Part shown: positions 1 to 64,000 of the stretch, piece by piece
Numbering within the stretch: position 1 is the stretch's first letter
How the letters are laid out: the number at the start of each line of letters is the position of its first letter
NCBI GenBank assembly: GCA_021737275.1
Contig: JAIPEE010000007.1
Location: 1 to 64,000 of the forward strand
DNA length: 64,000 nt
Origin: Desulfobacterales bacterium
Lineage (GTDB): Bacteria > Desulfobacterota > Desulfobacteria > Desulfobacterales > JAIPEE01
Reading direction: 5' to 3'
Made by a program: the position numbers and the translations under genes
Notes under the pieces: model-generated
The model's database searches: none
Told to the model about the DNA's origin: nothing
What the model saw: only the letters and a program-made list of their open reading frames with translations

Positions 1-2
1 AG

Positions 3-36
3 GCCGCGCCTTAATAACAATTAATAAAGGCGCGGC
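3..36. repeat. GC-rich inverted repeat (hairpin)
   Basis: Two perfectly complementary 10-base arms, GCCGCGCCTT (3-12) and AAGGCGCGGC (27-36), flank a 14-base AT-only-like loop. The arms are far more GC-rich than the AT-rich sequence that follows. It could be the hairpin of an upstream terminator, since the window edge cuts off its context, or the edge of a small repeat. No clean T-run follows on either strand, so a terminator role is only possible. Confidence 0.45.
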
Positions 37-127
37 GCGCGAATCCGCTATGATGTCAAGTACTTTCTACAATATTTTTTACATTTCTTGTAATTTTTCA
101 AAGAGCAAATGTGTTATGAAACTCTAA

Positions 128-472
128 ACTATAGTTATAAGAAACAAAGAATTAATAGCCAAAGATGTATCTGAAAATGAAATATGGAATATCGTTAATA
201 ACAACAACGCTAAAATTGTAGTTACCGCTATTGGTGGTCAAGGGCATATATTTGGAAGAGGAAATCAACAAATAAGCCCAAGGATTATAAGGAAAGTTGA
301 AAAAGACGGGATAATGGTTATTGCTACTAAAGAAAAATTACTCTCTTTAAAAAATAAAGTTCTTTTAATAGATACAGGGGATATGGCTTTAGATAATGAA
401 TTAACCGGGTATAAAAAAGTTATTGTTGGCTTTAATGAATATACGATATGTAAGGTCGATATACAAACTTGA
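128..472 (+). pseudogene. 5'-truncated remnant of an ATP-NAD kinase family gene (COG3199-like)
   Basis: This open frame of 114 codons begins right after an in-frame TAA (125-127), has no usable start codon and ends in TGA at 472. Its translation closely follows the last quarter of the intact kinase-like protein at 3474-4607: both contain FGRGNQQ, followed by an I/V-rich strand, LLSLK and LLxDTGD. The N-terminal GGDGT nucleotide-binding half is missing and the 127 bases upstream do not resemble it. The remnant is much more AT-rich than the intact gene. It therefore looks like the tail of a diverged, probably separately acquired copy rather than a recent duplicate. A frameshifted gene whose front lies outside the window is less likely, because of the stop and the unrelated upstream sequence. 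Confidence 0.7.
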
Positions 473-524
473 TAACCGACTTTGGTTATGAACCAATATC
501 CGAATAGCGTATAAGGAGGAACAT

Positions 525-1931
525 ATGGAAAAGAAAACGTTTATCCATCCCTACATTCCCAACTCGGTTCCGGAGATCAAGGCAGCGATGCTGAAAGAGG
601 TCGGGTTGAAGAGTGTTTATGACGTGTATAACGAGATACCCGAGCAACTGAGATTCAAGGATAAACTGGATATTCCGGAGGCAATTACTTCGGAGTATGC
701 ACTGAAGCGGCATGTGGAGGAGATTCTTGAAAAAAATGTTACCTGCAGGGAGTATCTGAACTTTCTTGGTGCAGGTTGCTGGCAGCATTATGTTCCTGCC
801 GTGGTGGATGAGATTGTGAACCGCTCGGAGTTTCTGACGGCCTATTGCGGGGCCGGCTACTCCGATATCGGAAAATACCAGGCTCGGTTCGAGTTTAACA
901 GTTTGATGGGAGAGCTGCTGGATATTGATGCGGTGAGTAATCCGATCTATGACTGGGGAGATGCTGCCGGGCGGGCCATCCGAATGGCCTCCCGCATCAC
1001 CGGGCGGAACGAGGTCCTTGTTCCAAAGATTATTGATCCTGATCGTCTTGCAGAGATACGGCAACTCTGTCAGCCCGAGGAGATGTCTAATGCCATCGCT
1101 GTGAGGCTTGTGGACTATGATCCCGAAACAGGCTTGATGGATCTGAATGATTTGACAAAAAAGATATCCAATAAGACCGCTGCCGTCTATTTCGAAACAC
1201 CCTCCTATCTGGGGACAATTGAAGACCAGGGCAAGGAAATAACAGATATCGCCCATAAGATAGGCGCTTTGAGCATTGCCGGTGTGGATCCCATTACGTT
1301 AGGTGTTTTAACACCTCCGGGCAGCTACGGCACAGATCTGATCGTTGGAGATTTACAGTCAATAGGCGTGCATATGCTAGCCGGCGGTGGGCAATCAGGT
1401 TTTATCGCCTTCCGGGATGAAGAGGTATATATCGCCGAATGTCCGCTGGAGATTTACAGTATCATGGAAACCGTTGAAGAGGGAGAATTGGCCTTCGCTG
1501 AAGTTCGATCCGACCGAACCTCCTACGGCAGCCGGGACAAGGGGAAAGACTGGGTTGGTACCGCCTCGGGCCTGTGGACCATCGCCGGCGCCGTATATCT
1601 AACCCTGATGGGACCTGAGGGTATGAGAGAGATTGGTGAGGTTATTGTAAAAAACGCCAAATATACCCAGAACCGCCTGTCCGAAATGGCCGGGGTTTCC
1701 ATCAAATTTTCACAACCGAACTTCAAAGAGTTTATGGTGGATTTCAGCGGAACCGGGAAATCCGTTGCGGAAATTAACCGGGGCCTTCTGAAACGAAAGG
1801 TTTTCGGTGGAAAAGATATCTCCGGTGAATATCCTGAGCTGGGGCAATGTGCGCTCTTCTGTGTAACGGAAATCCACACAAAAGATGATATCGACAAACT
1901 TTGTGTCGATTTGAAGGAGGTTCTGCAATGA
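525..1931 (+). CDS. GcvPA-like protein, divergent glycine decarboxylase subunit 1 homologue
   Basis: The 468-residue protein has the length and fold signature of the N-terminal half of split glycine decarboxylase (P-protein): an opening HPYIPN segment, FLGAGCWQHYVPAVVDEI at about residues 81-98 and a conserved C-terminal NFKEF stretch. The family's usual TPYQ.EISQG signature after the FLGAG block is replaced by CGAGYSDIGKYQARFEFN. The substrate pocket therefore probably differs from that of a true glycine decarboxylase. A strong AAGGAGG precedes the ATG at 525. The gene overlaps the next one by ATGA, so the two subunits should be made together. No lipoyl H-protein, T-protein or L-protein gene is nearby. 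The family assignment is firm; glycine as substrate is doubtful. Confidence 0.85.
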   Translation: MEKKTFIHPYIPNSVPEIKAAMLKEVGLKSVYDVYNEIPEQLRFKDKLDIPEAITSEYALKRHVEEILEKNVTCREYLNFLGAGCWQHYVPAVVDEIVNRSEFLTAYCGAGYSDIGKYQARFEFNSLMGELLDIDAVSNPIYDWGDAAGRAIRMASRITGRNEVLVPKIIDPDRLAEIRQLCQPEEMSNAIAVRLVDYDPETGLMDLNDLTKKISNKTAAVYFETPSYLGTIEDQGKEITDIAHKIGALSIAGVDPITLGVLTPPGSYGTDLIVGDLQSIGVHMLAGGGQSGFIAFRDEEVYIAECPLEIYSIMETVEEGELAFAEVRSDRTSYGSRDKGKDWVGTASGLWTIAGAVYLTLMGPEGMREIGEVIVKNAKYTQNRLSEMAGVSIKFSQPNFKEFMVDFSGTGKSVAEINRGLLKRKVFGGKDISGEYPELGQCALFCVTEIHTKDDIDKLCVDLKEVLQ

Positions 1932-3481
1932 AAGGTATAAAACTGAGAAACTACCATGCGGCAAAATATGATGAGCCGATCATAATGGAGATGGGCGTAA
2001 AGGGCCGGCGGGGGATCATGGTTCCGCCGGTTCATGAAGAAATTGCTGAGTCTGCCGGGGATATAAAAGATCTGATTCCGGAAAAAGCCCGGAGAAAAAC
2101 AGCGCCGAATTTGCCGGAAATAGATCAGTACCACACCCTGATGCACTTCCTGCGGTTGTCTCAAATGACGCTTGGGATGGAGACCGGAATTGATATAGGT
2201 GAAGGAACCTGTACCATGAAATACAGCCCCAAAGTCAACGAAGAGCTGGTGCGTTCCCCTAAAATGGCGGATGTTCATCCGCTGCAACCTGAAAGTACCC
2301 TCCAGGGTATTTTACAGATTACCTATGAACTGCGGAATTATCTCAAGGCTATTTCAGGCCTGGATGAATTTTCCATGCAGACCGGAGGGGGTGCCCATGC
2401 CACCTATATCAACGCCTGTATTACCAGGAAATACCACCAGGACCGCGGGGAACTGGAGCAGCGGAATGAAGTGATAACCACCCAGTTTACCCATCCCTGT
2501 AATGCGGCAACCCCTGCCACCGCAGGATTCAAGGTGATCTTTCTGCCTCATAAAAACGGATATCCTGATATTGATGCGCTGAACTCGGTGGTTTCTGACC
2601 GGACCGCGGCAATTCATATGACCAACCCTGAAGATACGGGGATTTATAATCCGCGGGTTAAGGAATTTACAAAAATTGTCCATGATGCGGGAGGACTCTG
2701 TTTCTATGATCAGGCCAATGCGAACGGAATCATGGGTATTGCCCGGGCCAGAGAGGCGGGGTTTGATGCATGCCATTTCAATCTGCATAAAACCTTTTCA
2801 TCTCCCCACGGCTGTGAAGGCCCTGCAGGAGGGGCATACGGCTGTACGGAAGCATTGGCGCCTTATCTTCCGATACCATTGGTTACCAGAACAAACGATC
2901 ACTACCATCTTGATTTTGACCGGCCAAAGAGTATCGGAAAAGTAAGAAGCTTTTTCGGAAACCTGGAAGTGGTTTTGCGCGCCTACGCCTGGATACGATC
3001 CATGGGACCCGAGGGTTTAAAGACGGCAGCGGAAATTTCTGTTTTAAATAACCAGTACCTGACACATTTGCTCTTACAAATCGATGGGATAACCGCCCCT
3101 TTTGCCGAAGGGAAACCGCGGTTTGAGCAGGTGCGGTTCAGCATGGAAAAACTCAAGGATGAGACCGGATTCGGTTCCCACGAAATTCAGGATCGCATGG
3201 TAGATTTCGGTATTCAGTCTTACTGGCTCAGCCACCATCCCTATGTGGTACCCGAACCGTTTACACCGGAACCCTGTGAAACCTATTCCAAAGAGGACAT
3301 TGAATATTGGGCATCTGTGATTGAACAGGCTTGTAAGGAGGCCAGGGAGACACCCGAAGTGATCCGAAAGGCGCCTCATAATCAGGCTATTCACCGGATA
3401 AAGGACTTTGAACAGGCCGAAGATGCCAAACGGTGGGCCACCACCTGGCGGGCTTATCAGAGGAAAAGGAAGAATGGTTAA
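1928..3481 (+). CDS. GcvPB-like protein, divergent glycine decarboxylase subunit 2 homologue (PLP-binding)
   Basis: The 517-residue protein matches the C-terminal, PLP-carrying subunit of split P-protein. The cofactor lysine is K288 in HFNLHKTFSSPHG. In canonical proteins this is followed by a GGGGPG loop; here the loop reads GCEGPAGG, another sign of altered function. The start at 1928 overlaps the previous stop as ATGA and has AAGGAGG eight bases upstream, so the longer upstream GTG/TTG-type extension is not needed. It forms a translationally coupled operon with the GcvPA-like gene and with the kinase-like gene, whose ATG lies inside the last codons. PLP-dependent decarboxylation or a related reaction on an amino acid is expected; the substrate cannot be read from sequence. 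Confidence 0.85.
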   Translation: MKGIKLRNYHAAKYDEPIIMEMGVKGRRGIMVPPVHEEIAESAGDIKDLIPEKARRKTAPNLPEIDQYHTLMHFLRLSQMTLGMETGIDIGEGTCTMKYSPKVNEELVRSPKMADVHPLQPESTLQGILQITYELRNYLKAISGLDEFSMQTGGGAHATYINACITRKYHQDRGELEQRNEVITTQFTHPCNAATPATAGFKVIFLPHKNGYPDIDALNSVVSDRTAAIHMTNPEDTGIYNPRVKEFTKIVHDAGGLCFYDQANANGIMGIARAREAGFDACHFNLHKTFSSPHGCEGPAGGAYGCTEALAPYLPIPLVTRTNDHYHLDFDRPKSIGKVRSFFGNLEVVLRAYAWIRSMGPEGLKTAAEISVLNNQYLTHLLLQIDGITAPFAEGKPRFEQVRFSMEKLKDETGFGSHEIQDRMVDFGIQSYWLSHHPYVVPEPFTPEPCETYSKEDIEYWASVIEQACKEARETPEVIRKAPHNQAIHRIKDFEQAEDAKRWATTWRAYQRKRKNG

Positions 3482-4607
3482 GACAAAAATCGGTCTCATC
3501 GTGAATCCCGTGGCCGGTATGGGGGGCAAGGTAGGACTGAAAGGTAGCGATGGAGATGATATTTACCGGAGGGCCCTCGAACTGGGGGCGCATCCGGTTT
3601 CGCCGGGGAGAACTCGCAAGGCCCTGGAAATATTATCGGACATAAAGGAAGACGTTGAACTCTATACTTACCCTTTTGAAATGGGGGAGGACGAGGCCAT
3701 TTCCTGTGGATTTACTCCAGTGGTTTTTGGTGCGATTACACCGGGTGCCACCAAGCCGGAAGATACGACCCGGGCTGCAAAAGAGCTGGTCCGGCGGGGG
3801 GTGAGTCTCCTCCTTTTCACAGGGGGGGACGGCACAGCACGCAACATCTATGATGCGGTTTCTGATTCATTTCCGGTGCTGGGAATCCCCGGGGGGGTGA
3901 AAATTCATTCCGGCGTCTATGCTGCCAGCCCGGTAAAAGCGGCCCGGCTTGTGATCGATTTTGTCCGAAACAACGGCAAAATTTCTTTACAAACCGCTGA
4001 AGTGATGGATATCGATGAAGAACTGATCCGTCAGGACAAAGTTTCTGCAAAGCTTTACGGGTTCATGAAGATTCCTTATGAAAGGGGGCTGAATCAATCT
4101 TCAAAAGCCGGCAGCAATCCGGGAGAAGGGGTTCATCAGGATGAAATTGCATCCGATATAATCCATAATATGGATAAGGATGTCATCTATCTGGTTGCCC
4201 CTGGAACGACAACCAAAACTTTTATGGACAAGCTCGGCCTGAAGGGGACGCTTCTGGGAATTGATGCGGTTCGAAATCAAAAGATTGAGGCAACGGATAT
4301 GAATGAAGCCGGCATTCTTGATTTGATGAAACGGGAACCGGATACCCGGTTTAAGATTATTATTGCCATCATCGGGCGCCAGGGGTATCTGTTCGGCCGG
4401 GGAAACCAGCAGTTAAGTGCTGACGTGATCCGGCAGGTCGGCAGGGAGAATATTATCGTCGTTGCTACGGAAAACAAGATTCTCTCGCTTAAAGGAGAGC
4501 CGTTTCTTCTGGATACAGGGGATGAAGAACTGGATAAAGAGCTGGAAGGATATATTAAAGTCATTATCGGATTCGGTAAGCGGCAGGTATACGCTGTGTC
4601 AGCATAG
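3474..4607 (+). CDS. ATP-NAD kinase family protein (COG3199-like)
   Basis: The 377-residue protein carries the NAD-kinase/diacylglycerol-kinase fold motif GGDGTARN near residue 112 and a second conserved block, LGIPGGVKIHSGVYA. The C-terminal domain with FGRGNQQ is typical of the COG3199 branch rather than of housekeeping NadK. The start at 3474 was chosen over an in-frame ATG at 3408 because AGGAAAAGGAAG precedes it and the glycine-rich IVNPVAGMGG strand begins a few residues later. It overlaps the GcvPB-like gene by 8 bases. COG3199 proteins are predicted nucleotide-cofactor kinases often found beside catabolic operons; the true phosphoryl acceptor here is not known. It ends in TAG with a TAA two codons later. 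An AT-rich remnant of a relative lies at 128-472. Confidence 0.8.
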   Translation: MVKTKIGLIVNPVAGMGGKVGLKGSDGDDIYRRALELGAHPVSPGRTRKALEILSDIKEDVELYTYPFEMGEDEAISCGFTPVVFGAITPGATKPEDTTRAAKELVRRGVSLLLFTGGDGTARNIYDAVSDSFPVLGIPGGVKIHSGVYAASPVKAARLVIDFVRNNGKISLQTAEVMDIDEELIRQDKVSAKLYGFMKIPYERGLNQSSKAGSNPGEGVHQDEIASDIIHNMDKDVIYLVAPGTTTKTFMDKLGLKGTLLGIDAVRNQKIEATDMNEAGILDLMKREPDTRFKIIIAIIGRQGYLFGRGNQQLSADVIRQVGRENIIVVATENKILSLKGEPFLLDTGDEELDKELEGYIKVIIGFGKRQVYAVSA

Positions 4608-4619
4608 CTATAATGGAAG

Positions 4620-4650
4620 CAGGACTTCGTTTCAAAATGACGAAGCCCTG
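4620..4650. terminator. Convergent-gene hairpin terminator
   Basis: CAGGACTTCG (4620-4629) and CGAAGCCCTG (4641-4650) form a 10-bp stem with one mismatch between two convergent genes. The T-tracts on both sides are short, so it may be a weak bidirectional terminator. Confidence 0.5.
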
Positions 4651-4672
4651 TCAGTTTAACGTATCCAATGGG

Positions 4673-6022
4673 TTAATCCAATATATTTTCAACGATTTCG
4701 CGGAATATTTTTGTATGGTAATCAACATCTTCTTCAGACGTTTTTGCTGTGATTAATGCCATATTGTGAAATGGTGTCATTAGAATTCCTCTATTCATAG
4801 AAGCAAGATGCATATACTTATCTAATGAATCATCAAATGCAGCTTCTGCTTCAAACCCATTTTTAGCAGGCTCTTTCCTGAACCAGTATTCAGTTCTACA
4901 GCCTAACGAAGTTGTGTTCCAAGGCAGGTCATATTCTTTAATAACGTTTTGTACGCCATCATTGAAACGTTCTGCCAAAGGAATATTTCTGTCATAAAAT
5001 TCTTGAGTAAGCACTTCGCTTAAAGTAGCTCTCATCGCAGCCATAGACAATGCATTGGCTGCTAAAGTGCCACCAACACCGCCAACATCTTCATATTGTT
5101 CTCTTTTACTGTCAGCAGCTGTTTCTCCAAATTCTTTTGTCATTCCATAAGCACCTGTAGGAATACCGGAAGCAATCGTTTTGCCTATAGTGACGGCATC
5201 TGGTTCTAAACCATAAGCCTTTGTATAACCACCAACACCAGTACATATTGTGTGAGTTTCATCAATTATAAGTAATGTTCCATATTTTTTTGTAAGATCT
5301 CTTAAAGCCTTGTGATACCCTTCGATTGGATGAATAATACCAATATTAGTCATTACAGGCTCAGCCAAAACAGCAGCTACATCTCTATCTTTTAAAGCAT
5401 TTTCTAACGCCTCTACATCGTTCCATTCGATCAGCTTTGTCGTTAAGGCAGGGTTTACTTGTGGGCCAACACTACCCGTCTTTGCTATAACATTTGAGTT
5501 TTTGTCAAGAATGGCGACCGTTTCATCCACGCTACCGTGATAACACCAGTTGAATGCGAGAACCTTGTCCCTGCCAGTAGCGTCTCTTGCCAACCGAAGT
5601 ATGAAACGGTTAGCATCAGTTGCACTTGTAGTGAATTGCCAATACTTCATTCCAAAGCGTTTTTGCAGCTCTTCTCCGCTGTAGATTGCATCTTCTGTGG
5701 GAAGCATGAAAGTAGTTCCCTTCTTAACCGCGTCAGAAATTGCTTTTACTGAAGCCTCAGGCGCATGGCCTACCATTGATCCAGTATCACCAAGACAAAA
5801 ATCAACATACCTGTTTCCGTCAACGTCAACAAAATGAGCGCCTTCTGCAGTTTCCACGAAGATTGGATAACTTCCTGCCCATCGCACCATCCAGTTCATT
5901 GGTACGCCTCGAAGCAAACATCCCTTTGCTCTGTCAAACAACGCCTTTGATTTCTTATGAGATTTTTCAAATAACTTGATCTCTTTTTTCTGCTGTTCTT
6001 CTAATTTTTTTCTGTTGATCAT
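4673..6022 (-). CDS. Class III PLP aminotransferase (glutamate-1-semialdehyde aminomutase-like)
   Basis: The 449-residue protein belongs to the class III aminotransferase family. It has the LLIIDETHT aspartate block and the Schiff-base lysine K281 in VTIGKTIASG. A strong GCAGGAGG ribosome site precedes the ATG. It resembles the glutamate-1-semialdehyde aminomutase branch in length and domain order. However, it sits in a catabolic cluster, with no tetrapyrrole gene nearby, and is divergent from an IclR regulator. A role as an amino-acid or omega-amino transaminase supplying the neighbouring enzymes is therefore more likely than haem synthesis. The amino donor and acceptor cannot be assigned. 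Confidence 0.8.
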   Translation of the reverse strand: MINRKKLEEQQKKEIKLFEKSHKKSKALFDRAKGCLLRGVPMNWMVRWAGSYPIFVETAEGAHFVDVDGNRYVDFCLGDTGSMVGHAPEASVKAISDAVKKGTTFMLPTEDAIYSGEELQKRFGMKYWQFTTSATDANRFILRLARDATGRDKVLAFNWCYHGSVDETVAILDKNSNVIAKTGSVGPQVNPALTTKLIEWNDVEALENALKDRDVAAVLAEPVMTNIGIIHPIEGYHKALRDLTKKYGTLLIIDETHTICTGVGGYTKAYGLEPDAVTIGKTIASGIPTGAYGMTKEFGETAADSKREQYEDVGGVGGTLAANALSMAAMRATLSEVLTQEFYDRNIPLAERFNDGVQNVIKEYDLPWNTTSLGCRTEYWFRKEPAKNGFEAEAAFDDSLDKYMHLASMNRGILMTPFHNMALITAKTSEEDVDYHTKIFREIVENILD

Positions 6023-6138
6023 TTTTTGTCCTCCTGCTTTTGTTTAAATAATTAAAATTTAAGGCTATCGCTTTCAAGAGTAAAAAAAATATAAAATTTT
6101 ATTCAATAAAGGTTAATCATAAAGGTAATAAATAGTGT

Positions 6139-6165
6139 TTGACAGGAAAATAAAATCTGTATAAA
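6139..6165 (+). promoter_or_regulatory. Candidate sigma70-type promoter for the IclR gene
   Basis: TTGACA (6139-6144) and TATAAA (6160-6165) are separated by 15 bases, shorter than the optimal 17. It lies in the AT-rich gap between the divergent aminotransferase and IclR genes and points toward the latter. Placement is by consensus only. Confidence 0.35.
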
Positions 6166-6179
6166 ACCAAACAATGCAA

Positions 6180-6216
6180 TTACACATTATGCAATATGGT
6201 TTCACATTATACAATA
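6180..6216. promoter_or_regulatory. Paired 17-bp direct repeats, candidate IclR operator
   Basis: TTACACATTATGCAATA (6180-6196) and TTTCACATTATACAATA (6200-6216) agree at 15 of 17 positions and are spaced 20 bases start to start, about two helical turns. They lie just upstream of the IclR start and downstream of the candidate promoter, as expected for an autoregulatory site also controlling the divergent aminotransferase. The link to the regulator is inferred from position. Confidence 0.45.
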
Positions 6217-6236
6217 CATAAAAAAATTAATTTAAT

Positions 6237-6986
6237 ATGTCAATTAAATCAGTTGGAAAAGCAGTAGAGATTCTAAATTGTTTTAGTGTTCAAAAACCAA
6301 TTCTCGGTATTTCTGATATCAGCCGGATGTTGGGATATACGAAAAGCACTGTTTCGCGGCTACTTTCTACATTGAGTGAATATCACTGTGTTGAGCGGAC
6401 AGACGGCTATGGTAAATACAAATTGGGATACAGAATGCAATTATGGGGAACTGTCAGCCAGGAACTAAATACTCTTCCTGATGTTGCGGATCCGATTATG
6501 GAAAAGCTCAGAGACAAATGCCATGAGGAGGTCTCCCTATATGTAATTCAGGGCGATCACCGGGTTTGTTTGTTAAGGTTTGAAAGCCTTCATGAAATTG
6601 CAAGAGTTGGTACGATTGGAGGGAGATTCCCGCTTCATGCCGGTGCATCAGGAAGGGTGCTTCTTGCATATCTTCCAAAAGAACAGCGTGAAAAAATTAT
6701 GAGCGGCTCTTTAAAGAAATTTACCGGCGGCACTATTATCAATGCTAAAAAAATGGAAGCATCTTTGGCAGAGATTCGAAAGAACGGTTATGGTATCAGC
6801 ACGGGGGAACGAGAGGCGGAAGCGTTTTCCGTAGTTGCGCCTGTCTGGGATGCGTCCGAACGAGTCGTTGCAAGCCTGAGTATTTCCGGACCAAATTTTC
6901 GTCTTACTGAAGATAAATCGGCATTATTTATTAAGAGTGTAGTGTCGGCAGCAAAAGAAATATCGATAAGGTTGGGGCATGTGTAG
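6237..6986 (+). CDS. IclR family transcriptional regulator
   Basis: The 249-residue protein has an N-terminal winged helix-turn-helix (about residues 5-65, including TKSTVSRLLSTL) and the C-terminal IclR effector domain with the FPLHAGASGRVLLAY and YGISTGEREAEAFSVVAPV blocks. No clear Shine-Dalgarno sequence precedes the ATG, so initiation may be weak or nearly leaderless. It sits between the divergent aminotransferase and the enolase-like/glycerate kinase/LarA-like run and probably responds to a small organic acid of that pathway. It is not closely similar to the two IclR proteins at 18.5-20.4 kb. It ends in TAG with TGA two codons later. Confidence 0.9.
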   Translation: MSIKSVGKAVEILNCFSVQKPILGISDISRMLGYTKSTVSRLLSTLSEYHCVERTDGYGKYKLGYRMQLWGTVSQELNTLPDVADPIMEKLRDKCHEEVSLYVIQGDHRVCLLRFESLHEIARVGTIGGRFPLHAGASGRVLLAYLPKEQREKIMSGSLKKFTGGTIINAKKMEASLAEIRKNGYGISTGEREAEAFSVVAPVWDASERVVASLSISGPNFRLTEDKSALFIKSVVSAAKEISIRLGHV

Positions 6987-7090
6987 ATATGAATGGTTTT
7001 TCCCTCATTTAAATAATTTAGAATAAGTTCCTTGAGTTATTTTTGTAAAACAATAATGGCTAAAATTGAGAGCCAAGGAGAACAAGCGTT

Positions 7091-8374
7091 ATGACAAAAT
7101 TTAAAATTTCAAAAATTACTGCAAGAGAGATCATTGATTGTAGAGGATGGCCAACAGTTCAGGCGGATGTATGGGTGGATGGGAAATTGAAAGGAAGAGC
7201 CGATGTGCCGTCAGGGCGTTCTACAGGGACACATGAAGCCCATGAACTTCGGGATGGCGATCAAAAAAGGTATCAGGGTCTTGGTGTTTTAAATGCAGTT
7301 TCCAATGTTAATACTGAGATTAATGATGTGTTGATGGGAATGGATGTCGCGGATCAGCGAAAAATTGATATGACCATGACGGCATTGGATGGCACACCAA
7401 ATAAGAGCAGGTTGGGTGCAAATGCAATATTGGGTGTTTCACTGGCCGCCGCGAGAGCTGCCGCCGGCATTTGTGGTGTTCCTCTTTTTCGATATATCAA
7501 CGCTGCCGGTCATGTTACCCCGGTTCCTCTGATGAATTGTCTTAATGGTGGCAAATTAACTGCCAATGATCTTGAGATACAAGAGTTTATTATTATGCCG
7601 GTGGGAGCAGAATCCTATACACAGGCGCTTGAGTGGACGACTGCCATTAATGAAGTTTTGCGGGATCTGGTTATTGAAAAATATGGTATTATAGCAACCA
7701 ACACCGGAGATGAAGGCGGATTTGCAACACCGATGAAAGGTATATGGGAACCATTTGAGTTTATGTCAAAGGCTGTCGGAAAGGCAGGGTTTTCTGAAGG
7801 AGAGGATATTTTCTATGCAATGGATCTGGCAGCTAATTCATGGTTTGAGAAAGAAAAAAATATCTATCTGCTGGATGGAACTTCCTATGATAGAGATGCG
7901 TTAATTGATTTATATAAACAGGTTGCGAATAAATATCCGGTGGCATCCATGGAAGATCCTCTGCAAGAAGAAGATTTTGAAGGGTTTGCTCAAATAACCC
8001 GTGAACTGGATATGCAAATTGTGGGTGATGATCTTTTTGTCACAAACATTGAACGTCTCAGGCAAGGAATTAAACAGGGTGCTGCCAATGCCATGCTATT
8101 TAAAGTGAACCAGATTGGCACCCTCTCAGAGGCAATGGACGCTGCTGAATTTGCCTATCGAAATAACTATGGCGTACAGGTCTCTGAAAGGTCTGGTGAA
8201 ACGGAAGATCCGATTATTTCAGATCTGGTGGTGGCATTAAATAGTGGTCAAATAAAGACGGGCATGCCCATCCGCGGTGAACGAACATCAAAACATAACA
8301 GGATACTTCAGATAGAAGAAGAACTTGGTGCTTCAGCCGTTTATGCAGGAAAAAATTTCAGGAAACCTGCGTAA
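7091..8374 (+). CDS. Enolase-family protein with altered active site
   Basis: The 427-residue protein aligns end to end with phosphopyruvate hydratase. The metal ligands are retained (FYAMDLAA, SMEDP, VGDDLF), as are the catalytic-acid region (GDEGGF), the QEF glutamate, the base lysine in LFKVNQIGT and the lysine in GQIKTG. Several near-invariant residues are changed. The histidine of the usual SHRSGETED is Glu366 (SERSGETED). The histidine of GGxHA is Leu156. The mobile loop SGAS is SGRS with Arg43, and the SRGNPT block reads CRGWPT. These changes argue against, but do not exclude, ordinary 2-phosphoglycerate dehydration. The gene is directly followed by a glycerate 2-kinase family gene, whose usual product is 2-phosphoglycerate. 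A related 2-phospho-3-hydroxy acid is the natural guess for its substrate. AAGGAG precedes the ATG. Confidence 0.85.
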   Translation: MTKFKISKITAREIIDCRGWPTVQADVWVDGKLKGRADVPSGRSTGTHEAHELRDGDQKRYQGLGVLNAVSNVNTEINDVLMGMDVADQRKIDMTMTALDGTPNKSRLGANAILGVSLAAARAAAGICGVPLFRYINAAGHVTPVPLMNCLNGGKLTANDLEIQEFIIMPVGAESYTQALEWTTAINEVLRDLVIEKYGIIATNTGDEGGFATPMKGIWEPFEFMSKAVGKAGFSEGEDIFYAMDLAANSWFEKEKNIYLLDGTSYDRDALIDLYKQVANKYPVASMEDPLQEEDFEGFAQITRELDMQIVGDDLFVTNIERLRQGIKQGAANAMLFKVNQIGTLSEAMDAAEFAYRNNYGVQVSERSGETEDPIISDLVVALNSGQIKTGMPIRGERTSKHNRILQIEEELGASAVYAGKNFRKPA

Positions 8375-8394
8375 ATACAATTGGAGACAAAAAC

Positions 8395-9759
8395 ATGTCT
8401 TATATCAAAAACAGAGATCAGCTTTTATCCCATGGTTCTGTGCGGGTTCGGGAAATGGCACTTGATATCATTGACTACGCGCTGGCCAGGGCAGACCCTT
8501 ATAAAGCTGTGCGCGACCTTGTCTCACTCCATAATACGACCCTGACTGTCGGTGAAAAAACTTTTGATTTGAAAAAACATAAACGTATTTTCCTGATGGG
8601 AGCGGGAAAGGCGACTTACCCTATAGCAAAAGCACTGGAAGATATTCTGGGAGACAAAATCACCGGTGGTGTCGTTATCTGCAAACATGGCCAGGAAGGT
8701 TCTCTTTCCCGTGCCAAACTCTATTTAGCCGGCCATCCAATTCCTGATGAATTTGGGTTGCATGGGGCAATAGAAATGATGGAACTGGCACGCCAAACCC
8801 AGGCAGATGACATTGTTTTTGGATGTATAACCGGTGGAAGCTCTGCTCTTTTGCCTCTTCCGGTAGAACCGGTGACATTTGAAGAAAAGAAGGCGGTCAA
8901 CCGGCTTCTTTTAACATGCGGCGCCTGCATCGTTGAAATCAATGCGGTCAGAAAACATCTGAGTCTTATCAAAGGCGGAAGGCTGGCAAAGGCTATTCAT
9001 GAAAAAGCACATCTTGTGAACTTAACCGTATCCGATGTGATTGGCGATCCGCTCGATTATATTACTGATCCGACAGTACCGGATACGTCTACCCTGGATG
9101 ATGCCGGAAGAACCCTTACCCGGTATGATCTCTGGGATAAAATTCCTTTTTCCGTATCCCGATTCCTGAAGGATGCCGGGATGGAAGCCGAAACCCCAAA
9201 GGAGAATGATTTATCCGGACGTCATCGATATGACCACATTATTGTGAAAGCTGATGCGGCCTGCATTGCTGCTGTCGAAAAAGCGGAAGAACTGGGTTTA
9301 AATACAATGCTGCTCTCTACAATGCTTGAAGGAGAAAGCAGCGAACTCGGAAGAACCTTTGGTGCTGTTGCAAAAGAAATAACACAAAGCCGGCGGCCAT
9401 TGAAACCGCCCTGCATTATCATCGGCGGAGGAGAAACAACCGTGAAAACAGGCGGCGCTACCGGTGAAGGAGGTCCAAACCAGGAGTTTGCCCTTGCCGC
9501 TGCCCAGTCAATTCACAACCTGAAAGGTGTTGTTGTTGCCGGCATAGATACTGACGGAACAGACGGGCCGACCATTCTGGCGGGCGCACTTGTTGACGGA
9601 GATACGGAAACAATCGCTCAAGAACTGGAAATTGATATTTTTCAAGCGCTTAAGGCACATAATGTATCTCCGTACTTGAGAAAGCTGAAAGACGCAATAG
9701 AAACCGGATCAACCGGAACCAATGTTAATGACTTGAAGTTTATGATTATTGCGCCATAA
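8395..9759 (+). CDS. Glycerate 2-kinase family protein (DUF4147/MOFRL)
   Basis: The 454-residue protein has the two-domain layout of GckA/TtuD-type glycerate 2-kinases: an N-terminal DUF4147 domain with MGAGKA (about residue 65) and a GCITGGSSALL loop, and a C-terminal MOFRL domain with IIGGGETTVKTGG, GGPNQEFALA and AGIDTDGTDG. These enzymes phosphorylate D-glycerate at O2 using ATP. The gene starts 20 bases after the enolase-like gene, with GGAGA upstream, so the two are very likely one transcript. Given the altered enolase, the substrate could be glycerate or a glycerate analogue. No signal peptide is present; a cytoplasmic enzyme is expected. Confidence 0.88.
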   Translation: MSYIKNRDQLLSHGSVRVREMALDIIDYALARADPYKAVRDLVSLHNTTLTVGEKTFDLKKHKRIFLMGAGKATYPIAKALEDILGDKITGGVVICKHGQEGSLSRAKLYLAGHPIPDEFGLHGAIEMMELARQTQADDIVFGCITGGSSALLPLPVEPVTFEEKKAVNRLLLTCGACIVEINAVRKHLSLIKGGRLAKAIHEKAHLVNLTVSDVIGDPLDYITDPTVPDTSTLDDAGRTLTRYDLWDKIPFSVSRFLKDAGMEAETPKENDLSGRHRYDHIIVKADAACIAAVEKAEELGLNTMLLSTMLEGESSELGRTFGAVAKEITQSRRPLKPPCIIIGGGETTVKTGGATGEGGPNQEFALAAAQSIHNLKGVVVAGIDTDGTDGPTILAGALVDGDTETIAQELEIDIFQALKAHNVSPYLRKLKDAIETGSTGTNVNDLKFMIIAP

Positions 9760-9791
9760 ACCTTTAACACAAAGTAATATTGTTTGATAAA

Positions 9792-11057
9792 ATGAATACT
9801 GAAATAAATCTTCCCAAAATGATTCGAGTCAGACAGCAATTTGAAACACCAGTACTTGAAGATATTTCACAGGAAATTTTTTCTCAAATTGACAGACTCA
9901 AACTGTCTTCAAAAATCAAAAAAAAACAGTCGGTTGCCATTGGCTGCAGTAGTCGTGGTATTGCCAACTATGCGGAAATTGTAAAAGCAACCGTTCAAAA
10001 ACTTCAGGTGCTGGGGTTAAAACCCTTTCTTTTCCCGGCCATGGGAAGCCATGGCTCTGCATCTTCGGAAGGCCAGAAAAAGGTACTGGAGAATTATGGT
10101 ATCTCAGAAAAAAAGATGGGCGTTCCGATTAAATCGTCACTGGATGTCATTCAAATTGGAGAGACCGGTGATAGAATTCCTGTTTATATTGATAAACTTG
10201 CTATGAAAGCAGATCATATTGTTCTTATTAATCGTATCAAAATGCATACTGAATTTGACGCCGATATTGAAAGTGGATTGATGAAAATGATGGCCATCGG
10301 GCTTGGAAAAAAAATCGGCGCCACACGCTATCATCAGGCAATTATGGAGATTGGGTACTATCACACAATCCGGACAATCGCACACTGTGTTCTCGAAACA
10401 GGGAAGATTCTGTTTGGCGTGGGCATTGTAGAAAATGGATTATCTCAAACAGCAAAAATAGGTGTACTTCCACCTGAAACATTGGAAGAGGATGAAAAAG
10501 AGCTGCTTAAAGTAGCAAAAAAACTATTTGCGCGTCTGCCGTTTGAGGATGTGGATGTATTGATTATTGATGAAATGGGAAAAGACATCAGTGGTACAGG
10601 TTTTGATTCTAAAGTGGTGGGCCGAATCCATATGCCGCTTATCGCAAAAGAGCCGGCATCGCCCCGCATCAAACGAATTGTGGTTTGTGATTTAACAGAA
10701 AAGACTGAGGGCAATGCCGATGGTGTGGGGCTTGCAGATTTCGTCACGAAGCGCCTGGTAGATAAAATTGATTTCAATGCCCTCTATGTGAATGCGATTG
10801 CAGGCGCTGAACCGGAACACGCAAAGATCCCATTAACATTGAAGAATGACCGAGATGCCGTTAAAGTCGCCATTGGCAGTATTGGGCTCATTCCTATTGA
10901 AAAATTAAAAATCATACACATTAAAAACACATCTCGCTTATGCGAAGTTGACGTATCCGAAGCATATATAAGCGAATTCTCTGATCGAGCCGATTTAGAA
11001 AAGATCTCGGAATTGAGACCGATAGCATTTGATTCAGATGGGAATTTAACAAGATGA
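9792..11057 (+). CDS. LarA-like protein (nickel-dependent hydroxyacid racemase/epimerase superfamily, DUF2088)
   Basis: The 421-residue protein resembles the lactate racemase LarA superfamily. It has an N-terminal AIGCSSRGI nucleotide-like loop, a PAMGSHGSASSEGQ block where LarA carries a catalytic histidine, and KMHTEFD...ESGLMKMM, where LarA carries the second histidine and the lysine that holds the nickel-pincer cofactor. The ATG at 9792 was chosen; a TTG at 9780 is an alternative, and the ribosome site is weak. LarA relatives invert or epimerise 2-hydroxyacids, which fits the neighbouring kinase and enolase-like enzyme. LarB/LarC/LarE cofactor genes are not in the window. Some members of this broad family have no known activity. 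Confidence 0.72.
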   Translation: MNTEINLPKMIRVRQQFETPVLEDISQEIFSQIDRLKLSSKIKKKQSVAIGCSSRGIANYAEIVKATVQKLQVLGLKPFLFPAMGSHGSASSEGQKKVLENYGISEKKMGVPIKSSLDVIQIGETGDRIPVYIDKLAMKADHIVLINRIKMHTEFDADIESGLMKMMAIGLGKKIGATRYHQAIMEIGYYHTIRTIAHCVLETGKILFGVGIVENGLSQTAKIGVLPPETLEEDEKELLKVAKKLFARLPFEDVDVLIIDEMGKDISGTGFDSKVVGRIHMPLIAKEPASPRIKRIVVCDLTEKTEGNADGVGLADFVTKRLVDKIDFNALYVNAIAGAEPEHAKIPLTLKNDRDAVKVAIGSIGLIPIEKLKIIHIKNTSRLCEVDVSEAYISEFSDRADLEKISELRPIAFDSDGNLTR

Positions 11058-11185
11058 GTGTTTACGGGTTAAAATCCGGCAGCTAAGCATTGATTGTAGG
11101 TGCCGGTATGATGATTAATTACAGCAACGGCGTCTGATATTAGAGTCCCTGATATTACATAAAAATATGATAAAGGAGAAGAAAT

Positions 11186-11572
11186 ATGGTTAAACAATCA
11201 ATAATCCGCATGGAAAGCGATGGGCCTGAGGGCATAGGACTTGAATTTTGGGGGAACCTGGAATCTGAAAAAGTATTGGAAGGAGAACCTGTTGAAAAAG
11301 GGTATAACTATTTTACAAATGCCACAGGGCAGTTCACTTCAGGCGTCTGGGAAGTAACGCCATGCAAATCAAGAATCGATGCCCAGCCGGCAGATGAATT
11401 TGTTTATATCATAAAAGGAACCGTCACCCTTACAGATGACGATGGGCATGCTGAAACCTTTACAGCCGGACAATGTTATGTTGTCCCTAAAGGTTTTCCT
11501 CATATATGGCACAATACGGAGACCGTAAGAAAGTTTTATGTGATATTTGAAGAGGCGGTTTCAAAAGAATAA
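11186..11572 (+). CDS. Cupin domain protein (DUF861/cupin_3 type)
   Basis: This small 128-residue single-domain protein shows the two cupin motifs: DEFVYIIKGTVTLTDDDG around residues 71-88 and AGQCYVVPKGFPHIWHN around residues 93-109. The resemblance is to the DUF861/EutQ-like group. A good AAGGAGAAG precedes the ATG. It is 128 bases after the LarA-like gene and may share its transcript. Such cupins can be sugar- or amino-acid-derivative isomerases or hydrolases, or ligand sensors. The function here is open, though the location suggests a side role in the upstream pathway. Confidence 0.75.
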   Translation: MVKQSIIRMESDGPEGIGLEFWGNLESEKVLEGEPVEKGYNYFTNATGQFTSGVWEVTPCKSRIDAQPADEFVYIIKGTVTLTDDDGHAETFTAGQCYVVPKGFPHIWHNTETVRKFYVIFEEAVSKE

Positions 11573-11590
11573 TTTTAGAGATATCAACAA

Positions 11591-11625
11591 TGCAGATGCC
11601 CTCATTTAAGTTGAGGACATCTGCA
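11591..11625 (+). terminator. Hairpin after the cupin gene
   Basis: A 14-bp stem with one mismatch (arms 11591-11604 and 11612-11625, loop of 7) begins 18 bases after the cupin stop. The following CTTTAAAAAG is only a weak T-tract. It likely ends the plus-strand operon. Confidence 0.55.
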
Positions 11626-11633
11626 CTTTAAAA

Positions 11634-11656
11634 AGAGGCCGGTACACCGGCACTCT
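11634..11656 (-). terminator. Rho-independent terminator of the acd-etf-FeS oxidoreductase operon
   Basis: On the minus strand the arms AGAGTGCCGG and CCGGCCTCT fold around TGTA and are followed by a run of five T. It is placed 13 bases past the stop of the FeS oxidoreductase gene. Confidence 0.7.
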
Positions 11657-11669
11657 TCAGTTTCGAAAT

Positions 11670-13724
11670 TTATTTTATATGATTTGCAATCAGCTCACTG
11701 AAGTCAATGGCTTCCATTTCACCTTCAAATCCGGCGACCTTGATGGCATCTTCAATATTTACCATGCAGAACGGACAGGCAGTGATAATGACATTGGCAC
11801 CGGCATCATGCGCCATTTTTACCCTTAATACGCCCATGCGGACCTCTTCTTCAGGTTCATAAAAGAGCATGAGCCCGCCGCCGCCGCAGCAGAAGGAGCG
11901 GTCTCCGTGTTTGTCCATTTCGACTCTTTTCAGGCCGGGTATTGCATCAATTGCTTCTCGCGGGTTGTCATAAATGCCATTATGGCGTCCGAGATAACAT
12001 GGGTCATGATAAGTGTAGATCTTTTCGCTGTCTTCAACCGGTTTGAGTTGAACTTTGTTATAGGCAATTTCTCTGGAAATTACCTGGCTGATATGTTTAA
12101 CCGGCAAGTCCAGTTTATAATCATTTTTCAATGCATTAAGGGCATGGGGGTCTGCGGTAACAATCTCTTTAACACCCGATTCCACAATGGCATCAATATT
12201 TTGAGTTTTGAGATCCTGATACAAAAACTCTTCACCAAAGCGCAACACTTCATTACCGCTGTCTTTTTCCTGTTTGCCGAGAATACCAAAGTCAACACCG
12301 GCCGCCTTCAGGATTTTGGCGGTGCTCCGGGCAATGCTGTTCATCCGTTCATCATAAGATGAGATACTGTCTACAAAGTAAAGCGTTTCAGCTTCAACGC
12401 CTTTTTCCAGAACCTTTACTTCGCATTCAGCCTTGAACGCTTCATCCTTAATTGCCCAGTCTGCACGCTTCTTTTCCATCTTGCCCCAGGGATTACCTCT
12501 TTTTTCAAGGGCCTTAAGTGGTTTCTGAAGCGTCTGGGGAACCTCGCCTTCATCTACCAACCCTCTTCTGAGGTCGACTATTTTATCTATATATTCAATG
12601 CCAAGAGGACACTCCTGTTCACAGGCGCCGCAGGTGGTACATGACCAGATCTCATCATTTTCGTAGATGGTGCCCATAACCGGCTGATCGGGATTAGATT
12701 CACCCCTGAGCGGATAATTTTTAAAAATAAAATCACGTCCCTTAATGGAGATAAATCTGGGAGATAATGGCCGGCCTACTGCATTGGCCGGGCACTGGTC
12801 GGAACACCGTCCGCAGTCTGCACAGGTATAAAAATCAAGAAGGTGTTTCCATGTAAAATCTTCCAGTTTCTTTACGCCAAAGGAATCAAGATCATCGAGC
12901 GCTTCATCGGAAATACCGTGTTTGACGGGTTTGATATTGCCCCTGGTGATTCTCATGAAAAAGACATTGAAAATCGATGTAATGACATGAAAGTGCTTAC
13001 CCAGCGGTAAAAAACATAAGAAAAAGAAAAAGGTCAGGTCATGAATAAAGTATGAGAAGATATGCAAACCCTGCAATGTACCGGGAGATGCATTGTGCAG
13101 CATGGCTGCAAAAATCCAGACAAGGGAGAGCGGCGGCAGAAAACCTCCTTCCCCGCCGGCATGTGCGGCTGCTTCAAAAAGACTTTCTGAAAGCATGAGC
13201 GTCATAATCAATGCCAGCACAAAGACAGCTTCAGAAGTATGGTCGTGACCGTATTTTTCAGGGACGGCATATCTGGCCGGTTTAAAAACACCTCTTCTGA
13301 CAGCAGCAACAAGACAGGCAAAAAATACGGCCGTTGCCGCATAATCTTTTGAAAAATTATAAATATCGCCGAGCACGCCACCCAGGCCGGGCAAGACAAA
13401 ACCGTCGGCAAAACCAATAACGACCAGAGATGTGGACCGGATGGATAAAACCAGAAACCCGAAAAAAATAATAATGTGCAATACACCGGCCAGCATGTAT
13501 CGCGGCTGACGGCTCTGGGCCAGCCAGATATTAAAAAGGTTTTTTATTCTTTCCGGGATATTTTCAAAACGGTTATCCGGTGCAGCCTTTAAAAGCGGCG
13601 CGAACCTTTTCCAGATAATATAACCGAACAAGGCAACACCGATAATCGGTATGAGTTGAGAAAATATAATTGTCGGGATGAACCCAAACAGCTTGTAACT
13701 TGCGGGACCTGCTATAGGTGTCAT
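11670..13724 (-). CDS. Membrane-bound FeS oxidoreductase, ETF:quinone oxidoreductase type (DUF224/CCG)
   Basis: The 684-residue protein starts with a multi-helix membrane domain (about residues 15-265, NarI-like). Two ferredoxin-type clusters follow, CADCGRCSDQCP near residue 303 and CTTCGACEQECP near residue 366. A C-terminal cysteine-rich part contains HDPCYLGRHNG, SFCCGGGG and CPFC, like heterodisulfide reductase subunit B/D CCG domains. This architecture is known from sulfate reducers and syntrophs as the membrane partner that passes electrons between ETF and the menaquinone pool. Here it lies downstream of acd, etfB and etfA on the same strand, so it should take electrons from the acyl-CoA dehydrogenase through ETF. 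Haem-ligating histidines are likely in the membrane part but were not individually assigned. Confidence 0.85.
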   Translation of the reverse strand: MTPIAGPASYKLFGFIPTIIFSQLIPIIGVALFGYIIWKRFAPLLKAAPDNRFENIPERIKNLFNIWLAQSRQPRYMLAGVLHIIIFFGFLVLSIRSTSLVVIGFADGFVLPGLGGVLGDIYNFSKDYAATAVFFACLVAAVRRGVFKPARYAVPEKYGHDHTSEAVFVLALIMTLMLSESLFEAAAHAGGEGGFLPPLSLVWIFAAMLHNASPGTLQGLHIFSYFIHDLTFFFFLCFLPLGKHFHVITSIFNVFFMRITRGNIKPVKHGISDEALDDLDSFGVKKLEDFTWKHLLDFYTCADCGRCSDQCPANAVGRPLSPRFISIKGRDFIFKNYPLRGESNPDQPVMGTIYENDEIWSCTTCGACEQECPLGIEYIDKIVDLRRGLVDEGEVPQTLQKPLKALEKRGNPWGKMEKKRADWAIKDEAFKAECEVKVLEKGVEAETLYFVDSISSYDERMNSIARSTAKILKAAGVDFGILGKQEKDSGNEVLRFGEEFLYQDLKTQNIDAIVESGVKEIVTADPHALNALKNDYKLDLPVKHISQVISREIAYNKVQLKPVEDSEKIYTYHDPCYLGRHNGIYDNPREAIDAIPGLKRVEMDKHGDRSFCCGGGGLMLFYEPEEEVRMGVLRVKMAHDAGANVIITACPFCMVNIEDAIKVAGFEGEMEAIDFSELIANHIK

Positions 13725-13748
13725 GATATTTCTTCCTTTTAAAAGGGT

Positions 13749-13809
13749 GTCTGAAGTGAGCTAAAGTGAGAGACGCTTTATTAAATAAAACCTTTAGCCC
13801 ACTTCAGAC
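13749..13809. repeat. Imperfect inverted repeat between etfA and the FeS oxidoreductase gene
   Basis: Arms 13749-13766 and 13792-13809 (GTCTGAAGTG... and ...CACTTCAGAC) pair over about 17 of 18 positions. The left arm resembles the sequence at 22269-22291, upstream of the thiolase gene. It may be an intercistronic RNA hairpin that sets relative expression within the operon, or a small dispersed repeat. Confidence 0.5.
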
Positions 13810-13892
13810 GGTGGTACAGCAACTAAAAATTGCCTTTCAGCCCGATTATTGCGTACTCGAGCCGAAAGTATTATTTTCAAACAATTTCATAC

Positions 13893-14846
13893 TTATTGTA
13901 CTTTTTCAGTCAATTCCGGAATAAACTCCAGAATATCACCAACAATACCGACATCGGCAACCTGGAAAATAGGCGCCTTGGGGTTTTTGTTTATGGCGAT
14001 AATAAATCCGCCCTTGATTCCGCCAAGATGCTGGAATGCACCGCTGATACCCATTGCCAGATAGACTTTAGGTTTAACGGTCTTGCCGGACGTGCCGACC
14101 TGACGGGCCTGTTCCAGCCATTTGGCATCAACAATAGGTCTTGAACATGAAAGTTCTGCGCCCAGGGCTTCAGCCAGCTCTTTGGCCATCTCGATATTAT
14201 CTTCGTCTTCAATACCTCGCCCAACAGAAACAAGAATATCCGCTTTAGTAATATCAACACCGCCGGAATCCGGTGTAACGGTTTCGATATAGCGACGTTT
14301 AACGTCAACATCCGTGTTGACGGTTTTATCAACCACGTTACCACCGGCAGCCGCATTTTCTTTAGGAATAAAAGCACCCGGCCTGATATTGACGATGGCA
14401 CCGGATGAAATATCACAGTTTACATGCGAGTATACTTGCCCGAACAGTTCCTGTCGAACGGTTTTAAGGGTATTGCCATCAACTTCCATTTCAATGACAT
14501 CTGCAACCAGCGGCGAGTCAACAAGAATTGACAGGCCCGGAGACAGGTCCATACCAAATGAGTTATGATGTGTAATGAAAACGGCGTCCGCAGGAAGCAC
14601 CTCTATAAGGGCCTTTCTGATGATTTCAGCATTCGGATATGCAAATTTTACATCATCAATTTTCCAGATCTCATTGAAAGATCCTGCAACTTCATTACAA
14701 ACAGCATCAAGGTCAGTCCCTGATCCAACAACAATGCCGGTTACCTGTGCAGTAGCATCAATCTGAGCGGCTGCCGTCAGAAGCTCAAGCGCACACTCAT
14801 CTGCTGCGCCGTTTTTATGCGGGATATATGCAAATAATTGTGTCAT
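13893..14846 (-). CDS. etfA: Electron transfer flavoprotein alpha subunit
   Basis: The 317-residue protein has the ETF alpha layout. The C-terminal FAD-binding domain includes VGRGIEDEDNIEMAKELAEALGAE, CSRPIVDAKWL, GISGAFQHLGG and INKNPKAPIFQVADVGIVGD. With the beta subunit it forms a soluble FAD heterodimer that accepts electrons from acyl-CoA dehydrogenase. Its ATG overlaps the etfB stop by one base (TGATGA context), so the two subunits are translationally coupled. The only odd point is the long gap (168 bases with a hairpin) before the membrane oxidoreductase gene. Confidence 0.95.
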   Translation of the reverse strand: MTQLFAYIPHKNGAADECALELLTAAAQIDATAQVTGIVVGSGTDLDAVCNEVAGSFNEIWKIDDVKFAYPNAEIIRKALIEVLPADAVFITHHNSFGMDLSPGLSILVDSPLVADVIEMEVDGNTLKTVRQELFGQVYSHVNCDISSGAIVNIRPGAFIPKENAAAGGNVVDKTVNTDVDVKRRYIETVTPDSGGVDITKADILVSVGRGIEDEDNIEMAKELAEALGAELSCSRPIVDAKWLEQARQVGTSGKTVKPKVYLAMGISGAFQHLGGIKGGFIIAINKNPKAPIFQVADVGIVGDILEFIPELTEKVQ

Positions 14847-15631
14847 CAGCTCATCCCTCCTTTACTCTTAAGCAGTTCAATTACTTTATTTACTTTTTCT
14901 TCCATACTGCCCTCGATCATTTCCGCGCCCTCACCGAGATCAGGAACAAAGTAATCAACTCTTTTTACCTTTGATGCATCGATTCCAATTTCATCAGCAG
15001 AAAGGCCCAGGTCAGATGCTCTGTATTCGGGAATCTCAACACTACTTACTTTTCTGATACCACGAAGGCTGACATAGCGCGGTTCATTAATACCGGTTTG
15101 AATAGACAAAACACAGGGAAGGTCAATTTCACTGACTTCCTGGTCGCCGCCTTCAATTTCCCGGCCGATTTTAAGTTTGCCGTCATCAATAACTTCGATC
15201 ATATTAACTAATGACGCATAAGGTCTGTCCAGCATTGCTGCCAGCATACCGCCAACCTGGGCTTCTCCGCCATCGGCCTGGGCACCGGTTAAAATAAGGT
15301 CATAGGAGCCTTTTTCGGAAACCGCTTTTAAAACTGATGCAATGCCTTTTCCATAAGCGGCATCAGTTACCAGGATACCCTGCTGTGACCCCATGGCCAT
15401 TTCACGGCGAAGAACTTCATCCGCCTTTTCCTCATCACTCTCTACGGTGACGACCGTTACAGATCCACCTTTATCTTCAGTGATGCTGATGGCCTCTTCG
15501 ACCGCATAGTTATCCCATTCATTTATTGAATAGACCAGATCATCACGAACGATATCTGTTCCATCGCTTTTTATCTCTATCTCGTTTTCTTCAAGGTCGG
15601 GAACCCCTTTGATACAAACAAGAATTTCCAT
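14846..15631 (-). CDS. etfB: Electron transfer flavoprotein beta subunit
   Basis: The 261-residue protein opens with MEILVCIKGVPD, characteristic of ETF beta, and contains the LILTGAQADGGEAQVGGMLA block near residue 112 and the central SIQTGINEPRYVSLRGI segment. It is the AMP-binding partner of EtfA. The gene follows acd by 17 bases with AGGAGGTTCTC upstream of the ATG, so acd-etfB-etfA form one operon. The standard ETF role from acyl-CoA dehydrogenase to the membrane is the simplest reading. No sign of an electron-bifurcating partner (for example a ferredoxin gene) is seen next to it. Confidence 0.95.
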   Translation of the reverse strand: MEILVCIKGVPDLEENEIEIKSDGTDIVRDDLVYSINEWDNYAVEEAISITEDKGGSVTVVTVESDEEKADEVLRREMAMGSQQGILVTDAAYGKGIASVLKAVSEKGSYDLILTGAQADGGEAQVGGMLAAMLDRPYASLVNMIEVIDDGKLKIGREIEGGDQEVSEIDLPCVLSIQTGINEPRYVSLRGIRKVSSVEIPEYRASDLGLSADEIGIDASKVKRVDYFVPDLGEGAEMIEGSMEEKVNKVIELLKSKGGMS

Positions 15632-15648
15632 GAGAACCTCCTATTTCC

Positions 15649-16812
15649 TTATCTGTTCGCTTTTCTGATACCCAGCTGGTCTGTACCAATAATCATTTTA
15701 CAGATATTGTTGGAACCCTCTACAATTACATATGTCGGCACATCTCTGTAGTATCTGGCAATGTTATACTCGCTAGAATAACCGTAGGCACCCATGATTT
15801 TTAGCGCATATTCAGCACACTTCATGGCTGCATCGCCTGCCACAAGCTTGGCCTGTGCCACTTCAAGGTTGTTACCCAGCATACCATTGTCTTTCTGCCA
15901 TCCGGCTCTGTAAACCATCAGGCGGGCAGATTCTACCATGACGGACATCTGGGCAATCAAATCCTGGTTCATCTGGAATGTTCCAACGGGTTTGCCAAAC
16001 TGCTTTCTTTCATTACAGTACTTGATGGCCATTTCGAGACAGGCCTGTGCACAGCCGACACCGCCTGCTGCTGCAGAAAGGCGTGTATTTCCGAGGGAAG
16101 TAAAAACAATTCTAGCGCCGTCACCCGGTTTTCCGAGAATATTTTCTTTTGGAATTTTACAGTTGTCCAGGAAAACTTCACCGGTTGGAGAAGAAAATGA
16201 TCCCATTTTTGAAAGATCTGTTGTTTTGACGCCTTCAAAGTTTTTGGGTTCAAGAACAAATGCGGACAGGCCCTTGCTGCCCAGAGATTTATCGGTGTAT
16301 GCGTAAAGCACCAATACATCCGCTGCTGCTGCATTGGAGATCCATGTTTTATTACCATTGATCAGCCAGTGGTCGCCCTTGTCTTCAGCTGTTGTTTCGA
16401 TAGCCATTACATCGGAGCCGGCACCGGGTTCGGTGATTGCAAATCCACCGACATATTCACCGCCGCAGAGTTTCGGCACATACTTTTTCTTAATATCTTC
16501 AGAACCATAAAGATAGATAGGGTAAGCGCATCCAACGCCCTGCATATTGATCTGAACACGTAAAGAACTTGAAACACGGGCAATTTCTTCTGTGATAATA
16601 CACATAGCCAGAAAGCCCATATCTTCTCCGCCATACTCTTCAGGAATGGTTGCACCATAAAAACCCAGTTCGCCCATAGGTTTTAACACCTCTTCTACCG
16701 GCAGATAGTGATTTTCATCCCATTCTGAAGCATTGGGCTCAATTTTTTTAGTACAGAAATTACGAACCTCTTTTCTCAGCATTTCCAGTTCTTTTGAAAG
16801 TTTAAAATCCAT
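15649..16812 (-). CDS. Acyl-CoA dehydrogenase
   Basis: The 387-residue protein has the normal length and three-part fold of the family. It includes AITEPGAGSDV near residue 128 (FAD/substrate binding), the QLIA-type middle helices, RKQFGKPVGTFQMNQ, and the catalytic-base glutamate in VEGSNNICKMIIG near the C terminus. It oxidises a CoA thioester to the enoyl-CoA and reduces ETF. It is the first gene of the acd-etfB-etfA operon. Chain length cannot be fixed from sequence; short-chain or branched/substituted acyl-CoA are all possible. Its position between ETF and a trimethylamine methyltransferase raises the possibility that the substrate is an amine-bearing acyl-CoA. Confidence 0.92.
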   Translation of the reverse strand: MDFKLSKELEMLRKEVRNFCTKKIEPNASEWDENHYLPVEEVLKPMGELGFYGATIPEEYGGEDMGFLAMCIITEEIARVSSSLRVQINMQGVGCAYPIYLYGSEDIKKKYVPKLCGGEYVGGFAITEPGAGSDVMAIETTAEDKGDHWLINGNKTWISNAAAADVLVLYAYTDKSLGSKGLSAFVLEPKNFEGVKTTDLSKMGSFSSPTGEVFLDNCKIPKENILGKPGDGARIVFTSLGNTRLSAAAGGVGCAQACLEMAIKYCNERKQFGKPVGTFQMNQDLIAQMSVMVESARLMVYRAGWQKDNGMLGNNLEVAQAKLVAGDAAMKCAEYALKIMGAYGYSSEYNIARYYRDVPTYVIVEGSNNICKMIIGTDQLGIRKANR

Positions 16813-16960
16813 TTTTTCTCCTCCTGTTAATTGGTGATATTGTATTATATGTTTTTTGAGTCATTTTTATTTGGGCTCAATTGATATCAAATTATAAGTT
16901 TTTATCTGATAATAGCGTTAACTTTATTTTTTAGATCTTTTAACTGATTCCTGAATCTGA

Positions 16961-17009
16961 ATTATCCGGGGCATGATACGGTACCTGCCGTATTTTTGCC
17001 CCGGATAAT
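16961..17009 (-). terminator. Strong hairpin after mttB
   Basis: A perfect 13-bp stem, ATTATCCGGGGCA (16961-16973) with its complement at 16997-17009, encloses a second short hairpin (ATACGG/CCGTAT). It begins 18 bases past the mttB stop on the minus strand and should insulate mttB from the acd operon. The T-tract after it is poor. Confidence 0.65.
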
Positions 17010-17026
17010 TAATCCCAACATAATTC

Positions 17027-18499
17027 TTACTTTGTAATGCCCATTTCCGATTCTGTTTCCTCGATAATGGCGCGCATTTGAGCTTTTATATCATCAGAAA
17101 TTGGTTCGGGTTTATGGTTTTCTATAATATCACGGGCCTTTTTAAGGGCTCTATCCTGAAGACTTGTTCTGCCTGCCGTTTCCCAGTCTTCAAACATGTT
17201 GCGGTCTATCAGTTTCGGCGCAGACTGAGATCTCATATATTTAAATGATGATTCATGGCTGAGAAAGTTTCCGGCGATACCTATCTCCTGGATCGCTTCA
17301 ACAGCCAGTGTTTCATCGTTTACAGGAATACCCTGTACGCTGAACTTGATCATCTCTGCAAACTCATTATCCATGACCAGCTGGCCATAGTCTATCGTCA
17401 TACCCATTTCGATCATACCCAGGCCGTAAATGAGGTTGGCACCTGCCAACGCCGGTAATAAGCCTGTAAGGGTTTTTTCATGACCGATCTGAGCATCGGA
17501 TGTTTTGCTGTCGCCCTATCCACCGGCGACCCAGCTTGGCAAGAGATAGTAGTTTGCCAGACGGGCTACAGCGGCATTAATCATGCCGCATTCGGGACAG
17601 CCGACTGCGGCTGCAGCCATACGCATATCCATTGCTGTGGTGGAGCTGCCGTATATAACCTTAGCACCCTTGCGGGTCAGCTGGCTCAACACGATGCCGC
17701 CCAGTACTTCTGCATTATGGTCAACCAGTGTGCCGGCCAGTGTAATGGGTGAAGATCCACCGGCCATTGCCATTGAAAGAATGTTTACGGCAAGCCCTGC
17801 CTTTGCTCCTTCCATGATAATTTCACAGGTTTCCTTAACCAGTTGCAGCGGGCTGACCGGACATGTAATCAGGGAAATAATTGGATTTTCTCTCAGTTTA
17901 TCTTTTCCGCCAACAACAGTTGCAACCATTTCAACCAGTTTTTTGGTAATATAGCCGTTTCCGGATCCCATAAAACCATGTTTGGTCGTGTTGGGCAGCC
18001 ATGCTTCGGCATTATGAAGCTGTACCGTGTCCATGGGAACATCACTTGCGCCAACAGCTCGCTCATAAACATCGATATTGGGAAGTGCATCCACAATCAA
18101 TGCAGAGGTTGCAACATCTGCTTTGGTGGTTTCGCGACGTTCCCCCGTATAAGGATCTATAATAAAAACACCTTCGCCAAAGTTGGTAAAGCCTACACGG
18201 TTACCTTCCATGACATAATTGTTTTTTGGGTTTCGGCCATGCAGAATAAGCTTTGACGGTGCTGATCGAATGGCATCTTCTACCAGCCAGGGCGGAATCT
18301 TTACGGTTTTAGTTTTCTTGTCTACAATAGCGCCGCCGCCATCGAAGGCTTCCAGGGCCTCATCCGTCTCTACAAAAAGTCCAACCTTCTCCAGAATTTC
18401 GAGAGTGGCCAGATGGATTTCATCGAGTTCGTCGTCGGTAAAAACATTCAGGCTGAAACCGCCGCCCATTATTTTACCGGCATGTAAATTGCGTCTCAT
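17027..18499 (-). CDS. mttB: Trimethylamine:corrinoid methyltransferase MttB, pyrrolysine-containing
   Basis: The reading frame is 490 codons when the in-frame TAG at codon 328 is read as pyrrolysine. The first part gives 327 residues and the continuation 162 residues, both in the same frame. The join reads LPSWVAGG-Pyl-GDSKTSDAQ, the site where MttB enzymes carry pyrrolysine; the total length matches the roughly 495-residue archaeal enzyme. The start (AAAGGAGG, ATG at 18499) and the opening GGGFSLNVFTDDELDEIH are typical. MttB transfers a methyl group from trimethylamine to a cognate corrinoid protein. The corrinoid protein gene is not here. The gene follows an IclR gene by 52 bases on the same strand, and a TGTTTCA half-site lies in that gap. 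A quaternary amine rather than free trimethylamine as substrate is possible but less favoured, given the Pyl residue. Confidence 0.93.
17516..17518 (-). other. In-frame amber codon read as pyrrolysine (mttB codon 328)
   Basis: The plus strand reads CTA, so the minus strand has TAG. The codon lies inside a conserved domain with family sequence continuing in the same frame on both sides, and the gene ends properly in TAA 162 codons later. Confidence 0.92.
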
Positions 18500-18551
18500 T
18501 GCTGTACCTCCTTTAAATTAAATCTTTTGAAACATATATATAAGGGGATTA

Positions 18552-19325
18552 TTACCCCATGTATCCCATTGTTTTCGAGCAAGAGTGTGCCGCATGACAG
18601 AGCTCTTTCAAACAAAATTTTTGATGATCCGGATCCTGAAACCTGATTTCGGGTATCGCCAGGCTCATGGATGCCAGAAGAACTCCTTTGTGATCCAGAA
18701 TCGGGGCGCTGATGGAGCCGAGTCCGGATGTTCTTTCACCCAGGCTTATTGCATAACCCTGTTCCCTGATATTGGCGAGTTCTGTTCTGAGCCGGGTTAT
18801 GCTTGAAATAGTGCTTTCAGTTACCGGAGACAGTTTTTTGATACTCAGGTAGCTTTCAATAAATTCATCAGTTGAAAATGCCAGCAGGCATTTTGATGAG
18901 GCACCGGCATACAGCGGTGACCGGTTTCCGATCGGCATGCTGGCTCTCAGGTTTTGAGGTGATTCAATGTTTTCAACACACACTCGATCCATATCTTCAA
19001 TGACATTAAGATGAACGGTTTCCTGTGTTTGGGACAGAATTTGTTTCATAAACGGCAGGGCTGCTTTGGTAACCGGATATGTGCTCTGAAGTGTGTTGAG
19101 AAATCGGAAAAATATATTTCCGAGACGGTACTGACGTGAGAGCGGGTCCTGGTCCACAAACCGGTAGGATTTTAGAGTCTGAAGAATACGCTGAACTGTG
19201 GCCGGGTTTAGATCCAGATGGGAAGCCAGTTCCCGGACCCCCCAGGTTCGAGGTTCTTCCTGGAATGCCAGTAGTGTCACAAGGGCTTTTTGGATAGAGT
19301 TTAATTTAGGTTTACTTTGTTTCAT
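18552..19325 (-). CDS. IclR family transcriptional regulator, copy A
   Basis: The 257-residue protein has a winged helix-turn-helix in the first 75 residues (LNPATVQRILQTLKSYRF) and an IclR effector domain with RASMPIGNRSPLYAGASSKCLLAF and AISLGERTSGLGSISAPI. It is very similar over its whole length to the second regulator at 19667-20443, so the two are tandem duplicates. It is immediately upstream of mttB on the same strand, so it may be cotranscribed with it and control it. A candidate operator sits about 210 bases upstream, at 19534. The effector is probably a methylated amine or a CoA ester from the cluster; this is inference. Confidence 0.92.
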   Translation of the reverse strand: MKQSKPKLNSIQKALVTLLAFQEEPRTWGVRELASHLDLNPATVQRILQTLKSYRFVDQDPLSRQYRLGNIFFRFLNTLQSTYPVTKAALPFMKQILSQTQETVHLNVIEDMDRVCVENIESPQNLRASMPIGNRSPLYAGASSKCLLAFSTDEFIESYLSIKKLSPVTESTISSITRLRTELANIREQGYAISLGERTSGLGSISAPILDHKGVLLASMSLAIPEIRFQDPDHQKFCLKELCHAAHSCSKTMGYMG

Positions 19326-19666
19326 ATGTTCAAACGACCTTTCATATATTAATATCTTTGTATATTTTGAGAAAATGCTTTGTCAAGAAATTATTTATAA
19401 AACTGAATTAATATTACGAATAAAAAATCATAGATTATTACTAATGGGCTTACTGTTAAACAATACGAACAGGCCTGTCCAAAAAATCAGATATGGTTTA
19501 CGTAAAACATTTCCAGACAAATATATCAAACGTTGTTTATTATTATGAAACAAACGTGGGTTGAAAAATGATATATCAGGAAAAAGAATAATCCGGGTCT
19601 ATTGAAGAAATGGCGCACTATTTTTAATGGTTGATATTGTTATGGATTGTCAGGCTTATCAAAAAC
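19326..19666. other. Intergenic region between the two IclR genes
   Basis: This 341-base AT-rich stretch has no convincing gene. It holds one copy of the 19-bp palindrome (19534-19552) and must contain the promoter of IclR copy A. No other structure was recognised. Confidence 0.6.
19534..19552. promoter_or_regulatory. 19-bp palindromic operator, copy 1
   Basis: TGTTTATTATTATGAAACA has inverted arms TGTTT/GAAACA. It has the same length and arms as the sites at 20474 and 20654. It is upstream of IclR copy A and mttB. Confidence 0.55.
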
Positions 19667-20443
19667 TCAAGTATGATGATAGCCCCTCGTTTCAGAACAA
19701 CTCCGGGTCGCCTTAATCAGTTCTTGACGGCAGAAGTTGAGATGATCAGAATTATTAAATCTGATTTCAGGAATTGCAAGGCTGATTGATGCCAGTAAAA
19801 CACCTTTATGATCCAGTATCGGTGCGCTGAGAGATCCGAGCCCTGGCGTACGTTCACCCATACTTATGGCAAACCCCTGCACTCTTGTTTCAGCAATTTC
19901 TGTTCTGAGTCGGGTAACATTTGAAATCGTATTTTCAGTAACCGGGGTCAGTTTTTTGAAACTCAGGTAGCTTTCGATGAACTCATCAGACGAAAAGGCC
20001 AGCAGGCATTTGGATGATGCGCCTGCATAAAGTGGTGAACGGCTTCCGATCGGCATGCTTGCCCTGAGATTTTGAGGTGATTCAATGTTTTCAACACAGA
20101 CACGATCCATATCCTCTATAACATTAAGATGAACCGTTTCCTGTGTTTTTGACTGAAGCTCTTTCATAAAAGGCAATGCAGCCTTTGAAACCGGGTATGT
20201 GCTTTGCAGCGTATTGAGAAACCGGTAAAAAATGTTTCCCAGGCGATACTGGCGAGTCTTGGGATCCTGATCAATAAACCGGAAAGATTTCAATGTCTGG
20301 AGAATGCGCTGAACCGTAGCAGGGTTCAGGTCAAGATGGGTGCCCAGCTCTCTGACACCCCAGGTTTGCTGATTTTCCTGAAAAGCCAGAAGTGTTACCA
20401 ATGCCTTTTCGATAGAGTTTAGTTTATCTTTATTTTGTTCCAT
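19667..20443 (-). CDS. IclR family transcriptional regulator, copy B
   Basis: The 258-residue protein is a close paralogue of the IclR protein at 18552-19325; long blocks such as HLDLNPATVQRILQTLKS and QETVHLNVIEDMDRVCVEN are shared exactly. It is divergent from mtbB across a 372-base gap that contains two copies of a 19-bp palindrome, one near its own start. This arrangement suggests that copy B autoregulates and controls mtbB, while copy A serves mttB. Cross-regulation is likely, because the recognition helices are nearly the same. Confidence 0.92.
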   Translation of the reverse strand: MEQNKDKLNSIEKALVTLLAFQENQQTWGVRELGTHLDLNPATVQRILQTLKSFRFIDQDPKTRQYRLGNIFYRFLNTLQSTYPVSKAALPFMKELQSKTQETVHLNVIEDMDRVCVENIESPQNLRASMPIGSRSPLYAGASSKCLLAFSSDEFIESYLSFKKLTPVTENTISNVTRLRTEIAETRVQGFAISMGERTPGLGSLSAPILDHKGVLLASISLAIPEIRFNNSDHLNFCRQELIKATRSCSETRGYHHT

Positions 20444-20473
20444 ATTTTAAAACACCTTTTCATGGTTACGTGG

Positions 20474-20492
20474 TGTTTACGATAGTGAAACA
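20474..20492. promoter_or_regulatory. 19-bp palindromic operator, copy 2
   Basis: TGTTTACGATAGTGAAACA lies 31 bases upstream of the IclR copy B start and is well placed to block its transcription. Arms are TGTTTAC / GTGAAACA with a short centre. Confidence 0.6.
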
Positions 20493-20653
20493 CTTTTTGT
20501 CAAGTAAAAAATTATGTAATGAAATCAAGCGGTATTATACCTTAGCTATTTAAAGTAAAGGCCTGGTAAAAAGAAATTTACTGAATTTAACTGATGAGGA
20601 TAAAAATATCTTGACAGTCGTTTTTTTTAGGTGGTACTCTATTTTTCAAACAA

Positions 20654-20672
20654 TGTTCCGAATTGTGAAACA
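20654..20672. promoter_or_regulatory. 19-bp palindromic operator, copy 3
   Basis: TGTTCCGAATTGTGAAACA lies 144 bases upstream of mtbB and just downstream of the candidate promoter boxes. It differs from copy 2 mainly in the left arm. Confidence 0.55.
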
Positions 20673-20815
20673 ATATTTTGTTAATATTCGCAGGGCCGGA
20701 TAGGCAACCGTATTGATTTTATGGTTGGGAATAATATTTAGTTTCCATTTAAAATTCACCATTTTGTGGAAACGAGGTGTGACAGCAAACGATAGTAACA
20801 AGGAAGGAGAGCAAT

Positions 20816-22192
20816 ATGAGCAAAATTATCACTCGCATGGGTGACGGTTCAGCTGTTGAGATGACAGATAGTGAACTGATGGAGGATCTGGTTAAGGGTG
20901 GGGAAGATGCCGCTGAACGCGGCCGGATACCGATGTTGAACAAGGAAGAACTTCAGTACCTGTTTGATGTGTTCAAATCGCCCTACAAATTTGTTTCAGT
21001 AGAGCCCGGTAATGAAGTTATCATGACTTATGATGGTGCACCCATCAAGATGACACGCGCAGATGTTCATATGAGCCGCATTCAGGCGCTTCAGATATAT
21101 GAAAAAATGTTTGGTGCTGATACGCTTGAGCTGGGTCATATTGATTACAGTTACAAACAGATCAAGCCTATTGTCGGTTTTGAGCAACCGCTGGTGGAGC
21201 AGACATTAATGGTTACGACCGCACCTCTTATTTATGGTGCGATGCCAAACCTGGGTCTTTACAGCCAACCGGACGGACCTTTTCCGAATCCTTCGGAACT
21301 GATGCCCATGGGCAAAATAAAAGAGGCCCAGGAATCCTATGAGGCAGCTGTTGAAGACGCCGTCAAGGATATTGTCTTTGTTGGTGGAGAGATGTACGAA
21401 TCCGGCGTTGACGGTCTTATTCTGGATACGGTTGGTGCCGCCGGTGATGCAGACGTAATGGCAAGCGCCATTGCTACCCGGATGCTGAAAGATAAATACC
21501 CGGATATCTGTATTGAATTCGGTATGGCCGGAGAGTTCACACTGGGTATGCATGGCGAAATGTCATATGAAGGCATCCGCCTGGCGGGTCAGTATGCGCA
21601 TGAACAGGTCAAGGTTGCGGAGCTGGCCGGTGCGTCTCTGTTTGGTTCAGTTGTAAATACCAACACCAGCATGTCAACACCTTGGAATCTGGCAAGGGCC
21701 ATCGTTTTTACAAAAGCCTGTACAGACGTAGCCAATATTCCGGTTCATGCGAACATGGGCATGGGTGTTGGTGCATTAACGGTTAATGACTTTGTTCCTG
21801 TAGATGTTATTTCCCGTTGTTCAAAAGCCATGGTTGAGTTGTGTAAACTTGATGGTTTGTAGGTTGGCGTTGGCGATCCTATGGGAATGGCAATTTCACA
21901 TGCAATGGCTTCAGGTATGGGCGGTATGAGAGCAGCCGGAGATCTGGTTGCCCGGGTACAAATGTCCAAAGGCATGAAAATTAATGAAGCAAAAGCATAC
22001 GTTGCTGATAAAATTGGAGTTGCTGTTTCAGAACTGACAGACCCGATTATCATGAGTGAGGTACGTGAAGACCTGAAAATAGGCACGCTGCATCCTGTTG
22101 GCAGTAGAAGTGTCAAGTTCATGGAAGCAAAAAAGAATATGGCAAAAGTGCTGGATCTTGAAATCAACTGTGTTAACAAGCTGATGTCATAA
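20816..22192 (+). CDS. mtbB: Dimethylamine:corrinoid methyltransferase MtbB, pyrrolysine-containing
   Basis: Reading TAG at codon 349 as pyrrolysine gives a 458-residue protein ending in TAA at 22192. The junction KLDGL-Pyl-VGVGDPMGMA matches the pyrrolysine site of archaeal MtbB (about residue 356 of about 467). The N-terminal MSKIITRMGDGS and the long middle domain with LDTVGAAGDADVMASAIA and GASLFGSVVNTNTSMSTPWNLARA are also MtbB-like. GGAAGGAGAG precedes the ATG. The enzyme demethylates dimethylamine onto a corrinoid protein, which then feeds a methyl-transfer pathway. Downstream on the same strand are thiolase, 3-hydroxyacyl-CoA dehydrogenase and enoyl-CoA hydratase, separated by two hairpins. 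No mtbC or monomethylamine methyltransferase gene is present. Confidence 0.93.
21860..21862 (+). other. In-frame amber codon read as pyrrolysine (mtbB codon 349)
   Basis: TAG interrupts an otherwise continuous MtbB frame, with 109 further sense codons in the same frame before TAA. The position coincides with the pyrrolysine site known for this family. Confidence 0.93.
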
Positions 22193-22208
22193 GGCACGGC
22201 CAATTGAA

Positions 22209-22260
22209 TTGATTTTGAGCACCCTCGCTGCAGGTGCGGCAAAGGGGTGCTCAAAATCAA
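22209..22260 (+). terminator. Long hairpin after mtbB
   Basis: Perfect 16-bp arms at 22209-22224 (TTGATTTTGAGCACCC) and 22245-22260 close a 20-base loop, starting 17 bases past the mtbB stop. No T-tract follows, so it may act as an RNA-stabilising or partial terminator hairpin. Confidence 0.5.
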
Positions 22261-22268
22261 AGTTGAAT

Positions 22269-22341
22269 GTGTCTAAAGTACTTAAAGTGAGTCCCGCTGT
22301 TGCGGGACTACCAAATCCCGTCAGATAGCGAGACTCACTTT
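22269..22341. repeat. Compound inverted repeat upstream of the thiolase gene
   Basis: Outer arms AAAGTGAGTC (22284-22293) and GACTCACTTT (22332-22341) enclose an inner hairpin (AGTCCCGC/GCGGGACT). The first 23 bases resemble the left arm of the repeat at 13749. It may be a member of a dispersed intergenic repeat family or a folded leader. Confidence 0.5.
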
Positions 22342-22388
22342 ATATTTTAGTTACTTATGATATAACTTTATAAAATCAGGAGGAGAAA

Positions 22389-23567
22389 ATGAAAGAAATA
22401 GTAATATTAGGATCAGGCCGTTCAGCAGGTGGAAAATATGGTGGTGGTTTATCAACACTGACTTCTCCGGAAATCGGCGCAACCGTTGTCCGCGAAACCA
22501 TTAAAAGGTCCGGTATAGAAGCAGATGTTATTGATCAGACTGTTTTTGCCACAGCATGGCAGGCCGGTACAGGCCCGAACCCGGCACGTTTGATTTCCGT
22601 TAATGCAGGAATTCCGGTTGATGCACCGGCTGTTTCGGTCAATGTTCGTTGCGGTTCCAGTATCCAGGCCATCATTTTTGGTTCACAGGCTATAAAGGCC
22701 GGTGATGTGGAAACAGTGATGGTTGGCGGAGCTGAAAGTGCCAGCCAGGTACCTTATTCCATGCCAAATGCCCGCTGGGGTTATCGCATGGGTGATGGCA
22801 AGCTTGAAGACCTCCTGCACAAAGATGGTTTTCGTTGCCCCCTGGGCGGCGGTTTAATGGGTGAAATTACCGATCCGTTGGCCGAAGAGCTGGGGATTAC
22901 CCGCGAAGAACAGGATGCCTTTGCTGCAGACAGTCATAACAAAACTGAAGCGGCTGTTAAAGCCGGTTTATTCGAAGAAGAGATTGTACCTATTGAAGTA
23001 CCGGGCAGAAAAGGTCCGACTATTTTTAAAGATGAAGAGATTTTCCGTGCAGGTATGACTGCCGAGTCTTTAGTGAAACTCAAACCGGTTTTTAGAAAAG
23101 AAGGTACCATTACAGCAGCAAATGCTTGTGCCCTTTGTGATGCTGCCGCCGCCCAGACCATTATGGACAGAGAAAAAGCCAAAACAATGAATTTGAATCC
23201 GATGGCACTGATTCGCGGATATTCATTTGTCGGTTATGATCCGAAGAGATTCGGTATGTCACCGGTTAAGGCTATCCCGGCAGCTTTGAAGCACGCGGGT
23301 CTGTCTCTTGAAGACATGGATCTTATTGAGCTCAACGAAGCCTTTGCAGCCCAATATATTTCCTGTGAGAGAGAACTGAAACTGGACCGCAGCAAGGTGA
23401 ATGTAAATGGCGGCGCTATTGCACTGGGACATCCGGTTGCAGCGACAGGATCAAAAATTCTTACAACCCTGCTATATGCCTTAAAGAACCGGGACAAACA
23501 GTTTGGTCTGGTCAGTCTTTGTGTTGGCGGTGGAAACGGCGTAGCTTTGGTTGTTGAACGCTTGTAA
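22389..23567 (+). CDS. Thiolase (acetyl-CoA C-acetyltransferase family)
   Basis: The 392-residue protein has the thiolase catalytic set: nucleophile C88 in NVRCGSS, the LNEAFAAQ block, the histidine in NGGAIALGHPVAATG and the second cysteine in SLCVGGGNGVALV. AGGAGG precedes the ATG. It cleaves a 3-oxoacyl-CoA with CoA or condenses two acetyl-CoA. In this catabolic context with 3-hydroxyacyl-CoA dehydrogenase and enoyl-CoA hydratase, cleavage to acetyl-CoA is expected. The substrate chain length is not evident. Confidence 0.93.
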   Translation: MKEIVILGSGRSAGGKYGGGLSTLTSPEIGATVVRETIKRSGIEADVIDQTVFATAWQAGTGPNPARLISVNAGIPVDAPAVSVNVRCGSSIQAIIFGSQAIKAGDVETVMVGGAESASQVPYSMPNARWGYRMGDGKLEDLLHKDGFRCPLGGGLMGEITDPLAEELGITREEQDAFAADSHNKTEAAVKAGLFEEEIVPIEVPGRKGPTIFKDEEIFRAGMTAESLVKLKPVFRKEGTITAANACALCDAAAAQTIMDREKAKTMNLNPMALIRGYSFVGYDPKRFGMSPVKAIPAALKHAGLSLEDMDLIELNEAFAAQYISCERELKLDRSKVNVNGGAIALGHPVAATGSKILTTLLYALKNRDKQFGLVSLCVGGGNGVALVVERL

Positions 23568-23601
23568 TTTTTTAAAAATATATATATCAGGAGGATCCAA
23601 A

Positions 23602-24459
23602 ATGGCTATTAATAAAGTGCTCGTAATCGGTGCAGGTACAATGGGCGCAGGCATTGCCCAACTTTGTGCTCAGCAGGGACTTGAAACAATTCTTACAGAT
23701 ATCAAACAGGAATATTCAGATGGCGCACTGGCCCGTATTGGAAAAGGTCTGGATAAGCGTATTGCCAAAGGTAAAATTACTGAAGAAGATAAAAGTGCGG
23801 TACTTTCAAAAATGACGGCAGCTGAGGGTCTTGGCGTTGCAGCCGACGTTGATATTGTTATCGAAAGTGTTGTCGAAAATCTGGAAATAAAAAGAAGTGT
23901 TTTCGCAGAGCTTGATGCGACGGTTCGAGAAGATGTTATTCTTCTGACCAACACAACATCTCTTTCTATTTCAGCAATGGCTGAAGCAACAACCCGACCG
24001 GAAAAAGTTGTGCAGATGCACTTTTTTAACCCCCCGACAATTATGAAGCTGGTTGAAATTATGCCGGGCAAAAAAACTTCACAGGAAACACTTGATGCAG
24101 CAGCAGCATTTGCCGCTCAATTGGGCAAAGATCCGGTAGTTTGCAAGAATGAAGCGCCTGCCGGTATTGTCAGCCGTGTTCTGGGACAGATGCTCAATGA
24201 AGCCACCTGGTTAGTTGCATCCGGTGTAGCAGATCCGGAAGCGGTGGATAAGGCCATGAAGCTTGGCGCCAATCATCCCATTGGGCCACTGGCTCTGTTA
24301 GATATGATCGGGCTGGATATTCATCGTGCAAAAATGCAGACATTGTATAGAGAGCTGGATGATCCGCGTTACCTGCACCCACCGATTGTAGATGAAATGA
24401 TTGAGGCGGGAAATCTTGGCAGGAAAACAGGAAAAGGTTTTTATGAATACGGAGAATAA
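23602..24459 (+). CDS. 3-hydroxyacyl-CoA dehydrogenase (3-hydroxybutyryl-CoA dehydrogenase type)
   Basis: The 285-residue protein has an N-terminal Rossmann fold with GAGTMGAGIAQ and the catalytic histidine in MHFFNPPTIMKLVEIM near residue 141, then the C-terminal dimerisation domain with NHPIGPLALLDMIGLD. The single-unit length of about 285 matches the 3-hydroxybutyryl-CoA dehydrogenase group rather than a multifunctional FadB. The start at 23602 (CAGGAGGATCCAAA upstream) was preferred to an upstream ATG overlapping the thiolase end. It oxidises the 3-hydroxyacyl-CoA using NAD and sits between thiolase and enoyl-CoA hydratase in one operon. Confidence 0.94.
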   Translation: MAINKVLVIGAGTMGAGIAQLCAQQGLETILTDIKQEYSDGALARIGKGLDKRIAKGKITEEDKSAVLSKMTAAEGLGVAADVDIVIESVVENLEIKRSVFAELDATVREDVILLTNTTSLSISAMAEATTRPEKVVQMHFFNPPTIMKLVEIMPGKKTSQETLDAAAAFAAQLGKDPVVCKNEAPAGIVSRVLGQMLNEATWLVASGVADPEAVDKAMKLGANHPIGPLALLDMIGLDIHRAKMQTLYRELDDPRYLHPPIVDEMIEAGNLGRKTGKGFYEYGE

Positions 24460-24461
24460 TC

Positions 24462-25238
24462 ATGTTTGAAAATATAATATTTGAAACAGACGGACCCATT
24501 GCCAGACTGACCTTTAATCGTCCGGACAAGATGAATGCCGTTAATAATGCTACGGTTGACGAGTTGGATCAGGCCCTGGAAATGGTAGAAAAAAACCAGG
24601 AGCTTCGCGTACTGATAATTACCGGTGCAGGTAAGGCTTTTGTTGCCGGTGCAGATATTGGTGAGCTTGATAAACGAGATACGGTGCAGGGCAGGCTGGA
24701 TACCAAAAGGCGTCAGGCTGTTTATACCCGTATTGAACAGTTGGAAATACCCTCCATCGCAGCGATTAACGGATTTGCCCTGGGCACAGGCCTGGAGATA
24801 GCGCTTGCCTGTACATTTCGTATTGCTTCTGCAAAGGCAAAAGTGGGCCAGCCCGAAGTAAAGCTGGGCATCATTCCGGGAGCCGGCGGTACGCAGCGTC
24901 TTCCCCGTGTTGTAGGTATGAGCCGCGCTATGGAGATGATTCTGACCGGTGATATTTTTAAGGCGGATCAGGCACTTGCAATGGGACTGGTTATCAGGGT
25001 GGCCGAACCGGATGATTTGATGCAGGAAGTAGAAAAACTGGCTAAAACAATTATCCTCAGGCCGAAACTGGCAATTCAGTATGCGAAGGAAGCTATATTA
25101 AAATTTTCTGAAGGGTCTCTTGAAGACGGGCTATCCAGAGAATCTTATCTGCATGCACTTTCATGCGGTACCGAAGATAAAAAGGAAGGTGTAAAGTCCT
25201 TTCTTGAAAAGAGAGACCCGGTATTTAAGGGACGATAA
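24462..25238 (+). CDS. Enoyl-CoA hydratase/isomerase family protein
   Basis: The 258-residue crotonase-fold protein has the oxyanion-hole segment AGADIGELD near residue 64 and both catalytic glutamates, in GTGLEIALAC and GQPEVKLGIIPGAGGTQRL. That pattern indicates a true hydratase rather than a dehalogenase or decarboxylase relative. It begins two bases after the previous stop and is the last gene of the thiolase operon. Together with the acyl-CoA dehydrogenase on the other strand, the genes complete a four-step beta-oxidation spiral. Confidence 0.93.
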   Translation: MFENIIFETDGPIARLTFNRPDKMNAVNNATVDELDQALEMVEKNQELRVLIITGAGKAFVAGADIGELDKRDTVQGRLDTKRRQAVYTRIEQLEIPSIAAINGFALGTGLEIALACTFRIASAKAKVGQPEVKLGIIPGAGGTQRLPRVVGMSRAMEMILTGDIFKADQALAMGLVIRVAEPDDLMQEVEKLAKTIILRPKLAIQYAKEAILKFSEGSLEDGLSRESYLHALSCGTEDKKEGVKSFLEKRDPVFKGR

Positions 25239-25311
25239 TCTAAATGCCGGACCGGCATTTTTAAAATATGTTGTTATAACTCCCAAGGTAGTTTCCTAAT
25301 AAGCTCCTATA

Positions 25312-25345
25312 AAACGGGTCTGGCGGTTTATAGTCAGACCCGTTT
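25312..25345. terminator. Terminator of the thiolase operon
   Basis: An 11-bp perfect stem, AAACGGGTCTG (25312-25322) with its complement at 25335-25345, lies 73 bases after the enoyl-CoA hydratase stop. T-rich flanks on both strands suggest bidirectional use. Confidence 0.65.
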
Positions 25346-25367
25346 ATCCCTATGTCACTAAATAATA

Positions 25368-25397
25368 AAGGATTTCAGATGTTTACCTGAAATCCTT
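25368..25397 (-). terminator. Terminator of tRNA-Leu
   Basis: Arms AAGGATTTCAG (25368-25378) and CTGAAATCCTT (25387-25397) are followed on the minus strand by TTATTATTTAG. It begins 11 bases beyond the tRNA 3' end. Confidence 0.65.
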
Positions 25398-25407
25398 AGT
25401 TTCTGTA

Positions 25408-25494
25408 TGGTGCCGGAGGCGAGAATCGAACTCGCACAGGATTGCTCCCGGAGGATTTTGAGTCCTCTGCGTCTACCAATTTCACCACTCCGGC
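25408..25494 (-). tRNA. tRNA-Leu (anticodon CAA)
   Basis: On the minus strand an 87-base class II tRNA folds with acceptor stem GCCGGAG/CTCCGGC, an encoded CCA end, an anticodon stem GAGGA/TCCTC around loop CTCAAAA (CAA anticodon), a variable arm and a T arm with GTTCGATTC. It reads UUG codons. Confidence 0.95.
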
Positions 25495-25543
25495 ACAGGA
25501 CTGACTTTATATGTTAAACGACAGATAACTGTCAAGAATATCT

Positions 25544-26203
25544 TTATAAAGCCGCGAAAAGATCTTCTGCAGATACGGTTCCTTCACGGATAACTTGAGG
25601 GTCATTGTTGGTCACATCAACAACCGTAGATCCCAGCCCGCCTTTTAGTTGGCCGGCATCAATTATCAGGTCAAGCTTTTCAATAAGAGAAGGCTCAAGC
25701 TCGCTGCAATTAAAACAGCCTTCCTGCCCGGACAGGTTAGCACTGGTAGCTGTAATCGGCCTTTTAAAGGATTTCATTATTAACCGTGAAAAAGGATGTT
25801 CCGGTAACCGGATGCCTATTTTTCCCGTACCGGCGATCAGCCTTTGCGGCAGTGTGTCTTTTGCCTTAAAAATAAGGGTAAGCTTGCCCGGCCAGAAGAT
25901 TTCCATAAGCGTACTTGCAACAGGAGGTATCTCCTCAACATACTCTTTCAGCTCATCTTTATTTAAAATGAGCATGGAAAGCGGCTTATCCATCGGCCGG
26001 CCCTTGATGTTATAAACCCGTTCAACAGCTTCGGGGTTCAATGCATCGGCACCAATACCGTAAAGATGTCTTGTCGGAAATGAGATAATGCCACCCTCAT
26101 TGAGTACCTTGACCGTTGCTTCGATAGCCACAAGTCCCGGGAACTGGGGGTCAATTTTTATTGTCTTATCTGTAGTCTGCAAGTTTTTCCGCCTTTTTTT
26201 CAA
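25544..26203 (-). CDS. Sua5/YrdC/YciO family protein (L-threonylcarbamoyladenylate synthase)
   Basis: The 219-residue single-domain protein has the YrdC signature: GGIISFPTRHLYGIGADA near residue 37, KGRPMDKPLSMLI near residue 67 and the RPITATSANLSG block near residue 149. TsaC/Sua5 enzymes make threonylcarbamoyl-AMP from threonine, bicarbonate and ATP for the t6A37 modification of ANN-decoding tRNAs. The usual PTETVYGLG motif reads PTRHLYGIG here, a mild departure seen in YciO-like members, so the paralogue type is less certain. The start overlaps the end of purDE by 38 bases in another frame, and translation is probably coupled. Confidence 0.85.
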   Translation of the reverse strand: MKKRRKNLQTTDKTIKIDPQFPGLVAIEATVKVLNEGGIISFPTRHLYGIGADALNPEAVERVYNIKGRPMDKPLSMLILNKDELKEYVEEIPPVASTLMEIFWPGKLTLIFKAKDTLPQRLIAGTGKIGIRLPEHPFSRLIMKSFKRPITATSANLSGQEGCFNCSELEPSLIEKLDLIIDAGQLKGGLGSTVVDVTNNDPQVIREGTVSAEDLFAAL

Positions 26204-27938
26204 CCTGAGCTGCCATCTCCTTTTTAAAGTCTACAAGCTTTTGGGCCAAATCGTCATTTCCCAAAGCAAGGATCTGAGCAGCAAGAATACCGGCATTTTT
26301 TGCACCGGATTTACCAATTGATACGGTGGCCACGGGAATACCCGGGGGCATCTGGACCGTTGAAAGCAGTGAATCCATTCCCTTGAGACACGATGAATCA
26401 ATGGGAACGCCGATTACCGGCAAAATTGTATGGGCAGCAAGCACACCTGCAAGGTGAGCTGCATGGCCGGCACCGGCAATAACAACCTTTATACCACGTT
26501 TTTTTGCATTTTCTGCAAGTGCCGAAGCTTTTGCAGGGCTCCGGTGTGCAGAAGCAACGGTCATCTCAAAAGAAATACCGAATTTTTTGAAAATTGCAAC
26601 AGCTGATTCCATAACACCAAGATCCGAATCGCTTCCCATGATAACCAGCACTTCGGGTTTCCTTTTAAGTCGCCTGACTGCTTTCATGCCAATATCCTTT
26701 CTGAAAAAGACATTTGTCCATCTGATTTTTGATGTTGCCTGGTAGGCTTTTTCAATGGCTTTTTCTACTGTATCACCGAGGGCTGTTACGCCCAGCACCC
26801 GTCCGCCTGTGGCTGTAATGGTTTTGCCTTGTGCAGTCGTACCCGCATGGAAAACGGTAACATCTTTCATGCGGCCGGCTTTATCAAGACCTGAAATGAC
26901 CATGCCTTTTTTATATTTTCCGGGATATCCGCCGGAAGCCATAACAATACAGACCGAAGCCCGATCATCAATATCCAGGCTGCACTCATCAAGCTTTTCA
27001 TCAATAACGGCTTCCATGATTGGAACAATATCACTTTTTACACGAACCAGAAGAGGCTGTGCTTCGGGGTCACCAAAACGGCCGTTAAACTCCAGCACTT
27101 TAATTTTATCATGATCAATCATCAGTCCGGCATAAAGCACACCCTTATATGGGCACCCTTCGGCAGCCATACCTTTTACGGTGGGAATCATGACTTCATT
27201 CATAATTTTTTTATGCATAAAAGGGTCAACAACAGGTGCAGGCGAATAGGCGCCCATACCGCCGGTATTGGGGCCCTTGTCATCATCAAAAACGGCTTTA
27301 TGGTCCTGAGATGTCGGCAGCGGTAAAATGGTTTTACCATCTGTAAAGGCGATAAAGGAGGCCTCTTCACCTTTAAGGCACTCTTCGATAACAACCCTGG
27401 CTCCGGCATCGCCATAGGCATTGTCCAGCATGATCTCCTTGAGGGCTTTTTCTGCCTGCTTCATGGTTTCACAGACGATAACACCCTTACCGGCAGCCAG
27501 GCCGTCGGCCTTTACTACTACAGGTGCACCCATTTTTTTCAGGTATGCGTCAGCCTTTTTATAATCGGTAAAAGAGTCGCCTTTTGCAGTTGGAACACCG
27601 GACTTAATCATAATATTTTTTGAAAAAGCCTTGCTGGCTTCAATCTGTGCAGCCTTTTTGGATGGGCCGAAAATACGGAGATCCTCTTTTTCAAAAATAT
27701 CAACAATGCCGTTGGAAAGCGGTGCTTCAGGACCAACAACGGTAAGATCGATCGCCTCTTTTTTTGCAAACGCCAGCAGGCCATCAATATCATCAGCATT
27801 AATGGGGATACATTTGGCCAGGCGGGTCATGCCGGCATTACCGGGGGCACAAAATACTTTCTTTACATCCGGACTCTGTGCAATTTTCCAGACCAGTGTA
27901 TGTTCTCTTCCACCACTTCCAACAACAAGAACCTTCAT
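26166..27938 (-). CDS. purDE: PurD-PurE fusion: phosphoribosylamine-glycine ligase / N5-CAIR mutase
   Basis: The 590-residue protein has two complete purine enzymes in one chain. Residues 1 to about 422 are GAR synthetase: MKVLVVGSGGREH at the start, an ATP-grasp domain with APVVVKADGLAAGKGV and EFNGRFGDPEAQ. Residues from about 430 onward are PurE: VLVIMGSDSDLGVMESA, the SAHRSP catalytic histidine loop, AGAGHAAHLAGVLAAHT and VATVSIGKSGAKNAG. The linker is short. PurD makes GAR, and PurE rearranges N5-CAIR or carboxylates AIR several steps later, so the fusion joins non-consecutive steps of IMP synthesis. No other purine genes are adjacent. Confidence 0.93.
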   Translation of the reverse strand: MKVLVVGSGGREHTLVWKIAQSPDVKKVFCAPGNAGMTRLAKCIPINADDIDGLLAFAKKEAIDLTVVGPEAPLSNGIVDIFEKEDLRIFGPSKKAAQIEASKAFSKNIMIKSGVPTAKGDSFTDYKKADAYLKKMGAPVVVKADGLAAGKGVIVCETMKQAEKALKEIMLDNAYGDAGARVVIEECLKGEEASFIAFTDGKTILPLPTSQDHKAVFDDDKGPNTGGMGAYSPAPVVDPFMHKKIMNEVMIPTVKGMAAEGCPYKGVLYAGLMIDHDKIKVLEFNGRFGDPEAQPLLVRVKSDIVPIMEAVIDEKLDECSLDIDDRASVCIVMASGGYPGKYKKGMVISGLDKAGRMKDVTVFHAGTTAQGKTITATGGRVLGVTALGDTVEKAIEKAYQATSKIRWTNVFFRKDIGMKAVRRLKRKPEVLVIMGSDSDLGVMESAVAIFKKFGISFEMTVASAHRSPAKASALAENAKKRGIKVVIAGAGHAAHLAGVLAAHTILPVIGVPIDSSCLKGMDSLLSTVQMPPGIPVATVSIGKSGAKNAGILAAQILALGNDDLAQKLVDFKKEMAAQVEKKAEKLADYR

Positions 27939-27964
27939 TCAACTCTCCTTAAACTTATAAAATA

Positions 27965-28945
27965 TCAATTCACAATAGTTTCAGTGTTTTGTGGTTTTTC
28001 TAAATGTTTCCGGGATTTATTTTCCAGCGCCAGTTCAATCATCCTATCCATCAGCTTACTGAAAGAGATTCCTGCTGTTTCTGCTGCAAGCGGCAGCAGG
28101 CTCGTTTGGGTCATACCGGGTATCGTATTGGTTTCCAGAATAAATATTTCTTCATCTCTGATGATCATATCTGTCCGGCTGCAGCCTTTACAGAACAGGG
28201 CTTGGTGAGCCCTTTTCGCTAACATTACGGACTTTTGAGCAAGCGTATCACTAATTCCGGCCGGGCAGATTTCCTGAGTTTCACCTGCCGTATATTTAGC
28301 TTTATAGTTGAAAAAGTCATGTGTTTTATTCGGGATGATTTCAACAATAGGCAAAGCCTCAAGATCATCATTTCCGATTATACTGACGGTTATCTCTATT
28401 CCTTCTATATAGGCTTCTATCATAACCGTATCATCATATAAAAAAGCGTCTTCAATGGCACCGGCAAGATCTTTTTCAGACTTAACAAGAGACATGCCGA
28501 TACTGGATCCGCCCTGGACCGGTTTGACAACAAGTGGCAGACCAAGCGCCTTTAGATAAAATACAGGATCAATTACATCCCCTTTTTTGAGGATAATATC
28601 CTTCGGTACCGGCAGGCCATTTTTTTCAAAAAGCAACTTTGAAGCCAGTTTATGCATGGCAATGGCGCTGCCAAGAACACCTGATCCCTGGTACGGGATG
28701 CCCAGAAGGTCAAGCATGCCCTGGATGGTGCCGTCTTCACCATAAGGGCCATGCAGAATAATTAAGGCAACATCTATTGTGCCGGCATCGGCAGTCAGTT
28801 TTGGCAGGTCGGTTTTAGGGTCATACCGGACAACATCATATTTGCTTTTATCAAGTGCATCAAAAACCTGATCGCCGCCGGCAAGCGAAACTTCCCGCTC
28901 TGAAGAGATACCGCCTGATAAAAGTGCAATGTTAAGTTTTTTCAT
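27965..28945 (-). CDS. ddl: D-alanine--D-alanine ligase
   Basis: The 326-residue ATP-grasp enzyme has the Ddl markers: GGISSEREVSLAGG at the N terminus, the HGPYGEDGTIQGMLDLLGIPYQGSG block near residue 65, KPVQGGSSIGM near residue 141 and the C-terminal ETNTIPGMT. It makes the D-Ala-D-Ala dipeptide for peptidoglycan precursors in the cytoplasm. The Y(Y)KAKY-type loop KAKYTAGETQE supports D-Ala rather than D-lactate as acceptor. The stop is 26 bases before purDE on the same strand, so cotranscription is likely. Confidence 0.95.
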   Translation of the reverse strand: MKKLNIALLSGGISSEREVSLAGGDQVFDALDKSKYDVVRYDPKTDLPKLTADAGTIDVALIILHGPYGEDGTIQGMLDLLGIPYQGSGVLGSAIAMHKLASKLLFEKNGLPVPKDIILKKGDVIDPVFYLKALGLPLVVKPVQGGSSIGMSLVKSEKDLAGAIEDAFLYDDTVMIEAYIEGIEITVSIIGNDDLEALPIVEIIPNKTHDFFNYKAKYTAGETQEICPAGISDTLAQKSVMLAKRAHQALFCKGCSRTDMIIRDEEIFILETNTIPGMTQTSLLPLAAETAGISFSKLMDRMIELALENKSRKHLEKPQNTETIVN

Positions 28946-28976
28946 CTTCTTATTAACTCGTTCATCTAATATAAGA

Positions 28977-29360
28977 TTATTTACCTTTTTTTTCAGGCGT
29001 TATTCGTGTTGCAAGTTTGTCCAGATAATACTGCGGCATTTCATGTCTGATAGATGTGTCCCGGACAGAATTCAGTTTTAAAATCATGAAGTTCAATTTT
29101 TTCAAAATCTTGTATCGCTCTGCCTCATCTTTTATGCCAGCCAGAAGATCTTCCGTTTTCCGGATTTCTTTTTTAAGCTCAATTTCCGGCGGCAGGTAAT
29201 CCGCATTCTTTAGAATCTTATATGCCATCTTGAGATCTTCCGGAACATTGGCATCATCAAACACAAGCGGTCTTCCAGAGCCCTCAAGATTATCAAATTG
29301 GCCTGTTTTTTGGGCCTTTAAAATGCGTTCTTCAATTATTTTTTCAAAACCGGTAATCAT
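28977..29360 (-). CDS. DUF1992 (DnaJ C28-like) family protein
   Basis: The 127-residue protein matches the conserved DUF1992 core: FEKIIEERILKAQKTGQFDNLEGSGRPL, PEDLKMAYKILKNADYLPPEIELKKEI and a C-terminal coiled segment. The ATG at 29360 was chosen because GGAAATAATA precedes it; a TTG four codons earlier would add MEII. The domain occurs alone in bacteria and in human DNAJC28. Its biochemical role is unknown. No J-domain is present. It lies 31 bases upstream of ddl on the same strand. Confidence 0.85.
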   Translation of the reverse strand: MITGFEKIIEERILKAQKTGQFDNLEGSGRPLVFDDANVPEDLKMAYKILKNADYLPPEIELKKEIRKTEDLLAGIKDEAERYKILKKLNFMILKLNSVRDTSIRHEMPQYYLDKLATRITPEKKGK

Positions 29361-29438
29361 TATTATTTCCAAACATATACTAAAATAGACGATAATATAT
29401 TAAACTCATTGATTCTTTTCAAGTTATAAACTGAAAAA

Positions 29439-29475
29439 AATAAGCCCGGGGCAATAAGTTGCCGCCGGGCTTATT
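29439..29475 (-). terminator. Terminator of the porin gene
   Basis: Arms AATAAGCCCGG (29439-29449) and CCGGGCTTATT (29465-29475) are followed on the minus strand by seven T. It lies 29 bases past the porin stop. Confidence 0.88.
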
Positions 29476-29504
29476 ATGAGGAGTGTAATGAAGAGGGGTT
29501 TTAT

Positions 29505-30551
29505 TTAAAAATCAATACGCCATTGCGCGCCAACGTATAAGATATCGCCTTGATCAGTACCGGCCACATCTTCATCGAAGTCAAGAAAACCAATTTCAGG
29601 CGTTATGCGGAAATTTTTTAAGATGCTGAATTTAGCCTGAAGATAGTATGACATGTTTTCTTCTTCTTCGTTGTTACCGCGCTCATCTTTGGCATAACCG
29701 ATACCGGCTTCAATGTTTGTTTTATCGTTAACTTTGAAACCGGCTACACCAACAACGCCCATATTCTCACTGTCTTCATCGTTAACACCGTCGAAGGTGC
29801 TATATGTTTCATTGTAAGTGGAGTCCATACCACCATAATTGCCAAGGTTCTGACCAAAAGAGATTTTAGCCTTTACATACATGGGATCGAGATCAGCTCT
29901 TGCGCCTACTGCAAAGACATAAGAATCAACATCCATATCTTTTGTGCCGAATGTTTCTTCATATGTCTGGTAACCACCATAGAGGTCAATGCCGAAGTTG
30001 CTCATATCCATGGTGTAGCTTGCTTCAACAAGAGGAATAGTAACGTCAACAGTGTCATCTGCCGTACCGTCTGCATCAGGTGAAACAAAAGCAAGCTTAA
30101 AGTTGTCAAATGTCATCTGAATCATCGGTTTACGGCCCGGCTGCAGATCACCAAAACCTTCAAGGGCAAGATCTTCACCCCAAACCTGGCCACTGTATGC
30201 ATCATCAACCGGTGTGTAGGTCTGGCCAACAAGAAGCTCGCCTGCGCCAAAGTTGTAAGTACCATAAATGTGACGGGTTTCAACAGCCTTGCCGTCATTG
30301 GCGCCGTTCAGCGCTACTTCAACACGTCCGTTAATTTTTTCTCCCTTGAACTTTGCACCAAAACGGGAGTTGCCCTGCAGGTCCCAGAGGAGATCTGAGT
30401 CGCCGTCAGTGTTACCGATAATTTCTTCACTATAATCTTCCCAGAAAGTTGCCATTCTTGCACTGCCGTACAAAGATACATCTGATGCTGATGCTGATCC
30501 GGCAGCAGCAATCATCATGGCTGCTACAAAAAGAACTAATAATTTTTTCAT
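29505..30551 (-). CDS. Outer-membrane beta-barrel porin
   Basis: The 348-residue protein has a clear signal peptide (MKKLLVLFVAAMMIAAAGSA, cleavage near ASA-SD). The mature part is acidic, with alternating short amphipathic strands, YGSARMATFW at the first strand, and a terminal aromatic VGAQWRIDF as recognised by the BAM machinery. The aspartate-rich loops and glycine pattern are those of Gram-negative general porins. Substrate selectivity cannot be predicted. The gene stands alone, with its own terminator and a long AT-rich upstream region, which fits a strongly expressed, separately regulated gene. Confidence 0.85.
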   Translation of the reverse strand: MKKLLVLFVAAMMIAAAGSASASDVSLYGSARMATFWEDYSEEIIGNTDGDSDLLWDLQGNSRFGAKFKGEKINGRVEVALNGANDGKAVETRHIYGTYNFGAGELLVGQTYTPVDDAYSGQVWGEDLALEGFGDLQPGRKPMIQMTFDNFKLAFVSPDADGTADDTVDVTIPLVEASYTMDMSNFGIDLYGGYQTYEETFGTKDMDVDSYVFAVGARADLDPMYVKAKISFGQNLGNYGGMDSTYNETYSTFDGVNDEDSENMGVVGVAGFKVNDKTNIEAGIGYAKDERGNNEEEENMSYYLQAKFSILKNFRITPEIGFLDFDEDVAGTDQGDILYVGAQWRIDF

Positions 30552-30937
30552 TTCATCTGCTCCTAGATTTAAATGTTATTTTAAAAAAATGCTTACTTAC
30601 CTCTTCATCATCTTCGGTTTATAATGCTCAAAAGGATATTAACTAATATTGAATTGTTTTAAACACGAAGAGTGTTAAGGAATTATTAGCAAAAAGTGAG
30701 ACTTCAACTAGAATGATAAATAATATGAATAATAAATAATAAATAATAGCGCGGTAAAAAGATTCAAGAAAAAAGCTCTTTTCATAAAAAAACACATCTT
30801 TTCTTAATAAAAGCATAACGTAAAAAACAGATAAACAAATATATGCAAATTATGCAAGGTTTTGAGCCCATACCTGAAAACAGAGGACCCAAGCCTGTAT
30901 AACTTTTTTAACCGTGCTTTTCAAAGAAGGAGAAAGT
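30552..30937. other. Intergenic region upstream of porin and PAP2 genes
   Basis: These 386 very AT-rich bases separate two divergent genes. They contain short runs of ATAATAAAT-type repetition near 30716-30750 but no open frame or stable hairpin that can be supported. The porin ribosome site (AGGAGCAGATGAA) is at its left edge. Confidence 0.5.
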
Positions 30938-31468
30938 ATGAAAAGCTTAGTAGAAAGTGTCAATCGGCTTGATCTTGCTTTTTTTATCAAGATATTTGAC
31001 CTTAACGGCAGAAAGGTAATTTCAGCCATACTACCGAGAATTTCACATAGTGCCAACGGATATTATTATCCGATAACACCCCTCATTATATATATGTTTG
31101 ATGAAAAGACGGCATGGTCCTTTCTTTTGAGCTCTCTGATCGCTTTTGCCATAGAAATGCCAGTTTATAAGATTGTCAAAAACCTGGTAAAGCGTGATCG
31201 GCCATGTCATGCCTGCCGGAATATTCAGCAGCGAACATCACCTATCGATCGGTTCAGTTTTCCATCAGGCCACACAGCGGCGGCCTTTGTCATGGCAACC
31301 ATCACAAGTTATCATTTTCCAATTTTTGCTCCGACCGCTTTTTTATGGGCACTGCTGGTAGGTATGTCCAGAATCTATCTGGGAGTTCATTATCCAACAG
31401 ATACAATGGCAGGAACGCTTCTTGGTATAATGAGCGCACTTTTCGGCATTATGTTTGGTGCAATTTAA
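30938..31468 (+). CDS. PAP2 superfamily membrane phosphatase
   Basis: The 176-residue membrane protein shows all three phosphatase motifs: KNLVKRDRP near residue 81, PSGH near residue 105 and SRIYLGVHYPTD near residue 146. These are embedded in hydrophobic helices. PAP2 enzymes dephosphorylate lipid phosphates such as undecaprenyl pyrophosphate or phosphatidate at the membrane. The ATG at 30938 with AAGAAGGAG upstream was preferred over an earlier in-frame codon. It is 20 bases from the glycosyltransferase gene, so the pair may serve envelope glycolipid or isoprenoid-carrier metabolism. Confidence 0.9.
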   Translation: MKSLVESVNRLDLAFFIKIFDLNGRKVISAILPRISHSANGYYYPITPLIIYMFDEKTAWSFLLSSLIAFAIEMPVYKIVKNLVKRDRPCHACRNIQQRTSPIDRFSFPSGHTAAAFVMATITSYHFPIFAPTAFLWALLVGMSRIYLGVHYPTDTMAGTLLGIMSALFGIMFGAI

Positions 31469-31488
31469 TTTTATAATAAGAAATAAAT

Positions 31489-32460
31489 ATGAATATACTT
31501 TATGGGGTACAGACAACAGGGTACGGCCATATCAGTCGTTCACGTGAACTGGTGAGAAACTTAAAAACACTGGGTCATCATGTGCATGTTGTTTTCTCCG
31601 GCCAGAACGCCTCAATGCGAAATGATTTTGATGATTTTCAGCCGTATAAAATATTTAAAGGGATAAGGTTCTACAGGGATGTCCGGGCATATGATGTGTC
31701 CGGTATAGACCTTGTTGTTACAGATTTTGAACCAATTACAGCGCGTATTGGTAAAAAACATAATATACCGGTTATAGGGGTGGCACATCAGTATGCGTTT
31801 TTGCATGATATTCCTATGGATGGTGCCAACCCTTTGGCAAAATGGATACTGAGAAATTTTGCTGATGTTGATATTCCTGTAGGGCTTCACTGGCACCATT
31901 TTGGAAATTCGATCTTGCCGCCTATTGTACCGCATGATTTTAAAGCAGGAGAAACATCGGCCGCAGACAAAATTGTAGTATACTTGCCGTTTGAAAATAT
32001 GCTTGATATTGGTGCGGCACTGACCTCCATAAAATCTCATCAGTTTTATATATATTGCAAAATCGATTCACCATTAAATAACAGTCATATTCACTGGCGG
32101 CCCATATCCAGAGATGATTTTTTAAAGGATCTTTCTGACTGCAGCGGCGTTATCTGCAATTCAGGATTTGAGTTGGTAAGCGAAGCGATTCATGTCGGAA
32201 AAAAAGTGCTGGTCAAACCGCTTTCCGGACAGATGGAGCAGTTTTCCAATGCCAGGGCATTAACTGAACTGAAGCTGGGCCAGGTTATGCGTACTTTAAA
32301 CAGTAATAAAATTGATGGCTGGCTGACGGAACCTCAACCTGATCCCATATGTTATCCGGATGTTGCCCGTATTATTGCTGAATGGGTGGACAGTAAAAAC
32401 TGGCACGATGTTGATAGTCTTTCCAGAGCAACATGGCGGAAAATGGGGATCACAGTATAG
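31489..32460 (+). CDS. Glycosyltransferase of the MJ1255/GT28-like family
   Basis: The 323-residue protein starts with the GT-B type YGVQTTGYGHISRSREL loop, a signature of the MJ1255/VC2487 group related to GT28 enzymes such as MurG. Its C-terminal domain has GVICNSGFELVSEAIHVGKKVLVKPLSGQMEQFSNA, the nucleotide-sugar binding region. It probably transfers a sugar from an NDP donor to a lipid or polysaccharide acceptor on the cytoplasmic side. The acceptor is unknown. It follows the PAP2 gene closely. It ends in TAG, and unlike most TAG-ending genes here the next in-frame stop is 35 codons further on. Confidence 0.82.
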   Translation: MNILYGVQTTGYGHISRSRELVRNLKTLGHHVHVVFSGQNASMRNDFDDFQPYKIFKGIRFYRDVRAYDVSGIDLVVTDFEPITARIGKKHNIPVIGVAHQYAFLHDIPMDGANPLAKWILRNFADVDIPVGLHWHHFGNSILPPIVPHDFKAGETSAADKIVVYLPFENMLDIGAALTSIKSHQFYIYCKIDSPLNNSHIHWRPISRDDFLKDLSDCSGVICNSGFELVSEAIHVGKKVLVKPLSGQMEQFSNARALTELKLGQVMRTLNSNKIDGWLTEPQPDPICYPDVARIIAEWVDSKNWHDVDSLSRATWRKMGITV

Positions 32461-32483
32461 AAAAATCTTGTGAAGTTTTTTGT

Positions 32484-33887
32484 TTATAACCTTTTCACCC
32501 ATAACATATTTGTTGTTCCTGTTGTCCAAAGCGGATGGCCGGCGGTGATGACCACTACATCACCTTGAGAGACTTCTCCTGTTTTGATTGCGACTGTTGC
32601 GGCTGTGTCAATCATTTCATCCGTATCATTGCTGATTTCAACATAACAGGGATTGCATCCCCAATACAGGCATAATTTCCTGATAGATGTTTTATCCGGA
32701 GAAAGTGCGATCAGTTTTGGCTTTGGACGGAACCGGGAAATACGCATTGCTGTCGAGCCTGAGAATGTTGTTGCTACAATAGCGTCAGCATTTAAATTGT
32801 TGGCGAGAACACAAGAAGAACAGGCAACCGCTTTTGATATATCCTCTTCAGTTTTTAATTCAAGATATCTTTTATGGGGAAAATTTGCTTCGGTTGTTTC
32901 AGCAATACGTGCCATATATTTTACGGCTTCTATCGGATATTTTCCGTTGGCCGTTTCTTCTGACAGCATAATTGCATCGGTACCATCCAGTACAGCATTG
33001 GCAACATCAGCGGCTTCCGCCCGTGTCGGCCTTGGAGAATCCACCATCGAACGTAACATTTGGGTGGCAATAATAACCGGTTTGCCGGCCGCGTTGGATT
33101 TTTTTATGATCATTTTTTGAATACCGGGTACCCGGTCCAACGGAATCTCTACACCCAGATCACCACGCGCCACCATAACCGCATCTGATACGTCAATGAT
33201 TTCATCTATTGCATCAAGTGCTTCGTGCTTTTCAATTTTGGCGATTACAGGTACCTGTTTGTTAACTTTCGTCATCAACTCTTTTACGCATAATATATCT
33301 TCCGCCCTTCTGACAAAGGAGAGCGCTACATAATCAATATCACTGTTTAGTCCGAAAAAGAGATCTTTGCGATCTTTATCTGTTAAGGCCGGTGCTTTAA
33401 TAGAACCGTTTGGCAGGTTAACACCTTTATATGATGTTAAAACACCACCCGTAATTACATTACAGAATATTTCTTTTTCAGTTATTTTTTTAACAGTCAG
33501 TTCCATCATACCGTCTGCTAAAAGAATGCTGTCATTTTCCTTAACTTCAGAAGGTAAATTTTTATAGGAAACTGACACACGGTTATCTGATGCATCTACT
33601 TTTTCAGTTGTCAAAATAAGTGTTTGACCGGGCTTCAGGTATATTCCAGGGGCCTGAATCTTGCCGACTCTGATTTTAGGTCCGCAAAGGTCTTGCAGAA
33701 TCGCAACTGGTTTGCCGAGATTATCAGAAACAGAACGGATGATTTCAATTTTCTTTTTATGTTCTTCATGGGTTCCATGAGAAAAATTTAAACGGGCAAC
33801 ATCCATACCGTATTTAATTAACGCTTCTATGATATCCGGATGATCACTCGAAGGACCAATGGTACATACTATTTTAGTTTTTGGCAT
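32484..33887 (-). CDS. pyk: Pyruvate kinase
   Basis: The 467-residue protein has the classic order: TKIVCTIGPSSD at the N terminus, the ARLNFSHG substrate loop, a B domain, the catalytic-lysine region PVIAKIEKHEALDAIDEII, GDLGVEIP metal binding and MLSEETANGKYP. The length fits the plain tetrameric form without the extra C-terminal PEP-utiliser domain found in Bacillus enzymes. It converts PEP and ADP to pyruvate and ATP. It is a single-gene unit, convergent with the glycosyltransferase gene. Confidence 0.96.
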   Translation of the reverse strand: MPKTKIVCTIGPSSDHPDIIEALIKYGMDVARLNFSHGTHEEHKKKIEIIRSVSDNLGKPVAILQDLCGPKIRVGKIQAPGIYLKPGQTLILTTEKVDASDNRVSVSYKNLPSEVKENDSILLADGMMELTVKKITEKEIFCNVITGGVLTSYKGVNLPNGSIKAPALTDKDRKDLFFGLNSDIDYVALSFVRRAEDILCVKELMTKVNKQVPVIAKIEKHEALDAIDEIIDVSDAVMVARGDLGVEIPLDRVPGIQKMIIKKSNAAGKPVIIATQMLRSMVDSPRPTRAEAADVANAVLDGTDAIMLSEETANGKYPIEAVKYMARIAETTEANFPHKRYLELKTEEDISKAVACSSCVLANNLNADAIVATTFSGSTAMRISRFRPKPKLIALSPDKTSIRKLCLYWGCNPCYVEISNDTDEMIDTAATVAIKTGEVSQGDVVVITAGHPLWTTGTTNMLWVKRL

Positions 33888-33976
33888 AAGCCTCTTTTTT
33901 TGCCTTTTCTATAAAGTTAAACTAAGCGGATTTATTGTACCGCTCAGAAAGTTGAGCCCATTGCTGCTCGAAATAT

Positions 33977-35485
33977 TCATCTGTTTCCATTATGCTGTTT
34001 TTTTTCAGCAGCAGAGCCATTTCCATCTTTACCGCTAATTATATTGTTTATCTTTTTGACGATTTCCTGCATGAAAGCAGCCTGAATTTTCATATGTTCT
34101 GAAGCCGCAGCCGTCTCTTCCGAACCTGCCGAGTTTTCTTGAGTAATCTCATCTATATTGGTCATGGCCCCGTTTATGATGTTGAGGCGCGTAACCTGAT
34201 CGTTTGACACTTCCGCGACATCTTCAACCGCAAGGGATACCTTGCCGACAATATTCTTGTTCTTGTCAATGGCATCAACAACCTGTTTGCTGAATTCAGC
34301 CGCTTGGAGATTATGGTCACGGGCTTCCTGGATAAGGCTGGTTGTATTTTTTGCAGCGTCTGCTACCCTTAAAGCAAGGCGTCTAACTTCTTTGGCGACC
34401 ACTGCAAAGCCAGCACCGACATCACCGGCACGGGCTGCTTCAACAGCGGCATTCAAAGCCAGCAGGTTGGTCTGAAAAGCAATTTCATCAATAGTTTTTA
34501 CGATTTTTGTCGTTTTTTCACTTGATGAAATGGTATTTTCAATTGCCACCTGTAGTTCATCCATGCGGTTCTCGATGAGCTTGAAGTTTGAAGCGGCGTC
34601 ATTTTTCATTAAATCGTTAGCATGATTAGCGACATCAGCATTTTGTTTGCTTTTTGACAATACTTTTCCCAGAGAAACTGAACTATTCTGGACAGCAGCT
34701 GCCTGCTCTGCAGACCCATTAGATACTGTCAGGCTTACAGACGCCATTTGGGCGGCACAACCTGTGACTTCACCGAAAGTTTCACTTAATGATTCAACTG
34801 ACGCTTGAATTGGCTTTAATAATCGCCGTGTAACCATATTGCTGATAAAAATAACAATATTCATGAGTATGATAATGATACCTGAGGACCAGGTAACCCT
34901 TGAAATTAATAATCCATGAACCTCTCTTTCCTTTTCATTCAGAATCATTTCAATATCATCCAGAAAAAGACCAGCAATCAGCACCCAGTTCCAGTCCTTA
35001 TAAAATTTAACATAACACAGCCTAGGTTGTGGTGTCCCCTTATTTCCCTTTGGCCAGGCATAGGAAAGAAAGCCCTCTTTTTCTGTCTGGGCAAGTTCAA
35101 GCATCTCTTTTACAATTTTCCTGCCGCTACTATCTTCAATATTCAAAGCATTTTTTTCTTCAAGTTCAGGATTTTCTGGATTCATCATCATGATGCCGTC
35201 TGTATCAATGATATAGAAGAAATTCTCTCCCTCCGGGCCAAACCGCATATCCTTTATGGCCCGGATCGCATCCGTATAAAAATTAGCTGTTTTTACAATA
35301 GAAAAAGCATTCGCTGTTACATTCTCCAGTAGCATTCTTCTCTCTTTATTCATCAACGAGCTGATATTTTCCAGTTCCTTATTGCTGTTTTCAATCATAT
35401 GATAGGATGAAACCAATATGGAAAATATCCCTAAAACAAATAATACGGAAATGATTAAAATATTAATTTTCTTTGTAATACTCAT
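33977..35485 (-). CDS. Methyl-accepting chemotaxis protein with single Cache domain
   Basis: The 502-residue protein has an N-terminal transmembrane helix (about 8-28), a periplasmic Cache domain (about 45-185, with [21 protein letters not shown] and [22 protein letters not shown]), a second helix (about 197-217) and a cytoplasmic signalling helix pair. The hairpin tip reads [21 protein letters not shown], the CheA/CheW-binding signature. The juxtamembrane region ([18 protein letters not shown]) is short and HAMP-like only weakly. Small-organic-acid sensing is common for this Cache type, but the ligand is unknown. There are no other chemotaxis genes nearby. Confidence 0.92.
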
Positions 35486-35592
35486 TTATATGTCCCGTAA
35501 AATCATTCAAAGAGTAATAGTCCATTCAAATCGAGTTAAACGCTTATTGTTTTTAACAATCGAGGGTTTTATACTGTGTAAGGAAGAAAATT

Positions 35593-37467
35593 TTATGATG
35601 ATTTTGTTAGAAATTCGTTAACCCACCCACTGTGGTATTCTCTTTCAAATACCTGACTCTCAATTTCTTTGTTTTGATTAAATTTATTGTCACGATCCAG
35701 AATTGATAAACTTGCCCAATGAATACCATTTGGATTGAGCTTTGCTTTTTTCTTCGATACAGCCATAATAGAGCCGATCTCTTCAGGCGTAGACGCTTTC
35801 CTACTTTCTATAGGGAGATCCAGAACAGCGGCGCTGACGGTCAACAATGGATAGCAGGTTTTATCCCCATCTCTATTTTTTGATAAAATATAGCCTTTTT
35901 CAATATCTTCCGGATTATAGAAACTTTCAACGTCAATCTTGAACTGTCTTTTAAGTAGCTCAACATCTTTATAAAATTGTTCCTTTGCCACGTTTTCAAG
36001 GCCTATGAAAAAATCATCACCGCCAATATGAGCAATAAAACACATTTTAGTATTCCGATATTTTTTTAAAAGTTCTGCAAACAACAGAATAACTCTGTCT
36101 CCATTTCGAAAACCGAAATAATCATTATATGGCTTAAAATTATCAAAATCGAAATAGGTCAACACGTATTGGTTTGAAGTGTCTCGGATCGCTTTAGATA
36201 CATACCTGTAAACACTATTATTACCAGGCAGCTTGGTTAACGGATTTTGCTCCCTTGCCAAAGTAAGATTTTTTTCATTTATCACCTTCAACAAAGATGT
36301 CGCGGTTAAAAAACCCACATATGACATGTTGTTGACGATTAAAATGCCCTCAATGTTTATATCTAATGAATAGATTTCCAGAATTTTTTCTATGGGAGTA
36401 TGGATGTCGGCAACGGGAAATTTATTAATGAAATTATTCAGTTTCTTTCCGTATGACGGATTAAGCAGCAACTCCTGTCCATATCTTGAATAAGCATAAT
36501 CCTTAAGGCTCGATTCTCTGATAACACCCACCGGTTCTTTATTATGATTAATAATCGGAAAAAGATTATACCTGTTTTTGGTTCTGAATTTTTCAAAGAC
36601 ATCGTATGCCGACATCGTGTTTAAGATGGGTTCAATATACTCAATTTCTGATTTCAACAGTAGTTTATCATCAGGAATAATATTCCTCTGGTTCGACTTG
36701 TTCAAGAACTCTATTTCAGGATAGCAATCTTGTAATTTCTTAACACTCAATTCAGGGTGTTGAATAAAATAGCCTTGAACCAGATCACAGCCGATATCCC
36801 GACAAATAAAATATTCTTTGCTGGTTTCAACTCCTTCAGCAATTACAACACTACCTAAGAGATGCGCGATGTCCACAATACTGGCAACAAGCAGTTTCTT
36901 TTTTAAATCATTTTGAATGTCGGCAATAAAGAATCGATCAATTTTAATAAACTCCGGCTCTGTATAATAAAGCATTTGAAGGCCAGAGATACCTATTCCG
37001 TAGTCATCTATGGCAATCTTGTAGTTCTGTGAGCGGTATCTTTTTAGCACCGACAACATTTCCATGGGGTTAGAGATGGAAGTTTTTTCAGAAATCTCAA
37101 ATGTAACCAAATCCTGCGCGATATTATATTTTTTAAGGAGTTGTTTGGTAAAGCCTGTCTGATAGTCCTGAGTTGATAAAATTCGATTATCAAGATTAAA
37201 AAAAAGTTTGGGATGGCCCATCGTTTTAATTTTGGAAAACTTCCTGATAGCTTTTTCTCTCAGGGCAAGATCAACTTGATGAAGTAAATTTTCACAATAG
37301 GCTTTATCAAAAAAATCATCAATGCTCGAAAACCCGGCCTTTTTGTAGTTTCTGAGCAGTGCTTCATAAGCATAACATTCGCCCGTATGAATATTGACAA
37401 TGGGTTGAAATGCATATTTTATGATACTTATTATATCAATCCATCTGCTATCTATTAGTGGCGTCAT
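35593..37467 (-). CDS. EAL-CBS-GGDEF cyclic di-GMP protein
   Basis: The 624-residue cytoplasmic protein has, in order, an EAL phosphodiesterase domain (about 10-255), a CBS pair (about 275-395) and a GGDEF domain (about 410-590). The EAL domain keeps EALLR, the FNLDNR asparagine, TFEISE, the IDDYGIG aspartates, the FIKID lysine and AEGVET, so phosphodiesterase activity is plausible. The GGDEF motif reads GGDDF, and the LTKLPGN and FDFDNFKPYND blocks are intact, so cyclase activity or GTP binding is uncertain. CBS domains may sense adenine nucleotides. No membrane segment is present. Confidence 0.92.
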   Translation of the reverse strand: MTPLIDSRWIDIISIIKYAFQPIVNIHTGECYAYEALLRNYKKAGFSSIDDFFDKAYCENLLHQVDLALREKAIRKFSKIKTMGHPKLFFNLDNRILSTQDYQTGFTKQLLKKYNIAQDLVTFEISEKTSISNPMEMLSVLKRYRSQNYKIAIDDYGIGISGLQMLYYTEPEFIKIDRFFIADIQNDLKKKLLVASIVDIAHLLGSVVIAEGVETSKEYFICRDIGCDLVQGYFIQHPELSVKKLQDCYPEIEFLNKSNQRNIIPDDKLLLKSEIEYIEPILNTMSAYDVFEKFRTKNRYNLFPIINHNKEPVGVIRESSLKDYAYSRYGQELLLNPSYGKKLNNFINKFPVADIHTPIEKILEIYSLDINIEGILIVNNMSYVGFLTATSLLKVINEKNLTLAREQNPLTKLPGNNSVYRYVSKAIRDTSNQYVLTYFDFDNFKPYNDYFGFRNGDRVILLFAELLKKYRNTKMCFIAHIGGDDFFIGLENVAKEQFYKDVELLKRQFKIDVESFYNPEDIEKGYILSKNRDGDKTCYPLLTVSAAVLDLPIESRKASTPEEIGSIMAVSKKKAKLNPNGIHWASLSILDRDNKFNQNKEIESQVFEREYHSGWVNEFLTKSS

Positions 37468-38034
37468 TCCGTATCTCCTTCAAATTAAAAAGCAATAGCT
37501 TATAGATTGATAATATTAGAATATAATGAGTTAATCGTTAAAAATTGGTTTTAATGGGTGGATTATAAAATATTCGATAAATTTTCCGCTACCGAAGATA
37601 TCCAGGTTCCGGGAACAATCCGGCTGCTTTGTTCCGGACTGTCAGTCCGTTGGTGGTTATAAAAGAAAATCAACAAAAAAACTTAACCGGTAAACAAATT
37701 CAGAACAGGAATCAGGCTTTTAAGTATAATACCGGATATAAACTGCGGTGAGGGAAAGCTTGCCTTTACAACATTAGAGTATATTTTCAGATATTGGATT
37801 ATCGACAGAGTGCTGATTCAGAAATATAAAAAACGGTTTTTGTTTGCTAAAGATATGGTATTAAAGGATGACCTTCGAAAAGATGAAAGATATGTCTATG
37901 AGATAAACCCTATGCTGTTTTTGGAGCTTGCAATAGATTGAATTGATAAATATGATGTTTTTAAATGTGCTTTTTTTTGAAAGCAGTAAATCTTATTGTT
38001 GTGAGATTAAAAACTTGATCACGATATGTGAATA
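37468..38034. other. 567-base gap with an ORF remnant
   Basis: The stretch before the helicase gene holds a start-less 84-codon open frame (37687-37941, annotated separately). It also has an AT-rich leader and a short hairpin-prone segment around 37600-37650 (CCGGGAACAATCCGG...). No intact gene, RNA gene or clear promoter was recognised. Confidence 0.5.
37687..37941 (+). pseudogene. Orphan start-less ORF, probable gene remnant
   Basis: The frame is bounded by TAA at 37684 and TGA at 37939-37941 and has no ATG, GTG or TTG start with a ribosome site in its first half. The 84-residue translation reads like protein (for example LEYIFRYWIIDRVLIQKYKKR and DERYVYEINPMLFLELAID), with basic and hydrophobic alternation. 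It does not match a family I can name. The most likely reading is the tail of a decayed gene. A chance open frame in AT-rich DNA cannot be excluded. Confidence 0.3.
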
Positions 38035-40710
38035 ATGCACAAAAGACTTTCAGCCATTTTAATGCCGGATGCTTCGTTTCAACTGGAGTGGATTGAAACA
38101 GACGAAAAGCCGGACAAAAGCAGCGCAATGCTGCAAAAAGAGATATTCAGCAGATTCGAGAACTCCAGTTATTCCTGGTTGCTCTTCCTTGGCTTCGGGG
38201 ATAAAACCCTGTCCCTTCCTCCTTCTCTATATTTCTGGAGAAACTTTGCAGGATGTTTTGCAGGAAAGCTGATCAAGATTCCTGATATTGAAAACCTCAG
38301 GGATCGGGTATTGATTGACCCTGAAAAAGAAGAAACAGACGCATTTCTCGATAGTGCACCGCTGATGGCGGGCGCCGAATATCTTAATACGGAACTGCTT
38401 GAGGCCATCTGGCGACGCTTAAACGAGGCGTTTTCGGAGTCGGTTAAAAAGTGGGAAGGCTCTATTGCCGAATTCATCCGGGTATACAACCCTGATGTCC
38501 ATTTGGTAGGTCGTATTTTTTTTCATCTTGTGGAAAACAAAGATGATGAACACCCGTTTGCTTTTTTGGCAACATATTCAACACGCCTTAACCAAAAAGG
38601 ACAGTCAAAACACCTGCCGTTAAAGTATGCACTAACCGAATATAAGGATGATGATGAAAAACTTCTTGATCTTTTGGCAACCGTTCATTTGGCTGCGGCG
38701 GAAAGCAGTTTGCTGACAGAGCTTCTTGATACGGGCGAGCTTTTTCATCCGGTAGCATGGACAAGGGAAAAGGCGTATCTGTTTTTAAAGGAGATACCGC
38801 AATACGAAGAAAGCGGTATTTTGTGCCGGATTCCTGATTGGTGGAAACAGCGATCAGCAAATGTCGGGGTTAGTATAAACATTGGAGAAAAAACACCGTC
38901 ATATGTCGGAATGGATGCGATTCTCAGCTTCAATACAAAGCTGCATCTGGGGGATATGCAGCTTTCCGAAAAGGAGGTTCGGGGCCTGCTGCAAGAGACG
39001 GAAGGTCTTGCTTTTATCAAGAATAAATGGATAGCCGTTGACCATGAAAAACTGCGTCAGGTGCTTAAAGCCTATGAAAATGTGGAAAAGATCCTTTCCC
39101 GAAAGGATCTCTCCATCATGGATGCACTTCGCTTGCAACTCAAGCCGGAAAAGAGCCTTGGAATTGAGGCCGAAGGAATCGAGTGCAGCATTTCTCATGG
39201 AAAGTGGTTCCAATCGGTTATAGATAAACTTCAAAATCCCTCAAATATTTCTTCCGTTAAACCGGGTAAAGGATTCAATGCGAAACTCCGCAAATATCAG
39301 CAGAAAGGTTTAGACTGGCTATCTTTTCTGGATAAACTGTGTTTCGGTGCCTGTCTGGCAGATGATATGGGTTTAGGTAAAACCGTTCAGCTCCTCGCAT
39401 TTTTAAACCTGTTAAAAACAAAATCGCGAAAGCAGAAACCAAAATCCGGTGTCAGTCTCCTGATAATTCCGGCATCACTGATATCGAACTGGTCTGCTGA
39501 AATACAACGGTTTGCCCCTGACCTGGAATATTATGTGGCGCATCCGGGATCTAATCCCGATATCGAAAAAAATAGTGATGATAATTTTCAGCCGGAAGCC
39601 TTTGATCTGGTCATCACAACATATTCAATGGTCTACCGTTTGGAAACATTTTCAAAATATGAATGGAACTATATTATTTTGGACGAGGCTCAGGCCATAA
39701 AAAACCCCGGAACGAAACAGACAAAGGCAATTAAAAAGCTGATTTCAAAAAACAGAATCGCCATGACCGGCACACCGATCGAAAACAGAATATCTGATTT
39801 ATGGTCCCTATTTGATTTTTTAAATCCCGGCCTTCTTGGTAGCCCTCAGGAATTTAAAGTGTTCTCAAAAAAACTTTCCAAAGATCAGAAAGGTTACCAA
39901 AAACTTCGCAGGCTTATCCGGCCGTATATTCTTCGACGGCTAAAAACAGATAAAAACGTTATTTCTGATTTGCCGGATAAAATTGAGATGAAAACGCTAA
40001 CCCCGCTGAGCAAAAAACAGATTCTTCTTTATCAGCAACTGACTTCGGATATTGTCAAACGAATTGAAACCACCGACGGTATTCAGCGAAAAGGGATTAT
40101 CCTTTCCGCCCTGATGAAATTCAAACAGATCTGTAATCATCCAGACCAGTACCTCGGAACAGAAGGGTATGAGGAAAAGCACAGTGGAAAGTTTACGCGA
40201 TTGAGGGAAATATGCGAAACGATATCTGAAAAACGGGAAAAGGTTCTGGTGTTTACACAGTTTAAGGAAATTACGGAGCCGCTTTCGCGCTTTCTGGAGG
40301 GAATATTTGATCGAAAAGGCATGGTCTTGCACGGCAGTGTACCTGTCGCTCGGAGAAAAAAGATAATTGAAGTTTTTCAGTCGCCTTCATATGTTCCTTT
40401 TATGGTGCTTTCCCTGAAGGCTGGCGGCGTTGGTTTGAACCTTACAGAAGCAAGCCATGTGATTCATTTTGACCGCTGGTGGAACCCGGCTGTCGAAAAT
40501 CAGGCCACGGACCGGGCATTCAGAATAGGTCAGAAAAAAAATGTTGTTGTTCACAAGTTCATAACTAAAGGAACCATCGAGGAAAAAATTGATCTGATGC
40601 TTGAAGAGAAATTAAAAGTATCCAATGATGTTATTGCGCCGTCCGGAGAAAACCTGATAACAGAGATGAAAACGGATGATCTTCTGGCGCTTTTCAATTT
40701 AACATTTTAG
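38035..40710 (+). CDS. SNF2-family helicase/ATPase
   Basis: The 891-residue protein has an N-terminal bacterial SNF2-associated region (about 1-400, DUF3670-like). The ATPase core follows: LRKYQQKGLDWLSFL, the Walker A LADDMGLGKTVQ near residue 443, the DEAQ box, MTGTPIENR, KVLVFTQF and the C-terminal LSLKAGGVGLNLTEASHVIHFDRWWNPA with TDRAFRIGQ. It is a superfamily 2 translocase that probably remodels nucleoprotein complexes. The next gene, 16 bases on, encodes a SWIM zinc-finger protein; this pair is known in many bacteria (for example ywqA/ywqB). It ends in TAG immediately followed by TAA. Confidence 0.93.
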   Translation: MHKRLSAILMPDASFQLEWIETDEKPDKSSAMLQKEIFSRFENSSYSWLLFLGFGDKTLSLPPSLYFWRNFAGCFAGKLIKIPDIENLRDRVLIDPEKEETDAFLDSAPLMAGAEYLNTELLEAIWRRLNEAFSESVKKWEGSIAEFIRVYNPDVHLVGRIFFHLVENKDDEHPFAFLATYSTRLNQKGQSKHLPLKYALTEYKDDDEKLLDLLATVHLAAAESSLLTELLDTGELFHPVAWTREKAYLFLKEIPQYEESGILCRIPDWWKQRSANVGVSINIGEKTPSYVGMDAILSFNTKLHLGDMQLSEKEVRGLLQETEGLAFIKNKWIAVDHEKLRQVLKAYENVEKILSRKDLSIMDALRLQLKPEKSLGIEAEGIECSISHGKWFQSVIDKLQNPSNISSVKPGKGFNAKLRKYQQKGLDWLSFLDKLCFGACLADDMGLGKTVQLLAFLNLLKTKSRKQKPKSGVSLLIIPASLISNWSAEIQRFAPDLEYYVAHPGSNPDIEKNSDDNFQPEAFDLVITTYSMVYRLETFSKYEWNYIILDEAQAIKNPGTKQTKAIKKLISKNRIAMTGTPIENRISDLWSLFDFLNPGLLGSPQEFKVFSKKLSKDQKGYQKLRRLIRPYILRRLKTDKNVISDLPDKIEMKTLTPLSKKQILLYQQLTSDIVKRIETTDGIQRKGIILSALMKFKQICNHPDQYLGTEGYEEKHSGKFTRLREICETISEKREKVLVFTQFKEITEPLSRFLEGIFDRKGMVLHGSVPVARRKKIIEVFQSPSYVPFMVLSLKAGGVGLNLTEASHVIHFDRWWNPAVENQATDRAFRIGQKKNVVVHKFITKGTIEEKIDLMLEEKLKVSNDVIAPSGENLITEMKTDDLLALFNLTF

Positions 40711-40726
40711 TAAATTGAGGGAAAAT

Positions 40727-41821
40727 ATGAGTTATTATGACTTTGCGCCTTATGTCAGGGTTGCAGAAAGAAGAGCCAACGCAGAAAAAAAAATCAAACA
40801 GCTTAAAAAGAAAAATCCCGACATTAAACCGGTCATCATAGAAGGCAGGGCCCTTGCAAATACTTGGTGGGGGAAATCGTGGAACGAAAATCTTGAACGA
40901 TATGCCGATTACAGCAATCGCATCGGGCGTGGTAGAAGCTATGTCAGGCATATGGCGGTTTTGGATCTTCAAATAAACGCAGGTGAAGTCAATGCCCTGG
41001 TGCAGGGATCAAGGTCAAAACCTTATTCGATCAGTGTAAAAATCAAAAAAATCAAAAAAGATATCCGGCGGAACATGAAAGATATTTGCAAGGGAGAAAT
41101 AGATTCCCTGCCGGAACTGCTGGCCGGAAAATTTCCCAAAAAGCTCGGTGAGATATTTATGAAAAAAGGCAGCGGGCTTTTCCCATCTCCTTCAGAAATT
41201 GCTTTCATTTGCAGTTGTCCGGATTGGGCGTACATGTGCAAACATGTTGCCGCCGTATTGTATGGTATCGGTGCAAGGCTTGATGAAGATCCTGCATTGT
41301 TTTTTATGCTCCGGGGTATGGATATGAAAGATCTTGTATCAACAGCAGTTAAGGACCACAGCCGGCGGTTGCTGGAAAAAGCCGAACAAACTGGTGCAAA
41401 AGTTATTGATAACAGTGATCTTTCAGATATGTTCGGCATTGATATGGAAGATGATATAAGGTTCGACCTTCCCGTTGTATCTGTCATAAAAACGGGCGGA
41501 AAGAAGAAAAAAATAAAAACCGCCGAACAAAGCGCTCAAAAAGTTTCTGCAAAGCAAAAGCGTCCGGTTAAATCAGCAAAAGCGCCTGTGCCGGTGAAGA
41601 CAAAAAGAAAGAAAAAAGAAACCGGTAATAAAGCTGTTCCGGATCCGGTCACGCAAGTTATTGGCGTGGTCAGGCGTTCCAGAAAAGGTGTTGATGTTGC
41701 AACAATTCAGGTGAAAACCGGCATTGATGTTCAGAAAATCAGAAATATTGTTTATAAAGCCATTAAAGAAGGCAAGATAATGAGAATAGCGCGCGGGGTG
41801 TATCTTAAGGCAAAAAGCTGA
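40727..41821 (+). CDS. SWIM zinc-finger protein, partner of the SNF2 helicase
   Basis: The 364-residue protein has NTWWGKSWNENLERYADYSNRI in the first 60 residues and the SWIM finger CSCPDWAYMCKH near residue 164 (CxC...CxH). A lysine-rich low-complexity linker (about 255-305) follows, then a C-terminal winged-helix-like segment (VATIQVKTGIDVQKIRNIVYKAI). SWIM domains bind DNA or proteins. The linker and C-terminal helix suggest a DNA-tethering role for the helicase. The ATG at 40727, with GAGGGAAAAT upstream, was chosen over an earlier TTG. It is cotranscribed with the helicase. Confidence 0.88.
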   Translation: MSYYDFAPYVRVAERRANAEKKIKQLKKKNPDIKPVIIEGRALANTWWGKSWNENLERYADYSNRIGRGRSYVRHMAVLDLQINAGEVNALVQGSRSKPYSISVKIKKIKKDIRRNMKDICKGEIDSLPELLAGKFPKKLGEIFMKKGSGLFPSPSEIAFICSCPDWAYMCKHVAAVLYGIGARLDEDPALFFMLRGMDMKDLVSTAVKDHSRRLLEKAEQTGAKVIDNSDLSDMFGIDMEDDIRFDLPVVSVIKTGGKKKKIKTAEQSAQKVSAKQKRPVKSAKAPVPVKTKRKKKETGNKAVPDPVTQVIGVVRRSRKGVDVATIQVKTGIDVQKIRNIVYKAIKEGKIMRIARGVYLKAKS

Positions 41822-41859
41822 TGGCAGTATTTTATGCCTTCCTTGTGATGAAAAAGCCT

Positions 41860-41886
41860 GGCAGGGCCACAGTTGGTGACCCTGCC
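41860..41886. terminator. Bidirectional terminator, SWIM gene / PEP-CTERM gene
   Basis: GGCAGGG (41860-41866) pairs with CCCTGCC (41880-41886), with partial extension inward (CCAC/GTGA). A T-tract lies on the plus side (TTTATTA), and on the minus strand CTTTTTC follows. It separates two convergent genes. Confidence 0.7.
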
Positions 41887-41914
41887 TTTATTATGTTTAA
41901 TATAAAGTACCGGC

Positions 41915-42532
41915 TTATTTTTTAAGTTTTCTTCTGGCAACTCCGGCAAACCCAATTAAACCAAGTCCAACGAGGAGCATTGTGGTTGGCTCGGGGACTG
42001 GAGATACACCACCTACAACGATATTGTATCCATTACCAAGTAACATTAATTCGTCACTATCATTAGCTATCAATCTATTGCCGGTCCAAGTACCAATTAT
42101 GAAGTCAGAGAAATCGAGATCAAGGGCGACTTGACCTGACCAAGTGATCAAATCTCCATCATTTGCTGATGTTAGGATGCTATAATTGTCAAGCCTAATA
42201 CCCAGTTCATGCCCTGTATTACCATTTAAGTAAATATCGCTAAGGGTGCTGTTGGTGCCCTGGGTAATGTTCTCGGCATAGAAGCTATCCGTGAGTGCAA
42301 TATAACCACCACCAACGCCGCCATAAATATTATCAGTGATGTCACCAAACCAAAAACCATTTCGATAATATGGGTTCGCACCTTGGTTTACATTTTCTGA
42401 ACCACTGAATTCAAAAACCACGTCATTATTGGTATCTTCAAAAATATTCAATAACAACGTTGCATTTGCTCCACTAACCATACCAATTAACAATAACCCT
42501 GCTGCTAATCCTGTTAATAGTTTCTTCTTCAT
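41915..42532 (-). CDS. PEP-CTERM sorted exported protein
   Basis: The 205-residue protein has a signal peptide (KKKLLTGLAAGLLLIGMVSG, cleavage after ANA) and a C-terminal sorting tail: VPEPTTMLLVGLG followed by a hydrophobic helix and ARRKLKK. Such proteins are cleaved and anchored or released by an exosortase and are usually tied to exopolysaccharide production. The start at MKKKLL (42532), with GGGTGAG upstream, was chosen; longer in-frame starts exist. The body is glycine/asparagine-rich with no known fold. No exosortase gene is in the window. A sequence block at 42623-42673 is shared with the second PEP-CTERM gene. Confidence 0.88.
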   Translation of the reverse strand: MKKKLLTGLAAGLLLIGMVSGANATLLLNIFEDTNNDVVFEFSGSENVNQGANPYYRNGFWFGDITDNIYGGVGGGYIALTDSFYAENITQGTNSTLSDIYLNGNTGHELGIRLDNYSILTSANDGDLITWSGQVALDLDFSDFIIGTWTGNRLIANDSDELMLLGNGYNIVVGGVSPVPEPTTMLLVGLGLIGFAGVARRKLKK

Positions 42533-42836
42533 TTTCTCACCCTTCATTTCATTTTTAGTTTTCATACTGGTTTCTTCCAGAGAATATATTTTTATCAAAA
42601 ACAGTCCAATACGCAATAAGGAATAAGTATGAAAAAAGTCCTAATTTACATTTACTGTTCTAATGCTAAAGTACGACAATGCATTACAAACCATGAATTC
42701 GAGCTTTCGATTTAGCGACACTGATATATACTGTCCTGAGCGAATAGCGCACTCCTTTTTGTTGATGACATCTTGAAGATCTTTGGGAACTTTCATTTTG
42801 AAATATATGAATAGGGGACGCCCTTAACTTATTAAC
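42533..42836. other. Region upstream of the first PEP-CTERM gene
   Basis: This 304-base gap contains the conserved promoter-proximal block (42623-42673) and then the outer terminal repeat of the RAYT element (42814-42839). No gene is seen. Confidence 0.55.
42623..42673 (-). promoter_or_regulatory. Conserved upstream element of the first PEP-CTERM gene
   Basis: Read on the minus strand, toward the gene, this contains TACTTTAGCATTAGAACAG and, 12 bases later, a GACTTTTTTCATACTTAT block. Nearly the same 50 bases occur upstream of the other PEP-CTERM gene (44224-44273), in the same orientation relative to the gene. It is 91 bases before the start codon. It is likely a shared regulator site or promoter; the factor is unknown. 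Confidence 0.6.
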
Positions 42837-43897
42837 TTAAAGGAGTTTGAACCCTTCTTCTTTCACAATATCAGCGCCCCGCCTGACCGCTTTGCCGACT
42901 GCAACAATTGAAATATTAAATCGACGGGCCATGGATGTCATGGTTTCTCCCAAGTCCCGAACCGCCCAATAGCATACCAGACTACGTGCCTTCACAAGTT
43001 GATTGGTTCTTCCAGGCATCCATATATCATTTTCAGACATATGCATTATTACGGCAACTTTCTCCACAATATAATCGATATCCACGCCCCGGACTTTTAG
43101 AGCGGTTTGTCGTTCAAGCGTTTCATTGCTTTTGGATAAAATCCGGCTTACAAAATCACCGTCTCCCAAAATCCGCTCGTCACTTTTTTCATGAATTTTA
43201 GCATTTCTCATGGTTTTGACAGCTGCCCAGCTCCCGGCACTGCGGATCAATCCGCCACCGATCAAATCCTTCCGTTTACCCTGTTCAATCCCTTTGGAGA
43301 CAAAGTTTTTATAGCTGCGCCGTGCGGGCCCTTTCTTTTTATTAAAAAATACAAGTACGGCTTCACAGTCTTGCCAGCTTTTATCACTTTTACCCATAAT
43401 GACACCATGGCCGGAAAATGGATACTTATCCAGCATGTCTAAATTATCGATAAGTTTCGCCCTCAGGGGATTTAAGTGAATGTATCGCACTAATTCAAGA
43501 AAATAGGGGTCTTCCTGGCATAAGACGGATTTGTAACGGTTTTGGAACAGATGACCGTGTCTTTTGTGACGGCGGTTATAGCTGATTGCATGTCCCGTCA
43601 GTAGCCGCCGCATAACAGTGGCAACAGAAACTTCGCCGGTTCGAAGCAATAGATGAAAATGATTGGGAATTAAAGCCCATGCAAAGCATTGGGTTCCGGT
43701 CTGTTCCAGAATCAGGCCCAATCGTTCCAAAAAAGCATATCGGTCCTGATCATCATTAAATATCTTACGACGCTCAATGCCGCGTACGATAATATGTTGC
43801 AGCGCACCGGATGCGTCGACTCTTGATTGTCTGGGCATGAACGGCACAATAACAACAAGAGCCCTACCTGTCAAGTTAATTAGTTAAGGGCGTCCCC
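42814..43897 (-). mobile_element. REP-associated transposase (RAYT) element with terminal inverted repeats
   Basis: GGGGACGCCCTTAACT at 42814-42829 and its exact complement at 43882-43897 flank the single transposase gene; similarity extends inward for about ten more bases. The element separates the two PEP-CTERM genes from one another. It follows the layout of a Y1 HUH transposase with short palindromic ends, without accessory genes. Confidence 0.75.
42837..43838 (-). CDS. Y1 (HUH) REP-associated tyrosine transposase
   Basis: The 333-residue protein starts with the family's MPRQSRVDASGALQHIIVRGIERR. It has the HUH metal motif in ALIPNHFHLLLR near residue 70 and the tyrosine region RYKSVLCQEDPYFLELVRYIHLNPLRA. 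The C-terminal third (about 230-333) carries a DnaA-like helix-turn-helix (KARSLVCYWAVRDLG, MARRFNISIVAVGKAV), as in many RAYTs. The start at 43838 was preferred to a TTG twelve codons earlier. Such proteins process single-stranded palindromes and are thought to have spread REP sequences. The gene appears intact, so the element may be active. Confidence 0.88.
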   Translation of the reverse strand: MPRQSRVDASGALQHIIVRGIERRKIFNDDQDRYAFLERLGLILEQTGTQCFAWALIPNHFHLLLRTGEVSVATVMRRLLTGHAISYNRRHKRHGHLFQNRYKSVLCQEDPYFLELVRYIHLNPLRAKLIDNLDMLDKYPFSGHGVIMGKSDKSWQDCEAVLVFFNKKKGPARRSYKNFVSKGIEQGKRKDLIGGGLIRSAGSWAAVKTMRNAKIHEKSDERILGDGDFVSRILSKSNETLERQTALKVRGVDIDYIVEKVAVIMHMSENDIWMPGRTNQLVKARSLVCYWAVRDLGETMTSMARRFNISIVAVGKAVRRGADIVKEEGFKLL

Positions 43898-44386
43898 AAT
43901 AACTTTGTTATCTTTCTGTTGAAAGTTACCGAGATTAGGACTCAAATACTTACTGGAAACCCTGAGAAGAGCACCCTGTTGAATCAACAGGGATCTTCAG
44001 ACAACCCAAATAAATAGCTATCTCTTACACACTGATGATAAGGATACTTATTCAATGCGTATCCGTGGTTGAAATCAAAAGGAACAAGCCGTTACATCAA
44101 TATAAAAAAGGGGGGGGCTTGAGATAAGGATTGAAGTGGGCCTGACTTCTCCGAAACCCTATATGGACTAACCCGCACGGACTTTTTCACCAATTTATGA
44201 GAGGGCTATTAGGTGACTAATCATACTTTAGCATTAGAACAGCAAAAACAAAATAGTACTTTTTTCATACTTATGCCTGCTTGTATATTGCATCAACTTT
44301 GATATATGATCAAATCATATAATCAGTTTTATCAAAACAATATGTTCTTTTCAAATATGTTCTAAAATATAATTAAAGGTGAAAAA
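43898..44386. other. 489-base gap upstream of the second PEP-CTERM gene
   Basis: No coding region is supported. It holds a tight hairpin (CCCTGTTG/CAACAGGG, 43974-43992), a run of eight G (44110-44117) after a run of A, and, nearest the gene, the conserved block at 44224-44273. An RNA leader with regulatory structure is possible but no riboswitch class was recognised. Confidence 0.5.
44224..44273 (+). promoter_or_regulatory. Conserved upstream element of the second PEP-CTERM gene
   Basis: TACTTTAGCATTAGAACAG (44224-44242) and AGTACTTTTTTCATACTTAT (44254-44273) match the block upstream of the first PEP-CTERM gene. Similarity fades further downstream (TTGATAT.. versus TTGATAA..). It is 113 bases before the start codon. 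Confidence 0.6.
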
Positions 44387-45016
44387 ATGAAGAAGAAACT
44401 TCTGGCAGGATTGTCAATAGGGCTGTTTGTGATTGGCATAGCAGGAGTGGTTATGGCTACTCCGTTCTTACAAACTACTGACTTAATATCTGAAAGTGAG
44501 CGCACACATTTCAATGACTTTAATGCTCTCCCTTGGAATAGCACTTCATATACTCAAGATACTATACAGGTTGAACAGATTAATGGACTAAATAATGTTT
44601 CACCTGTTCTCTCGGGCTGGTACCCAAATGGGGGAGACTGGGGCTATACACAAATGACATTTAATGACTTATCTGATTTCCAAAATATTGGGTTCGATTT
44701 TTCTTCTGGAAATTTTCGTCATGACTACATCTGGTATGACTTGTTAGATAATAATATTTCTGTATTAACAGGTTCTGTCCTGACTGCCGGACTGTCATAC
44801 CTAAGCTTTTGGGGAGGAGGGTTCGATACAATTCTTATTAGAGATGGTCGTAGCCTTAATACCTTGTCTGTTTATGATGGAACGCACAATGCTCTGTCTC
44901 TTGGAAATATTGAAACTTCAGGAACAACCCCTGTTCCAGAACCTACCACCATGCTCCTTTTAGGGCTTGGGTTGGTTGGGCTTGCCGGAGTTGCAAGAAG
45001 AAAACATAAAAAATAA
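44387..45016 (+). CDS. PEP-CTERM sorted exported protein
   Basis: The 209-residue protein begins with MKKKLLAGLSIGLFVIGIAG (signal peptide, cleavage after VMA) and ends with VPEPTTMLLLGLG, a hydrophobic helix and ARRKHKK, the exosortase sorting signal. Its signal peptide and tail are nearly the same as those of the gene at 41915-42532, while the middle, rich in Asp, Asn and Trp, is different. AAAGGTGAAAAA precedes the ATG. It is probably an exported component of the extracellular matrix. The shared upstream element suggests that the two are co-regulated. Confidence 0.9.
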   Translation: MKKKLLAGLSIGLFVIGIAGVVMATPFLQTTDLISESERTHFNDFNALPWNSTSYTQDTIQVEQINGLNNVSPVLSGWYPNGGDWGYTQMTFNDLSDFQNIGFDFSSGNFRHDYIWYDLLDNNISVLTGSVLTAGLSYLSFWGGGFDTILIRDGRSLNTLSVYDGTHNALSLGNIETSGTTPVPEPTTMLLLGLGLVGLAGVARRKHKK

Positions 45017-45044
45017 AATAATACCTTACATTAAGCACAATACA

Positions 45045-45067
45045 GGCAGAGTCTTCGTGGCTCTGCC
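45045..45067 (+). terminator. Rho-independent terminator of the second PEP-CTERM gene
   Basis: GGCAGAG (45045-45051) pairs with CTCTGCC (45061-45067) and is followed by TTTTTGTTTT. It lies 28 bases after the stop. Confidence 0.9.
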
Positions 45068-45075
45068 TTTTTGTT

Positions 45076-45443
45076 TTAGGTGGCCATGGCTTTTTTTAAT
45101 ATATCCCTCTCCATTTCGGTATCTTTAAGCTTCTTTTCGAGTTCCCGGATGCATTTTTGTTCTTTGGACAGAGCCTCAACTCCATTACCAGGGAATACAT
45201 ATTCTCCGTTTACCCTATCGAAATGACAACCTAAAATTGACCCCCTGCGATAACCCAATTTTGACCCCCTGAAGTTAAGTTAAAACCAACCCTATGGTAT
45301 TCTCGACGCCATCTATACAGAAGATCTTTTTTGATTCCTAAATTATCGGCCACTTCAGCAACTGATCTGCCCGGTTCAGCACATAGTAAAACTGCGTTTC
45401 TTTTGAAATCCTGATCGTATTTTCGTCTGGTTTTTGAACTCAT
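45076..45443 (-). pseudogene. Broken IS3-family orfA (transposase helper)
   Basis: The first part (45443 to about 45290) encodes an IS3/IS911 OrfA N terminus with helix-turn-helix: KTRRKYDQDFKRNAVLLC, VAEVADNLGIKKDLLYRWRREY. The second part, in another frame (about 45200 to 45076), encodes the usual OrfA leucine zipper: FPGNGVEALSKEQK and IRELEKKLKDTEMERDILKKAMA. Between them lies about 90 bases carrying two copies of TTGACCCCCTG. The insertion shifted the frame. OrfB is missing: the sequence runs straight into the terminator of the neighbouring gene. It is therefore an insertion-sequence remnant that cannot transpose alone. Confidence 0.8.
45233..45271. repeat. Two copies of a TTGACCCCCTG repeat inside the IS3 remnant
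   Basis: AAAATTGACCCCCTG (45233-45247) and AATTTTGACCCCCTG (45257-45271) are 24 bases apart. Multiple short repeats of this kind are typical of the ends of IS21-type elements, so this may be a terminal scar of a second insertion sequence. That identification is from memory of the pattern and is tentative. Confidence 0.4.
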
Positions 45444-45593
45444 GTTTTCCTCCTTAATTCTCATTATAGAGGCTTAACTGAGTTTCCACAATATCGGGGT
45501 AGGTTCAATCTTGTAATTGTCTTCATCAGGGTCAACTTCATCTGTAAAAGTGTGTTACAGGTGTGTTAGGAGAAAGAATTGAACCTAAGAGAC

Positions 45594-45624
45594 AACAAAA
45601 AACCCACTGCAAAAGCAGTGGGTT
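45594..45624 (-). terminator. Terminator of tRNA-Met
   Basis: Perfect 10-bp arms AACCCACTGC (45601-45610) and GCAGTGGGTT (45615-45624) around a 4-base loop are followed on the minus strand by six T. It starts 11 bases past the tRNA 3' end. Confidence 0.9.
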
Positions 45625-45634
45625 ATATATTCTA

Positions 45635-45711
45635 TGGTGGCGATGCAGGGAATTGAACCCCGGACACTACGGATATGAGCCGTATGCTCTAACCATCTGA
45701 GCTACATCGCC
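45635..45711 (-). tRNA. tRNA-Met/Ile2 (anticodon CAU)
   Basis: The 77-base minus-strand gene has acceptor stem GGCGATG/CATCGCC, an encoded CCA, a D arm with AGCTCAGATGG, an anticodon stem TACGG/CCGTA around CTCATAT (CAT) and a T arm with GTTCAATTC. The first acceptor pair is a normal G-C, so it is not an initiator. Elongator Met and lysidine-modified Ile2 cannot be told apart by eye. Confidence 0.93.
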
Positions 45712-45787
45712 GTGAAATTTGACATCGGTGTATTTAACAGCTCATGTTCACATCGTCAAGCGAAAAAAACTTATCGTTCCCAAATCT

Positions 45788-47740
45788 TTATTCAGAGGGT
45801 TTTGATCCCTCAATCTCTACGGTAAACTCATCCAGATTTTCCGGAAGGCTTGTAAAAATAACCATAAAGGGAATCGTTGCTCCGGGTGCAATCTTTACAT
45901 TTGAACGATTGTCGCCATACCGGTTGGCCAGACGTTTTGTAATGTCTTCCGGAGACAGGGTTGAAATTTCCAGGCTTGATAAAACATTGCCACAGTAAGC
46001 GATTTCAGTCATTTCAAGCATCTTGCTCTTTGAAAAAAGGCTTCCCCGGACCTGTATGAAGTTACGTGAATGGTCATAGTTGTTTCTGGCCTGCCCGACA
46101 ATAACAAAAAGACGACCATTACTGTTTGACTCTTCAAACCTGCTGGAAACTTCCTCTGTGGCAATTTTTAGCGTACCCTGCTCATCTTTTGTTGATACTT
46201 TACCTGTAAGGCTCTTGATTAAATCAACGGTTTTTTCAAAAAGTGGAGCAACCGCATCTTTTGTTTCATTGTAAAATGGAACATCAATACCCATCTGCGT
46301 TTGAGCATAATGGGCACCGTAGCCACCACCGGCCAAGATAACAAGAAGAATGATAAAGATAAGAAGCTTACTGGTCTTTCTTTTCGGCGGTTTGAATTTT
46401 TTTGGAACAGGCTTCGATTTTTGCTCTGCAGGAGGCGGTAGCACTGCCGCCGCGACTTCTTCAGGATCCTCTTCAGTTTCATTAGAAGTTCCCATTGAAA
46501 AGGTATTCTCATCAGCCACAACAAAGCCGTCATCTTCATCGGTTGTTTCCAAATCTTCATCTGAAAGCATGGATTCAATATCAGAAAGATCATTGTCTTC
46601 AGATTCAAGGGACAGTTCTGAATCATCAGTTGCCTCTTCAGATGGCATGGCAAAGTCTTCAAGGTCGAGTTCCAGCTCAACCTCTTCTCTTTCCTCTTCA
46701 TCCCCTTCGGGTTCCTGTTCAGACGCTTCCAGCATCATTTCAATATCAGAAAGATCAATCTCTTCTTCCACGTCTTCTTCGGCTACAGGATCCGGTGCCT
46801 GCGGTGTCGCTTCATCGGATTCAAGCATTGATTCTATGTCGGACATAACATCATCATCATCTGCCGATTCAAGAGACATTTCTTCATCACCGAAAGAGAT
46901 GTCAAGATCTTCTTCAATTTCTTCGCCTGAATCAGTGGCAGCGGTATCTTCATCGTCATCATTGCCGGAAAGGGTTAGTCCAAGATCTTCAATTTCAGGC
47001 GCAGGTACTTTTTCTAATGCTTCAGGTTCTGTGGCCAGCTCAATACCTGACAGATCAAGTTCTTCCGGTTCCGTTCCTTCCTCTGTTAAAAATCCCGGTT
47101 CGGTGTTATCTTCAAGAGAGAGGTCTATTCCGGTTTCTTCAGCAGCAAACTGTTCATCTTCATCAGAAAAATCCATGCCGGGAATTTCTTCTGATTCAGA
47201 CGTCTCTGATTCGGGAACACTTTCATCTACGGAGAAGTCCATATCTGGTAATTCAATTTCGGGTTCTGAGATCTCAGTATCCACATCAGGCTCTTTTTCA
47301 GAGATACTCATGTCCGGATCTTCAGATTCCAGTTCCGGATCGGCCCCTATTTCAATATCTGAAGGGGTTTCCAGTCCAGCTTCAGATGCTTCAAAGTCTA
47401 AGCCCAGATCAATATCCTCAAGACCTTCATCCTCTTCCATCTCGTCTGCAGAACTGACCATCTCATCAAAATCTTCAAATTCTGATGTAATTTCAGTTTC
47501 CTGTGCAGCTGCTTCAAGGTCTTCTTCAGGTCCGACAGTTAAATCATCTTTTTCAGTTTCCGGTTCTTCAGATAAGATCTCAGGCTCAGGTGCTTCCGAC
47601 TCCATCTCTGGTTCCGGAGATGGTGGATAGGCCATAAAGATATGGCTACATCTGGAGCAACGGACCTTGGAACCGGACGCTTTAATTAGATGATCATCAA
47701 TTTTAAATCGCGTATTACATTCCTCACAGGCAATAATCAT
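45788..47740 (-). CDS. MJ0042 zinc-ribbon / DUF3426 membrane protein with long acidic region
   Basis: The 650-residue protein begins with a zinc ribbon, CEECNTRF and VRCSRCSHIF (two CxxC pairs, residues 5-37). A very acidic, low-complexity stretch (about 40-430) follows, with repeated phrases such as DLSDIESML. Next come a proline/lysine-rich segment, one transmembrane helix (LLIFIILLVILAGGGYGA, about residue 450) and a C-terminal DUF3426 domain (about 500-640), which is presumably extracytoplasmic. The zinc ribbon is therefore on the cytoplasmic side. The family is common in proteobacteria and is of unknown function. The acidic repeat length may vary between strains. Confidence 0.85.
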   Translation of the reverse strand: MIIACEECNTRFKIDDHLIKASGSKVRCSRCSHIFMAYPPSPEPEMESEAPEPEILSEEPETEKDDLTVGPEEDLEAAAQETEITSEFEDFDEMVSSADEMEEDEGLEDIDLGLDFEASEAGLETPSDIEIGADPELESEDPDMSISEKEPDVDTEISEPEIELPDMDFSVDESVPESETSESEEIPGMDFSDEDEQFAAEETGIDLSLEDNTEPGFLTEEGTEPEELDLSGIELATEPEALEKVPAPEIEDLGLTLSGNDDDEDTAATDSGEEIEEDLDISFGDEEMSLESADDDDVMSDIESMLESDEATPQAPDPVAEEDVEEEIDLSDIEMMLEASEQEPEGDEEEREEVELELDLEDFAMPSEEATDDSELSLESEDNDLSDIESMLSDEDLETTDEDDGFVVADENTFSMGTSNETEEDPEEVAAAVLPPPAEQKSKPVPKKFKPPKRKTSKLLIFIILLVILAGGGYGAHYAQTQMGIDVPFYNETKDAVAPLFEKTVDLIKSLTGKVSTKDEQGTLKIATEEVSSRFEESNSNGRLFVIVGQARNNYDHSRNFIQVRGSLFSKSKMLEMTEIAYCGNVLSSLEISTLSPEDITKRLANRYGDNRSNVKIAPGATIPFMVIFTSLPENLDEFTVEIEGSKPSE

Positions 47741-47829
47741 GATGCATCCTCATCCTTTAAAATTTTCGGGTAATATTTATGATGATAAAGCATTGCTTTT
47801 GCAGCAAGTCAATGCCATTTCAGGCATTA

Positions 47830-47881
47830 ATTTTAAAGCCTGTTCAACTAAAAAGATTGTTCGAGACAGGCATTTTAAAAT
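47830..47881 (-). terminator. Imperfect hairpin after the dnaJ-like gene
   Basis: Arms 47830-47843 and 47866-47881 (ATTTTAAAGCCTGT and ACAGGCATTTTAAAAT) pair with a two-base bulge. It lies 98 bases past the dnaJ-like stop on the minus strand; the T-tract is weak. Confidence 0.4.
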
Positions 47882-47978
47882 AAATTAAAATATAAAATCA
47901 GACCTAAAGCGATTTTATACAATATAATAGCACGTTAAGTTACATTGATGAGGTGTAGGTGTCAATAAAATTAATTCC

Positions 47979-48890
47979 TTATAGCCCTGTCTCAGCCAGC
48001 TTTTCTATTATGCTTTTTTGCTCTCTTGAAAGTTTTTTGGGTAGAGATATGTTAATGCGAACATAAAGGTCTCCCTTACCGCTTCCTTTCATATGCGGAA
48101 TACCGTGTCCGGCCAGCCGCATTTTAGTTTTATCTTTTGTTCCCGGAGGGACTTTGAGTTTAAGCTCCCTGCCCTCAACCGTAGGCACGGCAATTGTGGT
48201 GCCTAGTAAGGATTCAGAAAGTTTTATATTCTGATCAACATAAATATCGAAACCATCAGGCTGGAACAGAGCATCGGCAGCAACTTTGGACTGGATATAC
48301 AGGTCGCCCGGAGGGCCGCCATAAGGACCCGGATCTCCCTTGCCTGTAAGACGGAGCTTTTTACCGGAGATCATACCCTTTGGAATTTTTACGGTTACTT
48401 TTTCCGACCGACCGCCATGCTGAAAGAAGACTGTTTTCGAGGCACCGGTTGAAACTTCCTGCAAGGTTAGTGTTAACTCATAAACCAGATCGGATCCCTT
48501 TGTCTGCGGAGGACGGCCTGTACGGCAGCTATGTTTACCGAATGGAGATCCGCCGCCATTAAATGAAAAACGGGTGTTTCCACCAAAATTGGTGCCGCCA
48601 AATCCGAACTCCCGGAGTACATCTGAAAAATCAAACCCTCTGAAGATATCCTCCTGAGAATATCTTTGCTGAAAGCCGGAGGAACCAAAGGTGTCATACT
48701 GCTGTCGTTTTTCCTTATCACTTAATACGGCATAAGCTTCGCTGATCGATTTGAACTTTTCTTCAGCAGCCTTATCCCCCTTATTCTTGTCCGGATGGTA
48801 TTTAAGTGCGAGCTTACGGTATGCTTTTTTTATTTCAGTATCTGATGCTGTTTTTTCAACACCCAGTGTTTTATAATAGTCGTCAGCCAT
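47979..48890 (-). CDS. DnaJ-like co-chaperone of the CbpA type
   Basis: The 303-residue protein has a J-domain (residues 1-68, with the [10 protein letters not shown] motif that activates Hsp70), a Phe/Gly-rich linker ([10 protein letters not shown]...[11 protein letters not shown]) and two C-terminal substrate-binding domains ending in [18 protein letters not shown]. The zinc-finger CxxCxGxG repeats of classical DnaJ are absent, which places it with CbpA-type proteins. It would present substrates to DnaK. It stands as a single gene with its own hairpin; dnaK and grpE are not in the window. Confidence 0.92.
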
Positions 48891-49124
48891 ATGGTTTTTA
48901 GTCCTTTAAAAATTAAGAAGTATTTCAACTCAAATAAGATAAGTGGTGACGGTCCCTGTGTCAAGGTTTTGTCATATACCGGAATTTATGTCATTTTAAT
49001 AGCCCTTATCTCTGTTTTCATATAGTTAATAACTTGAGATATCAAAAATTTATCTGTACAATCCTGAATGTTATTCACACTGAAAAAATTAATAGTATAA
49101 TCCTTTCTGTAAAGGAGAACGCTC

Positions 49125-50228
49125 ATGGTGCTAAAAAGAGTTGGTATTTTAACCGGCGGTGGTGATTGTTCCGGCCTTAACGCCGTGATCCGGGCAGTAA
49201 CACGTGCGGCTATTATTCAGGAAAATGCCGAGGTGGTCGGTATTGAAAATGGTTTTGACGGGCTAATTTTCAACCGAACAATGAAACTTACTACCCATGC
49301 TACCAAGGATATTCTGACATTAGGCGGAACAATTCTGGGGACAACCAATAAGGGAAATCCTTTTGAATATCGGGAGTATGATGATGACGGCAAAATCGTT
49401 ATTAAGGATTATTCAGATAAGGCGATTGAAACCTTTTATAAACTAGGATTGGATTGTCTTTTTGTCGTGGGCGGTGAGGGTACGCTGGAGATTGGTTACA
49501 AGTTTTTTGAACGGGGTCTTCCGGTCATCGGTATCCCGAAAACGATTGATAATGATTTGGAGAAAACGGATTACACCTTTGGTTTTCAAACGGCCGTTCA
49601 GGTTGCCTGTGACGCGCTTGATCGCTTACATACAACGGGCCGGAGTCATCAGCGGGTTATGATTCTGGAAGTTATGGGCCGCAATGCCGGATGGATAGCG
49701 CTTGAGGCAGGTATTTCGGGTGGTGCCCATATTATTTTGATTCCGGAACTGCCCTATAATATTGAATATGTTGTTGAAAAGATTAAACTACGTCAAAAGG
49801 GCGGCAGCCCGTTCAGCATTGTTATGGTAGCCGAGGGTGCCCATGAAGCAGGTGGTGACCTGGTGTCTAAATCAGGTGCGCATTCTCGCTTGCAGGGTGT
49901 GATGCAGCTTGGGGGTATCGGATTTTATGTTGCAGAGCAGATTAAACAGCATATTGATTTAGAAGTCCGGACGACTGTACTGGGTCATATTCAGCGCGGT
50001 GGTTCACCAACTTCTTTTGACCGGGTATTAGGAACCCGCCTTGGCAGCTTTGCTGTTGAAGCTGCGGGCAAAGGTGATTTCGGCACCATGGTATCTCTCG
50101 ATACACCGGAAATTGTACTGGTGCCGCTCAAGGAGCTTGCGGGAAAGGTGCGCACTGTTCCATTAAATCATCAACTTATTCGGACAGCAGAGTCTATCGG
50201 TATAAATCTGGGTAATGAAAAAATGTAA
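49125..50228 (+). CDS. pfk: 6-phosphofructokinase
   Basis: The 367-residue protein is a group A phosphofructokinase with ILTGGGDCSGLNAVIRA at the start. It has GGEGTLE near residue 117, where the glycine after Glu favours ATP as phosphoryl donor, and PKTIDND near residue 138, where the lysine is typical of the pyrophosphate and mixed (group III) enzymes. The catalytic-base aspartates are in TIDND, and MGRNAGW and RTTVLGHIQRGGSP are conserved. It therefore most likely belongs to the ATP-using branch of the group III enzymes. GGAGAACG precedes the ATG. It may be cotranscribed with the HNH gene 57 bases later. Confidence 0.92.
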   Translation: MVLKRVGILTGGGDCSGLNAVIRAVTRAAIIQENAEVVGIENGFDGLIFNRTMKLTTHATKDILTLGGTILGTTNKGNPFEYREYDDDGKIVIKDYSDKAIETFYKLGLDCLFVVGGEGTLEIGYKFFERGLPVIGIPKTIDNDLEKTDYTFGFQTAVQVACDALDRLHTTGRSHQRVMILEVMGRNAGWIALEAGISGGAHIILIPELPYNIEYVVEKIKLRQKGGSPFSIVMVAEGAHEAGGDLVSKSGAHSRLQGVMQLGGIGFYVAEQIKQHIDLEVRTTVLGHIQRGGSPTSFDRVLGTRLGSFAVEAAGKGDFGTMVSLDTPEIVLVPLKELAGKVRTVPLNHQLIRTAESIGINLGNEKM

Positions 50229-50285
50229 AAACGACCTCTACGTTTTTTTAGAGTCAGTTTATGCAATTGAGGAGAGAGCGCTTTC

Positions 50286-50663
50286 ATGACACAATCAGAT
50301 AATAGTAAGATCATAGCGGAAGCACGGCGAATCCGTGCAGAGCGGGAAAAGGACTATCGGGCAAAAGCGTTTAAGCTTTATCCAAAGATTTGCGCAAAGT
50401 GCGGGCGTGAATTTAGCGGAAAGAATCTTCGTGAACTAACGGTACATCACAAGGACCATAATCATGACCATAATCCTCCTGACGGCAGTAACTGGGAACT
50501 GCTTTGCCTTTACTGCCACGATAATGAACATTCACGATCAGGCGTTGCGGACGCATATGGAGAAGATACAGCGGGATCTGAAGAAGCGTCTTCTTTTGAT
50601 AATAAGCCCTTTGCGGGCCTTGAAGCATTATTGAAAAATAAGATGAAAGACAACCGGGAGTGA
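50286..50663 (+). CDS. HNH nuclease domain protein (YajD-like)
   Basis: The 125-residue protein has the YajD-type HNH core: CAKCGREFSG (residues 36-45), LTVHHKDHNHDHNPPDGSNWELLCLYCHDNEHSR (about 52-85). The two CxxC pairs bind zinc and the HH/N/H residues form the nuclease site. A charged N-terminal helix precedes the core. Its target is unknown; the family is widespread and not confined to mobile elements. GAGGAGAG precedes the ATG. It ends 111 bases before a strong terminator that closes the pfk transcript. Confidence 0.88.
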   Translation: MTQSDNSKIIAEARRIRAEREKDYRAKAFKLYPKICAKCGREFSGKNLRELTVHHKDHNHDHNPPDGSNWELLCLYCHDNEHSRSGVADAYGEDTAGSEEASSFDNKPFAGLEALLKNKMKDNRE

Positions 50664-50774
50664 GGCGGTTAAGCTGGGAAATAACTTAAGTTTCTTGACT
50701 TTTGGTTCAGGTTTAAACATTATGAACGTGCTCTTTCCATTACCCCTTATAATTTATGGGTATGGATAAAAATT

Positions 50775-50798
50775 AAGGCCGGATTCCCCTCCGGCCTT
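50775..50798 (+). terminator. Rho-independent terminator of the pfk-HNH transcript
   Basis: AAGGCCGGA (50775-50783) and TCCGGCCTT (50790-50798) with a six-base loop are followed by TTCTTTTG on the plus strand. Confidence 0.9.
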
Positions 50799-50872
50799 TT
50801 CTTTTGTGAAATCTTAAAAAATTCAGCATGTCTTTTGACAAACGTATTAGTCTTGGATTTCAAAGCGTTGCT

Positions 50873-51673
50873 TTATTTACCCGAAAGCCTGTCCAGTCTG
50901 AGCCGGTGCCGATCATCAAATAGCCTTCTTGATCCCATCCAGATAGCTGCAATCGTTCCAAAACCGGTGCCCACAGCAATTAAAAACATAATTAAAATCT
51001 GATATTTAACTGCATCCATGGGTGCGTTTCCCGCAAGAATCTGGCCGGTCATCATACCCGGAAGGCTGACAATTCCTGCGGCAGACATGGCATTAACAAT
51101 GGGAATCAGGCCGGATCGGATACTTTCCCGGCGGATGTTGGCTATAGCATCCGACCATGAATAACCCAGCATCAGCTTTCCTTCAATTTCGGTTTTCCGG
51201 ATCCAGGCGCTATCGGTAAGGCGATCCAGGCCGATGGATATTCCGTTCATGGTGTTTCCAAGGAGCATGCCGAGCAGCGGAATCGCATATTGGGGTTTGT
51301 ACCAGGGGGAGATATCAATAATAACGGTCAGCGCCAGAATGGTTACACAAAAGGAAGAGATGGACATGGAAAGCGTGCCGACACCAAAACCCCACCATCC
51401 GATAAACTTTCTTTTCTGGCGGCTCATGACTTCCCGGCCCGCAGCTGCCAGCATGATGAGTGCCATCAGGGTAATCCAGCCAAGATGCACATAGGTAAAA
51501 ACAGCTTTTAGAACCAGGCCGATCAGTAAAAGCTGAATCGTTGTTCTGAGAGCAGCAATAATAAGCTGTTTTCCAAGACCAAGGTTCATTCGGAAAGAGA
51601 AAAGTGCCAGAAAAACCACCAGAAAAGCGGCGATGGAAAGATCGAGAGGTGATAGGGCAGCAATATTGCTCAT
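50873..51673 (-). CDS. fetB: ABC transporter permease FetB-like (UPF0014)
   Basis: The 266-residue protein has about seven hydrophobic helices, and the family block LLGMLLGNTMNGISIGLDRLT around residue 133 and GLIPIVNAMSAAGIVSLPGMMTGQILAG around residue 193 are typical of the UPF0014/FetB permease. With the ATPase encoded by the overlapping upstream gene it forms an exporter, in E. coli reported to increase iron export and oxidative-stress resistance. Its ATG overlaps the fetA stop as ATGA, so the subunits are translationally coupled. The transported substrate here is inferred from homology. Confidence 0.88.
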   Translation of the reverse strand: MSNIAALSPLDLSIAAFLVVFLALFSFRMNLGLGKQLIIAALRTTIQLLLIGLVLKAVFTYVHLGWITLMALIMLAAAGREVMSRQKRKFIGWWGFGVGTLSMSISSFCVTILALTVIIDISPWYKPQYAIPLLGMLLGNTMNGISIGLDRLTDSAWIRKTEIEGKLMLGYSWSDAIANIRRESIRSGLIPIVNAMSAAGIVSLPGMMTGQILAGNAPMDAVKYQILIMFLIAVGTGFGTIAAIWMGSRRLFDDRHRLRLDRLSGK

Positions 51674-52278
51674 AATGATGCTCCTTCTCTCTTCTTAAAG
51701 GAGCCCTTTTCAATAATGTACCGCTGATCGGATACTTTTTTAAGTTGTTCAAGGTTATGGCCGACCCAGATTATACTTGCCCGGTTTTCCGACTTGTACG
51801 ATTCAATAAAATTTTCTACCTGCAGGGTTCGTTCTGCATCAAGATTTGCTGTGGGTTCATCCAGAAGAAGAACATCGGGTTTATTTGACAAAAGTCGAAG
51901 CAGGGAGAGGCGCTGGCGCTCCCCGGTGGAAAGTCTGGAGACGTGCCAATTTATCACGCTGCTATCAAAAGAGAGCGCTTTCAGCCATTCATGATCAATA
52001 TCTTTTATATGTTCTCCCACGGTTTCATGCCACCATGCGCTTTCGGCAGGAAGGAGAGCAACTTTTGTTCGCCATTCCGGCGCAGGAATCTCACTGGATA
52101 CAATACCATTAAGCAAAATCTTTCCTGAATGGGTATCCATGTCTGAAATGGCACGCAGAAGCAGTGTCTTTCCGGCACCTGAAGCACCGGTTATGCCAAT
52201 ACATTCAGACTTCTCAATGCTGAAATTAAAGGGCCCAAAGTTTTGAAAGCTTAAATTTTCTACAGTCAGAACGGACAT
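51670..52278 (-). CDS. fetA: ABC transporter ATP-binding protein FetA-like
   Basis: The short 202-residue ATPase has Walker A GASGAGKT near residue 33, the signature LSTGERQRLSLLRLL near residue 115 and Walker B VLLLDEPTANLD near residue 136, followed by WVGHNLEQ. The Q-loop region is around PAESAWWHETVGEH. It is the energy-coupling subunit for the UPF0014 permease. It begins one base after the mnmG stop on the same strand, so mnmG-fetA-fetB is probably one transcript, with a tRNA modification gene in the lead. Confidence 0.9.
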   Translation of the reverse strand: MSVLTVENLSFQNFGPFNFSIEKSECIGITGASGAGKTLLLRAISDMDTHSGKILLNGIVSSEIPAPEWRTKVALLPAESAWWHETVGEHIKDIDHEWLKALSFDSSVINWHVSRLSTGERQRLSLLRLLSNKPDVLLLDEPTANLDAERTLQVENFIESYKSENRASIIWVGHNLEQLKKVSDQRYIIEKGSFKKREGASL

Positions 52279-52279
52279 T

Positions 52280-54145
52280 TTATTTGTTTGATTGATGAAC
52301 TTTTAAAGCAATCATCAAAACAGAGATTGCTGCCGGCGTTATTCCCTCTATACGAGAGGCCTGCCCAAGTGAAACCGGTTTAATATTGGTAAGTTTCTCC
52401 TTGAGCTCATTGGAAAGGCCATGAACACTGTTGTAGTCGAATTCTTCGGGAAGTTTCATTTTTTCCAGAGATTTATATTTGTCAATTTCCTGAAGCTGCC
52501 GCTTGATATAGCCTTCATACTTGATTTCGATTTCAACCTGCTTTGCAGCCGTTGGCTGAATTTCCTCAGGAGAACGGGCAAATGCGTCAACAAAATCATA
52601 GCTCAATTCAAACCGTTTTAGCATCTGATCCAGGTGTATACCGTTACTGATAGGTTTTGTCTTTTTGTTCTCAAGGTATTCGTTAACCTCTCTTACCGGC
52701 TTTACAATAATCCCTTTTATGCGACTTATTTCAGCATCTATCTGCTTTTTACGGCTCTTAACATCTTTGAGTGTCTCATTATCAATCAACCCGAGTTCAT
52801 TGCCAAGTTCCATAAGGCGAAGATCTGCATTGTCTTCCCTCAGCATGAGACGGTATTCGGCACGGGATGTAAACATTCGGTAAGGTTCCTTTGTGCCACG
52901 GGTAACCAGATCATCAATCATAACACCTATATAGGCCTGAGAGCGATCCAGCAGAAAATCCGGACGGCCCTGGATTTTTGAAGCCGCATTTATACCGGCC
53001 CATAATCCCTGCGCCCCTGCCTCTTCATAACCGGATGTACCGTTTATCTGACCGGCCAGATAAAGACCCTGAACTTTTTTGGTTTCAAGTGTCGGTTTTA
53101 ACTGTAACGGATTTACAAAATCATACTCTATGGCATAGGCCGGGCGCATGATTTCCGATTGTTCAAGGCCCTTGACCGACCTGACAAACTGAATCTGGAC
53201 CTCAAGCGGCAGGCTGTTACCGAGGCCACTGGCATATATTTCATCCGTATCAAGGCCCTCGGGTTCCATGATGACCTGGTGGCGGTCCCGATCCGGAAAG
53301 CGGACAATTTTATCTTCAAAAGATGGACAGTAACGGGCGGCAATACCTTTGATCATGCCGCCATGAAGTGCAGAGCGCTTCAGATTGTCTCTTACAATTT
53401 TATGACTGTTTAAATTGGTATGCCCGATATAGCTGGGCAACTGCGGCATGGTTATCTTTTCAGTAAAAAATGAAAAGGGTTTGGGATCACATTCGGAGCC
53501 TTGCTCAGTAAATGCTGAAAAGTCGATAGACGATTTTTTAAGACGTGGTGGCGTCCCTGTTTTCATCCGGCCCAGCTCAAAGCCCAGCTCTTTTAAATGT
53601 TTAGGGAGACTGTATGATGCAAACTCACCTGCACGGCCTGCTTTGATAGCACTGAACCCGATATGAACCAGTCCGCTCAAGAATGTTCCAGTTGCCAGAA
53701 CAACGGCATCGGCAACATACTGAAAGCCGGTATTATCTTCCAAGCCGGAAATTTTAGTGCCCTCAACGATTAGTTTTTTTACAAGTGCCTGTTTAAGATC
53801 AAGGTTAGGTTGTTTTTCTATAACCGATTTCATGATCCGGTGATATTTGTTTTTATCATTCTGGGTGCGCGAAGAGTGAACCGCCGGACCTTTTTTTGTG
53901 TTCAGGGTTCTGTACTGTATGGCGGTCTGATCCGTCACCCGGGCCATTTCTCCACCAAGGGCATCAATTTCCTTTACAAGCTGTCCCTTTGCCATTCCGC
54001 CAATGGAGGGACTGCAAGGCATGGCCGCCACCTTATCCAGGTCAATGGCCACTAACAGCACACTGCATCCCATTCTTGCTGCAGCAAGAGCGGCTTCACA
54101 CCCGGCATGGCCGGCACCCACGACGATGATGTTATATTTTTTCAT
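52280..54145 (-). CDS. mnmG: tRNA uridine-5-carboxymethylaminomethyl synthase MnmG (GidA)
   Basis: The 621-residue protein has the FAD Rossmann GAGHAGCEAALAAARMG at the start, the SPSIGGMAKGQLVKEIDALGGEMA block near residue 47, the substrate region KTGTPPRL near residue 196 and PAYAIEYDFVNP near residue 346. The C-terminal helices with VEIKYEGYIKRQ follow. With MnmE it modifies U34 of several tRNAs using FAD, NADH and methylene-tetrahydrofolate. MnmE is not adjacent. It is divergent from the radical SAM gene across a 98-base gap. Confidence 0.96.
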   Translation of the reverse strand: MKKYNIIVVGAGHAGCEAALAAARMGCSVLLVAIDLDKVAAMPCSPSIGGMAKGQLVKEIDALGGEMARVTDQTAIQYRTLNTKKGPAVHSSRTQNDKNKYHRIMKSVIEKQPNLDLKQALVKKLIVEGTKISGLEDNTGFQYVADAVVLATGTFLSGLVHIGFSAIKAGRAGEFASYSLPKHLKELGFELGRMKTGTPPRLKKSSIDFSAFTEQGSECDPKPFSFFTEKITMPQLPSYIGHTNLNSHKIVRDNLKRSALHGGMIKGIAARYCPSFEDKIVRFPDRDRHQVIMEPEGLDTDEIYASGLGNSLPLEVQIQFVRSVKGLEQSEIMRPAYAIEYDFVNPLQLKPTLETKKVQGLYLAGQINGTSGYEEAGAQGLWAGINAASKIQGRPDFLLDRSQAYIGVMIDDLVTRGTKEPYRMFTSRAEYRLMLREDNADLRLMELGNELGLIDNETLKDVKSRKKQIDAEISRIKGIIVKPVREVNEYLENKKTKPISNGIHLDQMLKRFELSYDFVDAFARSPEEIQPTAAKQVEIEIKYEGYIKRQLQEIDKYKSLEKMKLPEEFDYNSVHGLSNELKEKLTNIKPVSLGQASRIEGITPAAISVLMIALKVHQSNK

Positions 54146-54243
54146 TATTTATATTCATTTTAAAAATAATCTATTTAAAGTATTTCAATATTTTATCGTT
54201 TTTTGTATATAGGGACTTTTAAATTTGGTCAAGGAAATGGATA

Positions 54244-55170
54244 ATGAAAAGCGGGATACCCAAGCAGCGTTATAATGATTTTAATACCTACCTGAGAGGG
54301 CTTTTCGGCTGCCGGGTACAGAAAATTACCGTGGATGCCGGGCTTGATTGCCCCAACCGGGATGGCCATATATCTTCAGGCGGTTGTATTTATTGTAACC
54401 TGCAGGGGTCCGGTACCGGTGCGTATAGAAAAGGCATCTCAATCACCGATCAGATTGAACGTGTTAAAAAACCGCTTATCAGACGATATAAGGCCAAAAA
54501 GTTTCTTGTATATTTCCAGGCCTATTCCAATACGTATGCGCCTGTGAAACATCTGAAAGCCCTTTATGATGAAGCGTTAGGCGTGAAAAACATTGTCGGT
54601 CTTTCAATCGGCACCCGGCCGGACTGTATTGATGAAGAAAAAATCAGCCTGATTGAATCCTATACGGAAGATTTTCTGATATGGGTAGAGTATGGTCTTC
54701 AGTCCATTCACAATAAAACATTAAAAAAGATAAACCGCGGACATGATTATAATTGTTTTGAAAAAGCGGTAAAGGCTACTCAAAACAGAGGGATTAATAT
54801 ATGCACCCATGTTATTCTCGGGCTACCCGGAGAAACGCGCAAAGATATGCTTGAAACGGCAAAACGGGTTGCCAGCCTGGGAATAGACGGCATTAAACTG
54901 CATCTTCTTTATGTTATAAAAGGTACAGCTCTTGAAGCGCTTTATAACCATGGGAAGTTCCACTGTCTTGAAATGAAGGAATATACCGATCTTGTCTGTG
55001 ATTTTCTTGAGATTCTGCCCAAAGAGATGATTGTTCAGCGCCTTAAAAGTGATCCCCATCAAGAGGAACTTGTTGCACCGATGTGGGCCATGGATAGAAA
55101 CGGTACAATGAATTTGATCAGGGGTACATTGGAAGAAAGAAAGTCCTTTCAAGGTAAATGTTTTTTATAA
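54244..55170 (+). CDS. YhcC-type radical SAM protein (TIGR01212)
   Basis: The 308-residue protein begins MKSGIPKQRYNDFNTYLRGLFG. It carries a cluster motif in CPNRDGHISSGGCIYCN (Cx3-type spacing stretched, CPNRDG...GCIYC), as in the TIGR01212 group, where the three cysteines of the radical SAM site are spaced differently from the classic CxxxCxxC. The middle has SIGTRPDCIDEEKI and EYGLQSIHNKTLKKINRGHD, and ICTHVILGLPGETR follows. It should cleave S-adenosylmethionine at a 4Fe-4S cluster. The substrate is unknown. No partner gene is obvious; the next gene is 98 bases away. Confidence 0.85.
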   Translation: MKSGIPKQRYNDFNTYLRGLFGCRVQKITVDAGLDCPNRDGHISSGGCIYCNLQGSGTGAYRKGISITDQIERVKKPLIRRYKAKKFLVYFQAYSNTYAPVKHLKALYDEALGVKNIVGLSIGTRPDCIDEEKISLIESYTEDFLIWVEYGLQSIHNKTLKKINRGHDYNCFEKAVKATQNRGINICTHVILGLPGETRKDMLETAKRVASLGIDGIKLHLLYVIKGTALEALYNHGKFHCLEMKEYTDLVCDFLEILPKEMIVQRLKSDPHQEELVAPMWAMDRNGTMNLIRGTLEERKSFQGKCFL

Positions 55171-55268
55171 AAATTATGTTTGCTTCCAAGGCGCTGATCT
55201 GATTAATAGTCCCAGTGCAATTGTAAGATAGAAAAAAATAAAGATAATGGTAGCGTTTAGAATTAGAT

Positions 55269-56141
55269 ATGGCCAAAAAAGAAAAAAAATCAAGACAGTT
55301 CAGACAATTCTACTGGAACCTGGCATTAATGGCGACAGGAAGCATTTTAGCCGCTATAGGCATTAATGGTATATTAGTGCCTCAACGATTTGTAAATGGC
55401 GGAGTTACGGCCATATCCATTATATTATATGATCAGTTCCCGGTTTTCAGTGTTGCCGTTTATTATGCATTATTGAATATTCCGTTATTTGTCCTGGCGT
55501 GGTTGAATGTCGGGAGACGGTTTTTTTATTATAGTGTCATGGGAATGATACTTTTTACATGCGCCATTGCATTTATCAATATCCCTCCCATCCCTGTTCA
55601 GGATAAAATATTGAGTGCCCTGCTGGCCGGTATACTCACCGGGGCCGGCGGCGGTATCATATTGCGTTCCTTTGGTTCTGCGGGAGGCACGGATATTCTC
55701 AGTATTATTTTGCTGAAGCGTTACTCGGTAAGCCTGGGAAACACGATTCTTATTATAAATTGTTTTGTTCTGAGCCTGGTTGTTTTTGTTTTTTCTCTTG
55801 AGGCGACCCTTTACACATTGATTGTTATTTTTGTGACTTCAAAAATGGTTAATCTTGTTGTAACCGGACTAAGCCAGAGAAAGATGGCAATTATTATCTC
55901 TCCCCAATGGGAGTTGATTTCCGACAAGATCCTCATAGAATTGAGAAGAGGCGTAACGGTTTTACATGGTGAGGGTGGATATACAAGGAAGGCCGAGCGT
56001 ATACTTTATGTGGTTATCACGTTTCGCGAATTGGGCTTTTTGAAAAAAATAATCAAAGAAATTGATCCTGATGCTTTTGTTGTGGTGAGTGATACACTGG
56101 AGGTAATGAACTACCGGATAGGGAATCAACCTCACTGGTAA
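55269..56141 (+). CDS. YitT family membrane protein (DUF161/DUF2179)
   Basis: The 290-residue protein has a basic N terminus (AKKEKKSRQFRQF) followed by five or so hydrophobic helices, including GGVTAISIILYDQF and GAGGGIILRSFGSAGGTDILSIILLKR near residue 118. It ends with a soluble DUF2179 domain containing RRGVTVLHGEGGYTRKAERILYVVITFRELGFLKKIIKEIDPDAF. The family is widespread in bacteria and without an established function; a transport role is often guessed. It is convergent with the next gene, 15 bases apart. Confidence 0.88.
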   Translation: MAKKEKKSRQFRQFYWNLALMATGSILAAIGINGILVPQRFVNGGVTAISIILYDQFPVFSVAVYYALLNIPLFVLAWLNVGRRFFYYSVMGMILFTCAIAFINIPPIPVQDKILSALLAGILTGAGGGIILRSFGSAGGTDILSIILLKRYSVSLGNTILIINCFVLSLVVFVFSLEATLYTLIVIFVTSKMVNLVVTGLSQRKMAIIISPQWELISDKILIELRRGVTVLHGEGGYTRKAERILYVVITFRELGFLKKIIKEIDPDAFVVVSDTLEVMNYRIGNQPHW

Positions 56142-56156
56142 AATTTATATCCGGAT

Positions 56157-58430
56157 TTAATTTCCTGGATCTCTGACAGCCCTTACACTACCGCAATTAT
56201 ATGAATCTTTTTGTTGTTGTTCCCAACTGGTCTCTTTTTTGGTGTCAACTACATTTACAATGGTTTTCCAATAACCGCTGTAATGCTTATAGGTGTTGGA
56301 GGTCCAGTACCATGTCAGCATGGATGACGGGAAAACCGGCTGCTTTTTATAAAGGGAAACAAGCTCTTCATCTGTTGGGAGTCGCCAGTCCGTATATCCG
56401 CCGGTTTTCAGATTTTTTATAAACACTTCAGCATCTTCAAAATTGACACATTTGCTTAAAATAAATTCGGAATCAAGAGTACACCACATCAGATCTGTTT
56501 TTTTATCAATAAAAGTACCGTCATCATTTATTATAAAACGTTCTGAAGCATCCCCCATCATGCCAGCAATTCGCATCTCCTCACTTTTAAGGCGCGTTTT
56601 CATTAATCTGTCATCAATGGCAGAAATCTCTGTTTTAACCTTTTTAGTAAGATAAGATGTGGGATAAGCGTTCAGATACTCCTCATAACGATCCTTTAAT
56701 ATTTCAAGGTTTACCTCTCCGTCCGGGGAATCTTTAACAAATATTTCAAAGGTATTTTTTTCATTCAGCCTTTTTTCAAATATTTTCTTTTTCACGCTCA
56801 GTTCAGCCGTCCGGTCATTGTCCGGAAAAAATCGTATATATTCATTACAGAATTTTATGCAGGTTTCCCAATCTTCTTTAATTTCAGATTTGTCGATTCG
56901 CTTATTCTGAAAGAGATAAAATTCTTCATTCATACTGGCAATCAGGGTTTTGATTTCATTACTGTATTTTCCGTCGGGATGTTTTTCAAGAAAATCAGCA
57001 TAAACAAATATTCGTTCCGTTCCAGAGCTTTCTGCACGACGTAATGCTGAATTATAGTCTCCGTCTTCAGATAGCTTGCGTTCAGCTTCAGAGATTCTAA
57101 ACGTTATCTTTTCAGAGTATTTTCCTTCAGGGTAAGCAATTTTATACTTTTTATAAGCTTCTATCGCTTCGTTATATTTTAGATTTCGGCCTAATTTATC
57201 TCCTTGGGAAATAGCTTCGTTATAGGCCTTATCCTCAAGCCCTGACGTTATATCGTCAATCTTTTCTTTCGCAGTGACAGCTAATTCGTTTTTGTCATAT
57301 TTTGCGATAAACGCCTGCAGGAGTTTCAATTTGTAGTGCGTATCATGATCAGCATCCATGATCATTGTCAGTTCATTTTTTATCTGCACTTCCCGGGATC
57401 TCTTTTTCATAAAAAGATACCCGGTCCCAACCAATATTATAATCAGCGCTGTAATAATATACACCAGCTTCAGTTTCTTTTTACCAGATTTTGCTTTAAG
57501 AGAAATCTCCTCTATGGCTGCTTTAATGGATGCTTCTGAATCTGATTCTATTTGCTTTTCTGATGAGTCAAAGTCCGACAACGAAAGATCATCGCCTGCA
57601 ACATCTATCTCTTCTTTTCCATTATAGGCTTGCTCATCTTTTTTCTTCAGCCCCTCCATCAGAATATGCATCAACGGCAGATGTATCTCTTTTTTGATAT
57701 CGGCGGTTGCCGGTTGGATTGAAATTACTGCTTCATCCCAACCGATAATACGGTATGCCGCCGACTCTCCGTTCATTCCGTTGGTTTTGGCATTTATGAG
57801 CTGGCCGTTAAGCAGATAGATCAATCCTGTTTTATTTGCGGACTTAACCTTCAAGGTGCAGGATGTGTTTTCCAGGGCAGACATCTGGAGAAATGCGCCG
57901 AGACTGATACCATGAAGCTTGCCGCCAATCCCATTTTCAGGTATTTTTTCACTATTTTCCTTGAGCACTTTTGTTTCAACGATGTCCTCAAGAGAGCTAT
58001 AATCTTTTTCAGATAAGCCTTCACCGTAGAAACCGAGATTAATTGTCAGGTTGACGGGTTTTCTGGTCCAGGGCCAGATGGCGGCATAGTACATTCCGGT
58101 GCTGACTTTACGGGTATAAAGGGCCTGATTTTTATTTATACCTCCCATGGCCTTTACAGCAGGGTTAAGGCGAAGAGAAAGAGGTGTGGCCTTTCCGGCC
58201 GGCTTGGTTGCCTCACCGAAAAATCCGGACAGGCATTTATCAAGAAGATCAAGATTACGGCTTTTAGAAGCAGCACAATACATGCTTCTGTATTCATCCT
58301 GCCGGACACGGTGTACTTCCGGGTGCGAATCCAGTTTGCGGATTAATGCAAAGAATTCCCTGGTCTCAACAAGATATGATTCAAGGTTATTGTCTGAAGA
58401 TAGCTTTTCAATACCTGATTTTTCTGTCAC
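56157..58430 (-). CDS. DUF4388 / DUF1566 (Lcl C-terminal) membrane protein
   Basis: The 757-residue protein starts at a GTG with GAGGAG upstream. Residues about 160-260 form a DUF4388-like region (GISLGAFLQMSALENTSCTLKVKSANKTGLIYLLNGQLINAKT), found in signalling proteins. A helix at about 322-344 (LVYIITALIIILVGTGYLFM) crosses the membrane. The following part (about 350-600) consists of repeated charged helices with TPR-like spacing. The C terminus (about 630-755) is DUF1566: DGTFIDKKTDLMWC, GYTDWRLPTDEELVSLY and AVRDPG, a formylglycine-related lectin-like fold. The DUF1566 part should be outside the cytoplasm. The function is unknown. Confidence 0.8.
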   Translation of the reverse strand: MTEKSGIEKLSSDNNLESYLVETREFFALIRKLDSHPEVHRVRQDEYRSMYCAASKSRNLDLLDKCLSGFFGEATKPAGKATPLSLRLNPAVKAMGGINKNQALYTRKVSTGMYYAAIWPWTRKPVNLTINLGFYGEGLSEKDYSSLEDIVETKVLKENSEKIPENGIGGKLHGISLGAFLQMSALENTSCTLKVKSANKTGLIYLLNGQLINAKTNGMNGESAAYRIIGWDEAVISIQPATADIKKEIHLPLMHILMEGLKKKDEQAYNGKEEIDVAGDDLSLSDFDSSEKQIESDSEASIKAAIEEISLKAKSGKKKLKLVYIITALIIILVGTGYLFMKKRSREVQIKNELTMIMDADHDTHYKLKLLQAFIAKYDKNELAVTAKEKIDDITSGLEDKAYNEAISQGDKLGRNLKYNEAIEAYKKYKIAYPEGKYSEKITFRISEAERKLSEDGDYNSALRRAESSGTERIFVYADFLEKHPDGKYSNEIKTLIASMNEEFYLFQNKRIDKSEIKEDWETCIKFCNEYIRFFPDNDRTAELSVKKKIFEKRLNEKNTFEIFVKDSPDGEVNLEILKDRYEEYLNAYPTSYLTKKVKTEISAIDDRLMKTRLKSEEMRIAGMMGDASERFIINDDGTFIDKKTDLMWCTLDSEFILSKCVNFEDAEVFIKNLKTGGYTDWRLPTDEELVSLYKKQPVFPSSMLTWYWTSNTYKHYSGYWKTIVNVVDTKKETSWEQQQKDSYNCGSVRAVRDPGN

Positions 58431-58637
58431 AAAAAAAACTCCTCAAAAAACAGACAGGTTAATACAGGAACACGTTAAGCAGTTGTTTTAAAAGATAAAT
58501 ATAAAAATATGTAAAAAGAGTCAATTAAAACAGCATCGGTTAAGGAAAATGTTTCAACTTACAACGGATATAAATTTATTTTATCTATCCGATAAGACGA
58601 TTAAAAATATGTTTTATCAAGCTTAGGTCACGATGGA

Positions 58638-59789
58638 TTATTGTTGTGATCCAGAGGAAAAAAGCGATTTTGTCTTTTTTAGCCAGGTCATGATTTCAAT
58701 TTCCTGGGGGCATTTTTCCTCACATTCACCGCATTCAGCACACTGGTCCGCCCGTTCGGTTGTTTTCATAAACTCAAAATACGCTTCACGGGTGCCTTCA
58801 AGATCATCATACATGAACGCATCGTTATAGAATTCAAAATTTCCAGGTATATTAACACCTTCCGGGCACGGTAGACAATATTTGCATGCTGTGCAGGGGA
58901 TGGGACATAATTTGCTGTATTCATCATGAATCTTCCCAATTATGTTGAGCTCCTCATCAGTCAGACTGCCGGCCCGGGCCTTGTCGGCACTGATGATATT
59001 TTCCCTCACATGGTCCATGTTGCTCATTCCACTTAATACAACTGTTGCTTCAGGATGGTTCCAGATCCACTGAAGCCCCCAGTCTGCCTGGGATCGTTTT
59101 TCCGGTGCATTATTGAGTAAATCAGCTACAGGCTCAGGTGGTTTACGGGTGAGCTGTCCGCCACGAAGCGGTTCCATTACAACAACGGCAAGTCCTTTAT
59201 CTGCTGCATACTTAAGCCCTTTTGTACCGGCCTGGTAGTCGGTGTCCATATAATTATACTGGATCTGGCACATGGTCCAGTTATCATAGGCATCTACAAT
59301 TTCTTTAAAAACATCAAAGCTGTCATGAAAGGAGAAACCGATATTTTTAATCCGCCCTTTTGCCATCTGTTTTTCGGCCCACTGGAGTACACCCATACCG
59401 TTGATTTTATCCCAGTAATCTTTTTTGAGTGAGTGGAGCAGGTAAAAATCGACAGATTCGGTTTGAAGCCTTTGGCGTTGTTCATCAAAAAACCGGTCAA
59501 AATCAGAAGGTTTTTCAACCAGCCAAGAGGGCAGTTTTGTGGCCACCTTAACCTTTTCCCGATAGCCATTTTCCAGCACACGCCCCACAAAGGATTCACT
59601 CTGGTCATCATGATACATCCAGGCCGTATCAATATAATTAACACCGTTATCAATGGCATAACGAACCATTTCCATGCTTTCCTGTTCATTGATTTTACCA
59701 TAGTCGTTATTAATTACCGGCAACCTCATGATACCAAATCCCAGTGCAGAGGCCTCCCAATTAAGTTTACCAAATTTTCTGTATTTCAT
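58638..59789 (-). CDS. Aldo/keto reductase with C-terminal ferredoxin-type FeS domain
   Basis: The 383-residue protein has an aldo/keto reductase barrel (about 1-285), including GFGIMRLPV, the DTAWMYHDDQSE region with the catalytic Asp/Tyr pair and SGMSNMDHVREN. The tail (about 290-370) carries CTACKYCLPCP and CAECGECEEKCP cysteine sets typical of 4Fe-4S ferredoxins. The ATG at 59789, with AAGGAGCCCC upstream, was chosen over one nine codons earlier. Such FeS-linked reductases are frequent in anaerobes and may use reduced ferredoxin or pass electrons to a flavin partner; the substrate is unknown. Confidence 0.9.
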   Translation of the reverse strand: MKYRKFGKLNWEASALGFGIMRLPVINNDYGKINEQESMEMVRYAIDNGVNYIDTAWMYHDDQSESFVGRVLENGYREKVKVATKLPSWLVEKPSDFDRFFDEQRQRLQTESVDFYLLHSLKKDYWDKINGMGVLQWAEKQMAKGRIKNIGFSFHDSFDVFKEIVDAYDNWTMCQIQYNYMDTDYQAGTKGLKYAADKGLAVVVMEPLRGGQLTRKPPEPVADLLNNAPEKRSQADWGLQWIWNHPEATVVLSGMSNMDHVRENIISADKARAGSLTDEELNIIGKIHDEYSKLCPIPCTACKYCLPCPEGVNIPGNFEFYNDAFMYDDLEGTREAYFEFMKTTERADQCAECGECEEKCPQEIEIMTWLKKTKSLFSSGSQQ

Positions 59790-59935
59790 TAGGGGCTCCT
59801 TTTTTGGACAAATCAAAAAATTGTATTTATACCATTATAACTTGAAAGTTTCAATACGTATAACCTACAGAAATAGTTGGTTTTTTAAATAAAACGATGG
59901 TGTCATTAAATGTAATGAAAAAAATATAAAAAAAG

Positions 59936-61555
59936 CTAATAAAGATGCGTAATCTCATCAACTTCAAATACAGGCCACTTTACAGGATTTTCATTTTGGA
60001 AGGCATTAACGCCCCTTCCCCGGTCAATAACTTCTCCAATACAAGTTACCTTTATATCGGAAGCAGTCAGTTTTTTGACAAGGTTATCGGATGTCTCCTT
60101 GTTGCAGCAGATTAAAAGGCTGCCTGAGCCAATAAGACCCATGGGGTTTATATTGAGAGCGGCACAAATCTTTTCTGTTTCAGAAAAGAGAGGGATCTTG
60201 TTTATTTCAGCCCGGATTTTATATCCGCCTGCAATGGAGAGTTCTTCAAGGGCTGTTGCAAGTCCGCCTTCTGTTACATCATGCATGGCTGTTACACCTT
60301 TATGATTACCGGCTATTTCAGCTTCCGTTAAAATGCTGAGCTGATTTATGAACTGCTTGCAGTCTTCAATCTCTTTTTGTTGAAGTCCTGATTCTTTAAG
60401 GCGGCTTTCAAACTCATGGGAAATAATAGCCGTTCCTTCAACAGCAACACCCTTGGTCAGCAATATTCTGTCGCCCGTCTGCATGTTTCTCTTGTCAATC
60501 AGTTTTGACCGTGCCACCGTGCCTGCCAGCATGCCTGTGACAACAGGGCGTGTAACCGCATCCGTTATTTCCGTATGTCCACCGCACAGCGTGATGCCCC
60601 ATTTGCTGCATGTGTCAGAAAGCTCATATAAAATATGATAAACTTCAGACGGCGTTATTCCCGGCGGTAGTAGTAATGTTGTTAAAAGCCAGCGGGGTGT
60701 TGCGCCGGAAGTAGCAATGTCATTTGAATTTATCAGAACGGTATAATATCCAATTGAATCAGAGACAAATGTAATGGGGTCTGATTTTAAAATGAGTGTC
60801 TCTTCACCGGAAATATCAAGCGCAGCAATATCTTCGCCCATACGAGCCTTTATCAGTACTGAGGAATCCTCTACATTGAGGTCATTCAGAAAAGTTTCAA
60901 GCAAGGCTCCCGGAAACTTACCGGCCGGAAGCGGCAAGCCCATTCGGACAATATCCTTAAGCTCCGATAAACATGAAATGATATAGTCACATTCACCTTC
61001 ATCAGGCAATTCTGAATCCGGATGCTGCAGAAATGCAGTAACCGAGCCGGCCCGGTTACCCGCCTGTATATCAAAAATATAATCACCCACAACAAGAATT
61101 TCTTCAGGTTGTATGCCCATTTTTTCTGCAGCATGGCGTATACCCTGTCCACTGGGCTTGGGTTTAAGCGGGTCATCCCGTGTAATAATCACATTGAAAT
61201 CATCAGGCTTAACCGTGTCAAAGTTTTTAAACGATATAGTGATGATATCTGAACTATTTCGGGTAATAATACCGATTTTCAGGTTTAAAGATTGAAGAAA
61301 CCGGATTATGGGTTCTGTTTCCGCGTTAGGTAAAGATTTTCGGGCACCATCCATTTCAAAGTCATTAAGGGCCTGGGAGGCCAGACTTCTTTTTGATTTG
61401 TCCTCAATACCTTCAATAAACTCAAGAACGGGTTTATCTAAAGGACAGTTCAGTTTTTTTTTGATAATAGAAAAGTCAAGTGCACCGGGCAGGGTCAGGG
61501 TACCGTCAAAATCAAAAAGAACGGCTTTGATGTGATAGGTTTTTTTTAGTTTCAT
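59936..61555 (-). CDS. HAD hydrolase fused to an AIR-synthase-like (HypE/PurM-type) domain
   Basis: The 539-residue protein has an N-terminal haloacid dehalogenase phosphatase (about 1-205): nucleophile DFDGT, motif II IITRNSS, motif III lysine KPKPSGQG and motif IV VVGDYIFDIQAGNRAG. The rest (about 215-535) is a PurM/HypE/SelD-like ATP-binding fold, with AALDISGEETLILKSDPITFV, NSNDIATSGATPRWLL, TLCGGHTEIT and HDVTEGGLATALEELS. That domain uses ATP to activate a substrate; in HypE it acts on a carbamoylated cysteine tail. The terminal HypE-like cysteine is absent, since the protein ends ITHLY. It ends in TAG, with TAA ten codons later. The function of the fusion is not known. Confidence 0.82.
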   Translation of the reverse strand: MKLKKTYHIKAVLFDFDGTLTLPGALDFSIIKKKLNCPLDKPVLEFIEGIEDKSKRSLASQALNDFEMDGARKSLPNAETEPIIRFLQSLNLKIGIITRNSSDIITISFKNFDTVKPDDFNVIITRDDPLKPKPSGQGIRHAAEKMGIQPEEILVVGDYIFDIQAGNRAGSVTAFLQHPDSELPDEGECDYIISCLSELKDIVRMGLPLPAGKFPGALLETFLNDLNVEDSSVLIKARMGEDIAALDISGEETLILKSDPITFVSDSIGYYTVLINSNDIATSGATPRWLLTTLLLPPGITPSEVYHILYELSDTCSKWGITLCGGHTEITDAVTRPVVTGMLAGTVARSKLIDKRNMQTGDRILLTKGVAVEGTAIISHEFESRLKESGLQQKEIEDCKQFINQLSILTEAEIAGNHKGVTAMHDVTEGGLATALEELSIAGGYKIRAEINKIPLFSETEKICAALNINPMGLIGSGSLLICCNKETSDNLVKKLTASDIKVTCIGEVIDRGRGVNAFQNENPVKWPVFEVDEITHLY

Positions 61556-61733
61556 ATTAATTAAATAATGATTTAGGCCTCTTAATTCAAGAACTTTGTT
61601 AAATAAGAGGGCTTTTGGAATGGTTGCTTTGAAAATATAAAAATGTTAGAAATTAACGCCAAGAGAAAATATTAAAATTTCTTTCATTTAATTAAATCAA
61701 AATAAAAAATAATTCAGATTTTCGGAGGTTAGC

Positions 61734-62321
61734 ATGATGAAAGCAGCGGTTAGATTTTCTTTACTTATCTGTTTGATCGTTATTTTTTCCGGTTGTGGCT
61801 ATAATAAGATGGTTGATCTTGAGGAACAGGTTTTCAGTGCATGGGCCGATATTGAATCAAATCTTCAGCGCCGGGCAGATCTGATTCCTAACCTTATTGA
61901 AGTTGTAAAGGGGTATGCTGCTCACGAAAAAGAGACACTTCAGGCGGTTATTGAAGCCAGGGCCAAAGCAACTTCCGTTAATCTTAAAACTGAAGACTTA
62001 AGCAATGCTGCTGCAATTCAGCAATTTCAGGCCGCTCAGGGTTCTTTGTCCTCAGCGTTATCACGCCTTATGGTGGTTGTGGAAAGATATCCGGATCTTA
62101 AGGCAAATCAGAATTTTCTGGACCTGCAAAACCAGCTGGAAGGTACTGAAAACCGGATTAATGTGGCTCGACAGCGTTACAATAAATCAGTAGAGGTGTT
62201 TAATGCCTATATTCGAAAGTTTCCGTATAGTCTCACCAATGATCTGTTGAGACATCTGGAACGTAAAGAGTATTTTAAAGCTGAAGAAGGTGCCACAGAA
62301 GTACCGCAAGTAAAATTTTAA
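61734..62321 (+). CDS. LemA family protein
   Basis: The 195-residue protein has a short lipoprotein-like N terminus ([18 protein letters not shown], lipobox SGCG). The LemA helical core follows: [37 protein letters not shown] (about 33-70), [32 protein letters not shown] (about 138-170). It is probably anchored in a membrane and faces the periplasm. CGGAGGTTAGC precedes the ATG; a second ATG is the next codon. It is the first gene of a LemA-TPM-TPM operon found in many bacteria, whose role is poorly understood. Confidence 0.92.
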
Positions 62322-62326
62322 TAAAG

Positions 62327-63238
62327 ATGATACCAATGAAAAACAGAAAATTATTCGTTAAGGCCATAATTATTGCAGTCATGCTGATATTTTTAAATGG
62401 CATACCTGTAATGGCACTGGACGTGCCCGCACTAAAAAGTTATGTAAATGATTATGCCGATATGATCTCTCCGATCACAGAAAAACAGCTTGAGTCAGCG
62501 CTGAAGCAGTTTGAGCAGCAGGAATCGACTCAACTTGCTATTTTGACAATCCCATCTCTCAAAGGTGATTCCCTGGAAGATTTTTCCATACGTGTTGCTG
62601 AAAAATGGAAAATCGGCCAAAAGGAGTTGGACAGTGGTGCAATACTGCTGATAGCCAAAGCGGACAGAAAAATCCGGATTGAGGTCGGATATGGCCTGGA
62701 GGGCCGGTTAACAGATTTGCTGGCCGGCCGGATTATTCAAAACATAATAGGGCCCGAGTTTAAAGCCGGTAAGTTTGACCAGGGTATTTTAAATGGTGTC
62801 GGAGCAATGATGGGCGCAGTGAAGGGTGAGTTTAAAGATGTGCCGGAATCAGCAAAACCCCATAAGCGCACTATGAATGTTAACAACATGTTTTTCATTT
62901 TTATTGTGTTTATTTTCCTGATCAGCCGGCTTGGCAGAATCAGTACCCTTCTCGGATCGATAACCGGTGGAATTCTTTTGCCTGTTGCCAGTGTAATCTT
63001 TTTTTCAGCAAGTCTAACCGTTTTATTGAGCCTGATTCCGCTGGGTCTTTTTGGCGGTTTCTTTTTGTCGCTTTCCTCTTCTGCTATGGCAAGCAAAGGA
63101 GTTTCCCGAGCCCGAAGCCGTAGTGCCTTTTATGGCGGTTTCTGGGGCGGCAGCGGGTTTGGGGGCGGTTCATCCGGCGGATTTAGCGGCGGTATGGGCG
63201 GCGGATTCGGTGGGGGTGGCGCATCTGGTGGCTGGTAA
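62327..63238 (+). CDS. TPM domain protein, YgcG-like
   Basis: The 303-residue protein has a signal peptide (KLFVKAIIIAVMLIFLNGIPVMA), a TPM phosphatase-like domain (about 35-180) with VNDYADMI, LAILTIPSLKGDSLEDFSIRVAEKWKIG and IRIEVGYGLEGRLTD, a pair of hydrophobic helices (about 190-250) and a glycine/serine-rich tail that may mediate binding. The start could be 62327 or 62336; neither has a strong ribosome site. It follows LemA by five bases, so translation may be coupled. Membrane or periplasmic location is expected; the catalytic activity of the domain is unproven in most members. Confidence 0.9.
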   Translation: MIPMKNRKLFVKAIIIAVMLIFLNGIPVMALDVPALKSYVNDYADMISPITEKQLESALKQFEQQESTQLAILTIPSLKGDSLEDFSIRVAEKWKIGQKELDSGAILLIAKADRKIRIEVGYGLEGRLTDLLAGRIIQNIIGPEFKAGKFDQGILNGVGAMMGAVKGEFKDVPESAKPHKRTMNVNNMFFIFIVFIFLISRLGRISTLLGSITGGILLPVASVIFFSASLTVLLSLIPLGLFGGFFLSLSSSAMASKGVSRARSRSAFYGGFWGGSGFGGGSSGGFSGGMGGGFGGGGASGGW

Positions 63239-63302
63239 ATATTTTATCGAAAGAATCTTTTTTAAGTGTTGATGAATGAAATAAATTATTTTGAGGCTAA
63301 AT

Positions 63303-63965
63303 ATGAAAGACCTTGCAGAACAGTTTTTAACCGAATCTGAAAAAAGCCGGATTGTTGAAAGCGTAAAAAATGCTGAAAAATTCACATCCGGTGAAATCGT
63401 ACCCATGATCATGTCTTCCAGCTATCATTATCCCATGGCTAATGTACTTGGTGGTGTGACTTTGGCGTTACCCATTGCATTGATTTTAACGCCAATAATT
63501 GGCAGCATGTTATGGATGGGCTCCGGAGACATGTGGGTTTTTATGAGTATTTTCATTATTCTTTTTGCAATTGGGCATGAAACTGTGAAGCGTTCGGGAT
63601 GGTTAAAACGAATTTTTATTTCTAAAAGAGAAATTGAAGAGGAGGTCAAAGAGGCTGCCATTACCAATTTTTTCTTAAGAGGTCTTCATGAAACCCGTGA
63701 TAAAACCGGCGTGTTGATTTTGATATCTGTATTTGAGCATAAAGTTTGGATTCTGGCTGACAGCGGTATCAATGAAAAACTTTCTAAGGCCACCTGGGAT
63801 GACATTGTTCAAACCATTGTAAAAGGTATAAAAAACCGTGAGCAAGGTAAATCAATTTGCAAAGCCGTTTCACAGATAGGTGATTTGCTTAAGAAACATT
63901 TTCCGATTAAGCCGGATGATACGGATGAACTTGATAATCTGATCATTGGCGAGGAGTCTGTTTAG
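63303..63965 (+). CDS. TPM domain membrane protein
   Basis: The 220-residue protein is a second TPM family member of the short type: EKSRIVESVKNAEKFTSGEIVPMI at the N terminus, two hydrophobic helices (about 40-60 and 70-88) and a C-terminal segment with TRDKTGVLILISVFEHKVWILADSGINEKL. The ATG at 63303, preceded by TGAGGCTAAAT, was preferred to a TTG at 63291. It completes the LemA-TPM-TPM cluster. It ends in TAG with TGA four codons later. Confidence 0.88.
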   Translation: MKDLAEQFLTESEKSRIVESVKNAEKFTSGEIVPMIMSSSYHYPMANVLGGVTLALPIALILTPIIGSMLWMGSGDMWVFMSIFIILFAIGHETVKRSGWLKRIFISKREIEEEVKEAAITNFFLRGLHETRDKTGVLILISVFEHKVWILADSGINEKLSKATWDDIVQTIVKGIKNREQGKSICKAVSQIGDLLKKHFPIKPDDTDELDNLIIGEESV

Positions 63966-64000
63966 GGTAACGACTGAATAAATTCTTATAATGCCTGAAA

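Follow-up and report, generated by a model that had tools for sequence, protein, structure and literature searches.

A trimethylamine methyltransferase gene with an in-frame amber codon at the pyrrolysine position, in a Desulfobacterales genome unusually rich in such genes

The minus-strand gene mttB (17027..18499), encoding a trimethylamine:corrinoid methyltransferase, carries a TAG codon inside its reading frame, and the question is whether the gene is broken at this codon or reads it as pyrrolysine (Pyl). It lies in a stretch of 64,000 nucleotides (the window; C15:1-64000 of genome G000) that belongs to a Desulfobacterales draft assembly of 4.26 Mb in 104 contigs, estimated to be 96% complete and 4% contaminated. 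Retranslation bears out what a first-pass annotation had described, namely a minus-strand frame with TAG at codon 328, AGG and GDSK at its flanks, 162 further codons and a TAA end. When 18499..17027 is translated with the TAG as a residue, a frame of 490 residues results in which codon 328 (17516..17518, minus strand) is the single TAG, flanked as SWVAGG-Pyl-GDSK and followed by 162 sense codons and TAA. On base composition alone, 162 open codons would arise by chance with a probability of about 1e-4. Pfam MTTB gives one unbroken match to residues 16-487 (315 bits), and TIGR02369, the NCBIfam equivalog of the Pyl-type trimethylamine methyltransferase, matches residues 15-483 over profile positions 1-469 of 469 with 767.2 bits against a curated cut-off of 525 bits.

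A scan of GTDB genome contigs yielded 21 related mttB loci, mostly from Desulfobacterales and 59-76% identical to the window gene over the best segment, and the Pyl-site TAG is kept in all 21. dN is far below dS both 5′ and 3′ of the TAG (against locus L038, dN/dS is 0.15/1.68 on the 5′ side and 0.21/1.91 on the 3′ side), and mttB is under purifying selection on both sides of the codon. Given the open-codon probability, the two profile matches, the retained TAG and the low dN, the frame is not due to chance. A nonsense mutation that leaves a pseudogene, or a truncated product of 327 residues only, would agree with the standard code, which closes the frame at codon 327, and with the many other genes of this genome that are terminated by TAG. 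However, TAG stands at the homologous site of all 21 related loci, the constraint 3′ of the TAG is nearly as strong as that 5′ of it, and the same assembly holds a complete Pyl machinery, described below. We therefore reject the pseudogene on sequence grounds and regard a nonsense mutation as very improbable.

The Shine-Dalgarno sequence upstream of the mttB ATG is AAAGGAGGT, and the Shine-Dalgarno region ahead of this start codon reads AAAGGAGGTACAGCA (18500..18514, minus strand). A strong hairpin (16953..17015, minus strand; −33.6 kcal/mol, z −5.9) is positioned just 3′ of the TAA, not after the TAG, and its proximity suggests that the unit ends beyond the TAA. The hairpin is followed by no T-run and terminator prediction did not call it as a terminator; it may represent either a transcript end or a 3′ stabiliser. 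The Rfam PYLIS_3 (mttB) match at 17419..17518 (minus strand, 71.9 bits) overlaps conserved coding sequence and is therefore taken as a marker of the family rather than as proof of an RNA signal; we do not argue for an obligatory-signal role of the PYLIS element in mttB.

The first-pass annotation had held that mttB is intact only in a genome that decodes UAG, and had named pylS, pylB, pylC, pylD and a pylT with a CUA anticodon as the genes to be sought. All of them are found in the same assembly, on contig C63, which encodes, in one direction, the tRNA-Pyl gene (pylT), a corrinoid protein, pylSc, pylB, pylC, pylD and pylSn, so that this genome carries the complete Pyl machinery on which the proposal depended. 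The tRNA-Pyl has a CUA anticodon and, in the centroid fold, an anticodon stem of 6 bp and a variable loop of 3 nt. The five Pyl proteins all exceed their curated cut-offs: PylSc with 338 bits (cut-off 178), PylB with 482 (348), PylC with 425 (248), PylD with 225 (150) and PylSn with 131 (51). Three of these genes, pylSc, pylB and pylSn (L015 11122, 9976 and 7603, on C63), have TAG as their own stop codon, so their termination would be open to UAG readthrough, which would add 3, 42 and 8 residues, respectively. Contamination by a foreign pyl contig, with the window's organism unable to decode UAG, might be suspected because the assembly is a 104-contig draft, its contamination is estimated at 4%, and the pyl cluster is not on the window's contig. 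Against this, the GC content (0.42-0.44) and tetranucleotide correlation (0.67-0.77) of C63 are within the range of the genome and near those of the window's own contig, about 20 Pyl genes are spread over at least 11 contigs of the genome, and the TAG is retained in every related mttB locus examined; we consider a contaminant C63 highly implausible.

The closest solved structures to the mttB product are those of Methanosarcina MttB (7xcm and 7xcl). The product shares full-length homology with the M. barkeri enzyme (PDB 7xcl/7xcm/7xcn; PMC9842639; 433-436 bits), and its alignment with 7xcl over residues 4-483 places codon 328 opposite Pyl334, in agreement with the earlier assignment of the TAG to the established pyrrolysine position of MttB. 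In the M. barkeri enzyme, Pyl is surrounded by Gly110, Met249, Tyr364 and Gly372; Tyr364 and Gly110, which are reported to be fully conserved in Pyl-MttB, activate Pyl, while the backbone of Thr111 contacts the corrin (PMC9842639). The alignment shows that Gly108, Met243 and Tyr358 of the window protein correspond to Gly110, Met249 and Tyr364, and that these and the Gly372 equivalent are all kept. The Gly110 column holds Ser or Asn in two other Pyl paralogues of the same genome. The window enzyme differs from that of M. barkeri in its bacterial host, in its position in another clade within Pyl-MttB, and in Glu109 at the place of Thr111, a Glu that is found throughout its subclade. MtgB-type members of the MttB superfamily (PDB 2qne and 9yce; 265 bits) share the fold family but lack Pyl; in 2qne the Pyl site is occupied by Leu and the Tyr364 position by His. 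About 23 non-Pyl paralogues of the MttB family are encoded in the window's genome.

Considered together, the pyl cluster, the alignment with Pyl334 and the invariant TAG support the original reading of a gene interrupted only by a Pyl codon. The sequence shows that the frame is open, that it has a Pyl site and the active-site residues, and that the decoding machinery is complete; we infer both the incorporation of Pyl at codon 328 and the trimethylamine substrate. Almost certainly, mttB is an intact Pyl-type gene whose UAG at codon 328 is decoded by tRNA-Pyl(CUA), with Pyl supplied by the C63 cluster, for methyl transfer from trimethylamine. In such a scheme, PylB, PylC and PylD would make pyrrolysine and the split PylSc/PylSn synthetase would charge tRNA-Pyl(CUA). 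By analogy with the solved M. barkeri enzyme, the pyrroline ring of Pyl328 would form an adduct with trimethylamine, aided by Tyr358 and the backbone carbonyl of Gly108, and this adduct would present a methyl group to the Co(I) of a corrinoid protein with release of dimethylamine, which the product of the divergent mtbB could then convert to monomethylamine.

The exchange of Thr111 for Glu109 at one corrin-contacting position leaves the exact substrate uncertain, and it has to be weighed whether this Pyl enzyme naturally acts on some other methylated amine. Glu occupies position 111 in the whole window subclade, while the M. barkeri subclade mostly has Thr, Val or Ile, and ten Pyl-MttB paralogues in one genome probably do not all share one function. 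To our knowledge, however, every Pyl-MttB characterised so far acts on trimethylamine; the trimethylamine equivalog TIGR02369 is exceeded far above its cut-off, and Pyl and the Tyr364, Gly110 and Met249 equivalents are retained. A different amine thus seems unlikely, though less so than either a nonsense mutation or contamination, and the product of mttB is very probably a trimethylamine-degrading enzyme of known kind.

The window holds a second Pyl gene, absent from the first-pass annotation. The gene mtbB (20816..22192, plus strand), encoding a dimethylamine:corrinoid methyltransferase of 458 residues, scores 466.5 bits against the TIGR02368 equivalog (cut-off 369.1) and has an in-frame TAG at codon 349 (21860..21862, plus strand), read as pyrrolysine, that is the first codon of an Rfam PYLIS_2 match (21860-21959). 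It is divergent from mttB, and the two are separated by two genes of IclR-family regulators, one directly upstream of mttB (18552..19325, minus strand) and the other between it and mtbB (19667..20443, minus strand), to both of which we assign a putative regulatory role. In the annotation of the mttB neighbourhood no corrinoid protein gene was found beside mttB; since homologues are encoded in the pyl cluster and at several of the remaining mttB/mtbB loci, the corrinoid partner is probably encoded elsewhere in the genome and would act in trans. On a related chromosome (L079) about 12 kb or less separates the mttB orthologue from pylB and pylSc, and the interval contains a corrinoid protein gene and a Pyl mtbB, an arrangement that supports the methylamine role.

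The mttB/mtbB pair is flanked at 11670-16812 (minus strand) by genes for a glutaryl-CoA dehydrogenase, ETF and an Fe-S/CCG oxidoreductase, and at 22389-25238 (plus strand) by genes for a thiolase, a 3-hydroxyacyl-CoA dehydrogenase and an enoyl-CoA hydratase. A functional link of mttB to these acyl-CoA dehydrogenase, ETF and beta-oxidation neighbours was considered and rejected: the acyl-CoA dehydrogenase downstream of mttB is a glutaryl-CoA dehydrogenase (NF045552, 732 bits versus 470) and the strong hairpin lies between, so that the dehydrogenase is left out of the mttB system and, with the ETF genes, appears to form a separate unit. Further along the window, a gene for a nickel-pincer cofactor-dependent isomerase of group 22 (9780-11057, plus strand; NF052515, 499 bits versus 400) adjoins an enolase gene and a glycerate-kinase-like gene.

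Across the genome, ten mttB (the window's included) and 11 full-length mtbB each have exactly one in-frame TAG; two of the ten mttB lie at the end of a contig and may be strain variants, and partial mttB copies are present on C84 and C86. Within the phylum, mtbB occurs in only six of 395 sampled genomes, again including this one, in a survey that scored only four candidates per genome, and a first look gave 14 mtbB candidates here against at most seven in the other genomes listed. In the stretches examined, TAG ends 61 of 321 long ORFs (20 of the 61 are Pyl genes) and is the ordinary terminator in about 40 of about 300 genes outside mttB/mtbB, while extensions past TAG of at least 60 codons all belong to mttB or mtbB, with one exception. 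UAG therefore has two meanings in this genome, as the Pyl codon of mttB and mtbB and as a terminator elsewhere, including in pylSc, pylB and pylSn, and some termination at codon 328 of mttB is to be expected.

Homologues without TAG are also present among the other two methyltransferase families. In the draft genome G042, a full-length MtbB homologue (L078:2175-3530) reads TCG (Ser) where the other mtbB spanning the Pyl site have TAG; it may be an MtbB without Pyl or reflect an error of assembly. In an MtmB homologue (C8:98601-100619; L074, L037) the Pyl202 position is taken by Tyr. Ahead of it and in frame with it lies a corrinoid protein gene ending in TAG, at which UAG readthrough would give a fusion protein. 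The TAG-free MtmB homologue (C8:99270-100619) was rejected as a novelty because non-Pyl MtmB homologues (MtqB) are already known, one of them being a tetramethylammonium/choline methyltransferase (PMC13044021).

A tree of MttB sequences labelled by the residue at the Pyl site bears on how Pyl-free relatives arose. A tandem pair on C68 (27053-28474 and 28553-29959; L027) has Ala and Val in the Pyl column, and one MttB each in G041 (L101) and G051 (L098) has Ala. These four sequences from three genomes form one clade inside the Pyl-MttB clade (support 98/94 or better), adjoining the Glu-111 subclade of the window mttB. The neighbours of the C68 pair are aconitase-X-like, old-yellow-enzyme-like and amidohydrolase genes. 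An AU test that forced all Pyl sequences together gave p 0.0075 with the long Pyl row L091 and 0.098 without it, for a group named only after the tree was seen. Since the other branch of Pyl sequences includes M. barkeri MttB, a single loss is more parsimonious than several gains; with rejection dependent on L091, the claim that this clade lost Pyl remains moderate, supported by the tree and not proved. Loss after duplication was raised as a possibility, but not evaluated, in a 2026 paper (PMC13044021). It is evenly balanced, in our judgement, whether this lineage, with its very large complement of Pyl methyltransferases, also has MttB paralogues in which Pyl was secondarily lost.

Pyl-MttB of Desulfobacterota, and their truncated annotation at the TAG, have been published for marine Deltaproteobacteria (PMC8318568) and Bilophila (PMC7593587), with the same gene type, a UAG at the conserved site, split PylSn/PylSc, an mttB that is not always adjacent to the pyl genes, and public annotation cut at the TAG. 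The marine genomes are reported to have up to five mttB each, against ten Pyl-mttB and 11 Pyl-mtbB here, and Bilophila has no mtbB. The window mttB is an ordinary member of a known gene type, found in a genome where such genes are unusually numerous, and by itself brings no new principle. Standard annotation would split the gene or label it a pseudogene, thereby hiding the methylamine metabolism. The number of Pyl genes in one genome is unusual, and 21 full Pyl genes together with close Pyl-free paralogues make this a good genome in which to study the catalytic contribution of Pyl and its loss. If the loss is true, the Ala/Val clade would represent a natural case in which the 22nd amino acid of the genetic code was abandoned, and the substrate probably changed with it.

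Follow-up and report, generated by a model that had tools for sequence, protein, structure and literature searches.

Introduction

How cells tell a UAG codon that specifies pyrrolysine (Pyl) from a UAG codon that ends translation is an open question. The window studied here, a 64-kb stretch of DNA in contig C15 of the genome of a sulfate-reducer-like bacterium (4.26 Mb in 104 contigs, 96.4% complete), contains an mtbB gene for a dimethylamine:corrinoid methyltransferase interrupted by an in-frame amber codon. We asked whether this codon is likely to be decoded, and whether the mRNA carries a signal that might mark it. Pyl-encoding marine Deltaproteobacteria have been described by Kivenson et al. 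2021 (PMC8318568), who, in the parts of that paper covered, report a dimethylamine methyltransferase with in-frame Pyl in most genomes surveyed as well as Pyl-MttB, with up to five copies of the trimethylamine methyltransferase per genome. As such bacterial Pyl-MtbB is already in print, this part of our analysis is ordinary. New are the freeze of silent sites downstream of the amber codon, the covariation, the extra base pairs and the AGAU loop of an RNA hairpin at this place, and the poor fit of the first stem of the Rfam model PYLIS_2 in bacteria.

Results

The amber codon of mtbB lies at the pyrrolysine site

The mtbB frame (Table 1) opens with ATG at position 20816 and comprises 348 codons, the TAG as codon 349, 109 further sense codons and a TAA at 22190-22192, which confirms the frame proposed in an earlier note on this DNA. 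The read-through product passes the curated family threshold of TIGR02368 (466.5 bits, cut-off 369.1) and matches PF09505 with 607.3 bits (cut-off 25). The earlier note had also placed the amber codon at the Pyl site of MtbB, and had stressed that two methyltransferase families carry amber codons at their own Pyl sites. Both statements held: the UAG at model positions 1-3 of PYLIS_2 falls exactly on 21860-21862 in a match spanning 100 of 100 positions, and codon 328 of mttB lies inside a PYLIS_3 match. The protein was modelled as a TIM barrel with a mean pLDDT of 91.2, which is the fold expected for MtbB; the best VIA Z of the model was 19.2 to the MetH barrel, and the Z to the M. mazei methyltransferase 4ay8 was 18.1. 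Foldseek ranked generic TIM barrels at the top, and MttB and MtmB chains were not among the structure matches listed. A sequence search found no solved relative (best E 0.23), and MtbB was not found in the plasmid collection searched.

Table 1. Coordinates of features in the window and, in the last row, of the mtbB gene with TCG in place of the amber codon.
Feature	Position	Strand	Remarks
etfB, etfA, Fe-S/CCG protein genes	11670-15631		after the acyl-CoA dehydrogenase gene
Acyl-CoA dehydrogenase	15649-16812	-	downstream of mttB; glutaryl-CoA dehydrogenase Acd NF045552, 732.5 bits, cut-off 470
mttB, trimethylamine:corrinoid methyltransferase	17027-18499	-	amber TAG 17516-17518, codon 328; PYLIS_3 match
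Smaller hairpin in mttB	17435-17450	-	G UUGGC (AGGU) GCCAA C; positions 69-84, T of TAG = 1
IclR-family regulator	18552-19325	-	between mttB and mtbB
Second IclR-family-like regulator	19667-20443	-	divergent from mtbB
Probable ribosome-binding site GGAGAG	20806-20811	+	read from sequence; 4 nt ahead of mtbB ATG
mtbB, dimethylamine:corrinoid methyltransferase	20816-22192	+	458 residues if codon 349 is pyrrolysine
In-frame amber TAG, predicted pyrrolysine codon (residue 349)	21860-21862	+	TTG before, G after
Rfam RF02509 PYLIS_2 (mtbB pyrrolysine insertion sequence) match	21860-21959	+	92.6 bits
Conserved RNA hairpin in mtbB	21930-21953	+	stem 21930-21939 with 21944-21953, loop AGAU 21940-21943
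Thiolase, 3-hydroxyacyl-CoA dehydrogenase, enoyl-CoA hydratase genes	22389-25238	+	downstream of mtbB
mtbB with TCG	L074 2175-3530; L076 2160-3524		

The genome contains 12 PF09505 matches, 11 full-length mtbB genes and one fragment (C55:11430-11657), each with one TAG, which in all 11 full-length copies falls in the same column. Likewise, an amber codon occupies the Pyl site in 79 of 80 named bacterial loci, which span Desulfobacterota, Spirochaetota, Chloroflexota, Acidobacteriota, Bacillota and others and include Desulforhopalus singaporensis and Desulfospira joergensenii. The locus search was not biased to TAG, since one of its two peptide patterns coded Lys at the site. The sole exception, L076 (= L074), has Ser (TCG) at the site and changes in two neighbouring, otherwise conserved residues, and retains the hairpin motif described below; decay, an error or a true non-Pyl MtbB could each account for it. 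It is the only candidate non-Pyl mtbB known here; a large non-Pyl family is absent, so that the hairpin has no negative control.

Downstream of the amber codon the mismatches to seven relatives fall mostly on third codon positions, as they do upstream; for L075 the counts at the three positions are 21/9/56 downstream and 83/44/209 upstream. Protein identity to these relatives is 65-73% after and 64-70% before the amber codon. In the surveyed regions, which were chosen around methyltransferases and are hence biased towards them, TAG ends 54 of 246 open reading frames of at least 200 codons, and 21 of the 22 TAG-ended frames with at least 80 open codons beyond are mttB or mtbB. Because TAG also terminates ordinary genes, UAG is ambiguous in this genome. 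We conclude, from sequence comparison, that the window gene encodes a Pyl-containing MtbB in which UAG 349 is read as pyrrolysine, with a probability of roughly 0.93. The gene resembles methanogen mtbB (TIGR02368, PF09505) in its full-length family match, the amber at the Pyl codon and the conserved flanks, but resides in a bacterial host without a shown methanogenic sink.

The genome encodes a complete set of pyl genes

The pyl genes which the earlier note expected in the host were found in one 5.2-kb stretch of contig C63, in the order tRNA-Pyl (anticodon CUA), corrinoid protein, pylSc, pylB, pylC, pylD and pylSn, and all five Pyl proteins exceed their curated cut-offs. Near these genes lie a methyltetrahydrofolate:corrinoid methyltransferase gene (NF005719, 352.6 bits) and a gene for a second corrinoid protein. 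None of these, that is neither a corrinoid protein, nor pyl genes, nor the methyltetrahydrofolate:corrinoid methyltransferase, was found within the 64-kb window. As the window encodes no corrinoid protein, the MtbC-like protein beside pylSc is the best candidate partner of MtbB, with 215.0 bits to TIGR02370 (cut-off 215.3) and 199.8 to the MtbC model (cut-off 350).

In a survey of 389 genomes of the class, mtbB was present in 37 and a PylS match (E <= 1e-20) in 56; up to four candidates were scored per genome, so that copy numbers from this survey are lower bounds. PylS was matched in 31 of the 37 genomes with mtbB and in 25 of the 352 without (Fisher p 1e-24), and such a match was absent at this threshold from six mtbB genomes (G221, G266, G270, G301, G375 and G384). 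A pyl gene lies in the flanks of mtbB (up to 4 kb) in 18 of the 80 named loci. On contig C55 (L034) the mtbB fragment, which still carries the amber codon, comes after a corrinoid gene (10685-11314) with a product that shares 88% identity with the corrinoid protein of the pyl cassette. In L077 the order corrinoid-mtbB-pylSc-pylB-pylC is intact; mtbB may therefore have moved out of the cassette in the source genome.

On this basis, UAG 349 would be decoded by tRNA-Pyl charged by the split PylSn/PylSc, with Pyl made by PylB, PylC and PylD, all of which the source genome encodes. The pyrrolysine ring of MtbB would bind dimethylamine and one methyl group would be passed to the corrinoid protein; judging from established work on methylamine methyltransferases, Pyl may bind the amine and present the methyl group to the Co(I) corrinoid. 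The methyltetrahydrofolate:corrinoid methyltransferase would presumably feed the methyl group to tetrahydrofolate.

A conserved hairpin follows the amber codon of mtbB

After removal of five short sequences, 86 of 91 entered the scan of silent sites in mtbB, and exclusion of those more than 85% alike left 64. Among 144 conserved codons, the strongest freeze of codon choice was observed at Gly375 (GGA in 64/64) and Asp376 (GAT in 60/64). The third-ranked Ser112 is a six-fold-codon effect, and Gly369 and Leu377 (CTG in 60/64) rank fourth and fifth. Codons 375-377 lie in a hairpin which, numbered with the T of TAG as 1, pairs 71-80 with 85-94 around an AGAU loop (81-84), the loop beginning 77 nt past the UAG codon; it contains CGGAGATCTGGT at 21937-21948. 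In the window copy 9 of 10 stem positions pair, with 72-93 (21931-21952) mismatched. The codon 5' of the amber (21857-21859) also shows a silent-site bias, being TTG in 51 of the 64 sequences, and may be part of the amber context.

The hairpin was aligned in 103 rows, 97 of them distinct. The alignment excludes L134, whose frame is shifted after the amber codon, as well as duplicate rows and rows that do not extend over 100 nt; it also lacks the mtbB fragment of the source genome and ten of the 29 rows from loci L045-L073. All 103 rows have A at base 81, which is a silent site. For nine pairs, standard pairing was observed in 94.2% of 873 cells, and the covariation reached 0.294, as compared to 0.131 +/- 0.009 in 500 shuffles, none of which scored as high; versions of the hairpin slid along the alignment gave 0.033-0.090. 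Three of the pairs, 72-93, 75-90 and 78-87, join third codon positions, and 78-87 occurs as C-G in 76, U-G in 16, A-U in 2 and U-A in 2 of the 97 distinct sequences and is unpaired in one.

When 29,933 variable column pairs across the whole of mtbB were scanned without bias, the two top-ranked were silent-silent pairs of the hairpin, 372.3-379.3 (50/64 paired, 26.4 expected) and 373.3-378.3 (56/64 paired, 32.8 expected). Among stacks of two silent pairs, that of the hairpin again scored highest, with 11.8 versus 4.7 for the best stack sharing no pair with it. Tree contrasts of these two pairs were scored as purine or pyrimidine because a shift in G+C content cannot mimic this change; the partner followed in 7.1 of 10 and 8.9 of 15 independent contrasts and opposed in 0.0 and 0.1. 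A search of 1.01 Mb of loci for YGGAGATCTGG gave 86 hits, of which 85 stand exactly 78 nt downstream of a TAG and the remaining one downstream of the TCG in L076. Across the whole source genome, all nine occurrences of the strict 12-mer fall within mtbB genes, and looser forms are also present at nine sites outside them. Over 100 nt, the predicted folding of the window RNA did not surpass that of shuffled sequences (z 0.19). An internal start after the amber codon, for which GGAG could serve as a Shine-Dalgarno-like element, was rejected since no more than 29 of 64 sequences have GTG at codon 378, the candidate start. Taken together, the comparative data indicate that the mtbB hairpin is very probably a real RNA structure under selection.

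A possible smaller hairpin in mttB

Amber mttB genes have the consensus hairpin UURGC(AGGN)GCYAA at positions 70-83, extended by a sixth pair 69-84, in a family which, according to the covered part of PMC9842639, has no significant sequence homology to MtbB. The six pairs are formed in 86.1% of 294 cells, with a covariation of 0.155 against 0.088 +/- 0.011 in shuffles. All 28 instances of the strict word in 1.01 Mb of loci stand 69 nt after a TAG, and all eight in the whole source genome lie inside amber mttB genes. The hairpin is not universal among amber mttB genes: the loop is AGGN in 35 of 49 and differs in the other 14. The hairpin was not outstanding in the unbiased covariation scan, and RNAalifold keeps three of its pairs. 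Tree contrasts are few, with 4.8 of 6 and 3.0 of 3 going the same way, and those scored as purine or pyrimidine are uninformative; the switches from G-C to A-U could partly follow base composition. Hence, the sequences are suggestive of a hairpin weaker than that of mtbB, similar in kind and at about the same distance from the amber codon.

Discussion

The mtbB hairpin overlaps the second stem of Rfam PYLIS_2 (model positions 73-92, with the amber at 1-3), so that its place had been predicted earlier. Three pairs, 71-94, 72-93 and 78-87, are additional in the bacterial set; Rfam leaves 78-87 unpaired, and its consensus has aGAc where the bacterial loop reads AGAU. The first PYLIS_2 hairpin (7-38) was not supported in bacteria: 72.2% of cells are paired among the 97 distinct sequences, and several pairs are mostly broken. 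The structure of mtbB mRNA was modelled in a 2013 study, according to which mttB gives no indication of a common structure (PMC3639795). In the available portions of a review, the PYLIS of mtmB is described as not essential for Pyl insertion, its covariance as limited, and nothing like PYLIS as having been seen in mtbB (PMC2933860); similarly, proposed PYLIS elements are judged non-essential, absent from mtbB or of limited covariance in the covered text of PMC2933860 and PMC9499178. The covered parts of PMC8318568 contain no treatment of mtbB RNA structure, whereas the hairpin is described here. Papers on such a bacterial element were not found by title or abstract in a search that covered papers outside subscription journals.

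The mRNA downstream of the UAG would thus fold into a conserved AGAU-loop hairpin kept by selection, and the likeliest role we can offer for it, a guess, is promotion in cis of UAG decoding at the expense of termination. We advance this role tentatively, at somewhat less than even odds, from comparison of sequences. The SECIS of selenoprotein genes is likewise a cis hairpin after a recoded stop codon; however, the bacterial SECIS lies immediately downstream and is bound by SelB (PMC9499178, covered part), whereas the mtbB hairpin is about 70 nt away. At this distance the hairpin could not touch a ribosome stalled at the UAG, and a role in decoding would therefore require either a trans factor bound to the hairpin or ribosomes queuing behind one that the hairpin slows. 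We know of no factor that binds the mtbB hairpin.

The distance of about 70 nt from the amber codon, and the persistence of the motif in L076, where the amber is replaced by TCG, would equally suit a hairpin that is real but unrelated to UAG decoding, such as an element for mRNA stability, processing or regulator binding in methylamine genes, a reading to which we give close to an even chance. Comparison cannot separate amber and hairpin, because mtbB nearly always has the amber codon. What speaks against an unrelated element is amber mttB, a family without significant sequence homology to MtbB that shows a similar hairpin at nearly the same distance, its four-base loop also starting with AG; the strict motif of this hairpin is confined to 69 nt after a TAG in the loci and to amber mttB genes in the whole genome. 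It is conceivable, if rather doubtful, that a missed general recoding element arose in the two unrelated families, a hairpin with a four-base loop starting with AG about 70 nt after the UAG, which would mark Pyl UAGs in genomes that also use UAG as a normal stop. Should the decoding role of the hairpin prove true, it would help in finding Pyl genes and in tuning amber decoding in engineered hosts; with silent positions frozen or covarying across several bacterial phyla, the hairpin is a precise, testable candidate recoding signal.

Two further explanations concern the gene itself. The mtbB fragment on contig C55 shows that copies decay in the source genome, and the amber could in principle be a sequencing error or the decaying stop of a pseudogene; we consider this negligible, since the amber is present in 12/12 mtbB matches of the genome and 79 of 80 named loci, and third-position-biased substitution continues past it, in agreement with the earlier note, which had judged error or chance decay unlikely. 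The 11 full-length copies might alternatively be paralogues for different secondary amines, such as N-methylated amino acids or dimethylated degradation products, with the window copy serving the surrounding beta-oxidation cluster. Consistent with this, the source-genome copies are spread over five separate places in the tree, with seven copies grouped in one clade, the ten other copies are 47-64% identical to the window copy, and genes for acyl-CoA dehydrogenase, ETF, thiolase, 3-hydroxyacyl-CoA dehydrogenase (HAD) and hydratase adjoin the latter. Nevertheless, the window copy, the only one scanned with it, passes the cut-off of TIGR02368, which is an equivalog model of the dimethylamine enzyme, and in its clade the flanks of mtbB (up to 4 kb) yielded no beta-oxidation genes, whereas mttB is found directly upstream. 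We regard such specialization as unlikely, though worth considering, and retain dimethylamine as the probable substrate of the window enzyme.

mtbB copies and neighbouring genes

The 12 mtbB matches are the highest number among the eight genomes counted in full, the seven others having 4 to 10. Neither this number of matches nor the hairpin had been anticipated in the earlier note. M. barkeri has three mtbB genes, mtbB1-3 (PMC2933860, covered part), as compared to the 11 full copies here. In addition, 33 of 36 MTTB-family matches are full-size and 10 carry TAG; thus, next to the Deltaproteobacteria of Kivenson et al., the same kind of bacterium, the source genome has 10 amber mttB and 11 full amber mtbB genes. 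A genome with so many copies suggests that Pyl enzymes can form a major part of a bacterium's metabolism.

In a tree of 87 MtbB proteins, seven source-genome copies form one clade and four, including the window copy, stand apart among other bacteria. Within the clade of the window copy, the loci L075, L082, L085, L090, L092 and L093 have mttB immediately upstream of mtbB, at 62-72% identity to the mttB of the window; in the window the two genes diverge, with the two IclR genes between them. In the named loci of this clade no acd, ETF, thiolase, HAD or hydratase gene was found in the flanks of mtbB (up to 4 kb), for which reason the beta-oxidation genes were set aside as a clue to the substrate.

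Elsewhere in the window, positions 525-4607 encode GcvPA and an adjacent GcvPB-like protein, the latter with only an Aminotran_5 match, and 7091-11057 an enolase, a glycerate 2-kinase-like protein and a nickel-pincer isomerase (NF052515, 499 bits). The sole MtmB homologue of the genome (L019 1501-2850; C8:99270-100619; PF05369, 312.5 bits) is without amber, and Pyl202 of M. barkeri MtmB aligns with a Tyr in it; an MtmB homologue that lacks Pyl and acts on tetramethylammonium and choline has been published (PMC13044021, covered part). The corrinoid frame preceding this gene (L039 8602-9249; C8:98601-99248) ends in TAG and stays open for 461 codons, into the non-Pyl mtmB, which may reflect a coincidence of register or a fusion made by readthrough. 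Two frames that by eye resemble the ureohydrolase (agmatinase) family (L031 1930-2883 and L025 15742-16776) were observed close to two further copies of mtbB, and their products are a possible source of dimethylamine.
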